Assembly: GCF_007752135.1 (NCBI RefSeq)
Contig: NZ_CP036298.1
Location: 2,356,001-2,420,000, forward strand
DNA from: Aureliella helgolandensis
GTDB lineage: Bacteria; Planctomycetota; Planctomycetia; Pirellulales; Pirellulaceae
Direction of reading: 5' to 3'
Length of the DNA stretch: 64,000 nt
A program made the translations under genes and the position numbers. The notes beneath the pieces are model-generated. The model saw only the letters and a list, made by a program, of their open reading frames with translations. It was not told where the DNA came from and ran no database searches. Shown here one piece after another: positions 1-64,000 of this stretch (the stretch's first letter is position 1; the number at the start of each line of letters is the position of its first letter).

Positions 1-136
1 TTAGTGGTGCAGCAAGTTGTTTGGGTGAGGATCTGTTGGAAAGCTCTAGATGTTGTGTAAAATCATTGTCGTTCGAATCAGGCAAGACTTCACCGCGATG
101 CAAAAGGAGCGTGATGTTAATCTTCCAAGATGCGGT

Positions 137-1705
137 TTATTCACGTGCACTGCGTTCCACTAGCCACTCCAGAACGCGTTGATGTTCTTCCGTGGGATGG
201 TCAACCTGGCTGAGCAGCTGCAGCGTCGATTCTCCCAGGCGGTTACGAATATGCGGATCGGCTCCGGCGTCAACTAGCACTGGTATGAAGCGGGGGTTGT
301 GTCGCGCGGCCAGATGGCAAGCGGTCATGCCAGCTAAGGTTTTTGCGTCAAGGTCGATGCCCGTCTTAATGATCTTTTGCAGCAAATGTGTTTGTTCCGG
401 ACGTGGATAGTAGAGGAAGCGATGAAGAATGTTGCGACCATGTAAGTCTGCTGCATTCGGAGCTTCCGTATACCCCAACGCCATTTCGAAGAAATTTTCC
501 TTGAAGTCCGGGTTCCATTCTGTGGTCATGAGCACTGTTTCCTGCTTTTCGGGCGCGAATGATGCACCAAGCTTCATCCACTTGCTCAGAGGTTCCGAGA
601 GCTTGACGTCCGGGCTTGCACCCAGTTCAAGTAGTTCCTGGAAGGCTGTTTGGTTATCAGCGAGGTAGGACCAAAGTAGCAGCGTCATACCTGCTGGAGA
701 TTGGTAGTTGATATCCAGTGTTGGTGCAATTTCTGAACGCACGGAAGCTGCACCATCCTTGCTGGCAATTGTATCGCAGTGAGCTCGGTAAGATGTGTTA
801 CTAGCGAAGGTTGTACTGGGAAGTGATTCACTCCATGCGATCGGGAAATCTGGAAGCGTTGGGGAGTGGAAACGTCCATTCTGATTACTAGGGAGGCGCA
901 ATTCCTTTTGCAAAGTCACAAATTCGCTTGGATCGGCCATTTTCTGAATTGCCAAGGAAATGTCGTCCAGCAGCCTAGTGCCGTCTTCGGAAGTGAGGGA
1001 CGGATCCGCGTTCTTAGCAAGTAACCATCGACAAACAGGAATTGCGAAGACTCCATGGATATCCCGTTTTATCGCGTAACGGCATGCGGTAAGTCCCTTC
1101 TTGTCCATCGCATTGACATCCACCCCCATCAGAACTAGTAATTGCAAATCTCTTTTCTTGATATTGTGCAATCCAGAATTGACACCTAGATACACATGAA
1201 GGAGCGTCATTCCATCACTGTTTCTTTGGTTGGGCTGATGGATGTACTTCATCGCTACACAAAAGAATTCGCTCCGCAGGTAGGCATGGCCGACGATCGA
1301 GAAGAGGACTGTGTCGCCAGCAAAGTGCTGAAATGTAACTTCGGCTCCCTCAGTAGAAGCAATGGTCGTTTTCAACGGAATATGCGGGTTGGCACCGTAT
1401 TCCAATAGCATTTCAAACGCCTCTACATTTCCCTCCATCATCGACCAGAACAACAAAGTCATTCCATTTAGTTCGGGAGAATTGATGTCAGCATTTTCGT
1501 CGAGCATTTCTCGAAGTAGAGAGAGGTTGTTCCTCGAAATTGTCTCTGCGATTCTCAAATTGTACGGCGTTGAGAACAATTCGAAGGCACTACGATCAAT
1601 CAGTCTAAGCTCGTTGGTCTGCGCAATAGCAGGTGCCATTGCTGCAAGCAAATACAAGAAAGTAAGTAGAAGCACTGATAGCAGATTCCTACCGGGGAGC
1701 ATCAT
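137..1705 (-). CDS. Exported ankyrin-repeat protein
   Basis: A protein of about 522 residues. A hydrophobic signal peptide ends near AIAQ, so it probably acts outside the cytoplasm. Ankyrin-like helices are visible, with phrases such as GMTLLFWSMMEGN, LLEYGANP and VDAGADPHIRNRLGES. The N-terminal half (about residues 45-270) and the C-terminal half (about 330-510) look like an ancient internal duplication: both run MTLLxWS, then TVLxx, then an FF segment, then a GMTxCxxA ankyrin unit. The start is ambiguous (ATG at 1717, 1705 or 1702); I chose 1705 because the signal peptide follows directly. It overlaps the 3' end of the upstream lipase gene by about 17 bases, so the two are probably co-translated. 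Ankyrin repeats bind proteins, and the lipase is the obvious candidate partner, possibly as an immunity or chaperone relationship. That last step is inference. Confidence 0.8.
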   Translation of the reverse strand: MMLPGRNLLSVLLLTFLYLLAAMAPAIAQTNELRLIDRSAFELFSTPYNLRIAETISRNNLSLLREMLDENADINSPELNGMTLLFWSMMEGNVEAFEMLLEYGANPHIPLKTTIASTEGAEVTFQHFAGDTVLFSIVGHAYLRSEFFCVAMKYIHQPNQRNSDGMTLLHVYLGVNSGLHNIKKRDLQLLVLMGVDVNAMDKKGLTACRYAIKRDIHGVFAIPVCRWLLAKNADPSLTSEDGTRLLDDISLAIQKMADPSEFVTLQKELRLPSNQNGRFHSPTLPDFPIAWSESLPSTTFASNTSYRAHCDTIASKDGAASVRSEIAPTLDINYQSPAGMTLLLWSYLADNQTAFQELLELGASPDVKLSEPLSKWMKLGASFAPEKQETVLMTTEWNPDFKENFFEMALGYTEAPNAADLHGRNILHRFLYYPRPEQTHLLQKIIKTGIDLDAKTLAGMTACHLAARHNPRFIPVLVDAGADPHIRNRLGESTLQLLSQVDHPTEEHQRVLEWLVERSARE

Positions 1706-4700
1706 GGTCGTACACATTCCAATTGGGATCGGTATGTAGAATTCCGTAGTATATTGCATCAAATTGATGTGACCTGAACATCTTGAACGATGCAAGGGGG
1801 ATCTTGCCCAACGCTATCGAGATCTTAGCAGCGATTGTCAAGAACTGATTTTTCCATTCGTCCAAATCATCAGGAAGGCTTCTTAGGAGCAACTTAGCCT
1901 CATCAAACTGTGTTCGTTCAGATTCAAAAAGATTGAAGTGACCTTCAATAGATACTTGCCGTCCTACCGCTCTAGGCAGAGCAGTGACGTGTGTTTGTAA
2001 GAACGTCAATAAATCCGGCAATGAGCGTTCAGTGCTAACAAACTCATTTACTGCGTACGCGGTAATGAGTGATTCCGCTCTGTCAAAGTTCAACATTGCT
2101 GCTCTGTAAGCAGGTATCAATGGGATCGTATGTGGTTGGAGACCAGCGGCATTGAAGGTTCTAGCTTGAATTCCAGTCAACAGAGACGCCGCGCTTGCCA
2201 TGCCCCCCCCGAGGGAATGCCCGCTGATCGAAAGACTACTTTCAACAGGGGAAAGCTGTGCCAAATAGTAGGTTAGATCCATTGCTGCGATATACTGCGG
2301 CTCACCGTTTGTGAGGAGCTGTCGAACATTCGATATGAGATCCTCTGGTGTATCGAGGTCGGTCCCTGCAAAAGAGATTATGTAGCCACCGGATACATAA
2401 TCTCGGTAGAGACCAGCTTTGAATCCAAGTGGAAATATCGGACTGCCAATATCTCTTCTCGCATTAAACAAGTACGTAAGTATTAAGGCTTGGAAGCTCT
2501 GATTCAGATCTGAATCTTCTAGCCATTTTTCAACCTGTTCTTGATCGATGTACTGCAGCGACATGTCCGGGTGTGAACCCTTAGCGTAGACCGCTTCTGC
2601 AGCAGCTGCACTACGCAATTCCGGCATTGAATTAAGCGCTGGGAAGAATGTATTGGCGTTCACTGCCATATATTTAACTTCGTCAGTTGCTTTAACAATT
2701 TCTGATGTGCTCCAAATGGTAGCCTTGATGCGATCATCCGGTTTGTGGAGAGTATCGACATCAATCTTAACGTCATGGCCGGTGGTAATCTGAATTGCCT
2801 CTAACCAGAGGACTACTCTTCCGTTATACGGATTGTAGTTCAGCTCTGAGAGTGTAAAGTCACCAATCAAATCTCCGTCGGGCGTACCCAAAAGACGTCG
2901 GTTGGCATTGTATTTTGGCGCGTCCCAAATATTGATCGTGCCAGACGGCTTGTTCTTCCTCAATTCCTCTAAGCGTATGACAATCTCGGATGGAGGGATA
3001 TGTGTTGGCAACTGTATGACAAGTGGTGTAAATTGATTAGCGTCCTTGTAGAGCATCTTGCCTATGGCAAACCTGTTGGATTCAAGTTCTTCTTCCCAAT
3101 CGTCCAATTCAGGGAAAAATGTGCCATTGTCGTTGTCGCTATCGATATCTAGATCAATTCCCCAAACCATTACGTCAAGCGAAGCTACTTGAATGCTATT
3201 TAAATTGCAGGAGTCGAACGGAGAACTGTTGTCTTGTTGTGTGGGGGCCCAAGTTAGATTGATGGGGGTGCGATGCAACGCGATGCCCTCGACATACAGT
3301 GTCTCTTGACCTGTATAGGGAAGTGTGGGGACGGTGAGCATGTCGCTTGGACCACCCGCATAATACATGTAGGGAAGGACGAGATTGTTCTTCTGCGGCG
3401 AATCCCAAAGTCGAATCGTAGAAAGATCGTAGCTCAAATAAAAGCGACCATCGTCTGCACTCATCTCCTCGGTCAACATCGGGGTGAAGTCCACTGGAAG
3501 CAGATCGTCGTCCAAGAATCCACGTTCAAATTGATCACTCAGACCACTTTCGTCATCGTCGTCGTCATTGCGCAATACGTCCATCTCCAGCATTGGGTAA
3601 GTAACTGCCCCTTGATCATCGTCGGAGACGGTCAGAGTTAGGGGATAGAGTGAATCGCCATAGACTCGCGGCAACCTGAACTCAACGGTCTTAGCGGGAG
3701 TGTTGGAACAGGTATAGAACTGGCTGAACACGTTGCTGTTGGCCGTGGTCCCATCGGCCCAAGTAACACTGGCTGTATGAAGGTCATGAATGCCAGGGTC
3801 TAGAAAGCTTGCTTGGAGCACGGTCCAGGCATCTCCGTGGGAGTCAACCTCGTGACCGATCTGTGGCCGGCCAACAAGTCGAGGTGGTACATTCACCACT
3901 TCCAAAGTCAGTGAGTCCGTTTCGCCCGCGAAGTCCACTTCTACTTCTAGAGGGTCGGTCGGCGTTTCATTGCCCGGCCAAGGTCCGTCGTCCGGTATGT
4001 GGAACGAAACGCCATACACTCCATTGGCATTCAGAATGTTGCGCTGGTGGACCTGCTCGCCAAGATCAAGCTTGCCGTTGAAATTTAGATCGGCAAAGAT
4101 GATGAGCGTTTGAGGGATTGAGGAAGATCCCTCAAGCTCAATAGTAATGGAAATTTCCTGTCCCTCTAGAACGCGCCGGCTAGAGTCGGATGTTCCTCCA
4201 TCGTAGAGTTTCACACTCCGTATTTTGTATGGCTGTTCGTCCGGCTCGAAGCTAGCTGTTCCTGTTGGGCTGGGGCCAGAGGATGGTGGATCGTACGGTG
4301 GAATATATGGAGTCGTTCCCGAAGGTGTGGGCGAGGGCGAGGAAGGAGTTGGAGACGGAGACGGAGATGGAGACGGAGACGGAGACGGAGACGGAGACGG
4401 AGACGGGGACGGGGACGGAGACGGGGACGGAGACGGGGATGGAGACGGGGACGGAGACGGGGACGGAGACGGGGATGGAGACGGGGATGGAGACGGGGAT
4501 GGAGACGGGGATGGAGACGGGGACGGGGACGGGGACGGGGACGGGGACGGAGATGGAGATGGAGATGGAGATGGAGATGGAGATGGAGATGGAGGGTCGA
4601 ACGGAATGGTACCTGATGGGGTTGGGGTTGAAGGTGTACTGCCGGGCGGATCAATGGGTAACGTCCCCGACGGTGTGGGAATGGGGTAACCACTCTCGTT

Positions 4701-5438
4701 GCAGAATTCATTGAACGCTCGATCGATCCAATCCTCAGGAATGGAATCTCCACAGTTCCACAATCGAATTGCGGTTTCGTTGATCGAGTCAACAGCGGTT
4801 GCTGTTGCAGAGTCGCCTGTGGGCGCTTCGCCTTCGCCGGTTAGTACTTGATCTACTGCGTAACGATCCTGCAAATAATCCTCTTCCGTCGCCTCAGAAG
4901 AAGCATGGGTTTGATTGACGTCCGGCTCTTCGGATTCTAGTGGGCTTGAATCTGCAAGTTGATGGTGAATCGTGAATTCCGGCTGAGTGGCGAAGGTGGC
5001 AGTCGCGTTGCCAACGGACGTGGGGGACAGAATGCTGGCTGCATGGACTGGCTCCACGGGAGCAAGGGAGGTTGAAGCTTGCTGGGCTTGCGTCGAAATG
5101 TTCCTGGACCGATCGTCAGCCCCTGTGAACTCAGCGACCGCTTCAGCCTCATAGGCGATTGCAGACCCCATCGGGATTGACGAATCGCCAGGGGCTGCAG
5201 GAGCCTTCCCCGAGGTCGAAAGCTTGGGGCTACCGACAATTCGGGCTTCTGAAGAGAGTACGCTGTACTCGTCAGGGATGTCGGTCGGTGCGATCGTATC
5301 GCCAGCCAATACAACTCGAGGCGAGAGTGGCTCGACATTCAGGATGCGATGCCTAGAACGCGTGGCATGAGGAGTGAGAAAGAGAGCCGCGTGTCGCATT
5401 TCATGGTCTCCACTTGAAACGCCAAGAGGAAAGTCCAT
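1689..5438 (-). CDS. Large exported lipase-like protein with Ser-Pro spacer
   Basis: About 1249 residues. Near the N terminus is NVEPLSPRVVLAG, a degenerate version of the LEPR-x-LL motif found at the start of many large planctomycete surface proteins. A Ser/Thr/Glu-rich region follows, then about 40 Ser-Pro dipeptides. Next is a GEVED-like beta domain (DLNFNGKLDLGEQV), then a PKD/cadherin-like segment, then a C-terminal alpha/beta hydrolase. The nucleophile elbow GHSLGG lies near residue 1074, preceded by FAGTD, as in class 3 lipases. The expected role is hydrolysis of lipids or esters at the cell surface or outside. An alternative start is ATG at 5399. Its stop codon lies inside the next gene, which encodes an exported ankyrin protein. 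Substrate is unknown. Confidence 0.75.
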   Translation of the reverse strand: MDFPLGVSSGDHEMRHAALFLTPHATRSRHRILNVEPLSPRVVLAGDTIAPTDIPDEYSVLSSEARIVGSPKLSTSGKAPAAPGDSSIPMGSAIAYEAEAVAEFTGADDRSRNISTQAQQASTSLAPVEPVHAASILSPTSVGNATATFATQPEFTIHHQLADSSPLESEEPDVNQTHASSEATEEDYLQDRYAVDQVLTGEGEAPTGDSATATAVDSINETAIRLWNCGDSIPEDWIDRAFNEFCNESGYPIPTPSGTLPIDPPGSTPSTPTPSGTIPFDPPSPSPSPSPSPSPSPSPSPSPSPSPSPSPSPSPSPSPSPSPSPSPSPSPSPSPSPSPSPSPSPSPSPSPSPSPSPSPSPSPTPSSPSPTPSGTTPYIPPYDPPSSGPSPTGTASFEPDEQPYKIRSVKLYDGGTSDSSRRVLEGQEISITIELEGSSSIPQTLIIFADLNFNGKLDLGEQVHQRNILNANGVYGVSFHIPDDGPWPGNETPTDPLEVEVDFAGETDSLTLEVVNVPPRLVGRPQIGHEVDSHGDAWTVLQASFLDPGIHDLHTASVTWADGTTANSNVFSQFYTCSNTPAKTVEFRLPRVYGDSLYPLTLTVSDDDQGAVTYPMLEMDVLRNDDDDDESGLSDQFERGFLDDDLLPVDFTPMLTEEMSADDGRFYLSYDLSTIRLWDSPQKNNLVLPYMYYAGGPSDMLTVPTLPYTGQETLYVEGIALHRTPINLTWAPTQQDNSSPFDSCNLNSIQVASLDVMVWGIDLDIDSDNDNGTFFPELDDWEEELESNRFAIGKMLYKDANQFTPLVIQLPTHIPPSEIVIRLEELRKNKPSGTINIWDAPKYNANRRLLGTPDGDLIGDFTLSELNYNPYNGRVVLWLEAIQITTGHDVKIDVDTLHKPDDRIKATIWSTSEIVKATDEVKYMAVNANTFFPALNSMPELRSAAAAEAVYAKGSHPDMSLQYIDQEQVEKWLEDSDLNQSFQALILTYLFNARRDIGSPIFPLGFKAGLYRDYVSGGYIISFAGTDLDTPEDLISNVRQLLTNGEPQYIAAMDLTYYLAQLSPVESSLSISGHSLGGGMASAASLLTGIQARTFNAAGLQPHTIPLIPAYRAAMLNFDRAESLITAYAVNEFVSTERSLPDLLTFLQTHVTALPRAVGRQVSIEGHFNLFESERTQFDEAKLLLRSLPDDLDEWKNQFLTIAAKISIALGKIPLASFKMFRSHQFDAIYYGILHTDPNWNVYDHDAPR
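4351..4593. repeat. Hexanucleotide microsatellite encoding (Ser-Pro)n
   Basis: About 40 tandem hexamers of GGAGAC, GGGGAC or GGAGAT on the plus strand encode an uninterrupted Ser-Pro run on the minus strand inside the lipase gene. The unit variants occur in blocks (GGAGAC, then GGGGAC/GGAGAC alternation, then pure GGGGAC, then pure GGAGAT), which suggests repeated local expansion by slippage or unequal exchange. Because the unit is six bases, changes in copy number keep the reading frame and only alter spacer length. Confidence 0.95.
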
Positions 5439-5543
5439 CAAAACGCAAACCCAATTGTCACCGTTTTGATGGCGTTTACCGCCTCACACTAACGCGCTGA
5501 AATACAGATGCAACATGTTACTAACAATATCTTTAAGAAAAAT

Positions 5544-7283
5544 TTAGAGCGAAGGCGTAGATGCAGAGGATTGCTGTTTTTGCTTGCGTTTTCTAAGCGC
5601 AGCTGCCTGTTCAAACTTCGACGAGGCGGCGGCGTTAGCTTCGGTACCCCCCGCCGGAATTGGAGAAAAGCGAAGTACGTCATAGGGCCCTTCGTACCAA
5701 CCCACCAAATCTCTGAAGCCGATGCGGTGGAACTGCTCGCCAATGCCTTCGACACACCCAAGTGAGATCGCTATATGCGACCAAGCAACCGCTTGTTGAA
5801 AATTTTGCTGCTTGAAGTAGCACCAGCCACTCATCCAAGCCAGTTCGGGAAAGCAGGCATCGATGGATAAACCGATTCCACAACGAGAAATCGCCTCGTC
5901 CAAGAGCCCGAGCTCCACACAGCATTTTGCTCCCATATAGCACGCCCAGGCAGCTAACTCATGTCCGGGGTGAATTGAAGCGCAGCGATCAAAAGCTGCG
6001 ATGGCTCCCTCGTGTTGTAGGAGATTGGCAAGAGTTTGCCCCAGGTAGTACCATGCTCGCCCGTTCTCAGGGCTCCATTTCAAGTCTTCACGCAGAATGC
6101 GATGATCTCGCTCAAGCTTGCGGCGCATCGCCTCTGGAGGTTTGGGGATTTCATCGAAGACGAGGTGGGGGAGCACTCGGCGATGGTACTGTTGATGCTT
6201 GCTGACCAAAGCCTCGTGTGTCCTGCCTTGCCACTGTAGAGTGGTCGGCAAGCGTATCAAACGCTCCTTGCTATATTGACCATCGCTTGACTCCACCAGC
6301 CATAGGTCCACGTCGTCGTGAGTTTCAAGCAGCTCAATCAATTGGTGGAAGGTGAACGCGTCCGACGTGCTGCGCAGTCGTTCGTCGGTGTCGAGTGTCA
6401 AGGCCCAGGTGGCGTCGGTTTGTTGCGCGAGCTCAAGTGCAAGGTTGCGAGCTTTGGCGAAGTCATCGGACCAGTTCAAGGTTGCAAGCTGCAGTTTACT
6501 TCCTGCCACGGCCCGCGCCACGTCGAGCGTTTTATCTTCGATCCCTGTATCGATCAGTAGGACTTGGTCTACCCAATCCACCACCGACTCCAGCGCATCA
6601 CCGATCAATTCTTCGCAACTACCTGCGAGGACCGTGCACGCAATTCGAGTCCGTCCGCTGCGGGTTAACGTTTTCGGCAGTGGAACTTTGGGAGCAGGCG
6701 GATTGGTCCGAACGACCGAGACCGCTCGGGAAACGGCTTCTGGGCTGGGCGCGAGCTTGAGAAAGTCTACCAGCTTCTCTACCACTACAACTGGGGCGTT
6801 CTGCGTCTCTTCAAAATCTATGATCAAGCTACCTTGGCGAGGGAAGGTTGCTGCGAGCTTCGTCCATAGTTGCTGTTGAATATTCTCGGAAGAGGGCCAC
6901 CAATCCGTGCGTTTGAGCGATTGGATCGAATCGTCCAGTTCTCGACGACTCCAAATTAGCTTGGTGTGTGGGCCCCAGGCGCGCATGAGGTCATTGATCG
7001 ATAAGGTCAACAGAGGGTGTTTGGCACCCACGACCTTGCAATCTGCGGAAAGTCTGTTGCAGAACCATTGCCGCAGTAGCAAGATGCGATTGGACGCTGG
7101 CTCTGCGGCGATAAGCTGCGGTTCTGTCCACCAGCGTCGAAGGGATTGAGCAAGATCTTGCGGTTCGTAGTAGTTTCCCCAAAACGGTGCCCCCATATCA
7201 ACCCCCAGCTCATGCAGCATTGCCGCAATCATGCTTGACCCCGACCGGTAGGTGCCGACAACGGCGACAGGTTGGACCTCCAT
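5544..7283 (-). CDS. Sulfotransferase / family 2 glycosyltransferase / TPR fusion protein
   Basis: A 579-residue three-part protein. Residues 1-190 look like a PAPS-dependent sulfotransferase: the 5'-phosphosulfate loop TYRSGSS is at 11-17, and WSRRELDDSIQS at 111-122 resembles the 3'-phosphate site. Residues 213-390 match a GT-A family 2 glycosyltransferase (ACTVLAGSCEELIGDALESV, then the DTD motif at 298-300). Residues 400-540 contain TPR helices (AWYYLGQTLANLLQHEGAIAAFDRCASIHPG). No signal peptide or membrane segment is visible, so it is probably cytoplasmic. The two catalytic domains suggest assembly and sulfation of a glycan or glycosylated product. It is followed upstream by an SDR-like and an oxygenase-like gene on the same strand. 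The acceptor is unknown. Confidence 0.75.
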   Translation of the reverse strand: MEVQPVAVVGTYRSGSSMIAAMLHELGVDMGAPFWGNYYEPQDLAQSLRRWWTEPQLIAAEPASNRILLLRQWFCNRLSADCKVVGAKHPLLTLSINDLMRAWGPHTKLIWSRRELDDSIQSLKRTDWWPSSENIQQQLWTKLAATFPRQGSLIIDFEETQNAPVVVVEKLVDFLKLAPSPEAVSRAVSVVRTNPPAPKVPLPKTLTRSGRTRIACTVLAGSCEELIGDALESVVDWVDQVLLIDTGIEDKTLDVARAVAGSKLQLATLNWSDDFAKARNLALELAQQTDATWALTLDTDERLRSTSDAFTFHQLIELLETHDDVDLWLVESSDGQYSKERLIRLPTTLQWQGRTHEALVSKHQQYHRRVLPHLVFDEIPKPPEAMRRKLERDHRILREDLKWSPENGRAWYYLGQTLANLLQHEGAIAAFDRCASIHPGHELAAWACYMGAKCCVELGLLDEAISRCGIGLSIDACFPELAWMSGWCYFKQQNFQQAVAWSHIAISLGCVEGIGEQFHRIGFRDLVGWYEGPYDVLRFSPIPAGGTEANAAASSKFEQAAALRKRKQKQQSSASTPSL

Positions 7284-7342
7284 CGCGTGCTCCTTTTATC
7301 CAATGGTCTGCTGCTTAAAATTCCGGCTCCAGGCAGGCTGCA

Positions 7343-8014
7343 CTAGAGTGTGGAAGCCGGGGAAACGGCGGCCCAATCCGGCTCCGTACTTACAGGTGGG
7401 TGGGCCCTTTGTTCGACTCTCGGACGAGCGTACCCGCCCCGCACGATTCCAGTTTGGCCACGCAGTATTAGTACCAACATGAGGTTGGTTAAGAACTCCA
7501 CCTCTACGACTGGTTGAACCGGTTCTTCAGTCCCAAGCCAGCCCCAGCGACCGTTGCGAAATTCAAATCGCCCCGTGGGATCGTGCCGCCCGACAACGTA
7601 TCCAGGTCGAAAGATGAGTACCTCCGCGCAGGCTGATTGAATCAAATGTTCGCACCAAAGTTTGTTTTGCGCCATTGAGAATAATTGATCTTCAGGCCAG
7701 GAAAGTTCGACTGCTGATGAGGAGATGTAAGTGTAGTGGTCGAATCGACAATTCGTCACAATGTTTTCAATGTGTGCATGCGAATGCCCTGAGAAGTCGA
7801 CCAAATAATTCCAATGTTGACCGGCTAATTGGGTCGAGCAGGAATTGAAATCGTGGCGATCGCACTTGAGGTGTGGAACTGTCTTGAACAGATCCGGTGC
7901 TGTAACGCCCCGATTGAGTAAAGTGACTTCGAGTGTCGTCTGCTCAAGGACACGTTCCACAAAAACGCGACCTATGAAATTGGTACCTCCGAGAACTAGC
8001 ATGCGTGCCGCCAT
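7343..8014 (-). CDS. Short NAD(P)-binding SDR/epimerase-like protein
   Basis: A 223-residue protein with an N-terminal Rossmann fold: GGTNFIG at 9-15 is the extended-SDR nucleotide-binding glycine motif. YISSSAV at 96-102 matches the active-site Ser strand. The catalytic YxxxK appears as MxxxK (Met114, Lys118), so the general-acid Tyr is missing at the expected place. RPGYVVGRHDPTGRFEF matches the RPGxVVG motif of the family. The protein is shorter than typical extended SDRs (about 300 residues) and its C terminus looks divergent, as if eroded. It may bind a dinucleotide without classic epimerase activity. It sits between the sulfotransferase/glycosyltransferase fusion and an oxygenase-like gene on one strand. 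Confidence 0.7.
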   Translation of the reverse strand: MAARMLVLGGTNFIGRVFVERVLEQTTLEVTLLNRGVTAPDLFKTVPHLKCDRHDFNSCSTQLAGQHWNYLVDFSGHSHAHIENIVTNCRFDHYTYISSSAVELSWPEDQLFSMAQNKLWCEHLIQSACAEVLIFRPGYVVGRHDPTGRFEFRNGRWGWLGTEEPVQPVVEVEFLTNLMLVLILRGQTGIVRGGYARPRVEQRAHPPVSTEPDWAAVSPASTL

Positions 8015-8059
8015 TGTGGTTTTCCTTTCGACTCTCGTTTCAGCCTTGCAGGCCGCGCA

Positions 8060-8899
8060 CTATGGAACTTTCTGCAATTCTGTCGACGTCTGGAATTTTG
8101 CAATCGATTTGTCCGTCCAACGATCCCACGGATCCATGTCGAGGCTCTGCTTAAACGCGACATGCGACTGGTAACGCGCCAATAGATAATTCGGTGAAGC
8201 GTGGTACCACCAGACGTAGGCATTGCGCTGTGCTAGCCGGGATCCCAGATACGCGTGGTAGGACACGGGCGACACTTCGAAGATCAGCAGCGAATTATTG
8301 GTCGGCGGAATTCGCTGAACTAGCCGTTTTCCCAGTTCCGCGTACAATCCGGTTTCACCCCCAGCCCCCGGTTGCCACGGGGGATTCGCGCAGTAGTAGA
8401 GGCAAGCGACTGCCCGCGCTGTCTTAATGGCTTGCGGCTGGCGATCGCGGGTGTCGTCGGAGTAATTGCATTGGCAACCAGCCTGGAACAGACGCATTCC
8501 CTGGTAGTTCGGGGCGATGTTGGGAAACGACACAACCGCAAAATCGGTATGCGGCCAACCCGGTTTTGACGGAGCATTGTGGCGATGCATCCCAATCATC
8601 ACATTCTCATCCAACCGGATTGAGAAAGAACTGGCCGTGAATTCTCGGAATTCCGTCGATACGAATGCAGCAATGCTAGTCTGCTGCACGTGGCTTAACA
8701 TAGGGGTGAAGTTGAGTGCGTCGTATTTCAGCTCACCAACTTCGCCCACCTTACCAATCGGCTTGGCTTGTGTGATCAGCTCCTTGAAGAGCAGCCCGAG
8801 ATTGGAAGCTAACGCGGCTGGAAACACGTTCTCGATCACCATGTGATTGAACGGATAGCTGCCTAGCGTAATCCGAGCATCACGACACACAATACTCAT
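8060..8899 (-). CDS. Probable 2-oxoglutarate/Fe(II) oxygenase-like protein
   Basis: A 279-residue protein. PHTDF supplies an HxD pair (His117, Asp119). A distal SYHAYLG (His215) is followed ten residues later by Arg225. This matches the HxD...H plus 2OG-binding Arg/Lys spacing of prolyl-4-hydroxylase-type dioxygenases. LLIFEVSPVSYHAYLG resembles the second metal-ligand strand of that fold. No signal peptide is visible. It probably hydroxylates a small molecule, glycan or side chain made with the downstream neighbours (SDR-like and sulfotransferase/glycosyltransferase genes, 45 and 59 bases apart). The family call is by motif spacing only. Confidence 0.55.
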   Translation of the reverse strand: MSIVCRDARITLGSYPFNHMVIENVFPAALASNLGLLFKELITQAKPIGKVGEVGELKYDALNFTPMLSHVQQTSIAAFVSTEFREFTASSFSIRLDENVMIGMHRHNAPSKPGWPHTDFAVVSFPNIAPNYQGMRLFQAGCQCNYSDDTRDRQPQAIKTARAVACLYYCANPPWQPGAGGETGLYAELGKRLVQRIPPTNNSLLIFEVSPVSYHAYLGSRLAQRNAYVWWYHASPNYLLARYQSHVAFKQSLDMDPWDRWTDKSIAKFQTSTELQKVP

Positions 8900-9380
8900 A
8901 GCAAACTCACTTGCTAAGTCACGGTATCAATACCATACATCAGCAGCCTGAAGGACTGGCAAGGCCATGTCAAGAGTTTGCGGCTACCAATTTTTCATTT
9001 CATCCAAGTTCCCACAGTGGCCAGTGCCCGATCACTGTGCGAGGGGGCAGTGCGACGAGCGGCAGCTTCGCAAAACAGTCCCTCCCACCCACGGTCCGCA
9101 GAGGGCAGGGACTGCCGCATCAGTCAGGCTGTCAGTTTGGGGCAATTGAGTGTGTGCCAGTGAGTGTGGCCAGGTCAGAAATGCCGGGATTCTGCAATGC
9201 ACAGCAATGCCTGCACCGCGCCAGAAACGGACTCGAAAGTCCAGCCTGCAAGCAGAAGCAGAGGATGTTCGACCGAGCGGGGAAATCGCCCGGGAATCCC
9301 TGGCTGGCCAGGGACGTGGTGCCAGGCGAGAGATCGGACTAACTGAAGCGGGACGTCCCGCTGGCCAGACGCTTGCCCTA
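8900..9380. other. Gene-free stretch with small palindromes
   Basis: No reading frame here looks coding: several short overlapping frames occur, all rich in Arg, Ser and Pro. Two tight inverted repeats are present: CCCTGG-CTGG-CCAGGG at 9298-9313, and a perfect 16-base palindrome AGCGGGACGTCCCGCT at 9347-9362. The second lies immediately before the tandem repeat block. Confidence 0.6.
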
Positions 9381-9876
9381 ATCGCAACCCGCCGCGTGAG
9401 CAAGGACAGGTGGTTACGGCTACAGTTTGATTCGGTCGCTACCCCTACAGCAAAACCGAAACCGCTCTTAACTCAACAAGCCGGAGACGGCGTATTGCAA
9501 TCGCAACCCGCCGCGTGAGCAAGGACAGGTGGTTGCCGCTACAGTTTGATTCGGTCGCCACCCCCACAGCAAAACCGAAACCGCTCTCAGCTCAACAAGC
9601 CGGAGCCGGCGTATTGCAATTGCAACCCGCCGCGTAAGCAAGGCCAGCTGGTTGTGGCTACAGTTTGATTCGGTCGCCACCCTCACGGCAAAACCGAAAT
9701 CGCTCTTAACTCAACAAGCCGGAGCCGGCGTATTGCAATCGCAACCCGCCGCGTGAGCAAGGACAGCCGGTTGCGGCTACAGTTTGATTCGGTCGCCACC
9801 CCTACAGCAAAACCGAAATCGCTCTTAACTCAACAAGCCGGTAACGGCGTATTGCAATTGCAACCCGCTGCGTAAC
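9381..9876. repeat. Tandem 119-bp repeats, four copies plus a partial fifth
   Basis: The unit starts with ATCGCAACCCGCCGCGTGAG and recurs at 9381, 9500, 9619 and 9738, with a partial fifth at 9857. The spacing is exactly 119 bases each time. Copies differ by scattered substitutions, often transitions. Each unit also contains TACAGTTTGATTCGGTCGC and a near-constant tail GGCGTATTGCAAT. Reading frames through the block are not conserved coding frames, because 119 is not a multiple of three. This looks like a non-coding tandem repeat in the intergenic region. Confidence 0.95.
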
Positions 9877-10020
9877 GGGCTGTTGATTTAATAGCAATTT
9901 GAATTTTAACGCGGAGGTTGCGCCCAAACTGCCTTGTAGCGGCAACTATCTTTCCTTGCTCACGCAGCGGGTTACTATTTCGACAGCCCGGTGAGCAAGG
10001 ACAGGTGGTTACGGCTACAG
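9862..10020. repeat. Inverted and partial repeats flanking the tandem block
   Basis: AACCCGCTGCGTAA at about 9862 is followed 85-100 bases later by its near reverse complement within TGCTCACGCAGCGGGTT (about 9957-9974). The adjacent CGGGCTGT (9877) pairs with ACAGCCCG (about 9983). GGTGAGCAAGGACAGGTGG at about 9991 starts another fragment of the 119-bp unit. The block therefore seems to end in a rearranged, partly inverted copy, and a long hairpin is possible. Confidence 0.75.
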
Positions 10021-10188
10021 GGCGGATAGAGACGCTACCTCGACGGCAAGACCAGAAGCTGGGAGCTAAACCCCAAGAACACTCTAGGTTAGACGGCGTA
10101 ACCGACCCCGGATGGTTCGTCCCCCGCCCTTCTCTACCGTTTTATCCGTGGTTTGCATGCGACGTAAAACGCGCGGCCAAGCGCGGAT

Positions 10189-10878
10189 CTACAGTTCCTG
10201 GATGGCTTTTTCCAACCGGCGGACTTGCAACCGTACCGGTTCTAAGTCGGGATAGACATCGAGTGCGCGACGGAACCAAAAGAGCGATTCCAACAAGTCG
10301 CCCAGCTCTAGGTGACAATGCCCCAATCCAACCATCGCTGCATAGTGGAACTCGTTGAGCTTCAACGTCTGGCGGCAATCTTCTATGGCTTGCTCCAAAG
10401 CGTCAATCTGAAACAGGGCTAGCGACCGCTGGTGATACACCTCCGCACTCGCCCCGGAGGTTTCAATCAACTCGGAAGCCAGTTCAATCGTTTTCTCAAA
10501 CGTTCCACATTCATTGGAGCGAACGATGCTCTCCAGCGTCTGACGCTGCGCGGCCGTTCCCTCACGTCCGCTAATCGCCCGCATCGTATCGTCTACGACC
10601 AACCGCAGCTTGCGATCGTGGTGCCGCAACAGTGGCCCAAGTATGGAGTAGGAATTTGCATCCCCAATCAGCCCCAGTGATAAAGCGGCGGCGCGACGAG
10701 AGTAAATGTCGCCCGATTGCAGCAAGCGTTCGAGAGTCCCCAGGGAATAATGCCCCGCTACCGATGCAATGAAACGCGCGGTATCCGCGTCGTTCAAATA
10801 CCGTTGGTAGAATCTCAACAGTAGGGCGTATTGAGTTGCTCGTTCTTCCACGCCACTTTTCCTAACACTTGAGGACAA
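10189..10878 (-). CDS. HEAT/TPR repeat protein
   Basis: A 229-residue soluble protein without signal peptide. Residues about 40-120 look like HEAT-type helical repeats (SRRAAALSLGLIGDANSYSILGPLLRHHDRKLRLVVDDTM). Residues about 135-229 look like TPR units (AEVYHQRSLALFQIDALEQAIEDCRQTLKLNEFHYAAMVGLGHCHLELGDLLESLFWFRRALDVYPD). Such proteins are scaffolds that bind other proteins, and no catalytic motif is visible. It stands alone between the repeat block and a divergent gene, so its partner cannot be inferred. Confidence 0.75.
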   Translation of the reverse strand: MSSSVRKSGVEERATQYALLLRFYQRYLNDADTARFIASVAGHYSLGTLERLLQSGDIYSRRAAALSLGLIGDANSYSILGPLLRHHDRKLRLVVDDTMRAISGREGTAAQRQTLESIVRSNECGTFEKTIELASELIETSGASAEVYHQRSLALFQIDALEQAIEDCRQTLKLNEFHYAAMVGLGHCHLELGDLLESLFWFRRALDVYPDLEPVRLQVRRLEKAIQEL

Positions 10879-11237
10879 TTGAAATGATCTAGAAATTCCA
10901 GGGAGCTTGAACCGAACTTCGCCTTGCGGCCAGCGGTCTGTCTTGGCTTACCCGACTGCATTCCAGTGAGAGAGGGAATCTAGGAATCCACCGTCCGAAA
11001 AGCTATGCCTGCCGCTGTCGTTGGCTCGGTTCAGTATAATCAGAGTCGCGTCGGAGGCAATTTCGTCGCGCGCACTTGCTGAAAATGTTCACCAACAGCG
11101 GGGCTTGCGTAGTGATTCTACTGGCAGCTGAGTAGCCAGTTCGCCGGTATTTCGATAAGAATGGACGACGCAAGTTGACTGGCCTTCCCATTGTGACTAA
11201 CCTGCGCGGCGGTTCGATTCTTAGGCGGAGTTTTCGA

Positions 11238-12581
11238 ATGCAGCAGACACTTACACTGAAGCGAGCGAACGGAAACTCGCGCAGCTGCGGATGTCTGTTT
11301 GAAACTCCCTCCCCATCATTGCAACAGAGGATCCACGCCGTGTTTCAGTGGGGGAATCACTTTGGGGCTCTGTTTTTCAGCTTGCTGGACGGGTGGCCTA
11401 TCCCGCTTGTCTTACTCGCGTGCCGCGCGTTCTCAAGACGTGTTGGTGCGTTGGGCCTAGTCGCGGTCCTGTTAGGCTGTGCTGTCATGAGTGACGGTAG
11501 GCTCGCTGCGGCGCCGCCGGTGATTCACTACAACTTGCACGAATTGCCCTCGTCGCAGCAGGCTCAGGCCAAGCTTCAACGCGAGACTCAGTTCACCTGG
11601 CGACTGACACCCCTCCGCGATGGTTTGCGGAATCTCGCCAATGCCTACCAGCTCTCCATCTGGATTGACCGCCGAATCGACCCGACGCAGACGATAGACC
11701 TCCAGGTGGGTTCAACGAATCGCGCGACGGTGCATTCAGCCCTGCGTCAAATTGCTGCCCTGGTGGGGGCCGAAGTGGGCTTGATCGAGAATGTCGTCTA
11801 TTTTGCACCTGCGGGCGAATTGTCGCGCTTGCAACTCGCGGCCACCCAGCTGCATGATGCTCTTAGCGTGAGGGATGTGCGTGACGGACGCCCGGCAACA
11901 GCGAACATGCGTCCCTTGCAATGGGAGGAAGTCAAAACTCCCAACGCGATTCTATTGGAGATTGCGGAGACTTGGAAAGTCACCGTCGCCGGAGAACTGC
12001 CGCATGATTTGTGGCATGCTGCAACTCTGGCAACCCCTTGTACGCTGGCCACGCAGCTGACGGTGGTGTGTGGTGGATTCGAGCAGCAAGTTTTATGGGA
12101 CACCGGATCTAGGCTGCAGCTACAGCCGCTGCAGAGGGAAGAGAAATGGTCCTGCCTGTATGAAGACCAACCTTGGTCGCTCCAAGAGACGAAGCAGATT
12201 AAATCCGAGTATCGGGGAAGCTCCATTGCCAAACGCGGGCCTCAGTGGCATGTGACCGCCGTCACCGAAGCTCATCTTGCGCTGTTGGGATTAGCCACAA
12301 GTGTCGACCACAAGTCTGCGAATTCGCCACCGATGACAGCTCGGTGGACGGGCGAGATTGGTGGGGTTGCCGAGCGGGTACTGACGCAATTTGCTGCCTC
12401 CCAACAACTCGAAGTCGTTTGGGATGCTACTTGTACCGAGCGTCAGAAGCAGAAGCAGGTGCGGTTCGATGTCAAAAACGCATCGCTCACTGACATTTTG
12501 AATTCTTGGTCAGAAGCCGCTGAGCTGCGGGCCGAGTTGTCGGGAAGTGTGGTTACGGTTTCGGCTGCTCCCATGCCCTGA
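11238..12581 (+). CDS. Exported protein with secretin/TonB short N-terminal-like domains
   Basis: About 447 residues. The start at 11238 is chosen because GGCGGAG lies just upstream; an earlier in-frame start exists at 11175. A long N-terminal leader ends in a hydrophobic stretch (GALGLVAVLLGCAVM) and AAAPP, so the rest is probably periplasmic. The mature part begins with a segment like an STN domain: FTWRLTPLRDGLRNLANAYQLSIWIDRRIDP, the pattern in which a small domain precedes secretin or TonB-dependent modules. A second similar segment lies near the C terminus (VRFDVKNASLTDILNSWSEAAELRAEL). There is no barrel or secretin core. The function is unknown; an envelope role is likely. Confidence 0.7.
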   Translation: MQQTLTLKRANGNSRSCGCLFETPSPSLQQRIHAVFQWGNHFGALFFSLLDGWPIPLVLLACRAFSRRVGALGLVAVLLGCAVMSDGRLAAAPPVIHYNLHELPSSQQAQAKLQRETQFTWRLTPLRDGLRNLANAYQLSIWIDRRIDPTQTIDLQVGSTNRATVHSALRQIAALVGAEVGLIENVVYFAPAGELSRLQLAATQLHDALSVRDVRDGRPATANMRPLQWEEVKTPNAILLEIAETWKVTVAGELPHDLWHAATLATPCTLATQLTVVCGGFEQQVLWDTGSRLQLQPLQREEKWSCLYEDQPWSLQETKQIKSEYRGSSIAKRGPQWHVTAVTEAHLALLGLATSVDHKSANSPPMTARWTGEIGGVAERVLTQFAASQQLEVVWDATCTERQKQKQVRFDVKNASLTDILNSWSEAAELRAELSGSVVTVSAAPMP

Positions 12582-12663
12582 TGGCCAGCACGCGTTGGCC
12601 AAGCCGCGCTGGCTGAAGCGATCCCCGCCTATTGAGAGGGGGCAGGATTCGATCTCGGTTTGA

Positions 12664-13137
12664 TCAGAGCTTCAGGTGTTGCAGCATAGGGGCGAGTGCG
12701 TCGCCGTGGGCAACCAGCCGCGCGACCCGCTGTTCCTTGGCGTCTTGCTCGATGGTACATTCCAAAAACACCTCAGGGAGGCATTCCGGGAATTTGTCTC
12801 CCCATTCGATGACCGTGATGGCTGGCTGCTCGTACAGTTCATCGATTCCTAAATCCCACACCTGAGCAGCATGTTCGAGGCGGTAGAAATCGAAATGGTA
12901 GATCGGTACGGTGGCTGAGTAGCGTTGGAGCAATACATAGGTCGGGCTGGTGACATCTTCAGCTGGCACCCCCAAGGCTTCGGCCAGGAACCGGATCAAC
13001 TGCGTTTTTCCAACTCCCAAGGTTCCGTTGAGTACGAGCGTGAATGGGGGCTGACAGTGCTCGGAAATCAAGCGGGCAAGTTGTCGAGTTGCTTGCAGGG
13101 TGGGGAGTTGCAAGTCCAGGGAGTTTGTACCAGTCAC
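12664..13137 (-). CDS. tsaE: tRNA threonylcarbamoyladenosine biosynthesis ATPase TsaE
   Basis: At 157 residues this is the usual size for TsaE (YjeE). The Walker A loop GTLGVGKT is at 38-45. Family signatures follow: SPTYVLLQRY, then YHFDFYRL, then VIEWGDKFPECLP. TsaE works with TsaB and TsaD to make t6A37 on tRNAs that read ANN codons. The gene is convergent with the STN-domain gene (82 bases between stops) and lies downstream of a membrane-protein gene on the same strand, with no other t6A genes in view. No missing motif is apparent. Confidence 0.95.
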   Translation of the reverse strand: MTGTNSLDLQLPTLQATRQLARLISEHCQPPFTLVLNGTLGVGKTQLIRFLAEALGVPAEDVTSPTYVLLQRYSATVPIYHFDFYRLEHAAQVWDLGIDELYEQPAITVIEWGDKFPECLPEVFLECTIEQDAKEQRVARLVAHGDALAPMLQHLKL

Positions 13138-13262
13138 ATTGGGTTCCTACCGCGTTTTCCGACCATGTAAGTAAAGAGCGATCGACCATTGATGAGCCGC
13201 TGCAATGGGGCATGCTAACTGTACACCTGGGACCGCTTGCCGATCTGTCTGCAGGCCGTGTT

Positions 13263-14666
13263 TTAGGGCTGGCGAGGGCGAGTGTTGAGCCAAAACGTCT
13301 TGCCGAAGTTCTCAATCTGCCGCCTGCCCTCCAGGCTGCTGACGTCGCGTTTTCCGTTCCAGCGATTGGCAACACTCTTTACATTCACTCGGATCTCAAA
13401 TTCGGAGTCGAGAGTTTCCGCCAGATAGCGGGCAACGCCAAGTCCCACGCGAGATTGTGGGTAGATTGGCGTGCGAGTTGCGGCGAGGCACCAGCGGTCA
13501 GTAGCCACGCGCACCCACAGCGTCTCGTAGTAATCATCGTCTTCCGCTTCCGAATCAAGGGGCGTAGCGGGCACGACTTGGGCTGGCAGCCGATCCCAGG
13601 CCGTCTTGGCAACATAGACCTCCACGCGACTGCTGTGTGGAGCATACAGAGCCCAGCTCGGCCAGTGATCCCAGTAGCCCCATCGCTCTAGCAGCGGTAA
13701 GCAGATGGCCGCACCTACGATCAAGCGGGCGGCCCAGGCCCACATGGGGACTCGGTCGCCACGCACGGGCCCACTGAGACTCTTGGTTTGAGGCAAGGAC
13801 GCCCCGGAGGACTGAGGAGTGCTGGGGGCTGTGTCTTGACTGGGAAGCCCTCGCTGAACGAGAGGACCATGCCGGCCGGGAAGATAAAACAGCAAGATCG
13901 CTTGCCCCGCAAACTGGGCGTTCCACAGAAGGACCCCCAGCGAATGGCCCAGTATCAGTGGGCTGAATAAGAGCATGAGAAGGATGTGGAACAGACAAGC
14001 GACGAGGGCAGCAATCCGCCGAGTGGCGGGGATGCATAGTCCAATCGCTAGTAACAGTTCCGCAACTGGGAGCACCCCGACCAACATCAGCTGCGATCCC
14101 AATGGCCAGTCCTCGGTCGAAATTCCGAGGACCGACAGGGGCGCACGAACGAAGTTCAGCCCAACCGTGTGCAGGAACTCATAGTCAATCTTTCCCAGAG
14201 CCGAAAATAGATAGATGCTGATCACCAAGGCTTGCATAAGCTTCAAGCCGGCCTGTCGATATCCGCCCAGGGTCCAGACTGCTGTAAATAGGATCCACTG
14301 ATAGAACCAAGGCTGTAGACGCTGTTGGTCCAATGCCACCAAGGTCATGGCTGCCAAGCAACTTGCAGCGGACCATCGCTGAACCTGTGCGGCGGGACCA
14401 AAAAGCAAGCCCAGGAGACTGACAACTAGGCAAGCGGTCAGCAGGCTATCTAGCAGCGCTGGGACTCCACACAGGACTTCCAGCATAGGGATCTGGGGAT
14501 AGGAGTCCGCAGAGGAGGCGATTGACCACCCGGTGGAGGGTAACCAGAGTGCATGGGATGCCAAGCCCAGGGCGAGAAGGCAAGTGGCCGTCCACCGGCA
14601 CAGATTCTGATTGCAACGCAGGGAAAAGGGCTGTGCAGCGAGTTCTGTTGGGGGGACGTTCGCCAT
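13263..14666 (-). CDS. Polytopic membrane protein (HTTM or DoxX/MauE-like)
   Basis: About 467 residues starting at MANVPPTEL; earlier in-frame codons encode an unconvincing extension. At least seven hydrophobic segments span residues about 30-290 (for example LLDSLLTACLVVSLLGLLFG and LMLVGVLPVAELLLAIGLC). Another lies near 345-370, followed by a soluble C-terminal domain with Asp/Glu-rich and Trp-rich stretches. SALGKIDYEFLHTVG resembles the conserved loop of HTTM and related membrane oxidoreductase-like families. A role in envelope redox or modification chemistry is possible but unproven. It lies 125 bases upstream of tsaE on the same strand. Confidence 0.6.
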   Translation of the reverse strand: MANVPPTELAAQPFSLRCNQNLCRWTATCLLALGLASHALWLPSTGWSIASSADSYPQIPMLEVLCGVPALLDSLLTACLVVSLLGLLFGPAAQVQRWSAASCLAAMTLVALDQQRLQPWFYQWILFTAVWTLGGYRQAGLKLMQALVISIYLFSALGKIDYEFLHTVGLNFVRAPLSVLGISTEDWPLGSQLMLVGVLPVAELLLAIGLCIPATRRIAALVACLFHILLMLLFSPLILGHSLGVLLWNAQFAGQAILLFYLPGRHGPLVQRGLPSQDTAPSTPQSSGASLPQTKSLSGPVRGDRVPMWAWAARLIVGAAICLPLLERWGYWDHWPSWALYAPHSSRVEVYVAKTAWDRLPAQVVPATPLDSEAEDDDYYETLWVRVATDRWCLAATRTPIYPQSRVGLGVARYLAETLDSEFEIRVNVKSVANRWNGKRDVSSLEGRRQIENFGKTFWLNTRPRQP

Positions 14667-14780
14667 GGAAGGGGGCTGTTGGACAGCGGATATAAGAGGA
14701 TCAGGTATGAAGTAGAGGGTGCAAAAAGGGGGTGAACCACGTTGCCAGCCGGGATTCTCCAGGGGGATGCGGGGGGGCAC

Positions 14781-15266
14781 CGGCCTGCCCTGGCCACCAA
14801 CAAAGTACCAGAATTCATGTTTTAGTGGAGACGAGTTGAACTCAAAAGGCTCGCCCAGCGTAGACCGACTGCGTAAACTAGTATCGCGAACACGAATGTG
14901 CTGGCTCGTGTCTCAGATGGGGTGCGAATTGTCGGCAGGGTGTTTGGATGGGGGGAGCGCCGGAATTGGCGAACGCCTCTAGGTCGATCAACCTATTGCG
15001 ACAGGTCGATCAACCTATTGCGAATCGTGCCTTCGAATCTGAGCCGGTCTGTACGCTAAACCACAGAACAACCAATGTGCCTTAGGGTTAAATGGGCTTT
15101 GGGCTTGAATGGCCATTGGGTACAACGGGCTTCGATTTTTCGGGCACGCGTTCAGACGCAGTGAATATTGGGTTCTTTGTGGACACGATTTCTTAATTCG
15201 TGGTTGGTGGTGCGAGGTCACAGTGCCGCCTCCGCAAAGGATTCCTAAATTTGGGGGAAGCAATCG
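14781..15266. other. Gene-free divergent intergenic region with a short direct repeat
   Basis: This region separates a leftward membrane-protein gene from the rightward msrAB gene. The 21-base word starting AGGTCGATCAACCTATTGCG occurs twice, at 14981-15001 and 15003-15023. I see no convincing gene. A good ribosome binding site for msrAB (GGGGGAAG) lies just upstream of 15267. Confidence 0.6.
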
Positions 15267-16463
15267 ATGAAGACTTTTCAATTCGCGACGGTCCTAGGAG
15301 CGATGGGGCTGCTGTGCGGTTTCTTGTGTGCTCAGGTCCAATCCCAAGTCTTAGTTAGTCCCGAAAAGCCTCCCGCCAACCAGGAAACTCAGGCTCGCCA
15401 GCCGGCGACCGCGATCTTTGCCGGAGGGTGTTTCTGGTGTGTGGAAACCGATTTTGAGAAGGCGCCCGGTGTTGTAGACGTGGTCTCCGGCTACAGCGGT
15501 GGCCGTCGTCGGGCTCCAAACTACGAGAACTATGCATCCAACGGCCATCGTGAGGTCGTGCTGGTAACCTACGACGATTCCAAAATTACCTATGCCGGTT
15601 TGGTGGAATGGTTAATTAAGCATATCGATCCCACGAACGGTCGCGGGCAATTCAACGATCGTGGTGGGCAGTATGCACCAGCGGTCTATTACGCCACGGA
15701 TACGGAAAAGGCAGATGCCGAGCGCGTCATCAGGGCCATTGAGCAGATGAAGGTTTTTCGTGGTCGATTGAGTGTGGACGTAATCCCCAGAGCTGAATTT
15801 TGGCCCGCGGAAGAGTACCATCAAGACTACCATCACAAGAACACGATTAAGTACAATTTCTTCCGGCTTGCTTCGGGCCGAGATGCCTTCGTGAATTCCC
15901 ATTGGGGCAGCCGAGCCGGGTTTTTGGAACTGCCCGGAGCGCGACCGGAAGGCGCACTGAACGCCACAGACACGGTTGCGGATGTGAAGGCGACCGAATC
16001 CGCCGAACCTCGTCCATGGCAAAGCTTCCGCAAGCCTTCCCCCCTAGAACTCAAGCAGACTCTGTCAGCAATTCAGTTTAAAGTCAGCCAAGAAGATGGT
16101 ACCGAGCCGGCATTTCGCAACGAATTCTGGGATAACAAGGAAGCAGGACTCTACGTCGATATCATTTCTGGCGAACCCTTGTTCAGCTCCAGCGCCAAAT
16201 TCAAGTCGGGCACGGGGTGGCCCTCCTTCGTCACACCCATTTCGCCCGATGCGGTTGAATATCGATTGGACCGCACCCTATTTTCAGTGCGTACCGAAGT
16301 TCGGTCCAAGTACGGGGACTCGCATTTGGGGCACGTCTTTGATGACGGACCGGTGGAACGAGGCGGCAAACGTTATTGCATGAATTCGGCCGCCCTGCGA
16401 TTCATTCCTAAAGATAAAATGGAGTCCGAAGGATACGCCGATTATTTGAAATTCGTCGAATGA
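15267..16463 (+). CDS. msrAB: Exported peptide methionine sulfoxide reductase MsrA-MsrB fusion
   Basis: A 398-residue bifunctional enzyme with an N-terminal signal peptide ([15 protein letters not shown]), so it probably repairs oxidised methionine in envelope proteins. The MsrA domain (about 45-215) has the catalytic GCFWC motif with Cys55. It also has GYSGG and [10 protein letters not shown]. The MsrB domain (about 270-398) has [21 protein letters not shown] and the catalytic [11 protein letters not shown] with Cys371. The paired CxxC zinc ligands seen in many MsrB proteins are absent, as in the zinc-free subgroup. The start is supported by a GGGGGA motif about eight bases upstream. It stands alone, divergent from its left neighbour. 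Confidence 0.95.
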
Positions 16464-16891
16464 TCTCGCTCTTGGAAATGGAATGGCCGGTGCAACAGGA
16501 GCTGCGGGCGTTTCGTCCAGAATGGAAGTTTTAGGTGGTCGACAGGGCACGCTCCCTACGCTTCGGTGAACCTGGGGCGCTGGTGGCATCGGCTCGACCA
16601 CGGCCTCTAGCCCTCACGGGAAGAATGGCGAAAGCACCAGTCCGTCCTGCTGGTTTTGTAGCCTATACGTAGCCAATCCTGGGTAGCCAATCCTGAGCCG
16701 CCAACTCCGAGGCGATCCTGCGAAGGCTGGTGGTTTTCCACCTAGTAGCACGTTTTTTTGGCTCGCCGATTTGTCGCGCGAGTTACCACTTGGTTTAGTG
16801 TCGTTTACAGGAGTGTTGTTGGTAGCGATCGCCAAATACGAACCGATTTTCCTCAACCTGCTTCGCTCCGCTTTGGAAGGTATTTGCACCT
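16464..16891. other. Gene-free stretch before cutC
   Basis: I see no convincing coding frame, RNA gene or strong repeat. A short word (TAGCCAATCCTG) is repeated near 16670-16696. Promoter elements for cutC presumably lie in this stretch, but none stands out. Confidence 0.5.
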
Positions 16892-17674
16892 GTGTTGAAA
16901 ACAAGAAGTGAACAACCCAGTGATGAACAACTCGGCCAACGGCTGTTTGAGTTGGAAGTCTGTGTTGACCGTATCGAACATGCGATTATCGCTGCAGAAG
17001 CAGGCGCAACACGTATTGAAATTAACCAAGGGATGGAGCTGGGGGGATTAACTCCAACCGTTGGCTCGTGTCTTTGGCTCAGCCGGCATTGCCCCGTCCC
17101 AGTGGTCGCCATGCTGCGTCCGCACAATCATGGATTTTGTTATAGTCCGGCTGAGCAGACAGCCATGCTTCGCGACTGCGAGTTGCTCCTGTCCTCCGGT
17201 GTCGATGGAATTGTTGTGGGAGCGCTCCGCAACGACGAAGAGCTCGATTTGAATTTTCTTGCGCAAGTGGTTGAGCTGTGCGCAGGCAAAGACGTCGTCA
17301 TGCATCGCGCTTTTGACCACCTGCACAATCAGCATAAGGGATTGTTGCAATTGATTGATCTGGGGATTGCTCGCGTCCTGACGTCGGGCGGGCGCCCCAA
17401 AGCGATGGACGCATTAGAGGTGTTGCAAGAGTTCGTCGAATTGGCTGCCGGGCGAATTCAGGTCCTGCCCGGAAGTGGAATCACGGCGGACAATGCTGCT
17501 GAAATACTTAAGAAGACCGGCTGTGCACAGCTGCATGGCTCGTTTCGCTTGCCCTTGCGGGGAATTTGGGCTCCGAATCCTGAAGAGATCGCAACCGTTC
17601 GCCGGATCCTGAGCCGGCATGCTGAAGCCCCGCCACCCCAGCTAACCAGAGAATCGGCTGTGCCGGTTCGCTAA
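16892..17674 (+). CDS. cutC: CutC family copper homeostasis protein
   Basis: A 260-residue TIM-barrel protein of the CutC family, with a probable GTG start. Typical family phrases are ELEVCVDRIEHAIIAAEAGATRIE, GGLTPTVGS, VVAMLRPHNHGFCYS, MHRAFDH, RVLTSGG and ILPGSGIT-like VLPGSGITADNAAEIL. CutC was first linked to copper tolerance in Escherichia coli; its biochemical activity remains uncertain. A weakly conserved N-terminal tail of about 18 residues precedes the core, so translation may start later. The gene stands alone, and glmS lies on the same strand 363 bases downstream. Confidence 0.9.
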   Translation: MLKTRSEQPSDEQLGQRLFELEVCVDRIEHAIIAAEAGATRIEINQGMELGGLTPTVGSCLWLSRHCPVPVVAMLRPHNHGFCYSPAEQTAMLRDCELLLSSGVDGIVVGALRNDEELDLNFLAQVVELCAGKDVVMHRAFDHLHNQHKGLLQLIDLGIARVLTSGGRPKAMDALEVLQEFVELAAGRIQVLPGSGITADNAAEILKKTGCAQLHGSFRLPLRGIWAPNPEEIATVRRILSRHAEAPPPQLTRESAVPVR

Positions 17675-18037
17675 GCAGCACGTCCAACGCGAGTGGCAAT
17701 TGGGTCCTCCCCGCTTCAAACGCACGGCACTTCGCACGATTTCTGGATGCAACCAGACGAACGCGAACTAGCCTGCTCAGTGCATGGAGGGGGAGATTGG
17801 ACAAGGCGGTGGGATTGCCTGCGGTCGTTCCGGATGGTGAAATTGCGCCGATTATAGGGCCCATACCGAAGGCAAAACTGCGGCTGTGACGTAAAATTTT
17901 GGCAGTGGAGTGTCAGGCTAAGCTAGGCTCCACTTGTCAACCTGCCACTAGGCTCGCCAGATTCTCATCGAGTGGCGATCGGTTGGTATGGAGTCAACGT
18001 TGCCCGCCCCGCCAAGGGGCATGTTCAGGAATGTTCA
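17675..18037. other. Gene-free leader upstream of glmS
   Basis: No coding frame is convincing. I looked for a glmS ribozyme-like structure and saw none. The interval presumably holds the glmS promoter. Confidence 0.5.
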
Positions 18038-19903
18038 ATGTGTGGAATTGTCGGATATATCGGTGCCAATGACGCTTGCCCCTTTCTGCTGGCGGGCTTA
18101 CAACGCCTGGAATACCGCGGATACGACAGCGCTGGCATTGCTACGCTCAGACCCTCGGATCAGATCCGAGTGACGCGAGTTGCCGGTCGCGTGGCGGATC
18201 TCGATGCTGCAGTCAAGAAGAAGTCCATGGCCGGTAATCTTGGTATTGGGCATACGCGTTGGGCCACGCATGGCGCGGCTACCGCTGAAAACGCGCATCC
18301 GCACAGTGGCGGAAACGGCGTGTTGTCGTTGGCTCACAACGGCGTCATCGAGAATTACGAATCGCTCAAGAGTGTGCTGCAGTCCAAGGGGTACGTCTTT
18401 CATTCTCAAACCGACAGCGAGGTGGTGGCTCACTTAATTGCCGAATGCCTCAAGCTGTCGATGGTCAAACATGCTGGCGAAGTTTCCATCAATTGCTACG
18501 TGGAGGCGGTGCAGGACGCAATTTCTCAATTGCGAGGTACCTATGGATTGGTGATCGTGTTCCGAGATCAGGCCGATCTGCTGATCGCAGCGCGCTGTGG
18601 AAGCCCGCTGGTGGTGGGCGTCGGCAAGGGGGAGCAGTATGTCGCTAGCGATACGTCCCCGTTGATCGGCTTCACCGATCGCATCATCTACTTGGCTGAC
18701 CATCAAATTGCAGTGATTCGTCCCGATAATATCCAGGTCTTGCATCGCGATCAGGGGCGCATTCGCCCAGACATCAAGGAGTTGACGGCGGACGCAGTGG
18801 ATGTGACCTTGGAGGGGTACGCCCACTACATGCTTAAGGAGATCTACGAGCAACCACACTCGATTACCAACGCCCTCCGCGGCAGGCTCGACAAGGACAA
18901 TGCCACGGCTAAGTTCGGCGGACTCAATCTCACCACTCAACAATTGCGCAGCGTCGAACGCATCGTGCTGACCGGCTGTGGGACGAGCTGGCATTCGGCG
19001 CTCGTCGGGGAATACTTGTTCGAAGAATTGGCTCGTATCCCGGTCGAAGTGGAGTATGCCAGCGAGCTGCGATATCGCAATCCTCCCACAGATCGCGATA
19101 CGGTGATTTTCGGTATTACTCAAAGTGGTGAAACGGCGGATACCTTGGCGGCCCTCCGCGAGATGAAACGCAAGGGGCACCACACATTGGCAATCTGCAA
19201 CGTGATTGGCAGCAGCATCGCCCAGGAAGCGGATGGAGGAATCTACCTGCACGCTGGCCCTGAGATCGGAGTGGCGTCCACCAAGGCCTTTACGTCGCAA
19301 TTGACCGTATTGAGTATGCTGGCGCTTTACTTCGGACGCCTGCGACACCTGAGCTACGAAGCAGGCCAACGCATCATCGCGCAATTGGAAATGCTGCCGG
19401 AAGTGATTCAGAAAACGCTCGAATGCCACGAGCATGTCAAGCATATTGCCGCGCGCTATGCCGACGCCACGAACTTTCTCTACCTGGGACGAAAGTACAA
19501 TTTTCCCACGGCACTGGAGGGGGCTCTTAAGCTGAAGGAGATCAGCTACATCCATGCCGAGGGCTATCCGGCAGCCGAAATGAAGCACGGCCCAATCGCC
19601 CTGGTCGATGAGCACACGCCCAGCGTCTTTATCGTGCCCAATGGGACGGTCTACGATAAAGTCTTAAGCAATCTCCAGGAGGTTAAGGCACGGGGTGGGC
19701 CCGTCATTGCAATTGTCGATCATGAAGACCCACAAGTTGCCAATTTGGCCGATGAAGTCATCATGATTCCACAAATTGAAGACTTTTTGCAGCCTATCGT
19801 GGCTTCCATTCCACTGCAATTGCTCTCGTATGAGATCGCGTTGCTACGTGGATGTGATGTAGATATGCCCCGAAACCTAGCCAAAAGTGTTACCGTTGAA
19901 TAG
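18038..19903 (+). CDS. glmS: Glutamine-fructose-6-phosphate aminotransferase (isomerizing)
   Basis: A 621-residue enzyme that makes glucosamine-6-phosphate, the entry to UDP-GlcNAc. The start at 18038 is fixed by MCGIVGYIG, because Cys2 becomes the N-terminal nucleophile after Met removal. The glutaminase domain (1-240) shows GYDSAGIA, GHTRWATHG and HNGVIENY. Two SIS domains follow (TGCGTSWHS and SQSGETADT-like TQSGETADT, then YLGRKYNFPTALEGALKLKEISYIHAEGY). The protein ends with PRNLAKSVTVE, the canonical GlmS C terminus. A full-length, unbroken gene. Confidence 0.97.
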   Translation: MCGIVGYIGANDACPFLLAGLQRLEYRGYDSAGIATLRPSDQIRVTRVAGRVADLDAAVKKKSMAGNLGIGHTRWATHGAATAENAHPHSGGNGVLSLAHNGVIENYESLKSVLQSKGYVFHSQTDSEVVAHLIAECLKLSMVKHAGEVSINCYVEAVQDAISQLRGTYGLVIVFRDQADLLIAARCGSPLVVGVGKGEQYVASDTSPLIGFTDRIIYLADHQIAVIRPDNIQVLHRDQGRIRPDIKELTADAVDVTLEGYAHYMLKEIYEQPHSITNALRGRLDKDNATAKFGGLNLTTQQLRSVERIVLTGCGTSWHSALVGEYLFEELARIPVEVEYASELRYRNPPTDRDTVIFGITQSGETADTLAALREMKRKGHHTLAICNVIGSSIAQEADGGIYLHAGPEIGVASTKAFTSQLTVLSMLALYFGRLRHLSYEAGQRIIAQLEMLPEVIQKTLECHEHVKHIAARYADATNFLYLGRKYNFPTALEGALKLKEISYIHAEGYPAAEMKHGPIALVDEHTPSVFIVPNGTVYDKVLSNLQEVKARGGPVIAIVDHEDPQVANLADEVIMIPQIEDFLQPIVASIPLQLLSYEIALLRGCDVDMPRNLAKSVTVE

Positions 19904-20079
19904 ACTGGATATTCAACGCATTGAGAACACTTCAGTGCCTTAGAGAGCGATTCCCTCTTCCCGTCTTATGCTTCGGAGCATCGAGAGCGAGTTGGAACGG
20001 AGCGGCTGTTGATAGCAATCCGATTCCTTTTCATCCTCAATTCCAGCTCCAGCGTTTTTCACCTATGAGATCTACACAC

Positions 20080-20298
20080 ATGAGCAATAATCTTGGTTTG
20101 AGTTACAGTGCCCGCAAAGCCCTTTCGGTGCATGTTGGCGAAGCGGCTGGCAATGAAATCGCGAATTTGATTCAACGCATGGCTGCACAGATCGAAGAGC
20201 TAAAACGCAGCAAAGTTAACGTGACCTCAATCGTGCCTGGTGCCAAGCAAGACGATGATGCGCACTTTGCGTCTGTAATCGACAGCGACTCGTTCTAG
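20080..20298 (+). CDS. Small conserved-looking protein of unknown function
   Basis: About 72 residues (MSNNLGLSYSARKALSVHVG...), with an alternative ATG at 20065. The sequence is soluble and helical, with a short amphipathic stretch NLIQRMAAQIEELKRSK that could dimerise as a coiled coil. The C terminus is acidic (DDDAHFASVIDSDSF). The gene follows glmS on the same strand and ends just before a perfect palindrome shared with the convergent metallopeptidase gene. I do not recognise a family. Confidence 0.6.
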   Translation: MSNNLGLSYSARKALSVHVGEAAGNEIANLIQRMAAQIEELKRSKVNVTSIVPGAKQDDDAHFASVIDSDSF

Positions 20299-20310
20299 TC
20301 GTTTTCTGAT

Positions 20311-20338
20311 ACTCGACTACAACCGGTTGTAGTCGAGT
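20311..20338. terminator. Perfect 28-base palindrome at a convergent gene junction
   Basis: ACTCGACTACAACC is immediately followed by its exact reverse complement, so both strands give the same stem. It lies 13 bases after the stop of the rightward small gene. It also covers the last codons and stop of the leftward metallopeptidase gene (LDYNRL-stop). A shared bidirectional terminator or transcript-end stabiliser is the simple reading. There is no clear T tract. Confidence 0.6.
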
Positions 20339-21213
20339 TCGAACAAGAGGTTGAGGTCGCTTAGATCTCCGGATTGCAATCCTTCATTGAACCACCGTTG
20401 CCGCTGTTTGGCGGTGCCGTGCGTGAACGAATCGGGCATGACTTGACCGGTGGCTTGACGCTGCAGGGTGTCGTCGCCAATTTGTTGTGCGGCGTTTAAC
20501 GCTTCTTCCACATCCCCTGCTTCAAGGATGCGTTTGGCGCGATCTGCATGATGCGCCCATACTCCAGCAAGAAAGTCGGCTTGCAGCTCAAGACGCACGC
20601 TGAGTTTGTTGGCTTCGGCCTTGCTCAATTGTGCCTGCCGCGACTGAACTTCGGCGGAGAGTCCCAGCAAATTCTGGACATGGTGGCCTACTTCGTGAGC
20701 TACGACATAGGCGCAGGCGAAGTCCCCTGGAGCTTTGAATTTGGTTCGCATCTCCTCAAAGAACGCGAGGTCCAAGTAGACCTGCAAATCGGCTGGGCAA
20801 TAGAACGGGCCGACGGCGGAGGAGGCGTGACCACAGCCGGAGGAGGTTGCATTGCGAAACAGAATCAGTTTGGGTTCTTGGTATTCCTTGCCCACCAATC
20901 GTGGGAAGAGATCGTTCCACACGTCCTCGGTATCTTTGAGCACCACCTTCACAAACTCGGCGAGCTCTTGTTCCGCTTCGCTGGCGACGACTGGTCCGGC
21001 TCCAGCCTGGGCCCCTGCTCCACCTTGGGCCGCCTGCTGTTGGAGTTGCCGAACACCGTCCTGAAGTGCTTGTCCTGGATCGCCACCACGCATGATGCTG
21101 AATACGACCACGAGCAGAGCGACTAACAAACCGCCTCCGCCAACAGCTCCAGCACTCTTCATGCTACGACGATCCTCGACGTTGCTGCTTCCCTCTCGTC
21201 CTGCCCAACGCAT
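20317..21213 (-). CDS. Membrane-anchored putative neutral zinc metallopeptidase (YpfJ family)
   Basis: About 298 residues from ATG 21213, which has AAGGGG close upstream. An N-terminal soluble stretch (MRWAGREGSSNVEDRR) is followed by a single membrane segment (GGLLVALLVVVFSIM). A Gln-rich linker comes next, then the catalytic domain with the HExxH zinc motif as HEVGHH. Conserved phrases of this family are visible: FYCPADLQVYLDLAFFEEM, FACAYVVAHEVGHHVQNLLG, ELQADFLAGVWAH and DSFTHGTAKQRQRWFNEG. The substrate of this family is unknown. It ends within the convergent palindrome. Confidence 0.9.
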   Translation of the reverse strand: MRWAGREGSSNVEDRRSMKSAGAVGGGGLLVALLVVVFSIMRGGDPGQALQDGVRQLQQQAAQGGAGAQAGAGPVVASEAEQELAEFVKVVLKDTEDVWNDLFPRLVGKEYQEPKLILFRNATSSGCGHASSAVGPFYCPADLQVYLDLAFFEEMRTKFKAPGDFACAYVVAHEVGHHVQNLLGLSAEVQSRQAQLSKAEANKLSVRLELQADFLAGVWAHHADRAKRILEAGDVEEALNAAQQIGDDTLQRQATGQVMPDSFTHGTAKQRQRWFNEGLQSGDLSDLNLLFELDYNRL

Positions 21214-21390
21214 GCCCCACCCCTTGTAAATGTCTGTGTGTGCAATCACCGCCCGTAAGGCTATCGCTGGTGAGGTAGGGGAGCAATGGTCGTGGGCATT
21301 GAGAAGACGAAAAAAGACCACTTTTGTTGGTTCAAGGTGCAGCGTTTCGCTTGCGGCTTGCGAGCCGCAGCAGCTTGACGGCAACCACTA

Positions 21391-24300
21391 TTATTCAACG
21401 CCGTACAAGCCGGCAGGCGGAATCAACTCCCCACCCACGGATCCCAGCACTCGCTTGGAGAGGAAGCGTGGTTCGATATTGAAGTTGAAGGAGACGTTAT
21501 CACGCCCGCTGTCCACGTCGATGCCGACCTTCACCAAGGCCGTTTCTCCGATGCGCGTTAGCCCCAGCGATTGACCAATGCTGCCCGTGTTGCCAAAGTC
21601 GAATTGGGCTCCGCCGGTAAGAATCCATTTTTCGTTCAGTCGGTAATTCGTGTAGCCGTTCAAGATGGTGGCGCTAATCGGGCCTTCTAGAGAAAGCATG
21701 CCAATGTAGGCGTCGCCACGCCCTGGACGACTCATCTGGGCGCCTGCAGAAAAGGTCTTCAAACCGTCCGCAAACGTATCGTAGTAGCCGTCGGACAGGA
21801 GCGTTAGACGATCTCCTACGTGATAGCGGAAGTCGTAGTTGATGACTCCCAGGTCCTCGCCGAAGTTGTCTCGCTGTGCATCAGGGAATAGGATGAAGTC
21901 CACATCAAACGAAACCAGGTCGACGATCCGTTCACGCCCTGGCAAGCCACGCTTGGTTTGCCATCGCTGGTTGACGCCGAAACGCATCTGACTAAGGTCA
22001 TCCACGATTTCACTGCTGCCGGCCGTCACCCACCGCTGCATGCCATTTCGAAGCGCAAAGTTGCGCTCGTCGAACTTGTCTGGCAGCGAGCCACCGAAGG
22101 TGTTGAAAATGAAACGCCGCCGGAAGTGCTCTTGGGCATTGTCATCCAGTGGATCGTAGAGTGGCAGGAGGTCCATATTCTGGTTGGAATCTGCATAGAA
22201 ATACTCCGCATCTAGCGTGACCTTGTGCGCGATCCCACGCAGATCGAACAGGCGATTTTCGATGCCCGGGTAGACCCGCCAGAAAGGGAGGGACGTGCGA
22301 ATACCGGCCTGCCCCGTCAGTCGTGTTAGGTCGTCTTGATTGACGTCTTCATTCCAAAAGGCGGCCTCTCCCGATAAGAATGGAATGATCTTCCACGCTC
22401 CCAACGCAATGGGCATGCTCAACTCCTGACGCGTGTTCGCAACCACACCCTCACTATCGCTCTCCCAAGGAAGCAAGGCGAAAGTGGCCGCATCGACGGG
22501 GTCGGTGGGAGTCGTCGCTACGCGTTGATGTCCATAGCCCACACTGGAATGTTCGCTCCAGGTAAATCGCTCTCCCAGGAGATCTTGCCCGAGCCAGTAG
22601 TGATCCAGTTTGGGGAGCCATTCCGTGTCCGTAAAGAAGTCGTTCAGACGCGCTTGTCCGAAAATCTCCCAGTAGCGATTGCCGCTGTAGTTGCGCATTC
22701 GCAACGCCGTGGTAAAGTCCTTCTCTTGTTCCCACTCCTTCTCGAAGAATTGTTCGAGAAAATTTCGGTCGCTGATCCAACCGTTCTCAAACAGCAGCTC
22801 CGTGTTGGGCGTTGCGAACAATCGATGTCGGGTCAATATTCGTCCGCGAACGGTTTCTTCCGGAGTCAGTTTGTTGCGGTCGCTACCTAAGAAATCGAGT
22901 CCTTCATCGTGCAAGAACCAGGCATCCGTTGAACCGACGCCGGGGATCCCAAAGAGATAGGTGGGGCGGTTGTAGTCGAAATGGACCCCTACCGCTGGCC
23001 CTCGATCCGAGAGATAGTCGGTCGACAAGTCTAGATTGGTCCCTTCAAACCCTTTGATTCCCAGCAACTGATAGAGATCCCAGTCGACGTAGGTTTGAAA
23101 GCCAAAGATGCTGTCATTCTTGAACTTCACTCCCGACACGTAGAAGTTCGGCTTCGATAGATCGGTCTTGAATTTGGGCCAATACAGTACCGGCACGCCG
23201 CCCAGATACACAAAATTGCTTTTAGCGGAGACGCTCATGTTCGTCGGACGATTCGTGTCAGAGGGAGCGTAGGCCGATAGATCGGCTTCATTGCGAGTGT
23301 CCGTCAACTCCACTTCATCGGCTTGCAACCAATAGCGAGGTACTCCCAAGCGACTACTCGTGATAGCCGCTCCATAAGCAACCATGTTATTGCGGTCGCG
23401 TTGCTGCAAGACGTCCGCTTTCAAACGCAACAACCCTTGGTATTGTGGCACGGGCGTCAATACTTCTGCCGAGAGTACCATGCCGTACTCGCTCGAGACG
23501 TTGTAGTACATCCTCTCCGCATAGATGACTCGATTTCCCTGATGAAATACAATGTTCCCATCCAGGTAGAGCTCAACTGGGCGATCGGGGCTGGAGGTTA
23601 AACCGCTCAGGATCGAGGTGCCACCTCCCGTGCCGTTGTTACGGACCCAAACAATCGCGTTGTCGGCTTCGAGCGAAATTGTGCCGAAATCGGTCGTGGC
23701 TCCGTTCGCGTCCCTGAGACTGGCACCGTTGATGATCAACTTGAATCCGCCCGTCAGTTGTCCGACCGCCTCCGTCGCGGTCGTCAGATCGGTGTACCGT
23801 AGCTCATTGCTACTGCGCGGCAGGAATTGGATGTTCTTGAGGGTGAAGCCATTGGTCGCAGGGATCTGCCGCACGACTTGTGGTTGTGCCTGTGGATAAA
23901 TGGTTTCGGAGGCAGGCGGTGAATTCGAAGGCACGGGGCCCGCAGCCGCGTAGGGAGCACTACCGTCCTGGGGAATGACGAGACCAGCTTGCGGTAGAAG
24001 CGAACTACTTTGGGTACCACCCAAGTTGGAATTTTGCGGTTGCCAGGGCGTTGCTCCAGCAATCGGGGGCACTAGCGATTGGGGATTGCCCGCCCCGCCG
24101 GTCGGAGGCAGTTGGATATTGCCCGGTGGCAGCTCTTGGTTGAGCAGTGGCGGAGCGGTCATGGCGCCATTCGTGCCGCTGGGGGTAAACCCGTATCCAG
24201 GTGCCGATTGCGCGTACTGCGCCATCTGCACTGCGGAAGTGGGTTCGCGACTCCAGTCTAAGTTGGGGATGTCATGCCGTGGGATCGAACGCCCGGAAGA

Positions 24301-24768
24301 TTCAATGGGGTACAGACTGAAGAGTCGACCAGTCCACTGATGATCATTGATGACTCTTCCGTTCCCCCAGTCGGCGTGCGCTCTACCATTCAGATAGCAG
24401 ATGATCTGTCCTGGCTGGTCTCGTCCCTGCGCGCCATTGCGGTCGACCCACAATACGATCTCGTCGGCCGATGCCTCGAACACTCCTTGCTGCAAGTGGC
24501 AATTGCCTTGGAATGCCAGGACGCGATAGTTGCCACGTATTTCCTCCCCCACCGTTTCGCCACTGACAATAATGCGGAATACGGGGTCAATCGGCAGGAA
24601 AGCGATTTCTGCAGCATCGGTTCGATCGGTTCCAAGGCACTGGAGCACGCAGCACAGCAGCCAAGTCGCCAGTCCAACGGCGCGCAGCCTTCCACGGCAG
24701 AAGGTTCGATTCCGATCCTCCTGACCAATGTACTTCAAATTCGCGGTTGGGCGTCCGTTGCCAAGCAC
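21391..24768 (-). CDS. Large LptD/OstA-like outer-membrane protein
   Basis: 1125 residues with a signal region (LATWLLCCVLQCLG, ending near DAAE). Residues about 50-160 and 310-490 look like LptA/OstA beta-jellyroll units (YRVLAFQGNCHLQQGVFEASADEIVLWVD; NIVFHQGNRVIYAERMYYNVSSEYGMVLSAEVLTP; LKADVLQQRDRNNMVAYGAAITSSRLG). The C-terminal half (about 520-1125) has the alternating pattern and Tyr/Phe/Asp-rich turns of an outer-membrane barrel and includes NFYVSGVKFKNDSIFGFQTYVDWDLYQLLGIKG. LptD inserts LPS into the outer membrane; planctomycete homologues are long and divergent. A Pro/Gln-rich linker (about 200-300) is unusual. It sits seven bases... close to the metallopeptidase region but in its own transcript downstream of a 321-base gap. 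Confidence 0.75.
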   Translation of the reverse strand: MLGNGRPTANLKYIGQEDRNRTFCRGRLRAVGLATWLLCCVLQCLGTDRTDAAEIAFLPIDPVFRIIVSGETVGEEIRGNYRVLAFQGNCHLQQGVFEASADEIVLWVDRNGAQGRDQPGQIICYLNGRAHADWGNGRVINDHQWTGRLFSLYPIESSGRSIPRHDIPNLDWSREPTSAVQMAQYAQSAPGYGFTPSGTNGAMTAPPLLNQELPPGNIQLPPTGGAGNPQSLVPPIAGATPWQPQNSNLGGTQSSSLLPQAGLVIPQDGSAPYAAAGPVPSNSPPASETIYPQAQPQVVRQIPATNGFTLKNIQFLPRSSNELRYTDLTTATEAVGQLTGGFKLIINGASLRDANGATTDFGTISLEADNAIVWVRNNGTGGGTSILSGLTSSPDRPVELYLDGNIVFHQGNRVIYAERMYYNVSSEYGMVLSAEVLTPVPQYQGLLRLKADVLQQRDRNNMVAYGAAITSSRLGVPRYWLQADEVELTDTRNEADLSAYAPSDTNRPTNMSVSAKSNFVYLGGVPVLYWPKFKTDLSKPNFYVSGVKFKNDSIFGFQTYVDWDLYQLLGIKGFEGTNLDLSTDYLSDRGPAVGVHFDYNRPTYLFGIPGVGSTDAWFLHDEGLDFLGSDRNKLTPEETVRGRILTRHRLFATPNTELLFENGWISDRNFLEQFFEKEWEQEKDFTTALRMRNYSGNRYWEIFGQARLNDFFTDTEWLPKLDHYWLGQDLLGERFTWSEHSSVGYGHQRVATTPTDPVDAATFALLPWESDSEGVVANTRQELSMPIALGAWKIIPFLSGEAAFWNEDVNQDDLTRLTGQAGIRTSLPFWRVYPGIENRLFDLRGIAHKVTLDAEYFYADSNQNMDLLPLYDPLDDNAQEHFRRRFIFNTFGGSLPDKFDERNFALRNGMQRWVTAGSSEIVDDLSQMRFGVNQRWQTKRGLPGRERIVDLVSFDVDFILFPDAQRDNFGEDLGVINYDFRYHVGDRLTLLSDGYYDTFADGLKTFSAGAQMSRPGRGDAYIGMLSLEGPISATILNGYTNYRLNEKWILTGGAQFDFGNTGSIGQSLGLTRIGETALVKVGIDVDSGRDNVSFNFNIEPRFLSKRVLGSVGGELIPPAGLYGVE

Positions 24769-25089
24769 CGGCAGGCTTTCACGACATCAATGAATAAAGC
24801 TCGGTTACGGAGTGCGCAGAGCATCTCCGAAAAAGGTTTTCCCCGACTGCTTATAGGAAAGCGGCGCCGAGCAGCCAAGAGCAATCAATTGCCAGCAATG
24901 CAGCCTTCTCCATTCGCCCACCTTCAGGTTGCTTAGAACGCAGCCTTCACGGCAAATCGGACCCGACTCTTAGATCAACGCGTCGCTAGGCATGCCCGTT
25001 GTGCCGGGCCTTGCAAGGTTGGCAATCTTGGGAGAGGCCTGTCGCTCATTGTGTTTAGCTAGCGTCTGGAGCGGTGGTTGGGCGTGCGA
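24769..25089. other. Gene-free stretch upstream of the LptD-like gene
   Basis: No convincing coding frame or repeat is visible. The stretch lies between the stop of the aminotransferase gene and the start of the LptD-like gene, both leftward. It should contain the promoter of the latter, but I cannot place one with confidence. Confidence 0.45.
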
Positions 25090-26199
25090 TTAGCCAATGC
25101 ACGTGCGTAGTGCTGCCAGGAGTGTTGTGACGTTGCGTTGAGTCGCAGCGTGTCCCATGAGCCCGATACGCCATGCCTTGCCAGCAAATTGCCCCAATCC
25201 ACCACCAATTTCGATATCAAACTCGTTGAGCAGGCGACTGCGAATTGCCGCATCATCGATTCCCTCAGGCAGGGTCACGCAGTTCAACGTTGCAAGCGAG
25301 TGGTCGGGAACATAGCTCATGCCCAATGCTTCCAGGCCTTGGCGTAGTTGTAGATGCATTTCGCGGTGTCGGTCGATGCGGTTTTCCAACCCCTCTTCTT
25401 GAACAATGGCCAATGCTTCACGGAGTGCGTAAACCATATTGATGGGAGCGGTGTGGTGGTAGGCGCGACCACCGCCACCGGTGTAGTAGTTCTTCAGCAT
25501 CGAGACATCGAGATACCAACTTTGAACTTTCGTTTTTCGAGCATCCATTTTTTCCAGAGCGAGTGGTGAAAATGAAACGGGGCTCAATCCAGGAGGGCAA
25601 GACAAACACTTCTGAGTGCCAGAGTAGATTGCATCAATACCCCAGGCATCGACTTTCAACTCGTGGCCTCCCAGTGAAGTCACTGCGTCGACCGCCAGCA
25701 GCATTCCTGCCGCATGGAGTAGGTCACCGATGCCGGTCAAATCTTGGAGAGCGCCGGTGGACGTTTCAGCATGCACAATCCCCAGCAATTTAGCCTTGGG
25801 GTGCTTTTGAACCGCGTCGGCGATCTGTTCTAGCGAGAACGATTTGCCCCAGGGGATTTCAAGCGTATGGACCGTGGCGCCGGCACGCTGCATATTATCC
25901 TTCATGCGACCGCCGAAGACGCCATTGATGCAAACGATGACCTCATCTCCAGGTTCGATGAGATTCACCACCACCGCTTCCATGCCGGCCATGCCTGTCC
26001 CCGAAACAGGGAAGGTTAGGGCATTCTCCGTTTGAAACGTGTCGCGCAGAAGTTGGCACGTCTCGTCCATGTAGCCTATGTACTGAGGGTCTAAGTGGCC
26101 TAGCGTCGGCGCACTCAAGGCTTGCAGAATCCGGGCTGGCACAGTACTCGGTCCGGGGCCCATCAACATCCGTTCTCGTGGAGCTAGTTGCGATACCAT
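25090..26199 (-). CDS. Class V aminotransferase (alanine/serine-glyoxylate type)
   Basis: A 369-residue PLP enzyme. The N-terminal [16 protein letters not shown] and GHLDPQY, then [22 protein letters not shown], are hallmarks of alanine-glyoxylate and serine-pyruvate aminotransferases. [10 protein letters not shown] holds the PLP-binding Asp, and [12 protein letters not shown] holds the Schiff-base Lys197. The enzyme probably transfers an amino group from alanine or serine to glyoxylate. The dehydrogenase gene 63 bases upstream on the same strand fits this: a hydroxypyruvate or tartronate semialdehyde product could be reduced to glycerate. Complete and unremarkable in length. Confidence 0.9.
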
Positions 26200-26262
26200 G
26201 ATGTTTATCTACTTTCTTGTCGGATCGTTTGGAACAGAGGAAGGCTGAATTTCGGTAACTGG

Positions 26263-27180
26263 CTACTGGCGCTCGAGCCAATTGAACCCACTCATCTCAG
26301 CCAGGGCGAGGGTCAGAGCATGGGTTCCATTTTTCCGCCAGCCCTTGGATTGCACCGACTGGTAAAGTTGTTCGGCAAGTGCTAGGCCGGGCAGGCAGAG
26401 TCCCATGCGGCGACTCTCTGCCAAAGCGATTCCCATGTCTTTCACAAAATGCTCGACGAAGAAGCCTGGATCAAAATTATTCGCCATGATTCTGGGTCCC
26501 AAATTGGTCAACGACCAGCTACCAGCGGCTCCCGAACTGACCGATTTCATGACGGTCTCCAAGTCGAGTCCTGCTCGGTAGCCGTAGACGAGGGCTTCGC
26601 AAATGCCCAGCATGCCGGCTGCGATTAGCGTTTGGTTCACCATTTTAGTATGTTGTCCGCAACCGGCGGGCCCCTGATGCACAATCGTCTTCCCCATGGC
26701 TTGCCAACAGGGTTGTAGCGCGCTGACGACTTCGGCATCGCCACCGATCATGATCGACAATGTTCCTTCGCGAGCACCTTTGTCACCGCCGGAGACTGGG
26801 GCATCCAATGCGTGGACTCCTCGCTGTTTAGCAGTGGTGTAAATCTCTTCGGCTAAGCTTGGTTGACTGGTCGTCATATCGATCAGTACATTGCCTGGCT
26901 GGCAGCCTGCTAGAGCTCCCGTATCGGGGTCGAGCAAGACCTGCCGTACATCTTGAGGAAAGCCCACGATCGAGAAGATAAGGTCTGACTGTTGGGCCAC
27001 GGCCTGAGGGGAAGCGGCCCACTGTGCCCCCAGGTCGAGCAACGGTTGAGCTTTTTCCTTGGTCCGCGAGTAGACCGTGGTGGCAAAGCCTTGTTGGAGT
27101 AGATGCCCACACATGCTGGCACCCATGACTCCAGTACCGATCCAACCGATGCGCGTTGAGGAGGGGGATATTGCTTTCAT
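26263..27180 (-). CDS. Beta-hydroxyacid dehydrogenase (tartronate semialdehyde reductase / 3-hydroxyisobutyrate dehydrogenase family)
   Basis: A 305-residue NAD(P)-dependent enzyme. [13 protein letters not shown] at 11-23 is the dinucleotide loop. [22 protein letters not shown] at 126-147 is the substrate-binding signature (only its core DAPVSGG is diagnostic). KMVNQ contains the catalytic Lys179. The family reduces tartronate semialdehyde or oxidises 3-hydroxyisobutyrate. Its position 63 bases upstream of a glyoxylate-type aminotransferase favours a glyoxylate/glycerate role over valine breakdown. This is inference from context, since substrate residues cannot be separated by eye. Confidence 0.85.
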
Positions 27181-27620
27181 TGGGGCCGCCGTTTGATGCG
27201 AGTCGTTCGTGGTTTTGTCAACAAGCGGGCCATTGTCTCACCGCCTAGCCAGCTTCGCAACACGGAGGTGATTTTCCCTCAAGTTGGTCTGCCCCTGTCC
27301 GCCAGCATGCGGGCCAGTATCGGCCCCCTTACGACTCCTTGGTGAGGGAGCGAGCATCCGAGACGGGGCCAACCGCCTGGCCTCTCGCGGCCGAAAACAC
27401 CTAGAGAGGGAGAGCCCGCAAGGGGACCGTTTGGGGATTTGGGCGAGAACTAAGGAAAAAATGGGGCAGCCGGCAATCGCCGAGCTCGAAAATCGACAAC
27501 TTTGCAGGAAAAGCTCAAACACCCGTTGTCGTCCAACCGACTTTCCAGCAAAATAGCACTCGTTCGGACGACAGCCAGCTTTGAGAGATTTCCCATTGCT
27601 CAGCCGTCAGCCCAACAACT
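27181..27620. other. Gene-free stretch between the dehydrogenase gene and tRNA-Arg
   Basis: Short frames on both strands are G/A-rich and unlike the neighbouring proteins, so I see no gene. The stretch must carry a leftward promoter for the glyoxylate pair and a rightward promoter for the tRNA. Neither is clear. Confidence 0.45.
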
Positions 27621-27694
<74 letters not shown>

Positions 27695-27761
27695 CTCAGT
27701 TTTTCGGGAGTGATTACCTGGAAGCTGAGTACGAATGCTCACGAGCAATCGTACGCATTAC

Positions 27762-27825
27762 AGTGGAGCTTCTCATCAACGGTCTTTGTGTTCAAAAAAG
27801 CCGATGAGGAGCTCCACTTTTTTTA
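27762..27825 (+). terminator. Rho-independent terminator after tRNA-Arg
   Basis: AGTGGAGCTTCTCATC (27762-27777) pairs with GATGAGGAGCTCCACT (27803-27818) with one G-T wobble and a 25-base loop, followed by a run of seven T. It would stop transcription from the tRNA before the prophage left arm. The loop contains GGTCTTTGTGTTCA, whose reverse complement recurs at 28176. Confidence 0.85.
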
Positions 27826-27941
27826 TGCGCTCTAATAGTTCGGGGTTGATGGATCCGATGTCGCTAATGCCAGGTTCCCATCGGCCTCCCAAGCAGGTGA
27901 GCAGCCTCGGACGATGCCACGAGCTATATGGCCGATAAATC

Positions 27942-28003
27942 GCGTTTCAAGGGAAACGCACGTTCGGGTTTCTTAGAAACGGAATTGTTTACTTTAGGTA
28001 AAC
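27942..28003. promoter_or_regulatory. Three consecutive short palindromes in the prophage left arm
   Basis: GCGTTTC-AAGG-GAAACGC (27942-27959), GTTTC-TTA-GAAAC (27968-27980) and GTTTAC-TTTAG-GTAAAC (27987-28003) lie in a row with 8 and 6 bases between them. All share a GTTT...AAAC dyad. They resemble operator sets or recombinase accessory sites. No protein is identified that would bind them. Confidence 0.45.
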
Positions 28004-28138
28004 CAAGTCGTTGAAGTCTGACGCGACTATCTAGCTTTTCCGATTCAACCCTCCGCAAGTGTCGTCTGGTCCGTTAAACGTCCTGCAAAAGACACGTATC
28101 TTCGAAAATCGGCAACGTGAAATTTTTTTCCAGCTCGC

Positions 28139-28167
28139 TTGACAGGCGTGCCAGGTTTGGATTAGGT
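28139..28167 (+). promoter_or_regulatory. Possible sigma-70-type promoter upstream of the left-arm genes
   Basis: TTGACA at 28139-28144 is followed after 17 bases by TTAGGT, a poor -10 match. It points towards the small genes at 28368 and 28595. The -35 is perfect, the -10 is weak, so this is only a candidate. Confidence 0.25.
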
Positions 28168-28367
28168 TGGGCCGCTGAACACAAAGACCGATGTCTGTGC
28201 GAGCTACCAGGGCCGATTAATCACCGTTCCGATTCATAGCCGCCAAGGGCGTCGGTTAATACAACCAACGCACCCTCTGAAACCAAGCTTTAGTTTCCAA
28301 GGATTGTGAATTGCTGCGCATGTACTTGCGCAGGTCTCACCGGGAAACGGCTGGGAAAGGTATTTCA

Positions 28368-28595
28368 ATGCCTGATGCCCCCTCACGTATCCATAGACGA
28401 AGACAAAATAAGAACGTCGCGCTTCGAATGACACAGGACCAGTGGTCCACTCTCGTCAACCAGCTGCCCGAAGATGTGAGCGTCAATCAACACATTCTCG
28501 AAACTCTTGGGCTATCAACTAAAGTCGATCGCTACTACGCAACTGACGCCCAGAAAAAAGCCCGTCAAACCGCTATCAAGCGGAGGGCGAAATAA
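28368..28595 (+). CDS. Small basic prophage protein of unknown function
   Basis: A 75-residue protein starting at MPDAPSRIHRRRQNK, supported by GGAAAGG about eight bases upstream. It is Arg/Lys-rich at both ends (RIHRRRQNKNVALRMT; ARQTAIKRRAK). NVALRMTQDQWSTLVNQLP resembles the short strand-helix opening of ribbon-helix-helix DNA-binding proteins, but the match is weak. Its stop overlaps the next start (TAATG), so the two are translationally coupled. It is the first gene after the tRNA, where excision or control proteins are often found. Confidence 0.65.
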   Translation: MPDAPSRIHRRRQNKNVALRMTQDQWSTLVNQLPEDVSVNQHILETLGLSTKVDRYYATDAQKKARQTAIKRRAK

Positions 28596-28945
28596 TGGGA
28601 AAGATTATCCGCTTCGTTGAAACAGCACTCTCTGATCCGGGCATGGGCCGCGTGATGCAGCTGCAGAGAGTTTGGGACCGCGTGCCCGCTTCTCAGCAAT
28701 CGAACTTAGTCCGCCAGACTACAGGGTTCGCCTCGCGATCGCTGCGAGGCATAGACCGCCTAGTGCCCGTCCCATTCTGCCAATTCGAAAGCAGCCTCAC
28801 TCGCTGGGTGAAAATCGTACCAGTCTTCGCAATGTGTTCTGACGCCGATCAAGCAGAGATCGTGGATTACGCCTATTGCGTGGCAGGCGTTGAACAGCCC
28901 GAAACGATTTTCAGCGACTACGTCTACAACGTGGGAGGCGAATAG
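28595..28945 (+). CDS. Prophage protein of unknown function
   Basis: A 116-residue soluble protein (MGKIIRFVETALSDPG...). Its start overlaps the stop of the preceding gene by one base. No recognised motif is visible. The C-terminal half is acidic and aromatic (YAYCVAGVEQPETIFSDYVYNVGGE), with several Asp/Glu/Tyr residues reminiscent of DNA-mimic-like surfaces, though that is speculation. It ends 291 bases before the recombinase gene. Confidence 0.6.
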   Translation: MGKIIRFVETALSDPGMGRVMQLQRVWDRVPASQQSNLVRQTTGFASRSLRGIDRLVPVPFCQFESSLTRWVKIVPVFAMCSDADQAEIVDYAYCVAGVEQPETIFSDYVYNVGGE

Positions 28946-29236
28946 CCATGAGAACAACGCAACTTGCGAATTGCACAGGTTACGCTACCGACAAAGGCGG
29001 GCTGGTCAAAGCCATGGTAATGGCATTTAGGATTTTTCAAACTATGCAGGCAGCTTGCCTGCGATTACTCAGAATTAGTACACCTGCAGGTACAGCAAAC
29101 AACGCAAACGGGAATCGGCACCCAATGTTTGTGAGCGATTCACGGGACGTGAATCGATCGACGGACAACATCACTGCCAATACGCGAAGGACGAAAACGG
29201 AGTCGCGCGTTGAGGCCAACCACATGAGCCGCCCCA

Positions 29237-30424
29237 ATGACTTCACCTGCGCAGATTATCGATCGCCCATTCTTACGTTTGTTCGATCCGGAAACAGAGA
29301 CGCTTCCCGATGCCGATTGGACACTGCAACGAGTGTTCGATCAATTCCGCTGGCCCGAAATGCAGAAACTCAAAAGCGCCAGCGACGGACCGCGGTTCAT
29401 GCGATTATGGGGCGAATTCGAGCAAGAACTAGCCCATGCGCAACGGTCCACCGGACCGTTGCGCATCAAAGACATCGGATCGCGGGAATTGAAAGCATTT
29501 CAATTGTGGCTTCAGGAGCTCGCACGTTACCCGTTACCCAAGGGAGCTTCCACGATCAACAAGGCGATGAAGGAAGTGGTTCGCGTCCTGGGAATTGCAG
29601 CCGACGAGGGGTTGGAGGTGCAACGCATTCGGCCACCCAAGGCGCTGCCGGTGCAGGCTCGCCCACGTTACTACTTCGACGATTCAGCAGTCAATCGTCT
29701 TTGGGCTGGTGCAGCCCAATGCGATTGGCCGCCGGCGCGGTTGAATCGGCCACGAGCAGGGAGTACGTTCGCTGGTTCGGGCGTCGCGCCGGTCGATTTT
29801 TGGCGGGCGTTGTTGGTGCTGCTTCGCACCTATGGGATGCGGGTGCAGGATCTCGCCGCGTATGGCACGGGAAAGAAGCCGCTGCTTTGGTCGGACGTGA
29901 CTCTCGAAACACAGTCACCCAACCCCGAATCTCTGGAGACCTGGCCACTGGGCTGGATCTACTACAAAGCGAGCAAGACCGCCGATTCTTCGGGACGCGA
30001 ATATTTCCTACCAATCACACCCTGCGCACGTGGTGCCATCGATCGCATGCGAGCCGGTGCATTTGCGATGCATGGTGGACGCGTTCCACGCGATGCTCAA
30101 GTGTTCCAATGCCCACGGTCGCACGGGTTGACCGAGCAGTTCAAGGCGTTGCAAAGGAGGACGGGAACAGTAACGCGATCGGGCGCTCCCTACGAGCTCG
30201 AAGACTTCCGCAAGACCGTGGCGACCTACTCCGGATTGATCGATACAGATCTACCCCATGCACTCTGCGGGTGGGGTGGTGGCGGGATCAAGAACAAGCA
30301 CTACCAGCAGCCCGAGCCGCTGTTGGTCCGCAAACTGTCGCTCTGCCCGCTGCCCGAATGTTTCGGCGAGTGGGTCGATCCAAACCACGTTGCGTCAGTA
30401 GACGCGTTTCTGCGGTCAATCTAA
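29237..30424 (+). CDS. Tyrosine recombinase (phage integrase)
   Basis: 395 residues. The C-terminal catalytic domain shows most of the family's active-site residues: Arg202 in TYGMRVQDLAAY, Lys247 in YKASKT, Arg325 in LEDFRKT, His341/Trp346 in LPHALCGWG, and the nucleophile Tyr356 in NKHYQQ. The usual HxxR is LxxR-like here (box II His replaced), which occurs in divergent members. Residues 50-140 resemble the core-binding helical domain. It would integrate the prophage, most simply into the tRNA-Arg 3' end 1.5 kb to the left. The distance is larger than usual, because two small genes and a control region lie between. Confidence 0.9.
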   Translation: MTSPAQIIDRPFLRLFDPETETLPDADWTLQRVFDQFRWPEMQKLKSASDGPRFMRLWGEFEQELAHAQRSTGPLRIKDIGSRELKAFQLWLQELARYPLPKGASTINKAMKEVVRVLGIAADEGLEVQRIRPPKALPVQARPRYYFDDSAVNRLWAGAAQCDWPPARLNRPRAGSTFAGSGVAPVDFWRALLVLLRTYGMRVQDLAAYGTGKKPLLWSDVTLETQSPNPESLETWPLGWIYYKASKTADSSGREYFLPITPCARGAIDRMRAGAFAMHGGRVPRDAQVFQCPRSHGLTEQFKALQRRTGTVTRSGAPYELEDFRKTVATYSGLIDTDLPHALCGWGGGGIKNKHYQQPEPLLVRKLSLCPLPECFGEWVDPNHVASVDAFLRSI

Positions 30425-30485
30425 CCGCCGTCGCTGTGACAGACGCTTGGCATCGCAAGCTCTTACAGCTGACCAATACCACCTA

Positions 30486-30506
30486 GCACTCTCGATCCAA
30501 GAGTGC
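30486..30506 (+). terminator. Hairpin after the integrase gene
   Basis: GCACTCT and AGAGTGC form a perfect 7-bp stem with a 7-base loop, followed by a short TTT. It lies 60 bases after the integrase stop and before csrA, consistent with a weak intrinsic terminator. Confidence 0.5.
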
Positions 30507-30650
30507 TTTCCAACTCCCAGCCGGGGGCAGGCTGCGCATTGAGTGAACGGCATTTTCATGGCTATGCCGTGGCGGGTTGAACTCCCGCCGCAGCCTCTGT
30601 TCGTATGTTTCTCAACAGTTTTTACACAACCACAAGCGAAGGAATGCGGC

Positions 30651-30878
30651 ATGTTAGTGCTCAAACGAAAACCGGGCGAATCGGTCGAAATCGAAGGGGG
30701 CGTGCGGTTGATCATCAATCGCATCTCCGGTGGCAATGTTTCGATCGGAATCGAAGCGCCAGCAGAGGTCAAGATCCTGCGTAGCGAGCTGGCTAAGCAT
30801 CCGGAGCTCGTGGCCACACCGAGTGCCCCAGTGCGTGACCATGTCACGCAGTTTGAACCGATGCGACGAGCGGCCTAG
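30651..30878 (+). CDS. csrA: CsrA-family RNA-binding regulator
   Basis: A 75-residue protein whose start is fixed by the invariant MLVLKRKPGESVEI. The body follows the CsrA pattern of five strands: VRLIINRISGGNVSIGIEAPAEVKILRSEL, with conserved Gly, the IGIEAP core and R-x-E. CsrA dimers bind GGA-containing loops in mRNA leaders and repress or stabilise translation. The C-terminal tail (ELVATPSAPVRDHVTQ) is longer than in Escherichia coli. It opens the early block of the prophage, ahead of an exonuclease and a sigma factor, so it may retune host or phage mRNA use after infection. The targets are unknown. Confidence 0.93.
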   Translation: MLVLKRKPGESVEIEGGVRLIINRISGGNVSIGIEAPAEVKILRSELAKHPELVATPSAPVRDHVTQFEPMRRAA

Positions 30879-30882
30879 TGCC

Positions 30883-31086
30883 ATGGCGTTGATCGAGGTC
30901 GAAGTAGCTTGTTACTCGCTCTTAGCCGGTGAAGATCCGGTCGAGTGCGAACGCTGCAGAAAACCGGCGAAGCATCTGTTTTGCTTGGACCGTCCGCATC
31001 CACAAATACGTTGGATGCGGGCGGCGTTCTGCGATGAGCACCGAAAAGAGTTCGAGGAATCGAGTAGCGAGGTTCGCTTTAGTTGA
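30883..31086 (+). CDS. Small zinc-cysteine protein
   Basis: 67 residues starting four bases after csrA. CERCRKPAKHLFC supplies a CxxC and a third Cys, and AFCDEH adds Cys and His, so one zinc site of C4 or C3H type is likely. The rest is acidic. Proteins like this in phages often bind DNA, RNA or a host polymerase. The gene overlaps the region before the exonuclease start, so it is part of the same transcript. Confidence 0.65.
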   Translation: MALIEVEVACYSLLAGEDPVECERCRKPAKHLFCLDRPHPQIRWMRAAFCDEHRKEFEESSSEVRFS

Positions 31087-31121
31087 TCGAGGCGATCACA
31101 CAACGCAGGGAAGGGGCTGGG

Positions 31122-31901
31122 ATGGAGATCTATGTGGATGGTTCGAACCTGATTCACAAGCTGTGGCACGTGTGCGAGAACGTCACCCAAGTAGCCAACG
31201 GAATGCAACGGCAGTTGAGCGCTATCGAACGGGAATACAAGCCCGACTTCCTGCGCGTGGCACTCGACGCACCGGGCGGGACCTGGCGGCATGAGCTAGT
31301 GCCCACCTACAAAGCCCAGCGAGGCAAGAAACCCGAGGGACTGCAGACCCTGCTGAACTCAGCCGAGCAACTGCTGGGCGATTGGTGCACCGCCAGCGTG
31401 GCTGGTCATGAAGCGGACGACATTATTGCAACCTGGTGCCATCGGGCAAACCTCAGCGGCACCCAAGCGGTAATTGTGTCCGCCGACAAGGATCTCTACC
31501 AGCTGCTGCGGAAGGACTTGCACGTGATCCTGCGGAGTTTCCGCACCAGCGTGGGCAAGGTGACGCAAGAGGATTGGTTCAACCATGACGCGTTCGCAAC
31601 ACGCTGGGCCATGGTGCCCGTCCAGTGGCCGCAGTACCGAGCCTTGGTCGGAGACAAATCGGACAACATGCCTGGAGTCAACTCGATCGGCGAACGGTAC
31701 GCCATGACTTTGATGGGCCGCTATTTGACGATCGAGGATTGCGTGACTGCGATCCGTCGCTTCGAAACGACTGGAATGCCGCAGAAGCAAGAGCGTGCCC
31801 TGCTGGCTGCGTGGGACTCCGGAGAGGTCCAACGCAATATTCGGATCCACACGCTCGTGAAAAACGTTCCACTTCCCACCCCGGAAATCGCTACTACCTA
31901 G
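31122..31901 (+). CDS. 5'-3' exonuclease / flap endonuclease
   Basis: About 259 residues; the ATG at 31122 is chosen because AAGGGG lies just upstream (a TTG at 31083 is possible). FEN/T5-exonuclease signatures are clear: IYVDGSNLIHK at the start, YKAQRGKKPEGLQ, GHEADDIIATW, VSADKDLYQLL and LVGDKSDNMPGVNSIG, the last being the helix-hairpin-helix region. The metal-binding acidic residues are all present. It would remove RNA primers or resect ends during phage replication. No DNA polymerase gene is visible in the prophage, so it likely works with the host enzyme. Confidence 0.93.
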   Translation: MEIYVDGSNLIHKLWHVCENVTQVANGMQRQLSAIEREYKPDFLRVALDAPGGTWRHELVPTYKAQRGKKPEGLQTLLNSAEQLLGDWCTASVAGHEADDIIATWCHRANLSGTQAVIVSADKDLYQLLRKDLHVILRSFRTSVGKVTQEDWFNHDAFATRWAMVPVQWPQYRALVGDKSDNMPGVNSIGERYAMTLMGRYLTIEDCVTAIRRFETTGMPQKQERALLAAWDSGEVQRNIRIHTLVKNVPLPTPEIATT

Positions 31902-31911
31902 AAGGATTGCC

Positions 31912-32214
31912 ATGGTACGCAAATATGTTCGCACCGCCCCATCCCCGGCGGAACAAGCCCAAGCACTTCGCATGGCCGATACGCCCAAGCGGTACCGATC
32001 GCGAGCGGCAAGCCTGCAGCGGCACTGCCCGTTCCCGAGCGACTACAACCGCACGGATGAACGCAGCTACGAACGCTACAGGCACCTCGCCCTGGATGCG
32101 TTGATGAAGTGGCATGGGGACAGTTTCGCCCACTGCAATGCTGTGGTGGATGAATGCATCGCGGCCCACGAACGGCTGATTGGAATGGGCAACCAATGCA
32201 CAGCGAGCAGCTAG
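31912..32214 (+). CDS. Small basic protein of unknown function
   Basis: A 100-residue soluble protein (MVRKYVRTAPSPAEQAQAL...), basic in its first half and with scattered His and Cys. It sits between the exonuclease gene (10 bases upstream) and an overlapping gene, so it belongs to the early operon. No family is recognised. Confidence 0.65.
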   Translation: MVRKYVRTAPSPAEQAQALRMADTPKRYRSRAASLQRHCPFPSDYNRTDERSYERYRHLALDALMKWHGDSFAHCNAVVDECIAAHERLIGMGNQCTASS

Positions 32215-32552
32215 CCACGGCCACGCCCAGCGATGCAGAACAGTGCAGACGGCTGTGGGCTCGCATTGAATCAGAAGGGCACTTTCGCGTGATCGGCATT
32301 CAGCAACACACCGAATACTATCGTTGGGTTGTGCAGATCGCGGTGCCCTGGTGCAGATTTGCCCGCGCCGTGGCAAGCCCAGAACAATACGTGGAGTTCG
32401 TTCAAAAGCTCCAGGATCACCTGGCAACATCTGTCGCCGCCACCAAGATCGTTGTTAATCCAGTGGATACGGTAGCCGTTGCTGCTGCAGCCCCACTCGA
32501 CGCCTCCCCCAGCTGTGACCTGGAAACCCGGCAGCTATCCCTATTTGACTGA
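32196..32552 (+). CDS. Small protein ending in a sliding-clamp-binding-like motif
   Basis: About 118 residues from MHSEQLATATPS, overlapping the previous gene by 19 bases. Residues about 20-80 form a plausible small alpha/beta domain (FRVIGIQQHTEYYRWVVQIAVPWCRFARAV). An Ala/Val-rich linker follows, and the protein ends in QLSLFD. That is close to the consensus QLxLF by which DNA polymerases and other factors bind the bacterial beta clamp. A C-terminal, linker-tethered position is what a clamp ligand would need. A clamp role is inference. Confidence 0.7.
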   Translation: MHSEQLATATPSDAEQCRRLWARIESEGHFRVIGIQQHTEYYRWVVQIAVPWCRFARAVASPEQYVEFVQKLQDHLATSVAATKIVVNPVDTVAVAAAAPLDASPSCDLETRQLSLFD

Positions 32553-32559
32553 ACGCCCG

Positions 32560-33285
32560 ATGGAACAGGAAGAGATGGACCTTTGGCAGCGGTACGCTGT
32601 CGCGCGCCGTGGCCGCTCGCCCAAGAAACTTCGAGAGTCGCTCGAGCTGCGGAATCAATTGGTTGAGCGGTACCAACATCTGGCCGAAGCTGCAGCTCGA
32701 CGTGCCGCCCGCCGGATTCCGTTCGGCGTTGAATACGAAGAGCTATTGTCGCACGCCTACCTGGGCTTGATTGATGCAGTCACGAGGTTCGATCCCGACC
32801 GAGGAATCGGGCCCAATACTTACATGCCTACGCGGATCCATTTCTCGATCACCGATTCGCTGCGCAAGTTGGACACGGTGAGCCGTACGGTCCGTGCGAA
32901 GCTTAAGAAACGCAGGGCATTGTCAGAACAGTTGGGGCATGAGCCCACGGACGACGAGGTGCAAGAACATCTAGGGTTCGTTATCCCGGCTGTACAGATC
33001 AAGTCTCTGGAGGCCGAATCGGATTCCAGCTCGAAGGGCAGGGGCAGGGGGGACACCCTGCGCGACCATGTTGCCGATCGCCATACACCGCAGCAAGTAA
33101 GCGACTGCAGCGAGCTGCTCCGTGGACTCGACAAACGCGAGCGGTTGGTCGTGATGCTGTATTTCATGCATGGCTACCGCATGAAGGAAGTCGCCGAAAC
33201 CATTGGATTGAGCGAATCGCGCGTCAGTCAAATGATGACGGCACTGCGACCGAGATTGAAGGAAAACGCTGCGCGAGCGGCATAG
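32560..33285 (+). CDS. FliA/WhiG-like sigma-70 family factor
   Basis: About 241 residues from MEQEEMDLWQRY (ATG 33-base-in alternatives exist at 32575). Region 2 is clear: RIPFGVEYEELLSHAYLGLIDAVTRFDPDRG, with the DP-R-G core, then NTYMPTRIHFSITDSLRKLDTVSRTVR. Region 3 is RALSEQLGHEPTDDEVQEHLG. Region 4 has LDKRERLVVMLYFMHGYRMKEVAETIGLSESRVSQMMTALRPRL, a helix-turn-helix that reads -35. This is the FliA/SigB/WhiG shape. It lies in the early block and would logically switch on late genes, alone or alongside csrA. No dedicated anti-sigma gene is seen. Confidence 0.92.
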   Translation: MEQEEMDLWQRYAVARRGRSPKKLRESLELRNQLVERYQHLAEAAARRAARRIPFGVEYEELLSHAYLGLIDAVTRFDPDRGIGPNTYMPTRIHFSITDSLRKLDTVSRTVRAKLKKRRALSEQLGHEPTDDEVQEHLGFVIPAVQIKSLEAESDSSSKGRGRGDTLRDHVADRHTPQQVSDCSELLRGLDKRERLVVMLYFMHGYRMKEVAETIGLSESRVSQMMTALRPRLKENAARAA

Positions 33286-33311
33286 GTTGAAACTCAACGG
33301 CATGGAAGACA

Positions 33312-34325
33312 ATGACACGAAACGAGAGAGGTAGGCAGGAACGCCCGCTAATCGATCTGGCCGAAGGTCGCGATCAAGACCTCCGGAGTGATCTATACCT
33401 AGCATTTAAACGCTGTGCGGGCTGGCGAAAGCCCAATAGCACCAATCTGCATGTGCGGGAGCTGCTGTTCTGGATCATGGCCCTGGACAGGGCAGGGCAA
33501 GGAGTGCAGAAGAGCTACGACGAGATCGCGGATCGCCTGGAGCTGGCCAGCGGGCGCTCGGCACGTCGTGTGATTGACCGAGCAGCTAAAGAGTTTCGAT
33601 TGCTAGTGGTTACCGAATCACGGTATGAGCGAGGAGGACAGAACCCCAATCGATATTCGATCAACTGGCTGCGAGTGCGAGCACTTCGCGATGGTGTTGA
33701 GGATGGAAATCCATGGGCCGAGCAACGGACCGCTCAACAGCATCGCGAAGTTCCCGCCCCCCAGGAACCGGGTGACCGCAGAGGGCACCCGGGTGACCGT
33801 AGCGGACATGCGGGTGACCCCAGCGGTCACCCCTATAAGGAACATTCCAGAACCATTACCAGAAGTATTAATACACACCCACACTCTCCCCTAGCGCCAA
33901 CTTCAACGGACGACTCCACGAGCGTTCGTCGGCCTCCACTCACGGAGGGGGAGGTGGTGAGTGTTTTTTTGAACCTTGGAGTTTTGAGGGCAGCGACACT
34001 CGTTGCCCAAGCTCTGGGGCGGGGCTGCGACACTCGCAGCCTGAAGGCCATTGCCCGTTGGTACGAACGCTCACAGCGTCGGCACCCAACGCGATGGCGA
34101 AAGCCGTCTAGCGTGCTCATGATTCGGCTCACAGCCGCATGGCCCACGGTACCGGCTTGGAAGTGCTGGACACCTGGCGAACCGCCTCGTCGACACTCGG
34201 CGATCGATCGCGACGACTTCCAGCAACGAAAAGTGCGTGCCAGGCAGGACGCGTTGTCCGGCCCGTCAATGTCCGAATTGCTTGCCATTGGCAGACAAAA
34301 ACAACAGGAGAATCCCGACGAATGA
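33312..34325 (+). CDS. Lambda-O-like replication initiator with winged-helix domain
   Basis: 337 residues. Residues about 45-115 resemble a replication-protein winged helix (VRELLFWIMALDRAGQGVQKSYDEIADRLELASGRSARRVIDRAAKE...). A hydrophilic linker (about 130-200) contains three in-frame seven-residue repeats of GD-x-x-GH type, encoded by the iterons described separately. The C-terminal part (about 205-290) has helical segments with Trp, where initiators recruit a helicase loader or helicase. A gene for a wHTH initiator with repeated sites in its middle matches the lambda O arrangement. Direct evidence for initiator function is only this layout. Confidence 0.65.
   Translation: MTRNERGRQERPLIDLAEGRDQDLRSDLYLAFKRCAGWRKPNSTNLHVRELLFWIMALDRAGQGVQKSYDEIADRLELASGRSARRVIDRAAKEFRLLVVTESRYERGGQNPNRYSINWLRVRALRDGVEDGNPWAEQRTAQQHREVPAPQEPGDRRGHPGDRSGHAGDPSGHPYKEHSRTITRSINTHPHSPLAPTSTDDSTSVRRPPLTEGEVVSVFLNLGVLRAATLVAQALGRGCDTRSLKAIARWYERSQRRHPTRWRKPSSVLMIRLTAAWPTVPAWKCWTPGEPPRRHSAIDRDDFQQRKVRARQDALSGPSMSELLAIGRQKQQENPDE
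33769..33885 (+). other. Candidate replication origin: three 21-bp iterons plus A+T-rich tract inside the initiator gene
   Basis: Units start at 33769, 33790 and 33811, each opening CGGGTGACC. Unit 3 is a perfect dyad GGTGACC-CCAGC-GGTCACC; unit 1 is GGTGACC-GCAGA-GGGCACC; unit 2 is decayed on the right half. The period of exactly 21 bases (two helical turns) places sites on one DNA face. Directly downstream, 33834-33880 is about two-thirds A+T, with TATAA and ATTAAT. The layout copies the lambda origin, where iterons in the O gene precede a melting region. Confidence 0.65.
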
Positions 34326-34735
34326 CAGCGGTGCAAGAAACGGCCAATTCCGATGCTGGCAAATGTTTTTGGCGACTGCAGACGGCGGTGATGGTGCGGG
34401 GATCAGCGGAATGGCTGACAACAGCCGAGCTGCTCAAACTGGCGGAATCATGCGAGGCGACGGCCCATGAGCAACGCACGCACGATTGGAATCGGCACTT
34501 TGCAATTCCCATGATTCGCGAGCTGGGGATCCAGCTCGCCAAAGCACGCCGTGATGAAATGCACGGAGCCCACTCGCGCATCGCCACAGTCACGCGAGCG
34601 CTACGCAAGCTGCAACGTAAAGCGCGTGCTAAAAGGGCACCCAGCTTCCGCACGCAAATCGCAGCCCTCGAAAGAGAGCTCGACGAGCTGCTCGACAACT
34701 GCGGACAAGCTACGATGTTTGACGAATTGGACTAG
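34322..34735 (+). CDS. Small helical protein following the initiator
   Basis: 137 residues; the ATG overlaps the initiator stop (ATGA), so translation is coupled. The body is helical and Arg/Lys-rich (KLQRKARAKRAPSFRTQIAALERELDELLDN), with a likely coiled coil near the C terminus. It ends in QATMFDELD, which loosely resembles a clamp-binding QxxMF motif. It could be a helicase loader or a replication accessory factor by position, but I see no ATPase motif, and the family is not recognised. Confidence 0.65.
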   Translation: MTAVQETANSDAGKCFWRLQTAVMVRGSAEWLTTAELLKLAESCEATAHEQRTHDWNRHFAIPMIRELGIQLAKARRDEMHGAHSRIATVTRALRKLQRKARAKRAPSFRTQIAALERELDELLDNCGQATMFDELD

Positions 34736-34861
34736 GACGTGTACCTCGGAAGTTTGCTGCTGCAAACTGCAAAGGGAACTAAAGATGACATCCAGAGTTG
34801 CGTAGATTCCAATACCGCCCTGCCGTTCAAGCCGGTGCACTCAAGTGTCGTCTCGACTTCT

Positions 34862-36397
34862 TTACGCAATATCTCGCGGTTCTTTGAGATTCAAAGCACG
34901 AATCAGACCATCGTGCACTTTGTAAGTATCGGATTCAATAAAACCCTGCGATGGGTAAAAACATCGGTATCGCCAAGCTGTTGAATCGCCGATTTTAAAT
35001 CCAATTACAGAGTTGGCGAAGAGAAATCGTAAATCGTCAAGCATTCCAGCAGGCGTAAATTCGATCTCGAGCTTCGCAAGTTGGGCCTCCAAATCTGCGC
35101 GCGAAAACTGCGTGGAAGCATGATTCTGAATTGCGGAAAGCAACTGAATGATCGACGGCCGTTGCACCGACCACTCATCGAGGAGTTCTTGCTTCAACCA
35201 CTCTGAATAGCCGGATTCCGCTTGGTATATCGCCTCGACTGCAATTTGGGAGAAAACGTTTGACGTATCTGCAAATGGGTCATTTACGCTGTCATGCATA
35301 GCATCTATCGTGCGACTTAGGAAGCAGATCATGTCTCGCGGTCTCATCATTGACCGCTTGAGAAGATAGTTAGGGGGTTTTGACCTTTGCCGCATTTCAT
35401 TCTTATCAAATAAAGCTTCGAGATCATCAACAGGTGGCTGGCCATTCAACTCAGCAAAGTACGATAAGCGGCGGATAAGGAGTTTGAATAAGTCGTCTCG
35501 CCCCCACTTGAGTAGTGCGCCACAATCTTCCCGAAGTTTGTTTGAGTCGTTAAGTGGCAGGACGGAAAAAATGTCTTCGCGAAGGAATACGATAGGTCGC
35601 ATGATTTCACTATATTTTGCCGTTAGTGAGTCAGCTGCTGAAACCAATCCTGACAGGACTCGCCTTGAAACTTCCAGTGAGACGTCATCCCACGCCTCAT
35701 CAACACGGTCAAAACAAATGATAGTTCGGTATCTACAAGGAGTAGTTTGTGCGATCGCTTTCTCCATGTAGGAGATAATGTTTCCAATGTTTTGCGCTAA
35801 GCAAGTTCGAATGTCATTGTCGGATTCAACTTCGTCAAATGAAATCTCACCGCCGGAAACTTCCAAAGAATCAAAATTGCCTTCCTCAAGGTCAAGACCT
35901 GCCTTGGGCAACTTGACCTTCGAGAGCCCAAGTAATTTTCGTCCAATCAGTTGGTAAATCGACGGTAACGGATGGTCGAACAGCTTTTCCAAGAGCTTCT
36001 GCGCACTTGCGATTGGCGTTGGAACTGCAACGCCATCCTTTTTGCAGCGAGAGACGTGCGCCTTTATCACTTCAACCAAGATCACGAAACGCCATGATTG
36101 CTTGTAAGCCAGGGAATCAGCAGTTTCCGTATTTCGCAATAGCGAATGTACCTTCCAGTTATAGTCCTCAAACGACAACGACACGAGAATGTCGGTATCT
36201 CGGAGGTACTCGTGTGGATTCTCCTGCAGATACCGAAAGACTGCAGTCTTACCAGCCCCTTTTCGGCCGAGAACCAAGAACGAGGAATTGCTAGCCAAAA
36301 CGGCACGGAGTACTCCGTTGTCATAAAAGTAGTTGACAAGATCGTCGTCTCGCTCTGCCGAAACCTTGCCGACGTTGATCCAGTCAAGAATATTCAT
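34862..36397 (-). CDS. P-loop ATPase (Sll1717-like), probable prophage cargo
   Basis: 511 residues from ATG 36397 (earlier in-frame codons look untranslated). Walker A is GRKGAGKT at 44-51, and IICFDRVDEAW at about 226-236 is a Walker B with a D-x-x-D/E ending. The layout N-terminal P-loop plus long helical C-terminal region resembles the P-loop ATPase family named after Sll1717, and the KAP/STAND type of large signal ATPases. It is on the minus strand amid rightward early genes, flanked by 126 and 134 base gaps. Its A+T content is visibly higher than that of neighbours, suggesting separate acquisition. Cargo genes at such spots often block other phages. Defence is inference. Confidence 0.7.
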   Translation of the reverse strand: MNILDWINVGKVSAERDDDLVNYFYDNGVLRAVLASNSSFLVLGRKGAGKTAVFRYLQENPHEYLRDTDILVSLSFEDYNWKVHSLLRNTETADSLAYKQSWRFVILVEVIKAHVSRCKKDGVAVPTPIASAQKLLEKLFDHPLPSIYQLIGRKLLGLSKVKLPKAGLDLEEGNFDSLEVSGGEISFDEVESDNDIRTCLAQNIGNIISYMEKAIAQTTPCRYRTIICFDRVDEAWDDVSLEVSRRVLSGLVSAADSLTAKYSEIMRPIVFLREDIFSVLPLNDSNKLREDCGALLKWGRDDLFKLLIRRLSYFAELNGQPPVDDLEALFDKNEMRQRSKPPNYLLKRSMMRPRDMICFLSRTIDAMHDSVNDPFADTSNVFSQIAVEAIYQAESGYSEWLKQELLDEWSVQRPSIIQLLSAIQNHASTQFSRADLEAQLAKLEIEFTPAGMLDDLRFLFANSVIGFKIGDSTAWRYRCFYPSQGFIESDTYKVHDGLIRALNLKEPRDIA

Positions 36398-36531
36398 GTA
36401 AGCTCGTTCCGTTTCAATTAACGACCGACAGCACCGGTAGGCGGGAATTAAGTTTGATTTAAGAGAACGCTGGCCACTACCACTCCGGTGCATAGTAGGG
36501 CCGAGTGTTTCATGTGGCTGACAACCGCAGC

Positions 36532-36780
36532 CTACGCCTTGGACCACTGGGAAATCATGTCGTGCAACGGCCCATCGGGCCGAAGATAGACATCCACATA
36601 TTCTACGTTTTCGCTGTTCGCAAAGGCAACGGCGACCACACGAAACATGACCGCCTTACCGGGATCGTGTGGATCATCCAATTCTATATGGTCTCCTACA
36701 CGCGGGATGATTGGTAGTTGAGACTCAACATTGTGGTTGTTTCCATCGCCGTAAAGCGGAATGAGCATGCATTTCTTCAT
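36532..36780 (-). CDS. Small protein of the tail-fibre operon
   Basis: 82 residues (MKKCMLIPLYGDGNNHNVESQLPII...), predicted to be mostly beta. Its start overlaps the stop of the gene before it (ATGA), so it is coupled to the minus-strand tail-fibre operon. RVGDHIELDDPHDPGKAVMFRVVAVAF looks like a small beta-barrel fold. No family recognised. Confidence 0.6.
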   Translation of the reverse strand: MKKCMLIPLYGDGNNHNVESQLPIIPRVGDHIELDDPHDPGKAVMFRVVAVAFANSENVEYVDVYLRPDGPLHDMISQWSKA

Positions 36781-37112
36781 AGTCGGCCCGCGCCCTTGTT
36801 TTGCTTAGAATCGGCTGTGTGCAGTTTCGTGGTGGTGGACAACTTCTTGTTCCGCTTGAGTGATCGCGTCATCGCTGGAATATAATTGGTCGTATTTGAC
36901 ACCGCCATGCCCGCACTATCAACAAAACCACGAACCAAATTAGTCAGTGGTTTCATCGCAGACAGCTTCGGGGATATCAGACCAATTTGGCTATTATCAC
37001 GCGGCACCGCCTGCATGTCCAACGCAATCAGGCCAATGGTGGCATGAAATGCAAAAGTTGACAGCGAGTTAGATGCCCAATCCCTGCTATTCCGCCATCC
37101 GTCTGCCAGCAC
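36777..37112 (-). CDS. Small protein of the tail-fibre operon, possible membrane-associated
   Basis: 111 residues with a GTG start overlapping the end of the previous gene by 26 bases. A moderately hydrophobic stretch (STFAFHATIGLIALDMQAV) precedes a basic C terminus (MTRSLKRNKKLSTTTKLH). No motif is recognised. It is included because of its coupled position at both ends (ATGA downstream), not because of its composition. A fortuitous frame is possible. Confidence 0.4.
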   Translation of the reverse strand: MLADGWRNSRDWASNSLSTFAFHATIGLIALDMQAVPRDNSQIGLISPKLSAMKPLTNLVRGFVDSAGMAVSNTTNYIPAMTRSLKRNKKLSTTTKLHTADSKQNKGAGRL

Positions 37113-37536
37113 TGCGGACGAGGAACAGGGTAACCGTGTGCCTCAGATGCGTGCAGCCGTCAGTGGTGAGCTCGGTAAGGTCGAGTTGATATTCCCCCGG
37201 TCGCAGGTGTGCGATCGCACTGGCGTCGATGTGGAGCGTTGCAAGAGAATCGCTAGTTCGGACCAACGTGGCAGCCGCTGGATCCGGAGAGACCACCCCG
37301 ACCACGCGCGACAGCCCTGCCACCGAATCGAGCTCCACGCAGGGCGTGGGACTGTTGACGCAGCGCCGCAGAGTGCACACCAGCGTCGACGTTTCCACAG
37401 TGGCCGCCGGGATCTCCAGATCGACATCCTTGGCGAGGACCTGTTCGAGTGGTTCGCCCGTCGATCGATTGTTGATCAAGATGGTCGTTTCACCCGCATC
37501 GTCATAGTATTCCCCGTACGATACTTCGTCCGCCAT
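37087..37536 (-). CDS. BppU/upper-baseplate-like small structural protein
   Basis: 149 residues, beta-rich, with the pattern of the N-terminal domain of phage baseplate proteins (TTILINNRSTGEPLEQVLAKDVDLEIPAATV... then HLRPGEYQLDLTELTTDGCTHLRHTVTLFLVR). It starts two bases after the stop of the large tail-fibre gene, so it is in one transcript. It probably links the receptor-binding protein to the tail. The resemblance is by secondary-structure pattern only. Confidence 0.5.
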   Translation of the reverse strand: MADEVSYGEYYDDAGETTILINNRSTGEPLEQVLAKDVDLEIPAATVETSTLVCTLRRCVNSPTPCVELDSVAGLSRVVGVVSPDPAAATLVRTSDSLATLHIDASAIAHLRPGEYQLDLTELTTDGCTHLRHTVTLFLVRSAGRRMAE

Positions 37537-37537
37537 G

Positions 37538-39997
37538 TTAGCTCCCTGGTGGTTCTATGATTTCGTCCACGTATTGATCGCGTTGGTTTCGTCGTCGCAC
37601 GGCAGCACCCGCCGCAACGGGTTCCTCCGCTCGAGGAACCTTCGTGATCTCTTCTGCTGCTGTCAAGGATTGACTGGCCGCTGCAGCCGCATTAGCTCCA
37701 GTAGTACTCCCATCGATGGCTGCCACGATGTCTGCAATCAAAGAGGCATTATCCAGCATCTCGGTGCCGATAGTCGCAAAGGTACTGGGAGAGGTAAATG
37801 CCCTGCTTAGCGTGTCAGTGTAGGCCTTGGGCAACGTTCGCTCGAAGATTCCAACCATGCTCAACGTGCCCTTTAGCGGATAGGTTGCCCCACTCGCCTT
37901 TTCCTGCCCGATGGCATGGTAGGGAGCCGCCGCGCTTGACATACTCGCACTAACGCTCTCCGCCGTTTTCTGCGTTTCACCGACGCGAATCTTCAACCGC
38001 TGTGCCGCATCGAAGCGATCATATTCGCCATACAGCAACACCGGCTCATTCTGCGGCACTGCAACATCCGAGGTGATCGACACCGCCCCCGAGCTGAGCA
38101 CCGCGAAGAATTGAAAAAGCCCAGTGGCCGTGGTGATTCTCGTAATGATCCCGCCTTGGCCCAACGTATTATTGGAGAGAATCGACTGTTGTAGTGGGTT
38201 GCTCGAATGCGGTTGCCAATTGACGATCGCCACCATGGCCACCCGAAACGAATTCTCGACTGCGGGGCTTATCAGCATTTTGCTGCTTACGTCGGCGCCG
38301 ACCGGCCCGAATTTAATTCCGCCGAACGTTTGGCTGTTGTCCTCCTGAGTGTTGAGAACGGTTAATGCCTTGCTGCCACCCGGTGCAAAATTCGTACGGT
38401 TGAATCGATTGTCGGCCAGCTGCAGCGATCCCACAAACAGATTGAGCGCTCCCATGCCTGCGGCCACCTCGTGGGGAGCCTGCAGTCGGTCCTCGTTTTC
38501 GTCGGTGTAGTAAACGCGCAGCACGCGATCGGTCACACCGTCCAGCTCTAATCGGACCAACAGCCCGCTGGCTGGTTGTGCCGGGTGTTGCAGCATCGCG
38601 AGCGTAAAGTCCTCGTAACCTTCGTACCGGCCGCAGCCCATCCAGAACAGATAGGGCGCGACTCCCGCAACGCGGCCGTGTGCGAAGTTGGGCCGAAAAT
38701 TGTTAGTCAGGCTGCCTGAGGTGATCTCCTGCAGCTTTGCCCAGCTCGCGCCAGTACGCTGCCAAATTTCGATCTCACGAATGCCTGCCACTTCGCGTGC
38801 GACTGCAATCTTGGATGCATCCAGGGGATCGAAAACAGCAACCCCGGGATAGGAAACAGAGGGCGAATAGTACGAGACAATCGGTCCCCCCTCGTCCATC
38901 ACTTTGACGCTAGACCATGTGCCAGCATCGGCATCGTAGCTCGCGTGGTACAGATCGTGGTTGCGTTCATCGTGTCCAGGGTAAACGTAGTACAGCGCAT
39001 GGACGACTCCGTCTGCGTCTTGCGTGATGTCGCCCACCCATCGCGAATCGATGCCCTCATCCGTGGCGATAATGCTAGACGCTCCGTAGTGGGTGTGAAC
39101 GATCGGCAAGGACAATGCCGTACCGTCCATCTGCTTCCATGCACCCCCTGTGTACTGCAGCGCGTAGATTGGCCGGTTGCCCGTCAAGTCGAGTGCCACA
39201 CCTGCGGAGTCGTTGGCAATAAACGAGTTGACGTTGTTTTCCTTCTTGGTGCAGATAATCAGAAACTTGTCGATCCCGTTCGTCCAGAACCGCGGATAGC
39301 ATTGGAACGTCCCATGGTCGATAAAGTTCACCTGGGATGACCATGTTTCACCATCGTCGTCCGAAGTCACGTAGTACCATTTGTCGGCTCCGTCATGCCT
39401 ACCGAAAAGGTAGATTTTATCTTCGCCGCTCAGCCTCCAAAGTTGCGAGTACGACAGGACTCCCTGCGTGGTAGGTTCAATCGAGTACTCGGCGTCCCAT
39501 TCACTGCCATCGTTGGGATTGGTCGACACGCGAAACTTGACGGTGTTTCCGTTATTGTGCTCGCAGTACGCGACCAAGTAGCGTCCATCGGATCGAATGC
39601 AAATGGACGGATTGTTGTGATCGTCCCCCTCCAGATCTGTCGTCGAGATGAGAATGTCTTGCTGGGTGTCGGTGTCATGATCATAGACCGATACATGCCT
39701 GGCTCCCTGCTGGTTTACCCAACCGGTGAGCGTCTTGCGGCCGACGGGATCGTAGATCGACACCGGCTGTGTGAACCACGTCCACCCACCGTTGGATCCG
39801 CACACGTGCTTGTTCGGAATCAAGCACGCGGGCACGGGCGTCACGCCGTCTTGCTCAGTCACATAGACATTGCGACCAGTAGGAAAAACTCCCGCCTGGA
39901 TTTGGGCGTCCCGACTCAGGTCAATTGGGAAAACCCCGGAGCACTTGCCTGCCTGCTTGGAAGCAGGAATGGTGATCGTTTTGTATCGCTTGGTCAT
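37538..39997 (-). CDS. Tail-spike-like protein with BNR/sialidase-type propeller and C-terminal LamG-like domain
   Basis: 819 residues. Residues about 90-480 have repeated Asp-box-like motifs (SDDDGETWSS near 223) and the pattern of BNR-repeat proteins (SYSQLWRLSGEDKIYLFGRHDG, HDLYHASYDADAGTWSS). Residues about 520-720 look like a LamG/concanavalin-like carbohydrate-binding beta sandwich (FRVAMVAIVNWQPHSS...KIRVGETQKTAESV). The C terminus is Ala-rich and helical. It probably binds or trims a cell-surface glycan of the host. It lies three bases downstream of a glycine-rich tail protein on the minus strand. The enzymatic activity is not shown, since catalytic residues were not identified. Confidence 0.75.
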   Translation of the reverse strand: MTKRYKTITIPASKQAGKCSGVFPIDLSRDAQIQAGVFPTGRNVYVTEQDGVTPVPACLIPNKHVCGSNGGWTWFTQPVSIYDPVGRKTLTGWVNQQGARHVSVYDHDTDTQQDILISTTDLEGDDHNNPSICIRSDGRYLVAYCEHNNGNTVKFRVSTNPNDGSEWDAEYSIEPTTQGVLSYSQLWRLSGEDKIYLFGRHDGADKWYYVTSDDDGETWSSQVNFIDHGTFQCYPRFWTNGIDKFLIICTKKENNVNSFIANDSAGVALDLTGNRPIYALQYTGGAWKQMDGTALSLPIVHTHYGASSIIATDEGIDSRWVGDITQDADGVVHALYYVYPGHDERNHDLYHASYDADAGTWSSVKVMDEGGPIVSYYSPSVSYPGVAVFDPLDASKIAVAREVAGIREIEIWQRTGASWAKLQEITSGSLTNNFRPNFAHGRVAGVAPYLFWMGCGRYEGYEDFTLAMLQHPAQPASGLLVRLELDGVTDRVLRVYYTDENEDRLQAPHEVAAGMGALNLFVGSLQLADNRFNRTNFAPGGSKALTVLNTQEDNSQTFGGIKFGPVGADVSSKMLISPAVENSFRVAMVAIVNWQPHSSNPLQQSILSNNTLGQGGIITRITTATGLFQFFAVLSSGAVSITSDVAVPQNEPVLLYGEYDRFDAAQRLKIRVGETQKTAESVSASMSSAAAPYHAIGQEKASGATYPLKGTLSMVGIFERTLPKAYTDTLSRAFTSPSTFATIGTEMLDNASLIADIVAAIDGSTTGANAAAAASQSLTAAEEITKVPRAEEPVAAGAAVRRRNQRDQYVDEIIEPPGS

Positions 39998-40000
39998 TGC

Positions 40001-41023
40001 CTATTCCGGATATCTAATGATTACAATTCCACTGCCACCACCTGCACCGCTAGCGAACGATCCAGCACCACCGCCACCGCCGCCGGTGTTTTCAACTCCA
40101 ACGGACCTGGTTATCGTCCCTCCACCTTGGCCGCCACCACCGAGGCCCCCAGCCCCGCCGGGACTTCCACTCTGAGCAGCTCCACCGCCACCACCGGCAT
40201 AGTAGGTTGGCGTTCCGCTGATCGACGACTGAAGACCAACACCGCCCGCAGCCCCATCGACCGCAGCAGCCCCTGCAGATCCAGCACCGCCACCACCGCC
40301 CGCTACGTTGGGCGTAGTGATCTGACCGGATCCACCGTCGTTTCCCTGCCCGACAGTTCCTTCACCCGGTGTACCAATAGGGGAAGCACCCCAAGTGCCT
40401 CCGCCGCCACTTCCCCCGAGGTTGCCAGCTCCGTTGTTGCCACCCACGGACGTACCGTACTGGCCCCCACCGCCGCCACCGATGGCCGTGACAATACCAG
40501 CGATTGCCGAATTGGCCCCATTCCCTGGAGGCACTCCTGTGTTACCAGCGTTACCACCCGCACCGACCGTGACTGCAATGCTGCCAGCGGCCACAGTTGT
40601 CGAGCCCGCCAACAGCCCTCCAGCACCGCCACCACCGGCGGCTACACCCGATTGCCGTCCGCCTCCACCACCGCCACCGGCGACGACTAGATACTCGATC
40701 TCGCCACCGCCGGTGACGACGAAAGAACCGCTCGATGTGAACGTGTGAATTTTGTAACCGCCGGAGGTTGTGACCGTTCCCCCGGTCGCGGACACCTTGG
40801 GGGAGCTGACATTGCCGAGCAAGGAGGGTTTGAGTTCATTCCCGAGCAGCAGCCCTGGACGTAGGGAGCCACTCGGTTGAATCAGCGATGGCTTAACTTC
40901 GCTCGCACTGCCAGGTGTGCCGCCGGTGTAGTCGGGCGTAACGAGTGACGGTTTGAGGTTGCCCGAACCGTCGGTTAGACCGGGTTTGAGACGATTCGGA
41001 TCAAGGTCGCTGTAGTCGGGCAT
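40001..41023 (-). CDS. Glycine-rich tail fibre/tip protein
   Basis: About 340 residues from MPDYSDLDP (a GTG at 41113 is possible). The N-terminal 100 residues contain repeated (L)KPSL/RPGL units, such as LKPGLTDG, LKPSLVTP, VKPSLIQP, LRPGLLLG and LKPSLLG. The C-terminal two-thirds is a Gly/Ala/Ser-rich domain with GGGGGG runs, introduced by YKIHTFTSSGSFVVTGGG and closing with SGIVIIRYPE. This architecture is typical of phage and bacterial surface glycine-rich proteins, which form polyglycine-II sheets at the tip. It starts the minus-strand tail-fibre operon. Confidence 0.75.
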   Translation of the reverse strand: MPDYSDLDPNRLKPGLTDGSGNLKPSLVTPDYTGGTPGSASEVKPSLIQPSGSLRPGLLLGNELKPSLLGNVSSPKVSATGGTVTTSGGYKIHTFTSSGSFVVTGGGEIEYLVVAGGGGGGGRQSGVAAGGGGAGGLLAGSTTVAAGSIAVTVGAGGNAGNTGVPPGNGANSAIAGIVTAIGGGGGGQYGTSVGGNNGAGNLGGSGGGGTWGASPIGTPGEGTVGQGNDGGSGQITTPNVAGGGGGAGSAGAAAVDGAAGGVGLQSSISGTPTYYAGGGGGAAQSGSPGGAGGLGGGGQGGGTITRSVGVENTGGGGGGAGSFASGAGGGSGIVIIRYPE

Positions 41024-41280
41024 CTGGACAAACTTCGGGTGTTTGTGGGTATCTTGCGTATTTACTAACGAGTGCTGTATACCAGAGTAGGGCGAGGATG
41101 CGACAGATTGCACGGATGCGATTCAACTCGCTACTGCAATTGTGAAGGATTCACATTGCACCCCGAGCCCTTTTCGAAACGCCAAGGCGACGGACAAGAC
41201 TGTTCGGCAAGTTCTCCTTAGTTGCAGACGCAAGGATGCGTCCGCCTTGGCTCCTTCAATTGCCACGCATGGATGCCGCA

Positions 41281-41757
41281 ATGGTCAAACGTTCTGCCGA
41301 CACCGCTGCCAATTTATCAACGATTCTTTGGGCCGCATTGGGTTTTCTGGCTAAGAAACGCACCGACAAATCGCTACTGCCCGTTGAGACTCCGACGAAG
41401 ATCGACGTCACCATCGAGGGCAAGATCGGACGCAAGCAGATTTGCGAGCGGGTTATCGGATATCTGAATCTCGGAACCGATGGCCAACGGTCGGCCACCA
41501 GCGCGGCCGATCCGGTGCGTGTGACCGCCCTGCTGCTCGCTCAAGTCCCGACGGAGAAACGAGCGGAGGTCATTGCCGGAATCATTGCGGTGAAAGAAAG
41601 CACATCACAATTACCTTCGGTGCATGAGACCTATATCGAACAAGCCGATCAATTCCTGAAACGTCTAAGATCGAGCACGATGGCCACGGTCAAAGGTTCA
41701 GTCACGTTCGCCTTGAACAAGCCCAAGCCCAAGCCAGCTGCTAAAGCGAGTAAGTGA
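41281..41757 (+). CDS. Prophage protein of unknown function
   Basis: 158 residues from MVKRSADTAANLS (other ATGs at 41269 and 41236). A short hydrophobic stretch (LSTILWAALGFLA) near the N terminus might be a membrane segment. The rest is soluble, with a basic Lys/Pro C terminus (NKPKPKPAAKASK). Its stop precedes the next start directly (TGAATG). It opens a set of exported or membrane proteins lying between the tail-fibre operon and the terminase. No family recognised. Confidence 0.6.
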   Translation: MVKRSADTAANLSTILWAALGFLAKKRTDKSLLPVETPTKIDVTIEGKIGRKQICERVIGYLNLGTDGQRSATSAADPVRVTALLLAQVPTEKRAEVIAGIIAVKESTSQLPSVHETYIEQADQFLKRLRSSTMATVKGSVTFALNKPKPKPAAKASK

Positions 41758-42366
41758 ATGCGATTCCCAGCGCGAGCGTTGTTGGCCTTGATCCTGGTTG
41801 TCTCGATTGGATGCGATGTCGATCGAGTTCCCGAGATGGTGGCCTACCCAGCGCCTCCACCGGAAATCCCGGTCGCCAATCTTCCAGCCAGTCTGCGGCA
41901 AACGAACTGGGAGCATTCCGGCAACGGCCAAGGATCCTGCGTACACGCGAGCTCGTGCAGTCACTTCCGCTGGCAGGGCAAGCAGTCGCTCGCAGCGGCC
42001 TGGCGTCGAGAGTACGCCGGTGGCGAAACGGCCTATTCGATTCTCACTAAATGGCGAGCCGAACAAATCCCGTTTGTGTTCACCGAGAACGGCGAACCGA
42101 GCGTCCTGGAGTGGGCGAGTGACACGCGCCGTGGTGCCATCATCTGGTACTACCCGCAGCACTGCGTCACCTTCTGCGGATTCTCCGAAATGAACGGTGT
42201 CGAATACGCGTTCATTCTCGACAACAACCGCACTGGTCAATTTCTGGCGATTGAAAAACATGCTTTCCTCCGAGCTTGGCGAAGCTACGGTGGTTTCGCC
42301 GCCATCGCCGTGTTCACACCTACCGGACCATTGCCATGGCCCGCCTACATTCCCAAAGGAACCTGA
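41758..42366 (+). CDS. Exported papain-like cysteine peptidase-like protein, candidate lysis or entry enzyme
   Basis: 202 residues with an N-terminal hydrophobic signal ending SIGCD; Cys19 could be lipidated, although the lipobox is weak. NGQGSCVHASSC puts Gln58 and Cys61 in the order of a papain oxyanion Gln and nucleophile. WYYPQHCVTFCGF supplies His135, and FILDNN supplies Asn156/157. The Q-C-H-N order and spacing match peptidase family C1. Substrates would be a peptide crosslink or envelope protein. Position with three exported or membrane proteins suggests host envelope handling (lysis, exclusion or entry). Activity is unproven. Confidence 0.6.
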   Translation: MRFPARALLALILVVSIGCDVDRVPEMVAYPAPPPEIPVANLPASLRQTNWEHSGNGQGSCVHASSCSHFRWQGKQSLAAAWRREYAGGETAYSILTKWRAEQIPFVFTENGEPSVLEWASDTRRGAIIWYYPQHCVTFCGFSEMNGVEYAFILDNNRTGQFLAIEKHAFLRAWRSYGGFAAIAVFTPTGPLPWPAYIPKGT

Positions 42367-42370
42367 GTCC

Positions 42371-43222
42371 ATGAACGGTTATCCGAAACAGCACAACGTG
42401 ATCCATCTCAGCATCGGAGCTGCCACGGCGGTCGCACTGTGTGCGATCATCGTCGGTGGCTCCATCATCGCATCGGCCTACCAACCGGCGACGAGCGAAG
42501 ACTCGCGACCTGGCGTACTGCCTCGCTTGGGAGTGACCGGCCTGGCTGGATCCAACGATTCGATGGAAGCGGCCTATGGTCCAGTGAACAAAGGGGCTCT
42601 CAACGAAGCCAAGCAGGGTTTGTTCGATCGCGTGCGAGCTCGCAGAACCTCCCGGATGAACAGTTGCTGCGTTCCGCAGTCGCAGGCAATCCAGTACGTG
42701 GCGACTCGCTACGTGATTACGGGGCCCGGTTACTCGAGTAACCCGGTACCGCTCCCCTCGGGACTAACTCAGCCCGTTTACCGGCAGCCGCTCAACGCGC
42801 CCAATTGTCCAACCTGCCCACTGGAAATTGCTCCCAGTCGATCGCCGTCGGACATTCGAGGCGAGTCGATCGAGGACACCTATGGTCCACTCAACAAAGC
42901 GGCCCTAGGCGAGCGGAAGCAAAGCACGGTCACCAGCCTGCTAAGCGATCCGGGAGACGTGGGCGAGCTGCCCAGCAGTCTGGGACCACGGGTGGATCAA
43001 ACGACGACACTCGATCGACAACCGCTGTATCAGCCCACCGAGGCGGAACAGCCCTACCTGTCGACAGAATTGCCGAATCCAACCAACGCCGACGGCACGA
43101 TGCGACTTGTCGCCGAAGCGGGGATCTTGCCACCACTAGAACGATTGCCGATTGTTGCCTCTGGCATCCCAGACAGTCCGCCGGTACCGGCGACAGCACT
43201 GCGGATCGTGCCCAGTAAATAA
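42371..43222 (+). CDS. Single-pass membrane protein with two YGP repeats
   Basis: 283 residues from MNGYPKQHNV. One membrane segment (TAVALCAIIVGGSIIASAY) is followed by a Pro-rich exported region. Two related units, SMEAAYGPVNKGALNEAKQG at about 60 and SIEDTYGPLNKAALGERKQS at about 163, suggest an internal duplication. Four Cys lie between the units (NSCCVPQ, NCPTCPLE), possibly disulfide-forming. It starts four bases after the previous stop and is co-transcribed with the papain-like gene. Function unknown. Confidence 0.65.
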   Translation: MNGYPKQHNVIHLSIGAATAVALCAIIVGGSIIASAYQPATSEDSRPGVLPRLGVTGLAGSNDSMEAAYGPVNKGALNEAKQGLFDRVRARRTSRMNSCCVPQSQAIQYVATRYVITGPGYSSNPVPLPSGLTQPVYRQPLNAPNCPTCPLEIAPSRSPSDIRGESIEDTYGPLNKAALGERKQSTVTSLLSDPGDVGELPSSLGPRVDQTTTLDRQPLYQPTEAEQPYLSTELPNPTNADGTMRLVAEAGILPPLERLPIVASGIPDSPPVPATALRIVPSK

Positions 43223-43277
43223 CGGTCCCTGCGGCGATCGTGGATCGTGCAACTTCCCCCATCACAGGATTCGCCGT

Positions 43278-43988
43278 ATGCGTCCCCCATTCAATTGCAA
43301 AACCGTATTCGTCCGAATCGTGGCATTGTTGCTGATGTCGCTGCAGTGTGGCCTTGTCGTGGCTCAGAACGTGCCTGCCGACCCAGCGGATGCTGCGCGT
43401 CCGTATTTGTCCATCTTCACGCATCCCGACTACGCGGCCCGCCCCCAAGAGGCGGCCCTAGTGCGAGCAGTGCAGGGTGGCGAGCTGCTGCGGTTCGCCC
43501 AGTCGAGCCACTTCAAACATTACACCTCGTCCGATCCGATCTACCGCGACCGGTTCGCCACGATGTTCCCGACCAGCACTTTCCCAATCGTGTGCGTCCA
43601 GCGAAGCGACGGGGCGTATTGGTACAAGGCGAGCGGGAACCGGGTGCCGACCGATGGCCGTCAGTTGCTCGACGAGATCAAGTACTACGTGGCTCTCGAT
43701 CCGCAGCTCAATCCGCCGAGCGGTACCGCCGAGTCTGGTCTCAAAACGCAGATCGGATACGAGTACGAGCAATGCGGTCCAGACGGTTGTCCTCCTCGGC
43801 CCGATACCTGGCTGCCCAACGTCAATCCGCAGCTGCCCGATTCGTCCGATTTCCTGCAAATTAAAACGCCCGTGCGCGATTCCATGGCGAGTGGTGTATC
43901 GACGCTGTTCGCAGTACTCGCCTGCGGATTTCTGTTGTTCGTCTTGGTAGTCAGTGCCATTGTCCTCTTTCTTGTTAGGCCCAAATAA
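43278..43988 (+). CDS. Exported protein with C-terminal membrane anchor
   Basis: 236 residues from MRPPFNCKTVF. There is an N-terminal signal (VRIVALLLMSLQCGLVVAQ) and a C-terminal membrane segment (LFAVLACGFLLFVLVVSAIVLFLV), so the middle is outside. The middle contains VCVQRSDGAYWYKASGNRVPTDGRQLLDEIKYYVALDPQ, which looks thioredoxin-fold-like in arrangement but lacks CxxC. A Cys-rich hook (EQCGPDGCPPRPD) follows. Part of the same exported set. Function unknown. Confidence 0.65.
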   Translation: MRPPFNCKTVFVRIVALLLMSLQCGLVVAQNVPADPADAARPYLSIFTHPDYAARPQEAALVRAVQGGELLRFAQSSHFKHYTSSDPIYRDRFATMFPTSTFPIVCVQRSDGAYWYKASGNRVPTDGRQLLDEIKYYVALDPQLNPPSGTAESGLKTQIGYEYEQCGPDGCPPRPDTWLPNVNPQLPDSSDFLQIKTPVRDSMASGVSTLFAVLACGFLLFVLVVSAIVLFLVRPK

Positions 43989-43989
43989 C

Positions 43990-44301
43990 ATGACGTCCCT
44001 AATAGTTGGTGGGTCTGCACTCGCCTTTGGTTTTCTGTTACTAGTCGGCGTGGCCGTCATCGCGATCCGCTCGTTCGTTGTGAGATCAAGGTCGGCCGGA
44101 GTCAATCCGTTCGATGGGCTCGACGCACGGGAGATCGAAGCCATGCGGCGTATCTTTCAAGAAATGCGACAAGCCGAAATCGAGGTCGGACTGCGGAACA
44201 AATTGCTGCAAGCGGCTGGCCCCACGGTCGATGTCGCTGCGACTGCTCAGCCAGCACCTCCGGCAGCCGCCACCGTGGCTCCCGTCAAACCGACCGCCTA
44301 A
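43990..44301 (+). CDS. Small membrane protein with cytoplasmic tail
   Basis: 103 residues from MTSLIVGGSALAFGFLLLVGVAVIAI, a single membrane segment starting two bases after the preceding stop. A helical hydrophilic stretch (DAREIEAMRRIFQEMRQAEIEVGLRNKLLQ) and an Ala/Pro-rich tail follow. The size and topology would fit a pinholin, spanin or anchor partner for the neighbouring exported proteins, but nothing specific supports any of these. Confidence 0.6.
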   Translation: MTSLIVGGSALAFGFLLLVGVAVIAIRSFVVRSRSAGVNPFDGLDAREIEAMRRIFQEMRQAEIEVGLRNKLLQAAGPTVDVAATAQPAPPAAATVAPVKPTA

Positions 44302-44358
44302 TCGGAATCGATCGGTTGGACAATTGTTGCGATGCGGATCCACCAACAATGAAACTGC

Positions 44359-46695
44359 ATGGCCAAGAAAAAGGCGGCCGTCAAAACGCTCCCCGCGAAA
44401 GCGGCCAAGAAGGCACCTGCCAAGGTAGCCTCGCGATCTCGCACGCCTACTCCCAAGAAACGGCCGTCGCCCAAAGAGCAAGTCAAGACGACGGCCGCTA
44501 CGAAAAAGGCGGCTCGAAAAAAAGCCGCTGCGAGCGAGTCTAAAAAAACCAAGCGGGCTGGAGCCAAGCGGGTATTCTCCGGCGCCACCACCGACGATGC
44601 GTGGATTCAATCAGCCGATGCCTACGCCCGTCACAAGAAACGAGCCGGTGAGCGGCAAAAGCAACTCTCCGAAGATGGTCGGGACATCGCTGGCGACATG
44701 CCGCAGGTCACCGATCCCAAGGCCCGGGCGCGCGTCTCCAAGTCGCTGCGCAAATTCTGCGACGAAGTTCTACCAGAACGGTTCCACCTAGGTTGGTCCG
44801 AAGATCACCTGACCGCCATCAAGAAGATGGAACGGGCCATTCTAACGGGTGACAATTTTGCGATCGCGATGCCCCGCGGTACCGGCAAGACAACGCTGGT
44901 GATTGCGGCCGTGCTGTGGGCCATTGTCTCCGGACATAAACGCTATATCGCTCTGATTGGCGCCGATCGCGATGCGGCCACGAAGCTGCTCGACGGAATC
45001 AAGGTCGAACTCGAAACCAACGATCGTCTGCTCGACCTGTTCCCGGAGGCTGCCTATCCGATTCGCCGCCTCGAGGGAATTGCCAACCGCTGCCGTGGCC
45101 AGCTGTACCAAGGCAATCGAACCTACATCCGCTGGACTAGCAAGCACATTCAGTTTGCGAACGTTCCCCTGCGTGGCGAGGTTCCTGAAGGTGGACGTAC
45201 CGCCAGCATGGCGGTTGTGGAAACGGCAGGCATCCGTGGCAAGATCCGTGGCATGCAGCAGGCCTTGCCCACCGGTGAGATTGTTCGTCCCGATTGTTTC
45301 GTGGTCGATGATCCGCAAACCGACACCTCGGCCAAATCTCGGACGCAGGTGAACTCCCGTTTGAATGTGATCACGGGAACTTGTCCCGGTCTGGCTGGAC
45401 CGGGAGAATCGATCTCCGGATTCTGCACTTGCACAGTCATTGAACCCGACGACGTGGCGGACCAGCTGCTCAATCCCGAGAAATTCCCAGACTTCCATGG
45501 TGAGCGTTTTCAATTGGTCTACGAATGGCCAACGGAGACCGAGCTGTGGGAGGAATATGGCAACGTCTATCGCGAGTCGATGGCCACCGAACTGGGGATG
45601 GCCCCCTGCAATACCTTTGTGAAAAAGCACTGGAAGCGATTGCATGCCGGTTCTCGCGTGGCATGGGAAGTACGAAAGCGGAAGGACGAAGTTTCACCGC
45701 TGCAGCATGCCTACAATTTGCTACTGCGTTTGGGCGATATGTTTTGGCAGGAATACCAGAACAAGCCCAAGGGGGCCGACGATGCAGAGGACCTGCTCAG
45801 CGTCGACGAGATCCAGGTCAAGGTGAATGGCTACCCACGTTTGATCCTGCCACCGGTGGCCAACCTGGTCACGGGCTTCATCGACGTGCAGGGTGAGTGC
45901 CTGTTCTATGCTGTCATCGCGACAGCTCGATCGAGTTTTGACGCCTGGTTGCTGGACTATGGGACCTGGCCACGGCAAACGGCCAAGTACTATTCGAAAC
46001 GCAAACTCGGCAAACGTCTCTCCCAAATCTACAAGGGGCGTGGCCAAGAGGGTCGCATCCGACAAGGGATCATGGATTTGACCGCGGATCTGGCTACCAC
46101 TGATTACACGATGCCCGATGGCCGCACATCGATGCGGATCAAGCGTCTGGGAATTGATGCCGCCTGGGGCAAGTCGAGCCCGATCGTCTACGCGTGCGCC
46201 ATCGAGTCGCCTCACCGCTCAATCATGCTGCCCACGTTTGGCCGTGGCTTGGATGCGATGAAAATGCCCATGGAGTTTTGGACGGCCAAACCGGGTGAAA
46301 CGCTGGGCGTGGGCTACGCGATCCGGCCAAGGCCTGGCGGTGGATTGTATGCACTGCTCGACAGCAACTATTGGAAGTCATTCGTGCATGCACGCCTGGC
46401 GGTACCGATGGGCGATGCCGGTAGCTTGTCCTTGTTCCAACCAGAGATGATCACTACGCATCGATTGATTGCTGAGCACTATCGGTCGGAGACTCGATCG
46501 GAAACGAGCAACGGTAGTCGCGTGGTACACATCTGGACGTTGCCCGATAACAAACCCGACAATGATTTGTTCGATGCAACGGCCGGAGCCATGGCAATGG
46601 CCGGGATTGAAGGGGCCAAATTGGCCGATCTAACGGTGCGAAGAGCTGCGAGCAGCTCAAAACGCCCCAGACGACGTACCACAATCAAGGCCTAG
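44359..46695 (+). CDS. Terminase large subunit with histone-H1-like N-terminal tail
   Basis: 778 residues. Residues about 1-75 are a Lys/Ala/Pro/Arg-rich tail (AKKKAAVKTLPAKAAKKAPAK-type), like histone H1 or bacterial histone-like tails. The motor begins near residue 130. Walker A is AMPRGTGKTT at about 168-177, and Walker B is CFVVDDPQTD near 313-320. The C-terminal half (about 500-740) has the RNase-H-like nuclease pattern, with TGFIDVQGE near 510 and LFDATAGAMAMAG near 745. TerL packages DNA into proheads and cuts concatemers. No small subunit gene is recognised, although the protein at 46698 is in a plausible place. Confidence 0.9.
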   Translation: MAKKKAAVKTLPAKAAKKAPAKVASRSRTPTPKKRPSPKEQVKTTAATKKAARKKAAASESKKTKRAGAKRVFSGATTDDAWIQSADAYARHKKRAGERQKQLSEDGRDIAGDMPQVTDPKARARVSKSLRKFCDEVLPERFHLGWSEDHLTAIKKMERAILTGDNFAIAMPRGTGKTTLVIAAVLWAIVSGHKRYIALIGADRDAATKLLDGIKVELETNDRLLDLFPEAAYPIRRLEGIANRCRGQLYQGNRTYIRWTSKHIQFANVPLRGEVPEGGRTASMAVVETAGIRGKIRGMQQALPTGEIVRPDCFVVDDPQTDTSAKSRTQVNSRLNVITGTCPGLAGPGESISGFCTCTVIEPDDVADQLLNPEKFPDFHGERFQLVYEWPTETELWEEYGNVYRESMATELGMAPCNTFVKKHWKRLHAGSRVAWEVRKRKDEVSPLQHAYNLLLRLGDMFWQEYQNKPKGADDAEDLLSVDEIQVKVNGYPRLILPPVANLVTGFIDVQGECLFYAVIATARSSFDAWLLDYGTWPRQTAKYYSKRKLGKRLSQIYKGRGQEGRIRQGIMDLTADLATTDYTMPDGRTSMRIKRLGIDAAWGKSSPIVYACAIESPHRSIMLPTFGRGLDAMKMPMEFWTAKPGETLGVGYAIRPRPGGGLYALLDSNYWKSFVHARLAVPMGDAGSLSLFQPEMITTHRLIAEHYRSETRSETSNGSRVVHIWTLPDNKPDNDLFDATAGAMAMAGIEGAKLADLTVRRAASSSKRPRRRTTIKA

Positions 46696-46697
46696 CG

Positions 46698-46997
46698 ATG
46701 GCAAAAAAAGCGGCACCCCGAAAACGCAAACCCGCTCCCCCAACGCACGAGGAGATTTCACATCATGAAGCAATAGCCCAACTGCAGAATCTACTACGAC
46801 AAATGCAACAGCGCAGCGTGGCCTACTACGCAACACCACGGCGTGGCATTACCGACGCTGCCAAGTCAAACGCACTACCGATCGACTATGAGATTCCGAT
46901 CAGTGGTGGCAAGGAGGTGTTGCAACACCTCGCCTCCGGAAAATTGAATGTGGTATCGCAGCCGCTTCTCGAATGGATTGTCGAGCGGCTGCGCTAG
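46698..46997 (+). CDS. Small basic protein after terminase
   Basis: 99 residues with a Lys/Arg/Pro N terminus (MAKKAAPRKRKPAPPTHEE), then an Ile/Leu helix and a small hydrophobic core (LNVVSQPLLEWIVERL). It begins two bases after the terminase stop. It might be a terminase partner or a DNA-binding packaging factor, but there is no recognised motif, and the call rests on position. Confidence 0.6.
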   Translation: MAKKAAPRKRKPAPPTHEEISHHEAIAQLQNLLRQMQQRSVAYYATPRRGITDAAKSNALPIDYEIPISGGKEVLQHLASGKLNVVSQPLLEWIVERLR

Positions 46998-47035
46998 CTT
47001 ACTCACTTGATGCACAACATGATGAACGGACTCCC

Positions 47036-47818
47036 ATGAATACCAATCAACTCTGCCCAAAATGCAAAGAATCCTCGGTTCTCGTTCCCATCACGGGCAA
47101 CCGCTGGGACTCTTACCACTCACGCGCCGAGATCGCTCTGGACTGTATCGAGGAAGGTACCATCGACGCCGTGATCACGGATCCTCCCTACGGATCGGGA
47201 GGAACCACGGTTGCCAAACGACTGCGTCCCTCTTCGGAGAAGTATCAGAGCAGCGATCGAAAGGAAAAACTCCCGGACATCGATGGCGATGCCATGCTGC
47301 CCGAGGCCTGGATTCGAATGATGACCACCATCTTTGACAAGGTCCGCAGGGCTTGCAAGCCAGGTGCCGATCTACTCGTCTTCTGTGACTGGATGAGCCT
47401 CACTCGCTTTATCGAAGTGATCGGGGCGGCTGGACTATATGTTCGCAGCGTTGGTATCTGGGACAAGGGACGTTGTTCCCGCCCCAATCGAAACGGCATG
47501 CGGAACCAAGTCGAAATGATCCTCCACGCGCGGCGATCGGGCAAGGTCGAGCGTGAGAAAGACATCTACCTCAACGGCGTTTTTCAGTATCCGACGATGC
47601 GGAACAATAAGCTGCATTTGACGCAAAAGCCGCTTGAATTGATGCATGAACTGATGCAGTTGGCACCTCCAGAGGGAATCGTGCTCGATCCGTTCCAGGG
47701 ATCGGGAACCACGGGTGTGGCTGCCTTGCAAACGAATCGCCGGTACATCGGTATCGAATCGGTGAAGCACTATCACGATATTGCCATTCAGCGATTGCAA
47801 GAGTTCAGCACCCCGTAG
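47036..47818 (+). CDS. DNA (N4/N6) methyltransferase, phage orphan
   Basis: 260 residues from MNTNQLCPKCKE. An N-terminal CPKC pair is followed by motif IV DPPY at 49-52, then a long variable target-recognition segment. Motif I-type LDPFQGSGTTG lies near 217-227, followed by AALQTNRRYIGIES. The order DPPY before FxGxG is the beta arrangement of amino-methyltransferases. It probably methylates adenine or cytosine in a short DNA site, protecting the phage from restriction. No restriction enzyme is nearby. The target site cannot be predicted by eye. Confidence 0.9.
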   Translation: MNTNQLCPKCKESSVLVPITGNRWDSYHSRAEIALDCIEEGTIDAVITDPPYGSGGTTVAKRLRPSSEKYQSSDRKEKLPDIDGDAMLPEAWIRMMTTIFDKVRRACKPGADLLVFCDWMSLTRFIEVIGAAGLYVRSVGIWDKGRCSRPNRNGMRNQVEMILHARRSGKVEREKDIYLNGVFQYPTMRNNKLHLTQKPLELMHELMQLAPPEGIVLDPFQGSGTTGVAALQTNRRYIGIESVKHYHDIAIQRLQEFSTP

Positions 47819-47851
47819 TCAGACCACTATTTGTTTTCAGCTTAGACAAGG

Positions 47852-48172
47852 ATGCCCATGGCTACTCGCAAGAAACCCGCGCCGAAGAACCCGACCGCTC
47901 CTCGGCGCCGCAACGGGAGGCCCAAAGGGTCAAAAGACATCCAACGCGACGAGGTCGACGTCATCGGATCGCGTTGCAAAAAATGTGGATCCAGCCTGCG
48001 GACTCCCTATGCGAATGATCCAACGCGGATGGCTTACCCCGGGGTGGATCCCATCACGGGCAAGCCCTACACGCAGATCGTGTGGCGCCGGACTCAGTGT
48101 CGAGATTGTGGACAACACCGCATCGACAAGTGTTATGAAAACCTGCCCAAGAAAGTTTCAAAACAATCATGA
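47852..48172 (+). CDS. Basic zinc-ribbon protein
   Basis: 106 residues. The N terminus is Lys/Arg/Pro-rich (KKPAPKNPTAPRRRNGRPKG), probably DNA-binding. Two CxxC pairs, RCKKCGS near 42 and QCRDCGQ near 83, make a single zinc ribbon. A start at the third codon is equally possible. It overlaps the next gene by four bases. It resembles small zinc-binding packaging or transcription accessory proteins of phages. Function unknown. Confidence 0.7.
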   Translation: MPMATRKKPAPKNPTAPRRRNGRPKGSKDIQRDEVDVIGSRCKKCGSSLRTPYANDPTRMAYPGVDPITGKPYTQIVWRRTQCRDCGQHRIDKCYENLPKKVSKQS

Positions 48173-48366
48173 GCCCCACCGAAATCAAAGCTCGCATTGA
48201 TGAGATCGATTGCATCCTGCAGTCGGGTGCCAAATCGGTCACGGTCGACGGTGTGACGACTACTTGGGATCACGACAGCCTACGCAGCGAGCGTGGGGAC
48301 CTGGAACGCAAACTGTCCCCCAAGACGCGTCGACGTCCGTTCATCCTCAAGCCTCGCTTGGGCTAG
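48169..48366 (+). CDS. gpW-like head-tail joining protein
   Basis: 65 residues (MSPTEIKARIDEIDCIL...SVTVDGVTTTWDHDSLRSERGDLERKL). Short N-terminal helices followed by a beta hairpin and a C-terminal helix match the gpW fold pattern, and its size equals lambda gpW (68). It lies between the terminase/methyltransferase and portal genes, as W lies between A and B in lambda. It would plug the portal and attach the tail. Good contextual support, modest sequence support. Confidence 0.75.
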   Translation: MSPTEIKARIDEIDCILQSGAKSVTVDGVTTTWDHDSLRSERGDLERKLSPKTRRRPFILKPRLG

Positions 48367-48412
48367 ACCCTCGTTTCTTGTCACAGCCTTCCGTATAGAT
48401 AGTTAGATTGCC

Positions 48413-49924
48413 ATGGTTACTGCGAACGCCGCTCATTTCGTTTACGACGTCCCATCCACCGGACCGGTCGAACGTGGCAGCGGTGGTGGCCAATTCTCCT
48501 ACGATGCGCTGGAGGCCAAGGGGCGCCGCAAGGCGGCTCCCAATAGAATCGTCCGGGAAGATGTCCACGTCAGTGCGGGCAAGCGAACCAAGCTGCAGGC
48601 GAGTGCCCGCGACCTGGCTAAGAACTTTTCCATTGCCGCTTGGATGATCCGTCGGCACTTGGATTACTGCGCCAGCTTTACCTTTCAAGCTAAAACGAGC
48701 GATCGCGGATTGAACAAAGCCATCGAGCAATTGATGGAAATCCAATCCCGTCCGCTGGCCTGCGATCGCGGGGGGCGATTCTCTCGAGAAAAGATGTTCC
48801 GCCAGGTGGAGGCCTCCCGAGTACTCGACGGTGACATTGGTATGTTGCGATTGCGTTCGGGCCATACGCAGTTGATTGAATCGGATTGCGTTCGAGATCC
48901 CGATGCCGGTGAGAAGAAACGGAGCGACGATCGATTCGAGTGGGTCGACGGTGTGCAGGTCGACTATGCCGGGTTGCCTCGTCAGTATTCCGTGCACGGT
49001 CGCAAGAAGGGTGGCCGTGGCTACGAATTCCGTCGCACGGTGCCCGCTCAGAATTTTCTGCTGTACGGGTTCTTCGACCGTCCCGCTTCGGACCAAGTGC
49101 GTGGGATCTCGCCCATCGTGGCCGCTCTCAACAACTTTCGCGACGTCTATGACAACATCGACTACGCCCAAGTGAAAATGAAGATCACGCAGTTGTTCGC
49201 CCTGGCACTGCTGCGGAAGAGCGAAGCCCAAGGGCTCAACGAAGCGTTGCCAACCGCTGGGGAACAGGCAGTACTCGATGGTGAGGCCTGCGAAGAGGAT
49301 GTTTCCAGGCCCCGGGAGTTCGATCTATCGGGCGGACCAACGGTACTCGATCTCGACACCGACGAGAGTGTGGAAGTGATCGAGAGCAACACGCCCGCTA
49401 CTGAATTCCAAAGCTTCATTGAGATTGTCCTGGCCGTGGGTCTGAAGTCGCTGGACATCCCCTACAGTTTCTACAACGAGCGATTTACCAACTACTCTGG
49501 ATCCAGGACCGCCTGGCTTCATTACGAACGGTCGTGTGGGGATCGCCGCGCTGATCAAATCGAAGCTCGCAGGCGGTGGACACTATGGCAGCTGCAGCGG
49601 TGGATTGCTGATGGCATTTGGACTCCGCCCAGTGGCCAGAGTATTGCCGACATCAAGTTCGAATGGATTCCCCGAGGGATGCCATGGTGGAAGCCGAGCG
49701 AGGAAATCGTAGGGGACATCAAGGCCATTGGCGCCGGATTCGACAACCCCGATCGCGTCTGCCGCGAACGCGATCGAGGTGATCCACGCGACAACATCGA
49801 TGCCACGCTGGAAATCATCAAGTACGCGATGGACCAGGGGAAGGCAGTCATTGGCCCGGACTACGAGCACAAGCTCAATTTTTCCGCAGACTTCGGTGTA
49901 GGGGCACCCGAGGCGGCGGTGTAG
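48413..49924 (+). CDS. Portal protein (lambda gpB type)
   Basis: 503 residues. The pattern DQVRGISPIVAALNNFRDVYDNIDYAQVKMKI near 218-250 is the conserved helix-loop of lambda-type portals, and LDIPYSFYNERFTNYSGSRTAW near 349-370 is another family feature. A dodecameric ring of this protein forms the DNA gate and docks the terminase. It lies 47 bases after the gpW-like gene. Length matches the family. Complete. Confidence 0.9.
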   Translation: MVTANAAHFVYDVPSTGPVERGSGGGQFSYDALEAKGRRKAAPNRIVREDVHVSAGKRTKLQASARDLAKNFSIAAWMIRRHLDYCASFTFQAKTSDRGLNKAIEQLMEIQSRPLACDRGGRFSREKMFRQVEASRVLDGDIGMLRLRSGHTQLIESDCVRDPDAGEKKRSDDRFEWVDGVQVDYAGLPRQYSVHGRKKGGRGYEFRRTVPAQNFLLYGFFDRPASDQVRGISPIVAALNNFRDVYDNIDYAQVKMKITQLFALALLRKSEAQGLNEALPTAGEQAVLDGEACEEDVSRPREFDLSGGPTVLDLDTDESVEVIESNTPATEFQSFIEIVLAVGLKSLDIPYSFYNERFTNYSGSRTAWLHYERSCGDRRADQIEARRRWTLWQLQRWIADGIWTPPSGQSIADIKFEWIPRGMPWWKPSEEIVGDIKAIGAGFDNPDRVCRERDRGDPRDNIDATLEIIKYAMDQGKAVIGPDYEHKLNFSADFGVGAPEAAV

Positions 49925-50005
49925 TTGCCAACTACTCGCGTTACCAATTCTTTCTCGGCAATTGCATCTAGCGAAGGGATTGGGTAGTACGGCACACTGG
50001 TCCGC

Positions 50006-51040
50006 ATGAAGAAATTCGACCCATCCAATCCGACCCAAGCTCCCGCCGATGCGTTTGCATTCGCTGCGAGTGAGTGCAAATGGGAAGCTGCAACCGAGCG
50101 CAAAGACGGCCTGCGACGTATGCCGGTCAACGTGTTGGCTCGTACCGGTGCACCCGTTTACCATTGGTATTGGGATTCGATCGTACACGATTTCGAGGGG
50201 CTGGTTCACAAGCCCAAGATCGCGTTCGACTATCGGCACGATCCCAACGAACCGATCGGCGTGGCCGACAAGTTCTCGGTTAACGATGCGGGACTGTGGC
50301 TCGATGGCGAGTTGATTAGTCGTGATCCCAAGGACGAAGCGGCCAAGATCATGGATCTTGGTCCCGCTGGCATTCCTTACGAAGCTTCGATTCACTTCAA
50401 CCCTGCCACGGCGGTGATGGAGTACCTCCCGGAGGGATTCACCACCACGGTCAACGGGCAAGAAATCGCAGGTCCGCAGGTGATCGTTCGCAAGTGGGAA
50501 TTGCTCCGCTGTGCGTTTTGCTTGACCGGCGTGGATGGCGGATCGCAAGCCAATTTCGAAGCGGGGGAAGATTCACCCGCCCTGTTCTCCCTCAATTGGA
50601 CTGATAAACCCATGACTAAAACCACTCCAACCACACCCGCAACTGATGGCAAAGAGACTGAAGCGGGCAAGCAATCCACCGATTCTCAAAAGCCTGAAAC
50701 GTCGGCGACTAAGACCGAAGGAACTCCAGTCGATCGAGCTCAGTTTGAGAACGAGTTCAAGGCCCAGCTGGGCAAGTTCACTGCCAAGTTTGGCGCCGCC
50801 GACGGCGCCGAGTACTTCAGCCAGGGACTGACCTACGAACAGGGGCTCGAAAAGCACAACGATAAGCTCGAACAATCCCTCAAAGCCGCGACCGTGGCTC
50901 AATCGACCGCCGAGGATAAGCTGGCGAAACTCGATCTCGGTGAAACGCAGGGCGTGGATACCGGTACCGGAAAAGGAAAGCAGGGGGCCAAGTTCGAGGA
51001 CCTGTTTCGCTCCGCAGCTGGGACCGAAGGCAAGAAGTAG
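50006..51040 (+). CDS. Prohead protease fused to scaffold
   Basis: 344 residues. Residues 1-180 look like a prohead peptidase: KIAFDYRHDPNEPIGVADKF (catalytic His78) and GIPYEASIHF (catalytic Ser128) match the U35/S14-related order. Residues about 195-344 form an Ala/Glu/Lys/Gln-rich region with a coiled coil (DGAEYFSQGLTYEQGLEKHNDKLEQSLKAATVAQ), like scaffolding. This one-gene arrangement resembles the lambda C-Nu3 region. It lies between portal and major capsid genes, where the protease trims and expels scaffold during maturation. Confidence 0.8.
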   Translation: MKKFDPSNPTQAPADAFAFAASECKWEAATERKDGLRRMPVNVLARTGAPVYHWYWDSIVHDFEGLVHKPKIAFDYRHDPNEPIGVADKFSVNDAGLWLDGELISRDPKDEAAKIMDLGPAGIPYEASIHFNPATAVMEYLPEGFTTTVNGQEIAGPQVIVRKWELLRCAFCLTGVDGGSQANFEAGEDSPALFSLNWTDKPMTKTTPTTPATDGKETEAGKQSTDSQKPETSATKTEGTPVDRAQFENEFKAQLGKFTAKFGAADGAEYFSQGLTYEQGLEKHNDKLEQSLKAATVAQSTAEDKLAKLDLGETQGVDTGTGKGKQGAKFEDLFRSAAGTEGKK

Positions 51041-51105
51041 TTCTCACCTGTAGTCGAGCGGCAACAACTTACTGATTTCAACTCACACAAGGACCGGGGG
51101 CTAGG

Positions 51106-52062
51106 ATGGCCGATTCACTAATGACGCTCGCCGACATCGCGTTACTAAACGATGTCAGCGTGGAGGACTATGGAGCAACGGATATTTTCCTGGATGCTCC
51201 CGTGCTGCGGATCCTGCCCGCACAGACTGCGAGCCACGGTACTGACCACAAGTACTTGAAGCACGTGACCGCTCCCACGGTTGGCTTTCGTGCTCCCAAC
51301 GCGGGGCGCGATCACAGCAAGACCGGACGCGTGTGGGTGACCGAAACGCTCAAGATCTTGGATGCCACGTTCCACCTCGATGCTATGATTGCCAAGAGCA
51401 ATCCCAAGGGTGAAGCCTTCGTGATGGCCATGGAAGCCATGATGCACTTGCGAGCTGCGATGAAGGCTGCCGAACGGCAGATCTTCTACGGTACCGCCCA
51501 AGATGCCGGTGGGTTTCTGGGGTTGGCGGACAACGTTGGTCTGAACAAGATCGATGACGACATGGTGCTCACCGCTGGTGGTACTAGCACCGGTGTGTTT
51601 GGCGACGTGTGGATGATTCGAGCGACGAGCGATTTCGCAAACTGTGCCGTGATCCTGGGTAATAGTGGCAACATTGCCATCGAGCCCTGGGAACGGCAAT
51701 TGGTCTCCGATGGTGATGGGAAGCAATTCCCAGCCCTGTTCCAAGAGATCGACGGATGGCTTGGCCTGCAGGTTGGCGGGGCCAAGAGCGTTGCCCGCCT
51801 GGTCAACCTCAATCTGGCCGACGGGGCTTCGGCCAACACGCTGACCGACGATTTGCTGGCCAACCTGATGGAATTATTCCCCGAGGAAGCGCCGCCCACG
51901 CACATCGTGATGAACAAGCGAGCCCGCAAACAACTGATGCAGAGCCGGACCGCGACCAACGCCACCGGAGCTCCCGCACCATTGCCCACGGAGTATGAAG
52001 GGGTGCCGATCGTGACCACCTCGGCTTGTTCCACATACACAACGGCCGTCGCCGCTTCCTAA
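51106..52062 (+). CDS. Major capsid protein (HK97 fold)
   Basis: 318 residues. It has the HK97-type layout: an N-terminal arm (ADSLMTLADIALLNDVS), an E-loop-like stretch (KYLKHVTAPTVGFRAPNAG), a spine helix (FVMAMEAMMHLRAAMKAAERQIFYG), and C-terminal P- and A-domain strands (PTHIVMNKRARKQLMQS...PTEYEGVPIVTTSA). The spine-helix end with ERQIFYG and the closing G-x-P-I-V-TT match many siphovirus capsid proteins. Position after the protease gene supports the call. About 420 copies would build a T=7 shell if standard. Confidence 0.88.
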   Translation: MADSLMTLADIALLNDVSVEDYGATDIFLDAPVLRILPAQTASHGTDHKYLKHVTAPTVGFRAPNAGRDHSKTGRVWVTETLKILDATFHLDAMIAKSNPKGEAFVMAMEAMMHLRAAMKAAERQIFYGTAQDAGGFLGLADNVGLNKIDDDMVLTAGGTSTGVFGDVWMIRATSDFANCAVILGNSGNIAIEPWERQLVSDGDGKQFPALFQEIDGWLGLQVGGAKSVARLVNLNLADGASANTLTDDLLANLMELFPEEAPPTHIVMNKRARKQLMQSRTATNATGAPAPLPTEYEGVPIVTTSACSTYTTAVAAS

Positions 52063-52080
52063 GTAGGAACTGCATCCACC

Positions 52081-52455
52081 ATGCCCAACGCCCCCGCGCT
52101 GACTTTGCAGAAGCTCCTTTGGCGGACTCTGCTGAAAACGCGGGGCGTGCTGGTGACCTACAAGGCTACCGGATTTTTGATCGCTGAATTGAAGGTGGTG
52201 TTTACTCGCCCTGGCGAGGATCAAGTAGACATGAGCGACAACTTCTCGCTCGTGTCGAAACAGTGGGACGTGTTGATCGATCCTGCCACGTTGGTCAATC
52301 CGGCTGGGACACCCATTGAGCCGGAACTCGGTCACGCAATCACCAAAATCGACGGCACGGTTTACCGGGTCCAGTCTGGTGATGGGAGTCGTAATTGTTG
52401 GCGTTGGTCCGATGGCCTGCAGACCTGGCGTAGAACTCACACGGTGATTGACTGA
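52081..52455 (+). CDS. Head-tail connector protein
   Basis: 124 residues, mostly beta with a helical N terminus (LTLQKLLWRTLLKTRGVLVTYKATGFLIAEL). The C terminus (VYRVQSGDGSRNCWRWSDGLQTWRRTHTV) is a typical connector-like end. It begins 18 bases after the capsid stop and shares one base with the next start (TGATG). Role by position: head completion or joining. Confidence 0.7.
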   Translation: MPNAPALTLQKLLWRTLLKTRGVLVTYKATGFLIAELKVVFTRPGEDQVDMSDNFSLVSKQWDVLIDPATLVNPAGTPIEPELGHAITKIDGTVYRVQSGDGSRNCWRWSDGLQTWRRTHTVID

Positions 52456-52913
52456 TGCCCACCCCGATCCAAGAGCTGACAATCGCATTGCAAAGTGCGA
52501 TCGCCGCCGAGCTGTCGATCGTGATCGAACGGCGCAAGATCGCGTACTTCACTCCGGGTGAAGTTCGCGAGGGAAAATACATCATCGTCGGCATTGGCGA
52601 GGACACCAATGCCAAGCGTGGGATTGACCTGCTCGACCTGCAGGTGGATCTCGGGTACCAGATCGCATTGCCAGAACCAACCGAATCCAATCCGGATCCG
52701 GCCAACAACATCCCCTGGTCCGACGAGCAAGAGCAAAAGGTCGATGCCATCAAGCAACTGTTCCGGCCCGATGGTGCACTGCGCGACAGGGCGATCGCTG
52801 GGGCAAATTACCTCCGAATGCAGAACACTCCGATTTACCGACCGGACATGCTGCTCGATAACCAGATTTTTACCAGTGTGATTCGTTTGGAATTCCGCAC
52901 CGAAAACGAATAG
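52455..52913 (+). CDS. Tail terminator/completion protein (gpU-like)
   Basis: 152 residues. An N-terminal helix (PIQELTIALQSAIAAEL) is followed by a beta sheet (DLQVDLGYQIAL, IFTSVIRLEFRTENE) and a middle helix. This is the pattern of gpU/tail-terminator proteins that cap the tail tube. It overlaps the previous gene by one base and lies 17 bases before the tail tube gene. Reasonable by position; not motif-proven. Confidence 0.65.
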   Translation: MPTPIQELTIALQSAIAAELSIVIERRKIAYFTPGEVREGKYIIVGIGEDTNAKRGIDLLDLQVDLGYQIALPEPTESNPDPANNIPWSDEQEQKVDAIKQLFRPDGALRDRAIAGANYLRMQNTPIYRPDMLLDNQIFTSVIRLEFRTENE

Positions 52914-52929
52914 CTCCAAGGATGGAACC

Positions 52930-53406
52930 ATGACTACAGGCAGAACGTGCAAGGCGTATGTGAACATTGGCGGTACGCTCGCCACACCTACGTGGGTTGA
53001 GATGAAGCGCATCAGCAACGTTGCGCGTCCCAAGGGACGTGGGACCAGCGATCGCATGTACCGCGGTGCCAAGAACAAAAAGAAGGTCACTGGCTACCGA
53101 GAATTCGGATTCTCGTTCACTTACGTCCCCGCTCGAGCTGGATCCGCTGCGGCTGCGGCCGACACCGTGATCACGACCCTGGAGGATTCGCTCGACAACG
53201 AAACGATCCTTGACGTGTGCTTCATGGATGCGGCCGTCACGGGGGATGCCGTAGGCGTGCGGGGCTATGTCCAGGTCAGCAAGTTCGACCGCAAAGAGGA
53301 TGATGAGGACTCTGTCACCTACGACGTCGAACTGGTCGAGGTCGAAGAGTACGACGGAGCGGGTGACCTGGTCGAAATCGACGCCTACGAAACCACCGAG
53401 CCGTAA
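52930..53406 (+). CDS. Major tail (tube) protein
   Basis: 158 residues, almost all beta. The phrase RTCKAYVNIGGTLATPTWVEMKRISNVARPKGRGTSDRMYRGAKNKKK is typical of tube proteins with their conserved loop, and the protein closes with VTYDVELVEVEEYDGAGDLVEID. Proteins of this shape stack into hexameric rings around the tape measure. It lies between the terminator-like gene and the tail-chaperone region, as in lambda V. Confidence 0.82.
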   Translation: MTTGRTCKAYVNIGGTLATPTWVEMKRISNVARPKGRGTSDRMYRGAKNKKKVTGYREFGFSFTYVPARAGSAAAAADTVITTLEDSLDNETILDVCFMDAAVTGDAVGVRGYVQVSKFDRKEDDEDSVTYDVELVEVEEYDGAGDLVEIDAYETTEP

Positions 53407-53455
53407 TCGTCCAGTTTGCGGCATTGTCTTTTGATCAGAATCCAAGGGAAGTTAG

Positions 53456-53803
53456 ATGAACAAGTTTTCGATCGTCCGCGTGGCACAAGTATTGGCTGCA
53501 GCAGCTACTGGCCAACTCAACAAGGAAAGCAGCGTTGACACCGTGATTCAACGCAATGCCGATTGCCATCGCGATTCAGCTCCCGGTATGAAACTGAACG
53601 TCAGTGCTGCCGTTGCTCAGCGGATTGCTCATTTAGCGGGTAGTGCGAACGCCAACCCGGTACCGACCGTCGCTCCGGTCATTCCTGAGACGAACCCCGC
53701 TACTAGTGAACCAATCGCCGACATTCCTGAGACGCCCAAGGCGGCTGCAACGCCAGCTGCCGAGGCTGCAACCGACGATGCGGCCGACGACCCCGAAGCA
53801 TAA
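53456..53803 (+). CDS. Small protein with Ala/Pro/Glu-rich tail, unknown function
   Basis: 115 residues. The first 60 residues are a compact domain (MNKFSIVRVAQVLAAAATGQLNKESSVDTVIQRNADCHRDSAPGMKLNVSAAVAQRIAHLAGSAN is its range; only the first part is motif-like). A disordered Ala/Pro/Thr/Glu tail follows. It lies between the tail tube and tail-chaperone genes, where small tail assembly proteins occur. No family recognised. Confidence 0.6.
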   Translation: MNKFSIVRVAQVLAAAATGQLNKESSVDTVIQRNADCHRDSAPGMKLNVSAAVAQRIAHLAGSANANPVPTVAPVIPETNPATSEPIADIPETPKAAATPAAEAATDDAADDPEA

Positions 53804-53811
53804 AGCAAGCC

Positions 53812-54066
53812 ATGCAGTACCTCACTCCCATCGCCGTCCGCCGGTTGCGAATCGCCGCCGCACGGTTACGCACTGGTAGACGTCGCTCTGGGAGTGAGCG
53901 TGCTGTATGGATTGCCGCCAAGAATTATCGCCGAGCTGCTCAGCTCGAACCCGACGAAGCACCTGAAACCATCGAGCTGCCAAAGTCGCTCGTCGACCTG
54001 GTCCAAACTCTAACCCCGGAACTTGAAGATGACAGCGGACACATCTCAGCCCCTGAAGTGGAATGA
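53812..54066 (+). CDS. Small basic-then-acidic protein before the tail chaperone
   Basis: 84 residues. The N-terminal half is very Arg-rich (RRLRIAAARLRTGRRRSGS) and the C-terminal half acidic (LEPDEAPETIELPKSLVDLVQTLTPELEDDSGH). It overlaps the next gene by 38 bases and begins nine bases after the preceding stop. No motif is recognised. It is kept because of its tight operon spacing. Confidence 0.55.
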   Translation: MQYLTPIAVRRLRIAAARLRTGRRRSGSERAVWIAAKNYRRAAQLEPDEAPETIELPKSLVDLVQTLTPELEDDSGHISAPEVE

Positions 54067-54571
54067 CGGAAGCGGCCAAAGCTGGTCGACTGCGATCGCA
54101 CTGTCCGACGCACTGCGACTAAAGCAAGAAATGGCCATCGACATTCTGGATCCAAAGAGTGTCGAAGTGATCTTTGGAAGCGACCTCGTCCGTAGAACCG
54201 AGGTCCTGGGGGAGCTGGCTAGGCCTCAGTGGGAAGAGGCTGGCATTGCCTACACCGATTTCGCTGACCTGCTGCTGTCGGGACCGACGACGTTTGTCGA
54301 TGCCAGTGATGCACTACGACGAGGACTCAGCGATTTTTTCCGCCGAGCCGGCCGCGAAGATCTCGCCATCGTCGCCGATCGAACCTGGCAGGCGATGGAA
54401 GCCGGAATGCAGGTCAGCGTGGCCAAGGCGAGCGGGGAGAAGGTGGGCAAGATCCTGCAGGCGGGGCTCGATCGAGCCGACGCCGACCTCGACAAGGAAC
54501 TCGATCGAGCCCTCGCGACACTGCAGGCCCCCAAGACCGCTGGGAGCTCGTCTGGCAGCTCGCCGGGATAA
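54029..54571 (+). CDS. Tail assembly chaperone G (short form)
   Basis: About 180 residues from MTADTSQPLKW; ATG 54029 is preferred over an in-frame TTG six bases before. SIAIALSDALRLKQEMAIDILDPKSVEVIFGSDLVRR-like opening (seen as AIALSDALRLKQEMAID) is the common beginning of tail chaperones in the lambda G position. The rest is helical and acidic. The zero-frame ends at 54571 in a short Ser/Gly tail (AGSSSGSSPG). A -1 frameshift near 54530 would instead add a second domain. G coats the tape measure during tail assembly. Confidence 0.75.
   Translation: MTADTSQPLKWNDGSGQSWSTAIALSDALRLKQEMAIDILDPKSVEVIFGSDLVRRTEVLGELARPQWEEAGIAYTDFADLLLSGPTTFVDASDALRRGLSDFFRRAGREDLAIVADRTWQAMEAGMQVSVAKASGEKVGKILQAGLDRADADLDKELDRALATLQAPKTAGSSSGSSPG
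54527..54535 (+). promoter_or_regulatory. Candidate -1 ribosomal frameshift site
   Basis: Reading frame of G: GCC CCC AAG. A proline tRNA on CCC can slip back one base and still pair with CCC, because five C residues lie in a row. It is not the classical XXXYYYZ heptamer (lambda uses GGGAAAG), so slippage would be a single-tRNA type. The -1 frame is open and encodes a protein-like sequence from here to 54786. Confidence 0.55.
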
Positions 54572-54786
54572 CTGGGCTCGATTGGCGACCGCTGTCGCTG
54601 CGAGCGTTGCTGGCCGCAGCACGGGGGCGTCAGGCCCACGATTGGGATATGTCCATCCTGATGCTTTCAGCCTGGCAGACGGTCAACTTCCGCGACAATC
54701 CATTCCGCGAGCGAAAGAGCACTGCAGGTAGCTTCGACGTTGCGGCCCTGAGGCGCGAGCACAAACGACGAAAGCGGAAGAACTAG
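54535..54786 (+). CDS. Tail chaperone T extension in the -1 frame
   Basis: This frame, too short to stand out alone, encodes 83 residues: a start region WELVWQLAGITGLDWRPLS, then LLAAARGRQAHDWDMSILMLSAW, ending basic (ALRREHKRRKRKN). GLDWRPLSLRALLAAARGRQ is the hallmark of T-domain tail chaperones. The sequence has no start codon at the front and lies exactly one frame behind G, so the product is probably a G-T fusion of about 252 residues. T recruits the tail tube in lambda. The next gene starts two bases after the stop. Confidence 0.7.
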   Translation, partial: DRWELVWQLAGITGLDWRPLSLRALLAAARGRQAHDWDMSILMLSAWQTVNFRDNPFRERKSTAGSFDVAALRREHKRRKRKN

Positions 54787-54788
54787 CC

Positions 54789-55376
54789 ATGTTGACAGTC
54801 ACCTCGCAAATCAAAGATCGATTCTTCGACCGGCAAACGGTGATTGAACAGATTGGCCGTGAGAACGTCCGCAGGTTGGGACGCATGGGGGCCTATGTCC
54901 GTCAACGGGCACGGACTGACATTCTCCGGCGTGGCAGACGCACTCGGATTCAAGAGCCCGGCCGCAATAAGCAGAATGGTCGATTCACGCGGGGACGCTC
55001 CGGGCGCAGTTCCGCAGCGAGCGGACGACCGCCTCACGTTCACTCGCGTGATTCCGTGGCGACGCTGCGGAATATCCAGTTTGGACTCGGTGCCGACGAT
55101 GCGTCCGTCTTGATCGGACCATTAGCACTCAACGGCAATAAACCCCAGGGGAGCGCCGCCAAAACAATTCCTGAGCTGTTGACCAAAGGTGGCACGGCAC
55201 GAGTTCCCAAATACTCCTTTGACAATTCCGTTTGGTACACCGGCAACTATTCCCAAGCCCCTCACCAGCGATCGGTCACTGCTCGCTACAAGCCTCACCC
55301 GTTCATGGGCCCAGCACTCGACAAAGAGATCGCCGCAGGGACTGTCGATCGAGTGTGGAGTGCCTCCGCATTTTAG
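54789..55376 (+). CDS. HK97-gp10-like head-tail or tail completion protein
   Basis: 195 residues. An Arg-rich N-terminal half (VRRLGRMGAYVRQRARTDILRRGRRTRIQEPGRNK is partly shown by its helices) precedes a beta C-terminal half. The ending YKPHPFMGPALDKEIAAGT matches the P-F-M-xPAL motif that closes gp10/gpG-type minor tail proteins. It starts two bases after the -1-frame chaperone stop. It lies one gene before the tape measure. Confidence 0.65.
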   Translation: MLTVTSQIKDRFFDRQTVIEQIGRENVRRLGRMGAYVRQRARTDILRRGRRTRIQEPGRNKQNGRFTRGRSGRSSAASGRPPHVHSRDSVATLRNIQFGLGADDASVLIGPLALNGNKPQGSAAKTIPELLTKGGTARVPKYSFDNSVWYTGNYSQAPHQRSVTARYKPHPFMGPALDKEIAAGTVDRVWSASAF

Positions 55377-55385
55377 GAACCGACC

Positions 55386-57899
55386 ATGGCAGCCAAAGAC
55401 ATCGAGGCGGGTAGAGCTCACGTACTAATTCGCTTGAGAGATCAAGTTTCGGCCGGGCTCAAGAAAACCGAACGCAACTTCGCCAAGTTCGGACGTAGCT
55501 TCGCGACTGCAGGCCTGGCACTCGGAGCAGCTGCAGGCGGTCCACTGGTCCGCGTCATGCAGGTGTTTGGCGGGTTCGATGCTGCCATGGCTCGCGTCTC
55601 GGCAATTACCAATGGCACCACGGACGAACTAGCGAAACTCCGTGCCGAGGCAAAACGCCTGGGAGCCACAACGCAGTTCAGTGCCACGCAGGCTGCCGAG
55701 GGAATGGTTTTCCTCGGGATGGCTGGATTCAACACCCAACAAGTTCTCGCTGGTATTGGTCCAGTGCTGAATGTGGCGGCTGCCGGGATGCTCGATCTTG
55801 GACGTGCCGCGGATATCGTCTCCGACGCCACGACGGCGTTCGGACTGACTGCCGAGGATACCGGACGGGTTGCCGATGTGATGGCTAAAACTGCGACCAG
55901 CTCGAACACGTCGATCGAGCAAATGGGCGAGGCTTTTACCTATGCTGCAGCTCAGGGCAAAGCAGCTGGTCAAACCGTTGAAGACGTTTCGGCCGCCCTC
56001 GGAGTACTTGGCAACTCTGGACTCAAGGCATCCATCGCGGGAACGGGAGTGCAAGGCATTTTCAAGCGATTGGTGCAGCCCGACGCATTGGCCATGCTGC
56101 GTTCCATGGGAGTATCTCTGGCGGACTCTGCCGGGAATATTCGCCCACTCACGGCGCTGATGGGAGACTTGCAAAAAGCCACTTCCAGAATGACTCAGCT
56201 CAAGAAACTGCAGACGTTCGAGGAGCTGTTTGGATTGCACTCAAAATCTGCGATCATTCTTTCGGACAATGCTTCAGCTCTCGAAGAGCTGACTGGCAAG
56301 TTGTACAACGCGACCGGAGCGGCAGATTCGATGGCTTCCAAGATGCAAGACTCGGTCATGGGCCGTTGGCTTGGCTTCACCTCTGCGTTCGAAGCGATTC
56401 ACGTTGCACTGGGGGAAGCGTTCAAAGGTCCCACACAATCGGTGCTGGCGTTCGGTGCCACGTCGATGCGTGTGATTGCAGCGTTTATCGATGGCAATCA
56501 AACGCTTTTCAAAACGATCGGGTTGATAGCAGGCGGCATTGCTGCAGTTGGTATCGTGCTGACCACCGTTGGCTTTTCGTTCCTGGCAGCCTCGTTCGCC
56601 GTTGGCGGTCTGGCAACGGCGATCAGTTTTCTAGCGTCGATTATTGGCTTCGTCTTCTCGCCACTTGGCCTGGCTGTTGCCGTGCTCATTGGCCTTGGCA
56701 TCGCAGCCTACCAGTTTCGTTCCCAACTCGCTGCAGCATTCTCCTCGGTGGCCGAGTACTTCCGCCCACTCATAGACGGGATAGGCCACGTGTGGGAGAT
56801 CTTCAGTGAAACGTTCGGTGCAATTGTGGCCGAATTGCAGGGAGGGAACCTGGGCAACGCTGCGGGTATCGCATGGCTAGGGTTTGTGGCTGCAGCCTGG
56901 CAGGGCGTGGCCGAGCTGGGTGGGGCCATTGATGCTGCATTAGGATTCTTTCAGGCGTGGATTCCTGGCGTGGACAACGTACGCACCTACATCACTGGGG
57001 CATTCGCATCAATTGGTCAATCGATCCTGGCCGGGCGGTGGGATCTGGCTGGTGCGATCGCTATGACTAAACTCAAGTTGGCAGTTGCCCACGGTTGGGG
57101 AGCGATTACCAACGTCTGGGCTGGTGCCATGACGGGCATCGGTACCATTTGGGATTTCACTATCTACGGGTTGCGAAGTACTTGGAATGCACTTGCCACA
57201 GCAATTCGCGCATCGGTGTTCATCATTACTGACGTCTTCACATCGATTATTGATCGACTTGATCAGCTGTGGACATCCTTTGCCTCAACTGCAGCACGGA
57301 TTGATGCATGGATGACTGGGAGCAAAATGCACTCGAACTTGGCTGACAAATACACCAGTGATTTTGCAGCCAGAACCGCCGCTCGCAAAGCAGCTAGCGA
57401 CAAAGAGCGAGCTGCGATCGGACGCTCGCAGCGAGAAGGTCAAGCCCGAATCGACAGTGACCTGAATCGCCGCGTAACCGGACGTGTTCAATCGGAGCAA
57501 GGCGTCAACAACCGCAATCAAGCACGGCAAGCACAATTGCGGGCTGAAATTGCCAATCTTGAAAGGCAAGCTGCAACGGCCTACGCTGGCGCCGGAGCTC
57601 CAACAATTGAGAACGTCGCTGCCAAGGCCCGCAATGATCTGGAGAAAGCGATTGCAGATTCACAGAAGCAAGCCCAAGCGGGTACGCAAGGGAACGGCCC
57701 AACCAATGCAGCTCTGCGCAGGCAAGCTGGCGTCGGTGGTGGACAGCTCGCCAAGATCACCAGCTCCGGGACGTTCTCGGCGGCCGCTGCAGCTCAGGCA
57801 CTCGGTTTCGACACGCGACCTGCAGAGCAGACCGCCAAGAATACAAAGAAGATTGTGCAGCTGATCCAAAACAACCGGGGCGGAGCCCTTTTCACTTAA
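55386..57899 (+). CDS. Tape measure protein (TP901 type)
   Basis: 837 residues. The N-terminal 300 residues are the TP901 core: FDAAMARVSAITNGTTDELAKLRAEAKRLGATTQFSATQAAEGMVFLGMAGF, then VMAKTATSSNTSIEQMGEAFTYAAAQGKAAG, then KASIAGTGVQGIFKRL. Membrane-type hydrophobic segments at about 360-450 (LIAGGIAAVGIVLTTVGFSFLAA) serve DNA ejection. The C terminus is Gln/Ala-rich. Tail length scales with this protein, and at 0.15 nm per residue a tail near 125 nm would be expected, as a family rule. Only fragments are quoted as diagnostic words. Confidence 0.93.
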   Translation: MAAKDIEAGRAHVLIRLRDQVSAGLKKTERNFAKFGRSFATAGLALGAAAGGPLVRVMQVFGGFDAAMARVSAITNGTTDELAKLRAEAKRLGATTQFSATQAAEGMVFLGMAGFNTQQVLAGIGPVLNVAAAGMLDLGRAADIVSDATTAFGLTAEDTGRVADVMAKTATSSNTSIEQMGEAFTYAAAQGKAAGQTVEDVSAALGVLGNSGLKASIAGTGVQGIFKRLVQPDALAMLRSMGVSLADSAGNIRPLTALMGDLQKATSRMTQLKKLQTFEELFGLHSKSAIILSDNASALEELTGKLYNATGAADSMASKMQDSVMGRWLGFTSAFEAIHVALGEAFKGPTQSVLAFGATSMRVIAAFIDGNQTLFKTIGLIAGGIAAVGIVLTTVGFSFLAASFAVGGLATAISFLASIIGFVFSPLGLAVAVLIGLGIAAYQFRSQLAAAFSSVAEYFRPLIDGIGHVWEIFSETFGAIVAELQGGNLGNAAGIAWLGFVAAAWQGVAELGGAIDAALGFFQAWIPGVDNVRTYITGAFASIGQSILAGRWDLAGAIAMTKLKLAVAHGWGAITNVWAGAMTGIGTIWDFTIYGLRSTWNALATAIRASVFIITDVFTSIIDRLDQLWTSFASTAARIDAWMTGSKMHSNLADKYTSDFAARTAARKAASDKERAAIGRSQREGQARIDSDLNRRVTGRVQSEQGVNNRNQARQAQLRAEIANLERQAATAYAGAGAPTIENVAAKARNDLEKAIADSQKQAQAGTQGNGPTNAALRRQAGVGGGQLAKITSSGTFSAAAAAQALGFDTRPAEQTAKNTKKIVQLIQNNRGGALFT

Positions 57900-57914
57900 T
57901 GGAGTCGGACACCT

Positions 57915-58334
57915 ATGGTCATTTGCATTATCGCAGCATTGCTCGTTGTCATTGGATTCGGGATCGGTGCGTGCGTTTGGCAGCAAGACACTTTTAACAA
58001 ACTCGCCAGGTGTCGCAATGCCCATAGCGATGCGATCGCAAGTCACTTCGATGAACGGCAGAAACTAGAACGTGAAATCAAAGAATTGACTAAAACCCTA
58101 GGCACTCGCAGTGAAGAAGTGATGCAGTTACGCAGACGCATCGCCAAGGCAGAAACTGACAACGCAGCCTTGCGGGAAGAAGTGCTAAGCCAGACGAATT
58201 CCATTGAGGAACAGAAGAAAATAGCCAATGCTTACTGGCTGGAAATGTCGTCCAAGGCTCGTCAGCTAGAAGATCAAAAAAAGTTCTTGGGCGAGTTGTC
58301 CACCAAGTTTGGCACCATCGCCGAAAAGCTCTAA
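57915..58334 (+). CDS. Single-pass coiled-coil membrane protein
   Basis: 139 residues. An N-terminal membrane segment (IIAALLVVIGFGIGACVW) is followed by about 100 residues of heptad-like helix (LEREIKELTKTLGTRSEEVMQLRRRIAKAE). This topology is shared by inner-membrane spanins such as Rz, so a late lysis or tail-tip anchoring role is possible. It starts 16 bases after the tape measure stop. The spanin partner is not evident. Confidence 0.6.
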   Translation: MVICIIAALLVVIGFGIGACVWQQDTFNKLARCRNAHSDAIASHFDERQKLEREIKELTKTLGTRSEEVMQLRRRIAKAETDNAALREEVLSQTNSIEEQKKIANAYWLEMSSKARQLEDQKKFLGELSTKFGTIAEKL

Positions 58335-58347
58335 CCCAGAATAAACC

Positions 58348-59142
58348 ATGGCCATCCTAGTCCGAGAGATTGCAGGAATGAGCGGTTCCGAAGGAGCCGA
58401 CGAAGCCTCTGCCACGTTAGTTTTCGACTTGAAAAAAGGTGCAGCGGATTCCATGGCCGCTGTGCGTGCTGCCGTGGTCTCGGAAACGCCTGCGACGTTT
58501 GACGGACTCGATCGAACCAAGTTCACTTGGCGCGAAGAAGAGGAAAACCTGCGGCTGATCGTCAACGTCGACTACTCGGCTCGCTTGCCAGAATCGACCC
58601 TCCGCAGATCGTTCGACAGCACTGGCGGTACCGTTCGCGTTTTCACTTCCCTCGATACCGCATCGTTCGTGCGACCTGGTCGCACTGCTCCCAACTTCCG
58701 CAGTTTGATTGGCATCAAGGATGGTGATCCCGAGGGAGTCGATAAAACGGTCCCCGCACTCAAACTGAGCTACAGCTACAAGTGGCCCAGCAACGTGATC
58801 AACAACGCGTATGTAAAAGCATTGGCCGGGCTGGTTGGTATGACTAACTCCGCGACCTGGGACACGTACGGAGCGGGCGAGCTGCTGTTCTTGGGTGCGA
58901 GTGGTGAAATAATCCCCAACGTACCGACCACGATTAGCTACTCCTACGCAGCCTCTGCGGATGTTACCGGGCTGACGATCGCCGACATTACAGGCGTCGC
59001 CAAAGGTGGCCACGATTATCTGCGGGTGGCCTACGAAGAGGAAGCGGACGCCACTGCCAAGAAAAAGATTCGCCGTCCCCTGGCGGCCTATGTTGAACGC
59101 ATCTACGGCCGGACAGCTTTCTCAAGTTTTGGGATTATCTAG
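58348..59142 (+). CDS. Distal tail-like structural protein of unknown function
   Basis: 264 residues, beta-rich, with a repeated Tyr-Ser pattern (LKLSYSYKWPSN, TISYSYAASAD). It follows the tape measure and coiled-coil genes, where distal tail and baseplate proteins sit. Its TAG stop overlaps the GTG start of the next gene by one base. No motif or enzyme signature is visible. Confidence 0.6.
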   Translation: MAILVREIAGMSGSEGADEASATLVFDLKKGAADSMAAVRAAVVSETPATFDGLDRTKFTWREEEENLRLIVNVDYSARLPESTLRRSFDSTGGTVRVFTSLDTASFVRPGRTAPNFRSLIGIKDGDPEGVDKTVPALKLSYSYKWPSNVINNAYVKALAGLVGMTNSATWDTYGAGELLFLGASGEIIPNVPTTISYSYAASADVTGLTIADITGVAKGGHDYLRVAYEEEADATAKKKIRRPLAAYVERIYGRTAFSSFGII

Positions 59143-59954
59143 TGCCCCAAATTTCAAAACGCAAGCCGGGTGATCGCTCCATCCCCGCGACGGATTGGAA
59201 CAACATCGCAGATGCGATCAACGGTGGCGTGGGGCACCGTCCACCGCCACGGGCTGGATTCTACGTTCCCACGGTGTTGGTGCAAAACGACACCGGAGCG
59301 GACCTGCAGGCTTTTCAATGCATCTCCCTCGATGATCCGTTGTTTGCACTCGAGACAAATGGTTCTGTCGATTTGATCTTCTCCGGAAAGGCTGCCGATC
59401 CCGATAAGCCAGCAGCAATTGTGACCGAGCCTATCGCACACGATGCCACCAACAAACGCTGCGGCCGTGCTTGGATCTACGGGTTGGCTTATGCACTGGT
59501 GGGCCCAGCTGCATCGACATCCGATCTCACCGCGGCTCCGGAAGCAGCCAACAAGCGCCTAGCACCTGGCTCGGGCTCTGTGCAGCTGCTCGCAGCCCCG
59601 AGCACCACGGTCGAAAAGCTTTTGCCCGTCCTGCTGGGAGCTGCTGGCGGTGGTGGCGACACGCACTACCTATTCACACTCACCGCTGCCATGAGCAGTG
59701 GCTACGGCACAGCTACAATTCGCTCCATTTCCGATTCAGAAGAAATTGAAACAGGCGCAGTTGTGGGCGGGACTCTTGGCCTATTCGATGGGCTCGCAAT
59801 TGGGCAACGTGGAATTTGCATCAAGTCAGGTGCAAACTACTATGCGATTGGCCCATACGTCACCCAAGTACGTTGGGACGATCCCGACCTGGAATACACC
59901 AAGGACGACGGCACCAACTGGACCAACATCGATACAGCTGAGGATTGTTCGTAA
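59142..59954 (+). CDS. Phage structural protein of unknown function
   Basis: 270 residues with a GTG start coupled to the preceding stop. The N-terminal MPQISKRKPGDRSIPATDWNNIADAIN-type beginning (a DW-N-x-I pattern) is seen in phage proteins that trim baseplate edges. The middle is an Ala/Gly-rich beta region, and the C terminus is short and acidic (ADTAEDCS-like). It overlaps the next start by TAATG. No recognised fold. Confidence 0.6.
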   Translation: MPQISKRKPGDRSIPATDWNNIADAINGGVGHRPPPRAGFYVPTVLVQNDTGADLQAFQCISLDDPLFALETNGSVDLIFSGKAADPDKPAAIVTEPIAHDATNKRCGRAWIYGLAYALVGPAASTSDLTAAPEAANKRLAPGSGSVQLLAAPSTTVEKLLPVLLGAAGGGGDTHYLFTLTAAMSSGYGTATIRSISDSEEIETGAVVGGTLGLFDGLAIGQRGICIKSGANYYAIGPYVTQVRWDDPDLEYTKDDGTNWTNIDTAEDCS

Positions 59955-60526
59955 TGCATTTCTATCCGCTACACTGGCGTGCCGGGCTTCCAATGTTGAT
60001 GGGGCACTTGCAAACTATCGGTGGACATTTGGCGAGGACAACTACAGGACCTCGGCATCTAGCCAAGTGTGGCGGCTGCGACTGTTGCGGATCGATCGAG
60101 TTTGCGAGCGGCACCGATATCTATTCCACGAGCTGTGGCGGATGGTCCGGCGGTGGAACCGATACCGTCTCCGGTCCAGTCGGAGCAATCAGCGTTTGCA
60201 CGGATCCAGATGGGCAGGACCTTGGCATCGTTGAATTTACGCGCGAGCAATCCTACAGCAAAACCGGGGAGGCAGATCGAGACTGCTCGATCTATGAAAA
60301 GTGGCTTGTGCGAGCTGTGGCAGAGGAAAGCGTTTTCGGCGTGTACTGCAGCATTGAATACACGCTAGACGCAGTAACGGTATCTGGCAGCGCTCCACCC
60401 AATGCATTGGATCCAGCTGGATGCACCTATCGGCAATGCGACGGCCACACGTTGGGAGTCAAGCTAGCGTTTTATACAAGCTACGTTGGAACGGGACCGT
60501 TTGCGTTTGAATGGACACCATGCTAG
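59954..60526 (+). CDS. Cysteine-rich phage tail protein
   Basis: 190 residues from MHFYPLHWRAGL. Cys pairs at CGGCDCCG near 40, STSCGG and others at 140-160 suggest a metal- or disulfide-stabilised beta fold. The middle reads like an extracellular or tip domain (IEFASGTDIYSTSCGGWSGGGTDT). It overlaps the neighbours on both sides. Function unknown. Confidence 0.55.
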   Translation: MHFYPLHWRAGLPMLMGHLQTIGGHLARTTTGPRHLAKCGGCDCCGSIEFASGTDIYSTSCGGWSGGGTDTVSGPVGAISVCTDPDGQDLGIVEFTREQSYSKTGEADRDCSIYEKWLVRAVAEESVFGVYCSIEYTLDAVTVSGSAPPNALDPAGCTYRQCDGHTLGVKLAFYTSYVGTGPFAFEWTPC

Positions 60527-60861
60527 ACAACCATTTCGAGTGTCGCTGCGAGTGCGGGTGGCCATTTCGTTTACGTGGGATTTCGGCTATCGACGTAAAA
60601 TGCCCCAGCTGCTCCGCCAAGTTTCGATGCGTTGCTGGATCCTTGGGCCCACGCCCACCCGCGATTAATGCACCCGCCTGGACTCGGTTGCTCGCGCTGG
60701 CCAAGTCGCGATCAGACGTTGGCATCGGTGACACGATCGAGCGATTGTTCAGCTACATTGGGGGCAACGTTTTCAAGCGTCTGCACCACCGATTCTATGG
60801 AAAGCCATGTGGATGCAAATCTCGTCGCGATGCACTCAATCGCCGGTATCCCTATCAATAG
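60511..60861 (+). CDS. Small double zinc-ribbon protein
   Basis: 116 residues. CRCECGWPFRL and VKCPSCSAKFRC hold four to six Cys in CxC and CxxC pairs, a likely zinc ribbon. A second cluster near the C terminus (KPCGCKSRR) adds more. It overlaps the previous gene by 16 bases and is the last recognisable prophage gene before the IS elements. Its role is unknown; a DNA- or RNA-binding role is plausible. Confidence 0.6.
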   Translation: MDTMLDNHFECRCECGWPFRLRGISAIDVKCPSCSAKFRCVAGSLGPRPPAINAPAWTRLLALAKSRSDVGIGDTIERLFSYIGGNVFKRLHHRFYGKPCGCKSRRDALNRRYPYQ

Positions 60862-61343
60862 GTCTTCCCGTTGCGATCGAGATGCAATTAGCCTCACAGC
60901 GCAGAGAAAGAAAGTGTGCACATCAGCGCGGTTGTTCCCTATGGGGTCCCCCGTCGAATTCCCCAAAGGGACCCGCCAAACTATCTACACATCAATTCAT
61001 AAACGGAAACGCAAAACTTCGCCTTGGGCGCCCAACCGGATGAGCATTTGACGGCGGGGCATGGGACGTCTCCACTCTTTCCAGTAGCACATGCGAATGG
61101 GTCTGCAAATCCAACAGTCCAGGTGAGCGAAGATCCTCAGTTGGAGATGCCGGGGATGCAGAATTTACTCACCACCCGATGGAAGATCAATTTGAAGATT
61201 CCTGAATCCGGCTGCCGCAATCAGATGGAATTGTGTTCGAGGATGTGGATAATTGGGAGCAGTTTAAGGATAATTGCGTACTTCGCCCTGGGATAATACC
61301 TATGAAAGTCGCATTATTCTCATTGACCAATGATAATAACAAG
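60862..61343. other. Gene-free stretch at the prophage right end
   Basis: No convincing gene is visible in 482 bases. It contains a hairpin GGGTCCC (60944-60950) with GGGACCC (60968-60974), loop 17 bases and no T tract, which might end the late transcript. The right attachment site was sought here and not found. A CAAG tetramer sits directly at the IS boundary (61340-61343). Confidence 0.5.
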
Positions 61344-62816
61344 TTGCACTAGCCTTTCAGGGGAGTTTTTGGCGTAATTTGGAGGTGCAAATTGGGTATT
61401 TCACTTCAGCTCATCTTCCTTCAGTCCTTTGAACAATACGCTGCCACACACCGCCTTTCTAAAGACATGTGGCGGGCTGCTTACTCTATTACCGATTGTC
61501 GCACCTACAAGCTCGGTGGACACTATCTCAGCTGCCCAAGTGGACACCAGTGCGAGCAGCAGTTCAATTCCTGCCGACATCGCAATTGCCCACAGTGTGC
61601 CTTGTTAGCTCGTGAACAGTGGCTTGCCGGATGGGCAGAACGACTGTTGAAAGTGCCGCACTATCACGTGGTGTTCACCACTCCCCACCAGCTCAACGTA
61701 CTCTGGCGGTACAACCGAAAGTTGTTTGCAGACGCCCTGTTCGCCGCTGCAACCGGAGCCTTGAAGAAGCTCTTGGCGGACCCCAAATATCTCGGTGCCA
61801 CTCCCGGCATGTTAGCCGCGCTCCATACCTGGAGTCAAACCCTAGCAGCCCACGTCCATCTGCATGTTCTAGTGACCGCTGGTGGGCTGGACTCCAGTGG
61901 TAAATGGAAGAACTCCCTCAGGCAGTGCTTGCTGCCACGTAAGGTATTGATGATTATCTTTCGAGGAAAGCTTCGCTCAGAGCTGCTGGCGGCCCTGGAC
62001 CGAGGCAAGCTTGAATTGCCACCGGATCACTCCACGGCTCAGGTGCGAAGCTTACTGAACATGCTCGGACGAAAAGTCTGGAATGTCAAGATTCTTGATC
62101 GCTACGACCATGGCGCGGGGGTGCTCAACTACTTGGCTCGCTACCTCAAAGGCGGCCCCATTGCTCCTAGCCGCTTTATCAGCCTCACCCCGCACAGCCT
62201 GCGGTTCCGCTGTCGTCCAGGGAGTCAAGAGGCCGGAGGCGGGGAGGTCCGCTTGCCCATCGATGAGTTCTTCACGCGGCTGTTGAACCACGTTCCGCCG
62301 AAGAGTATGAAAACAGTGCGTGGCTACGGCCTGTACGCTGGCGGCCAACGCGAGCAACTCAACATAGCCCGCGTCGCAGTCGGGCAAACCGCCTTGCCCA
62401 AGCATCCTGCTCCAGCGATTGCCTGGCAAGAGATCTGCGTCGCGCTGGGACGTGAGGACGCTTCGGTGTGTCGTCACTGTGGAGCCAAGTTGGTGGTGGA
62501 AGGCTATTTTCGCTGTGCTCGCCCTCCGCCAAAGCCAGTGTTTTGCACAGTTGAAGTGGGGAATCGATGAGAAAGAAGCCAGAATTCACATTGCAAGCAA
62601 AGCAGAGTTGTCTGACGGTCCGTCCCCACCTATCCCAGCTTGGACTCAACGCCCCACCCACGACACCGAATGGCTCTGCCATGGAAAGCAATTTCCAAGA
62701 TATAAAGAGTCCTCCGGCCATTCCGCAATAGTGCAACCAAAAATTGCACCTGATTTGTGTCCCATGACCACTTTGCGGTACAATGTCTACCCATCACAAA
62801 CAGGTGAATTTAACCG
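61344..62816 (+). mobile_element. IS91-family element, copy 1
   Basis: The sequence from TTGCACTAGCCTTTCAGG onward recurs 1473 bases later, so the element is about 1473 bp. It has one transposase gene, with no inverted repeats or target duplication, as is usual for this rolling-circle family. The left boundary abuts CAAG, one of the tetranucleotides reported as preferred target of IS91-like elements. The right boundary meets the second copy, so its end is read from the repeat period. Position of ori and ter ends is not assigned. Confidence 0.85.
61392..62570 (+). CDS. IS91-family transposase
   Basis: 392 residues with a TTG start preceded by GGAGGTG. An N-terminal zinc cluster (CPSGHQCEQQFNSCRHRNCPQC spans it; Cys pairs are the key) precedes the HUH pair HVHLHV near residue 154. 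Two Tyr occur in the second motif, DRYDHGAGVLNYLARYLKG near 237-255, as in Y2 relaxase-like transposases. A C-terminal zinc pair CRHCGAK closes the protein. It nicks single-stranded DNA for rolling-circle transposition. Copy 2 appears identical where visible. Confidence 0.93.
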   Translation: MGISLQLIFLQSFEQYAATHRLSKDMWRAAYSITDCRTYKLGGHYLSCPSGHQCEQQFNSCRHRNCPQCALLAREQWLAGWAERLLKVPHYHVVFTTPHQLNVLWRYNRKLFADALFAAATGALKKLLADPKYLGATPGMLAALHTWSQTLAAHVHLHVLVTAGGLDSSGKWKNSLRQCLLPRKVLMIIFRGKLRSELLAALDRGKLELPPDHSTAQVRSLLNMLGRKVWNVKILDRYDHGAGVLNYLARYLKGGPIAPSRFISLTPHSLRFRCRPGSQEAGGGEVRLPIDEFFTRLLNHVPPKSMKTVRGYGLYAGGQREQLNIARVAVGQTALPKHPAPAIAWQEICVALGREDASVCRHCGAKLVVEGYFRCARPPPKPVFCTVEVGNR

Positions 62817-64000
62817 TTGCACTAGCCTTTCAGGGGAGTTTTTGGCGTAATTTGGAGGTGCAAATTGGGTATTTCACTTCAGCTCATCTTCCTTCAGTCC
62901 TTTGAACAATACGCTGCCACACACCGCCTTTCTAAAGACATGTGGCGGGCTGCTTACTCTATTACCGATTGTCGCACCTACAAGCTCGGTGGACACTATC
63001 TCAGCTGCCCAAGTGGACACCAGTGCGAGCAGCAGTTCAATTCCTGCCGACATCGCAATTGCCCACAGTGTGCCTTGTTAGCTCGTGAACAGTGGCTTGC
63101 CGGATGGGCAGAACGACTGTTGAAAGTGCCGCACTATCACGTGGTGTTCACCACTCCCCACCAGCTCAACGTACTCTGGCGGTACAACCGAAAGTTGTTT
63201 GCAGACGCCCTGTTCGCCGCTGCAACCGGAGCCTTGAAGAAGCTCTTGGCGGACCCCAAATATCTCGGTGCCACTCCCGGCATGTTAGCCGCGCTCCATA
63301 CCTGGAGTCAAACCCTAGCAGCCCACGTCCATCTGCATGTTCTAGTGACCGCTGGTGGGCTGGACTCCAGTGGTAAATGGAAGAACTCCCTCAGGCAGTG
63401 CTTGCTGCCACGTAAGGTATTGATGATTATCTTTCGAGGAAAGCTTCGCTCAGAGCTGCTGGCGGCCCTGGACCGAGGCAAGCTTGAATTGCCACCGGAT
63501 CACTCCACGGCTCAGGTGCGAAGCTTACTGAACATGCTCGGACGAAAAGTCTGGAATGTCAAGATTCTTGATCGCTACGACCATGGCGCGGGGGTGCTCA
63601 ACTACTTGGCTCGCTACCTCAAAGGCGGCCCCATTGCTCCTAGCCGCTTTATCAGCCTCACCCCGCACAGCCTGCGGTTCCGCTGTCGTCCAGGGAGTCA
63701 AGAGGCCGGAGGCGGGGAGGTCCGCTTGCCCATCGATGAGTTCTTCACGCGGCTGTTGAACCACGTTCCGCCGAAGAGTATGAAAACAGTGCGTGGCTAC
63801 GGCCTGTACGCTGGCGGCCAACGCGAGCAACTCAACATAGCCCGCGTCGCAGTCGGGCAAACCGCCTTGCCCAAGCATCCTGCTCCAGCGATTGCCTGGC
63901 AAGAGATCTGCGTCGCGCTGGGACGTGAGGACGCTTCGGTGTGTCGTCACTGTGGAGCCAAGTTGGTGGTGGAAGGCTATTTTCGCTGTGCTCGCCCTCC
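62817..64000 (+). mobile_element. IS91-family element, copy 2, cut by the window end
   Basis: A direct tandem of copy 1. The sequences at 61619 and 63092, 62052 and 63525, and 62083 and 63556 are all 1473 bases apart and appear identical. Base 62817 follows ...AACCG of copy 1 without any spacer. The right end is outside the window. Confidence 0.9.
62865..64000 (+). CDS. IS91-family transposase, copy 2, partial at the window end
   Basis: A second identical transposase gene, same TTG start and GGAGGTG site. It stays open to the last base of the window (about 378 codons), missing the last 14 or so codons. All visible motifs match copy 1, including the zinc cluster, HUH and Y2 regions. There is no sign of decay. 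Confidence 0.93.
   Translation, partial: MGISLQLIFLQSFEQYAATHRLSKDMWRAAYSITDCRTYKLGGHYLSCPSGHQCEQQFNSCRHRNCPQCALLAREQWLAGWAERLLKVPHYHVVFTTPHQLNVLWRYNRKLFADALFAAATGALKKLLADPKYLGATPGMLAALHTWSQTLAAHVHLHVLVTAGGLDSSGKWKNSLRQCLLPRKVLMIIFRGKLRSELLAALDRGKLELPPDHSTAQVRSLLNMLGRKVWNVKILDRYDHGAGVLNYLARYLKGGPIAPSRFISLTPHSLRFRCRPGSQEAGGGEVRLPIDEFFTRLLNHVPPKSMKTVRGYGLYAGGQREQLNIARVAVGQTALPKHPAPAIAWQEICVALGREDASVCRHCGAKLVVEGYFRCARP

Follow-up and report, generated by a model that had tools for sequence, protein, structure and literature searches.

The window, which is the whole stretch of 64,000 nucleotides analysed here, covers bases 2356001-2420000 of the 8.44 Mb single-contig genome. An integrated element of about 43.4 kb starts in it within the 3' end of a tRNA-Arg gene, at 27649, and has its right edge outside the window, as placed by the att repeats. 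As expected of an integrated temperate tailed phage, attL and attR are present together with packaging, head and tail genes, and the prophage that the earlier note had called from the sequence is borne out by the terminase, portal, protease, capsid and tape measure genes and by a 48-bp direct repeat at both edges (Table 1). IMG/VR already flags this prophage and a second, related one of the same genome as viral (L044 and L143), although its borders for the window prophage are shorter than the att repeats give. Relatives of the terminase in sequenced genomes come almost entirely from Planctomycetota records, which makes a planctomycete host very probable.

Table 1. Features of the tRNA-Arg prophage and its attachment sites, in window coordinates.
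Feature	Position	Strand	Basis or remark
tRNA-Arg(ACG), integration site	27621..27695	+	ARAGORN; Rfam tRNA 68.1 bits
attL, 48-bp repeat of the tRNA-Arg 3' end	27649..27696	no strand	exact repeat
Left-arm protein without assigned function	28595..28945	+	conserved in second prophage
Probable integrase	29237..30424	+	position beside attL; relative in prophage L132
csrA, 75 aa	30651..30878	+	Pfam CsrA
67-aa protein with Cys pairs, zinc-ribbon-like	30883..31086	+	sequence
5'-3' exonuclease / flap endonuclease, FEN type, stand-alone	31125..31901	+	5_3_exonuc_N 95.7 bits; 5_3_exonuc 52.7 bits
100-aa protein without assigned function	31912..32214	+	
118-aa protein without assigned function	32196..32552	+	
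Sigma-70-family sigma factor, nearest FliA/WhiG	32560..33285	+	regions 2, 3, 4
Weak likeness to phage replication initiators	33312..34325	+	phrog_270 E 0.001; phrog_391 E 0.009
137-aa protein without assigned function	34322..34735	+	also in further tRNA-linked csrA elements of genome
Cargo block: Sll1717-family ATPase, BNR_4 protein, Gly-rich protein	34862..41113	-	
Pre-terminase genes without assigned function	41236..44301	+	
Terminase large subunit	44359..46695	+	
DNA methyltransferase	46973..47818	+	
Portal	48413..49924	+	
Head maturation protease	50006..51040	+	
Major head protein	51106..52062	+	
Tail tape measure protein	55386..57899	+	
attR, same 48 bp	71075-71122, past window end (L048:7075-7122)		exact repeat

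Searches of Pfam and PHROGs gave no match for the probable integrase, and the 67-aa protein encoded after csrA had nothing above a Pfam cut-off. The cargo block does not have the same content in the two sister prophages, and the stretch at 41236-41757 is closely conserved in the second. Within the block, the Sll1717-family P-loop ATPase (34862-36547) is possibly a defence gene, with a weak PADLOC match, and the BNR_4 protein (37538-39997) matches L112:15044-16999 with a very high score, the latter lying in a different csrA element of this genome that is linked to a tRNA-Leu. In the right arm an IS91-family transposase gene is present as two identical tandem copies, at 61392-62570 and 62865-64000, the latter running into L048, and at L048:2918-4600 the same element carries a reverse-transcriptase/maturase gene that by eye resembles the group II intron type.

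The stretch of interest is the left arm, where the earlier note had seen a CsrA start and sigma regions 2, 3 and 4 with exonuclease and accessory genes in between, and where Pfam scores and open reading frames now confirm that arrangement. The CsrA protein, starting at ATG 30651, scores 62.8 bits against the Pfam CsrA model (cut-off 27) and 47.9 against the equivalog TIGR00202, below its cut-off of 70.1; it has a typical CsrA core and a differing tail. Alignments to RsmE (PDB ID: 2jpp) and E. coli CsrA find Leu4, Arg6 and Arg44 present, which we take to be RNA-binding residues after the studies of E. coli CsrA and RsmE. Trees of csrA give a topology without resolution, and for that reason a passenger origin of the gene is possible.

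The leader of the phage csrA is AAGCGAAGGAATGCGGCATG, with AAGGA shortly 5' of the ATG. The bases immediately before the ATG are identical in both prophages and those further upstream diverge, a conservation that would fit autoregulation in this single case. Just 5' of csrA, at 30528-30595, three tRNA-like stems can be drawn (a 7-bp outer stem and two hairpins), of which both hairpin stems are kept and the loops altered in the sister prophage. ARAGORN finds no tRNA there, and Rfam finds none in the window copy. An RNA regulator at this position was considered and rejected, as the fold is no better than that of shuffles (z of 0.04 and 0.97).

The open reading frame listed for the sigma factor begins with the TTG at 32479; the ATG at 32560, which gives 241 aa, is the more probable start. 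Sigma70_r2, r3 and r4 all exceed their Pfam cut-offs, and regions 2 and 4 place the protein in the sigma-70 family. Its best NCBIfam subfamily is FliA_WhiG (TIGR02479) at 129.9 against a cut-off of 189.6, so the label FliA-like given in the earlier note holds as a statement of the nearest family and fails as membership in the curated one. WhiG- and FliA-type sigma factors are also its best solved relatives. In a tree its place is amid FliA proteins of planctomycetes, but tentatively so, the branch being very long. The host's own FliA (sigma28; G000:C1:7051009), in the same genome, is 39% identical to it with the same architecture of regions. The two have in common the motif SESRVSQM in region 4.2, whereas the phage linker between regions 3 and 4 is about 12 residues shorter, and in region 2.4 the host reads RGAMLDELR-DWVPR where the phage reads HFSITDSLR-DTVSR, with much of the signature lost; the labels 2.4, 4.2 and 3-4 linker are presumed assignments. 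Most likely, on this comparison, the phage protein works like and derives from a FliA-type sigma factor, lying outside the curated family by score. In both prophages its gene belongs to the early module, and in the window it lies 11 kb ahead of the terminase, so that calling its use late would be a guess.

The second prophage lies in a tRNA-Lys gene and has a complete 44-base att repeat. Its identity to the window prophage is about 94% across the late genes and 87% in the left arm. It retains the csrA and sigma module, the sigma factors being 95% identical and separated by 33 synonymous versus 11 nonsynonymous changes, a dN/dS of 0.093; the corresponding values are 0.031 for the exonuclease, 0.019 for the terminase and 0.36 for csrA, and these counts indicate purifying selection on the shared genes examined. 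Because the module has been retained with a synonymous excess, its presence is not chance, and csrA and sigma are both intact and look functional. The IS91 copies and the reverse-transcriptase gene in the right arm might suggest that the module is decaying cargo of a defective prophage. We think this very improbable, as dN/dS is about 0.5 or less in all seventeen genes compared between the two prophages, including csrA and sigma, with structural genes at 0.01-0.10, and the att repeats are exact.

How often the pair recurs was approached from the portal, from sigma, from csrA and from the terminase. Portal relatives turned up in 25 of the 397 genomes from the host's class, and in 7 of 20 such stretches examined csrA is located no more than 20 kb upstream of the portal, where about 0.6 would be expected by rough arithmetic from csrA density. 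One of the 7, L142, has a tRNA-Asp, an integrase-like gene, an FEN exonuclease, csrA, and a sigma factor with regions 2 and 4 that lies 4 bp ahead of terL and has FliA_WhiG as its best family at 108.7 bits. Sigma factors of the FliA type were found by scanning on 9 IMG/VR contigs, and a single one beyond the window's own, L385, has csrA followed by a FliA/WhiG sigma and the same type of terminase; the L385 sigma scores 228.4 for FliA_WhiG, above the cut-off, and retains the full FliA signature. The scan for viral csrA gave 80 loci, with a sigma nearby in 5 (four of them near-copies) and of other types. A terminase scan of IMG/VR and genomes over 160 loci found one csrA and one sigma, but with flanks of at most 10 kb against a csrA-terminase distance here of 13-14 kb it is not a fair negative; a 19-sequence terminase alignment was rejected as query for being too diverse. 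The closest portal relative outside the genome, L123 (G689) at 55%, has no such terminase or csrA in the upstream 20 kb, so the head module there may have been exchanged.

By gene order, L142, L385 and the window-type prophages share csrA, then sigma, ahead of the terminase, and the pair has thus been gained or retained by three or more lineages of such phages, in counts too small to tell whether sigma and csrA attract each other. It could be argued that the two genes are unconnected, csrA being a general accessory of planctomycete tRNA-integrated elements and sigma having been acquired separately in a few of them. Several observations are in keeping with that: csrA occurs with no detected FliA-type sigma in L109, L112, L120, L121 and six related prophages, and the tree gives the sigma factors differing origins, which is compatible with a separate phage job for each protein. 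Nevertheless, both are present in three lineages, with their order towards the terminase unchanged, and they persist jointly in both prophages of this genome, which leads us to doubt that the two are unconnected.

Our preferred reading, that the two proteins act for the phage, invites a search for their targets, beginning with the sigma28 consensus taken from PMC2859248. The form TAAA-N14-16-CGATA has no site in either prophage, and TAAAGTTT-N11-GCCGATAA promoters of the FliA/WhiG kind likewise number 0 in both, but the consensus is of the E. coli type and may not be that of the host. In the host genome TAAA-N14-16-GCCGATA has 2 sites versus 13 for the reversed control, and since the host is not itself enriched for the consensus, the negative result for the prophage promoters is weak. 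The 120-base upstream regions scored at background level against the consensus; a two-block motif upstream of six late genes gave an observed 56 versus a null of 57.6 +/- 1.5 from random phage segments, a comparison of low power; and promoters of the sigma70 type numbered 7 versus 8.4 expected. A[N]GGA is found at 12 of 34 phage starts versus 2.7 expected, and at 3 of 14 host starts among the window genes (Fisher p about 0.5). As a CsrA signal it was set aside, for ribosome-binding sites explain it equally well. The two-level takeover proposed in the earlier note thus stands as far as two regulators of different levels in one prophage are concerned, whereas its targets and the takeover itself drew no support from these tests: the shared promoter that it proposed to look for upstream of late genes did not appear, as a sigma28 site or as a common two-block motif, under the limits of power and host motif just given, and GGA at phage starts is not clearly higher than at host starts.

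The same results bear on whether both proteins act chiefly on the host in lysogeny, sigma using the host FliA promoters and CsrA joining the host pool, with a shift in motility or attachment as the outcome. Redirection of host programmes by phage sigma factors is known (PMC9429907), the window sigma is nearest to FliA/WhiG and keeps SESRVSQM in region 4, and L385 has a sigma above the family cut-off with its signature entire. However, region 2.4 of the window sigma has diverged from the host FliA signature, and the canonical sigma28 site is not enriched in the host genome, which gives no sign of shared targets; we find such a host-directed role unlikely. The phage may act specifically on the flagella or lifestyle of its host, but the anatomy can be explained without that.

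We return to action within the phage cycle, to which we give a probability of about one half. The element is an intact-looking temperate phage of the siphovirus type, and the csrA-sigma stretch would be its early regulatory and replication module, in which an early CsrA would tune translation and sigma would redirect RNA polymerase. CsrA, made early, is predicted to bind leaders that contain GGA, probably its own included, and once bound would tune translation of phage, perhaps also host, mRNAs. The left-arm sigma would displace the host sigma on RNA polymerase and drive middle or late phage transcription from promoters of other than the classical FliA type.

Each part alone is already known. 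Alleles of CsrA/RsmM occur in Pseudomonas and other phages; among 2517 phage genomes, 30 carried one (Sobrero and Valverde 2020, PMC7366521). The phage-borne CsrA here is of that family and 31-39% identical to the Pseudomonas phage matches, but its gene is paired with a sigma factor and lies beside an FEN exonuclease gene. Phage sigma factors include T4 gp55, SPO1 gp28 and gp34 and sporulation-like ones, carried by <15% of phages (PMC9429907). Like these, the present one is of the sigma-70 family; what sets it apart is its FliA/WhiG type and the position of its gene, within the early module of a phage that is temperate and planctomycete-type. A classic case of a sigma factor and a translational regulator in one phage is T4, with the late sigma gp55 and the translational repressor RegA; it too acts on transcription and translation, but RegA is unrelated to CsrA and T4 is lytic. 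With T4, and with the pair in at least two further phage lineages, the claim that such a combination is rarely seen in one phage was too strong. The literature searched, in which papers on planctomycete phages are few and coverage is incomplete, contained no recurrent pair of CsrA and FliA-type sigma in temperate planctomycete-type phages, and what would be new, modestly, is its recurrence within one temperate phage group.

Should the pair prove to be a phage switch, transcription and translation would be under joint control by a temperate phage in a way open to testing, and part of the csrA expansion in planctomycetes would have an explanation. A wider proposal, that in a group of planctomycete temperate phages CsrA, made early, and a FliA-type sigma adapted to the phage form a conserved pair and the main switch for lysis-lysogeny and late genes, and that the traffic of such elements feeds the unusual csrA multiplicity of planctomycete genomes, is speculative and we would not expect it to hold in full. 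All 98 of the 98 class members searched have 2-17 csrA copies. The present genome carries 16, and for at least 6 of these the distance from a tRNA gene at the start of the stretch is about 1.6-3.4 kb, the stretches being the two prophages, L109, L112, L120 and L121; the last four are putative elements by gene content. In several of the tRNA-linked csrA stretches there are also a FEN exonuclease of the stand-alone kind and a protein related to the 137-aa one. Stand-alone FEN-type exonucleases are at L109, L112, L120 and L122, with csrA nearby in three and the 137-aa relative in two of these.

Follow-up and report, generated by a model that had tools for sequence, protein, structure and literature searches.

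Described in-gene origins and the prophage locus

In phage lambda the O gene carries 19-bp imperfect inverted-repeat iterons in its middle, followed by an A+T-rich tract (PMC7466680). In the Rep protein of plasmid pSK41, about 120 N-terminal residues form a DNA-binding domain, and the C-terminal domain is separate; its origin boxes are central in rep, where the origin encodes a dispensable linker (PMC5703833).

We analysed a stretch of 64,000 nucleotides from Aureliella helgolandensis (the window, to which positions refer unless another locus is named). The element considered here, a tailed prophage, has genes for terminase, a lambda-type portal, capsid and tail, and is present in IMG/VR as a viral contig. 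We infer that it has an iteron origin within its initiator gene, with the same mode of action as in lambda O and pSK41 Rep. Judged from sequence, the probability that a temperate tailed phage has its replication origin at positions 33769–33885, inside the gene for its initiator, is roughly 0.87. An earlier note on this DNA had proposed such an in-gene origin, and as a mechanism the proposal is supported by the layout, by conservation at the level of DNA and by the weak duplex that adjoins the array. The kind of origin is known; the lineage is new, since neither homology to lambda O nor a helicase loader was found.

As in lambda O, the iterons of the prophage gene lie between the DNA-binding and C-terminal domains of the initiator, and the unwinding tract is next to them, the weakest 50-bp duplex of the prophage gene starting at 33833. 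Both genes also give a repeat signal when synonymous codons are shuffled. The iteron words differ, as does their spacing, which is a uniform 21 bp in the prophage and 20, 24 and 23 bp in lambda (iterons as annotated in L112). Moreover, lambda has the P helicase-loader gene adjacent, whereas no P-like gene was identified next to the prophage initiator. The description 'lambda-like' in the earlier note hence holds for the layout and not for the protein: hhalign detected no homology to lambda O (probability 0.1 per cent), and a search of Pfam returned no match, replication-O included.

With pSK41 Rep the prophage gene shares origin boxes that lie in the gene and encode a linker. pSK41, however, is a plasmid of Firmicutes, whereas this initiator belongs to a temperate phage of Planctomycetota, and no RepA_N domain (PF06970) was found in the window protein at E≤1 or in six family members at E≤0.1. 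RepA N-terminal domains (4pql and 4pt7), as in pSK41-type Rep, appear together with that of DnaD among the PDB fold matches, which are non-significant (E about 0.1). Viral fold neighbours comprise phage wHTH proteins, DnaD-like replication proteins and replisome organisers. The last of these, DnaD-like wHTH initiators of phages, are the best viral matches; the match covers mainly the wHTH, and their domain placement is unlike that of the initiator.

The iteron array, the adjoining tract and the initiator

The initiator gene (33312–34325, plus strand) encodes 337 residues. The AlphaFold2 model of the protein has a confident winged-helix domain (residues 18–126), a low-confidence linker (133–195, the disordered linker as a whole being about 133–205) and a confident helical C-terminal domain (212–275). 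In a search of the PDB, a profile built from 20 relatives finds winged-helix regulators (2.6e-4 at best), and this search and the model together bear out the earlier placement of the iterons in the linker of a wHTH protein. Against PHROG, the window protein gives two weak matches, 'replication initiation' (1e-3) and 'O-like' (PHROG_391; 9e-3), and four of six family members match replication-initiation profiles, at best with 8e-6.

The three 21-bp units first described from the letters alone recur on inspection exactly as reported, with starts at 33769, 33790 and 33811, each beginning with CGGGTGACC and together translating to the seven-residue repeat GDRRGHP, GDRSGHA and GDPSGHP. Scored against GGTGACC-N5-GGTCACC with up to three mismatches allowed, iteron 1 (33769–33790, plus strand) contains a dyad at 33771–33789 with one mismatch, in the right arm. 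Iteron 2 (33790–33811, plus strand) retains the GGTGACC left arm and has a degenerate right arm with three mismatches, and iteron 3 (33811–33832, plus strand) contains the perfect dyad that had been noted, at 33813–33831. A second copy of the prophage, about 85–96% identical across alignable parts, is present at 6.82 Mb in the same genome. In this copy (L002) unit 1 is also a perfect dyad, GGTGACCGCTGCGGTCACC, and the encoded residues change from R to C and from G to A. The 8.44-Mb genome contains only three perfect GGTGACCN5GGTCACC dyads, each of them in this gene in one or the other copy of the prophage.

Directly after the last iteron comes CCTATAAGGAACA, which is common to the window and L008. 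The putative DNA-unwinding tract (33833–33885, plus strand) is G-poor and 62% A+T, close to the two-thirds claimed earlier. By nearest-neighbour energies, the 50-bp duplex that starts at 33833, the first base past the last unit, is the least stable in the gene, and across the prophage no more than 0.03% of 50-bp windows are equally or less stable. Cumulative GC skew peaks near 33–35 kb; gene direction switches at the same place, so that the peak says nothing about the origin.

Selection on the DNA itself was assessed by permuting synonymous codons within each gene, which keeps the protein and the codon counts. The DNA repeat of the window gene is stronger than in such shuffles (p=0.007), as is that of the positive control, lambda O (p=0.007), and none of 13 control genes of the window reached p<0.1. 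The locus combines the general features of in-gene iteron origins, namely phased dyad repeats, DNA-level selection and a position conserved among relatives.

Several points count against an origin. The PHROG matches of the window protein are weak, the prophage proteins scanned include no recognized helicase, loader or primase, some homologues have neighbours other than phage replication genes, about 15 of 84 family members fail the repeat test, and shared ancestry accounts for part of the covariation between helix and iteron word. Dyads arrayed within a gene could also be an operator, through which a wHTH transcription factor would limit its own expression from inside its gene. Transcription regulators are indeed closest to the wHTH by sequence and by fold, and dyad operators are common. 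Autoregulation of this kind is nevertheless unlikely, given three or more phased copies deep in a gene and followed by its weakest duplex, the matches to replication-initiator profiles, and the same position kept in dozens of diverged relatives.

Repeats and recognition helices among relatives

In a first round of the shuffle test, 21 of 26 relatives (window gene counted) gave p<0.02. The test was extended to 84 non-redundant members, which are not mutually independent, include two fragments from one locus and, among the lowest scorers (HMM score near 30), may include other HTH proteins; 59 reached p≤0.01 and 69 reached p≤0.05, and about 15 failed. Repeats are mid-gene in 55 of the 59 members at p≤0.01, and the period is 20–24 bp in 42. 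The words themselves vary within the same linker: GGCGGAAAN3TTTCCGCC at a period of 24 bp in L005, GGGTCAN3TGACCC at 23 bp in L020, TGATCACN2TGATCA at 21 bp in L019 and L025, and AGTGTCAAACTGTCACT at 21 bp in L008. Of the 21-bp word of the window, for which related prophages had been suggested as a place to look, the perfect dyad recurs in the second prophage copy; distant homologues carry other words.

The array might alternatively reflect a protein-level repeat, in a linker of low complexity where the repetition of the DNA is a by-product. The units do encode a seven-residue repeat, and in-frame repeats occur in many relatives. However, the DNA repeat exceeds that of protein-preserving shuffles, amino-acid repeats are unrelated among relatives, and periods such as 22, 23 and 34 bp break the frame. 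A period not divisible by three is found in 21 of the 59 members at p≤0.01, and an amino-acid repeat cannot be the source of these frame-breaking arrays. We therefore reject a repeat of the protein only, on periods and shuffle results, and regard it as exceedingly improbable. The earlier note had allowed for a protein-level pattern should homologues keep the amino-acid repeat and lose the DNA dyads; across Planctomycetota, mid-gene DNA repeats are kept and the amino-acid repeat is not, an outcome that favours DNA, with dyadic repeats persisting.

The tract is also recognizable in relatives. With the array end placed by eye in 25 of them, the coding strand is G-poor (lowest 5% of the gene) over the 75 bp past the array in 13, and TATA- or ATTAAT-like words occur past the array in 14. 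Elevated A+T by itself is a less regular feature.

Iteron words covary with the recognition helix. Words are shared by 58% of pairs whose helices are at least 65% identical, compared with under 1% of pairs below 35%, and a partial Mantel test, with the remainder of the protein controlled for, yields r=0.15 (p=0.001). The partial correlation of the C-terminal domain with the iteron word is equal to that of the helix, so that covariation partly reflects shared ancestry. Cleaner, though chosen post hoc, is the pairing of ERxVRRA-type helices with CGGACA iterons (6 of 7 members against 2 of 67, p=1e-6), and the remaining domains of the members that combine this helix with CGGACA are often less than 30% identical.

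This covariation also bears on whether the array acts as an RNA element, folding in the mRNA and controlling translation of the initiator or of the downstream gene. Single-stranded folding of the 63-nt array is strong (z=−7, DNA parameters), but any dyad array folds by construction, and neither the covariation with the recognition helix nor the adjoining weak duplex would be explained. We consider an RNA element very unlikely.

For an origin within the initiator gene, a mechanism can be proposed. The N-terminal winged helix of the initiator would bind the 19-bp dyads, sites two helical turns apart that all face one side of the DNA. The resulting complex would melt the adjoining A+T-rich, G-poor tract, the helical C-terminal domain would bring in host or phage replication proteins, and replication would follow. 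Because the linker is disordered and tolerant, DNA-level selection can write an origin there.

Searches of viral contigs and phage records for homologues returned nothing beyond this same prophage, and relatives were hence taken from whole genomes. By eye, from translations, some homologues adjoin integrase, ParB-like or restriction genes rather than phage replication genes. Given these varied neighbours, initiators of this family probably work in mobile elements of several kinds. A literature search, its coverage incomplete, gave no description of this planctomycete initiator family. The genome of the window itself contains four further family initiators, at 1.51, 2.26, 3.50 and 6.59 Mb (L172, L171, L170 and L169 in order of position), of which two carry repeats of 12 bp and the other two repeats of 21 bp, and a decayed initiator remnant at 6.856 Mb.

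CAC-triloop hairpins, prophage genes and significance

On the coding strand, 3' of the A+T-rich tract, the initiator gene contains a series of hairpins in which a CAC triloop is constant and the self-complementary stems differ. In the window they are GGCAGCGA-CAC-TCGTTGCC (33989–34007, plus strand), which has one G-T pair, GGCTGCGA-CAC-TCGCAGCC (34023–34041, plus strand), with an 8-bp stem, ACGCT-CAC-AGCGT (34067–34079, plus strand) and CGGCT-CAC-AGCCG (34125–34137, plus strand), the last three being perfect with stems of 5 or more. Arrays of this kind occur in three related Pirellulaceae elements, at 33989–34137 in the window, at 1453–1790 in L005 (eight hairpins) and at 1495–1680 in L006 (at least two), and are absent from other family members. 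The hairpins occur in all three reading frames, and the observed number was never reached when the window gene or L005 was put through 1000 shuffles that keep the protein. Paired CGACACTCG words are confined to this gene across 15 genomes of the genus, and a scan of viral contigs for them gave no additional multi-stem hairpin arrays.

A constant loop on variable stems points to recognition of the hairpin as a single strand, of DNA or of RNA. Upon opening of the tract, the hairpins could be strand-specific signals for priming or primosome loading that replace a helicase loader; alternatively, they could act in the mRNA, as sites for some RNA-binding protein. A bipartite origin, made up of iterons, an unwinding tract and a coding-strand CAC-hairpin array with putative signals for priming, primosome loading or an RNA-binding protein, is accordingly offered as a tentative and rather doubtful extension of the in-gene origin.

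Scans of the prophage proteins recognized no helicase loader, helicase or primase. The downstream gene (34322–34735, plus strand; 137 aa), which overlaps the initiator gene by ATGA and is a candidate partner by position only, encodes no recognizable helicase loader and has no recognized function. Just upstream of the initiator, 32479–33285 encodes a phage-borne sigma-70-type factor with regions 2, 3 and 4. The early region of the prophage also contains a CsrA homologue (30543–30878; Pfam 8e-17), and L059 and L064 likewise have CsrA-like genes close to the initiator, identified by eye from an LSRK..RIG motif. On the minus strand, 34862–36547 encodes an NTPase-like protein (PHROG_13260, with weak ORC-CDC6-like and AAA matches) in a lower-GC stretch that is absent from the second prophage, and looks like exchangeable cargo. 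Elsewhere in the window are two tandem arrays, one of about 10 copies of GGAGAC/24-bp units (4351–4594) and one of 4.2 copies of 119-bp units with 91% match (9380–9873).

To our knowledge, phages of Planctomycetota are almost unstudied. Dozens of relatives in other planctomycetes retain the layout of the prophage gene with different DNA words, which extends the layout of lambda and pSK41 to a diverse initiator lineage of this phylum. The about 80 non-redundant initiator–origin pairs, each with its iteron word inside its own initiator gene, are a natural data set on how the specificity of a winged helix and that of its DNA site change jointly, and are candidate plasmid replicons for bacteria with few genetic tools.
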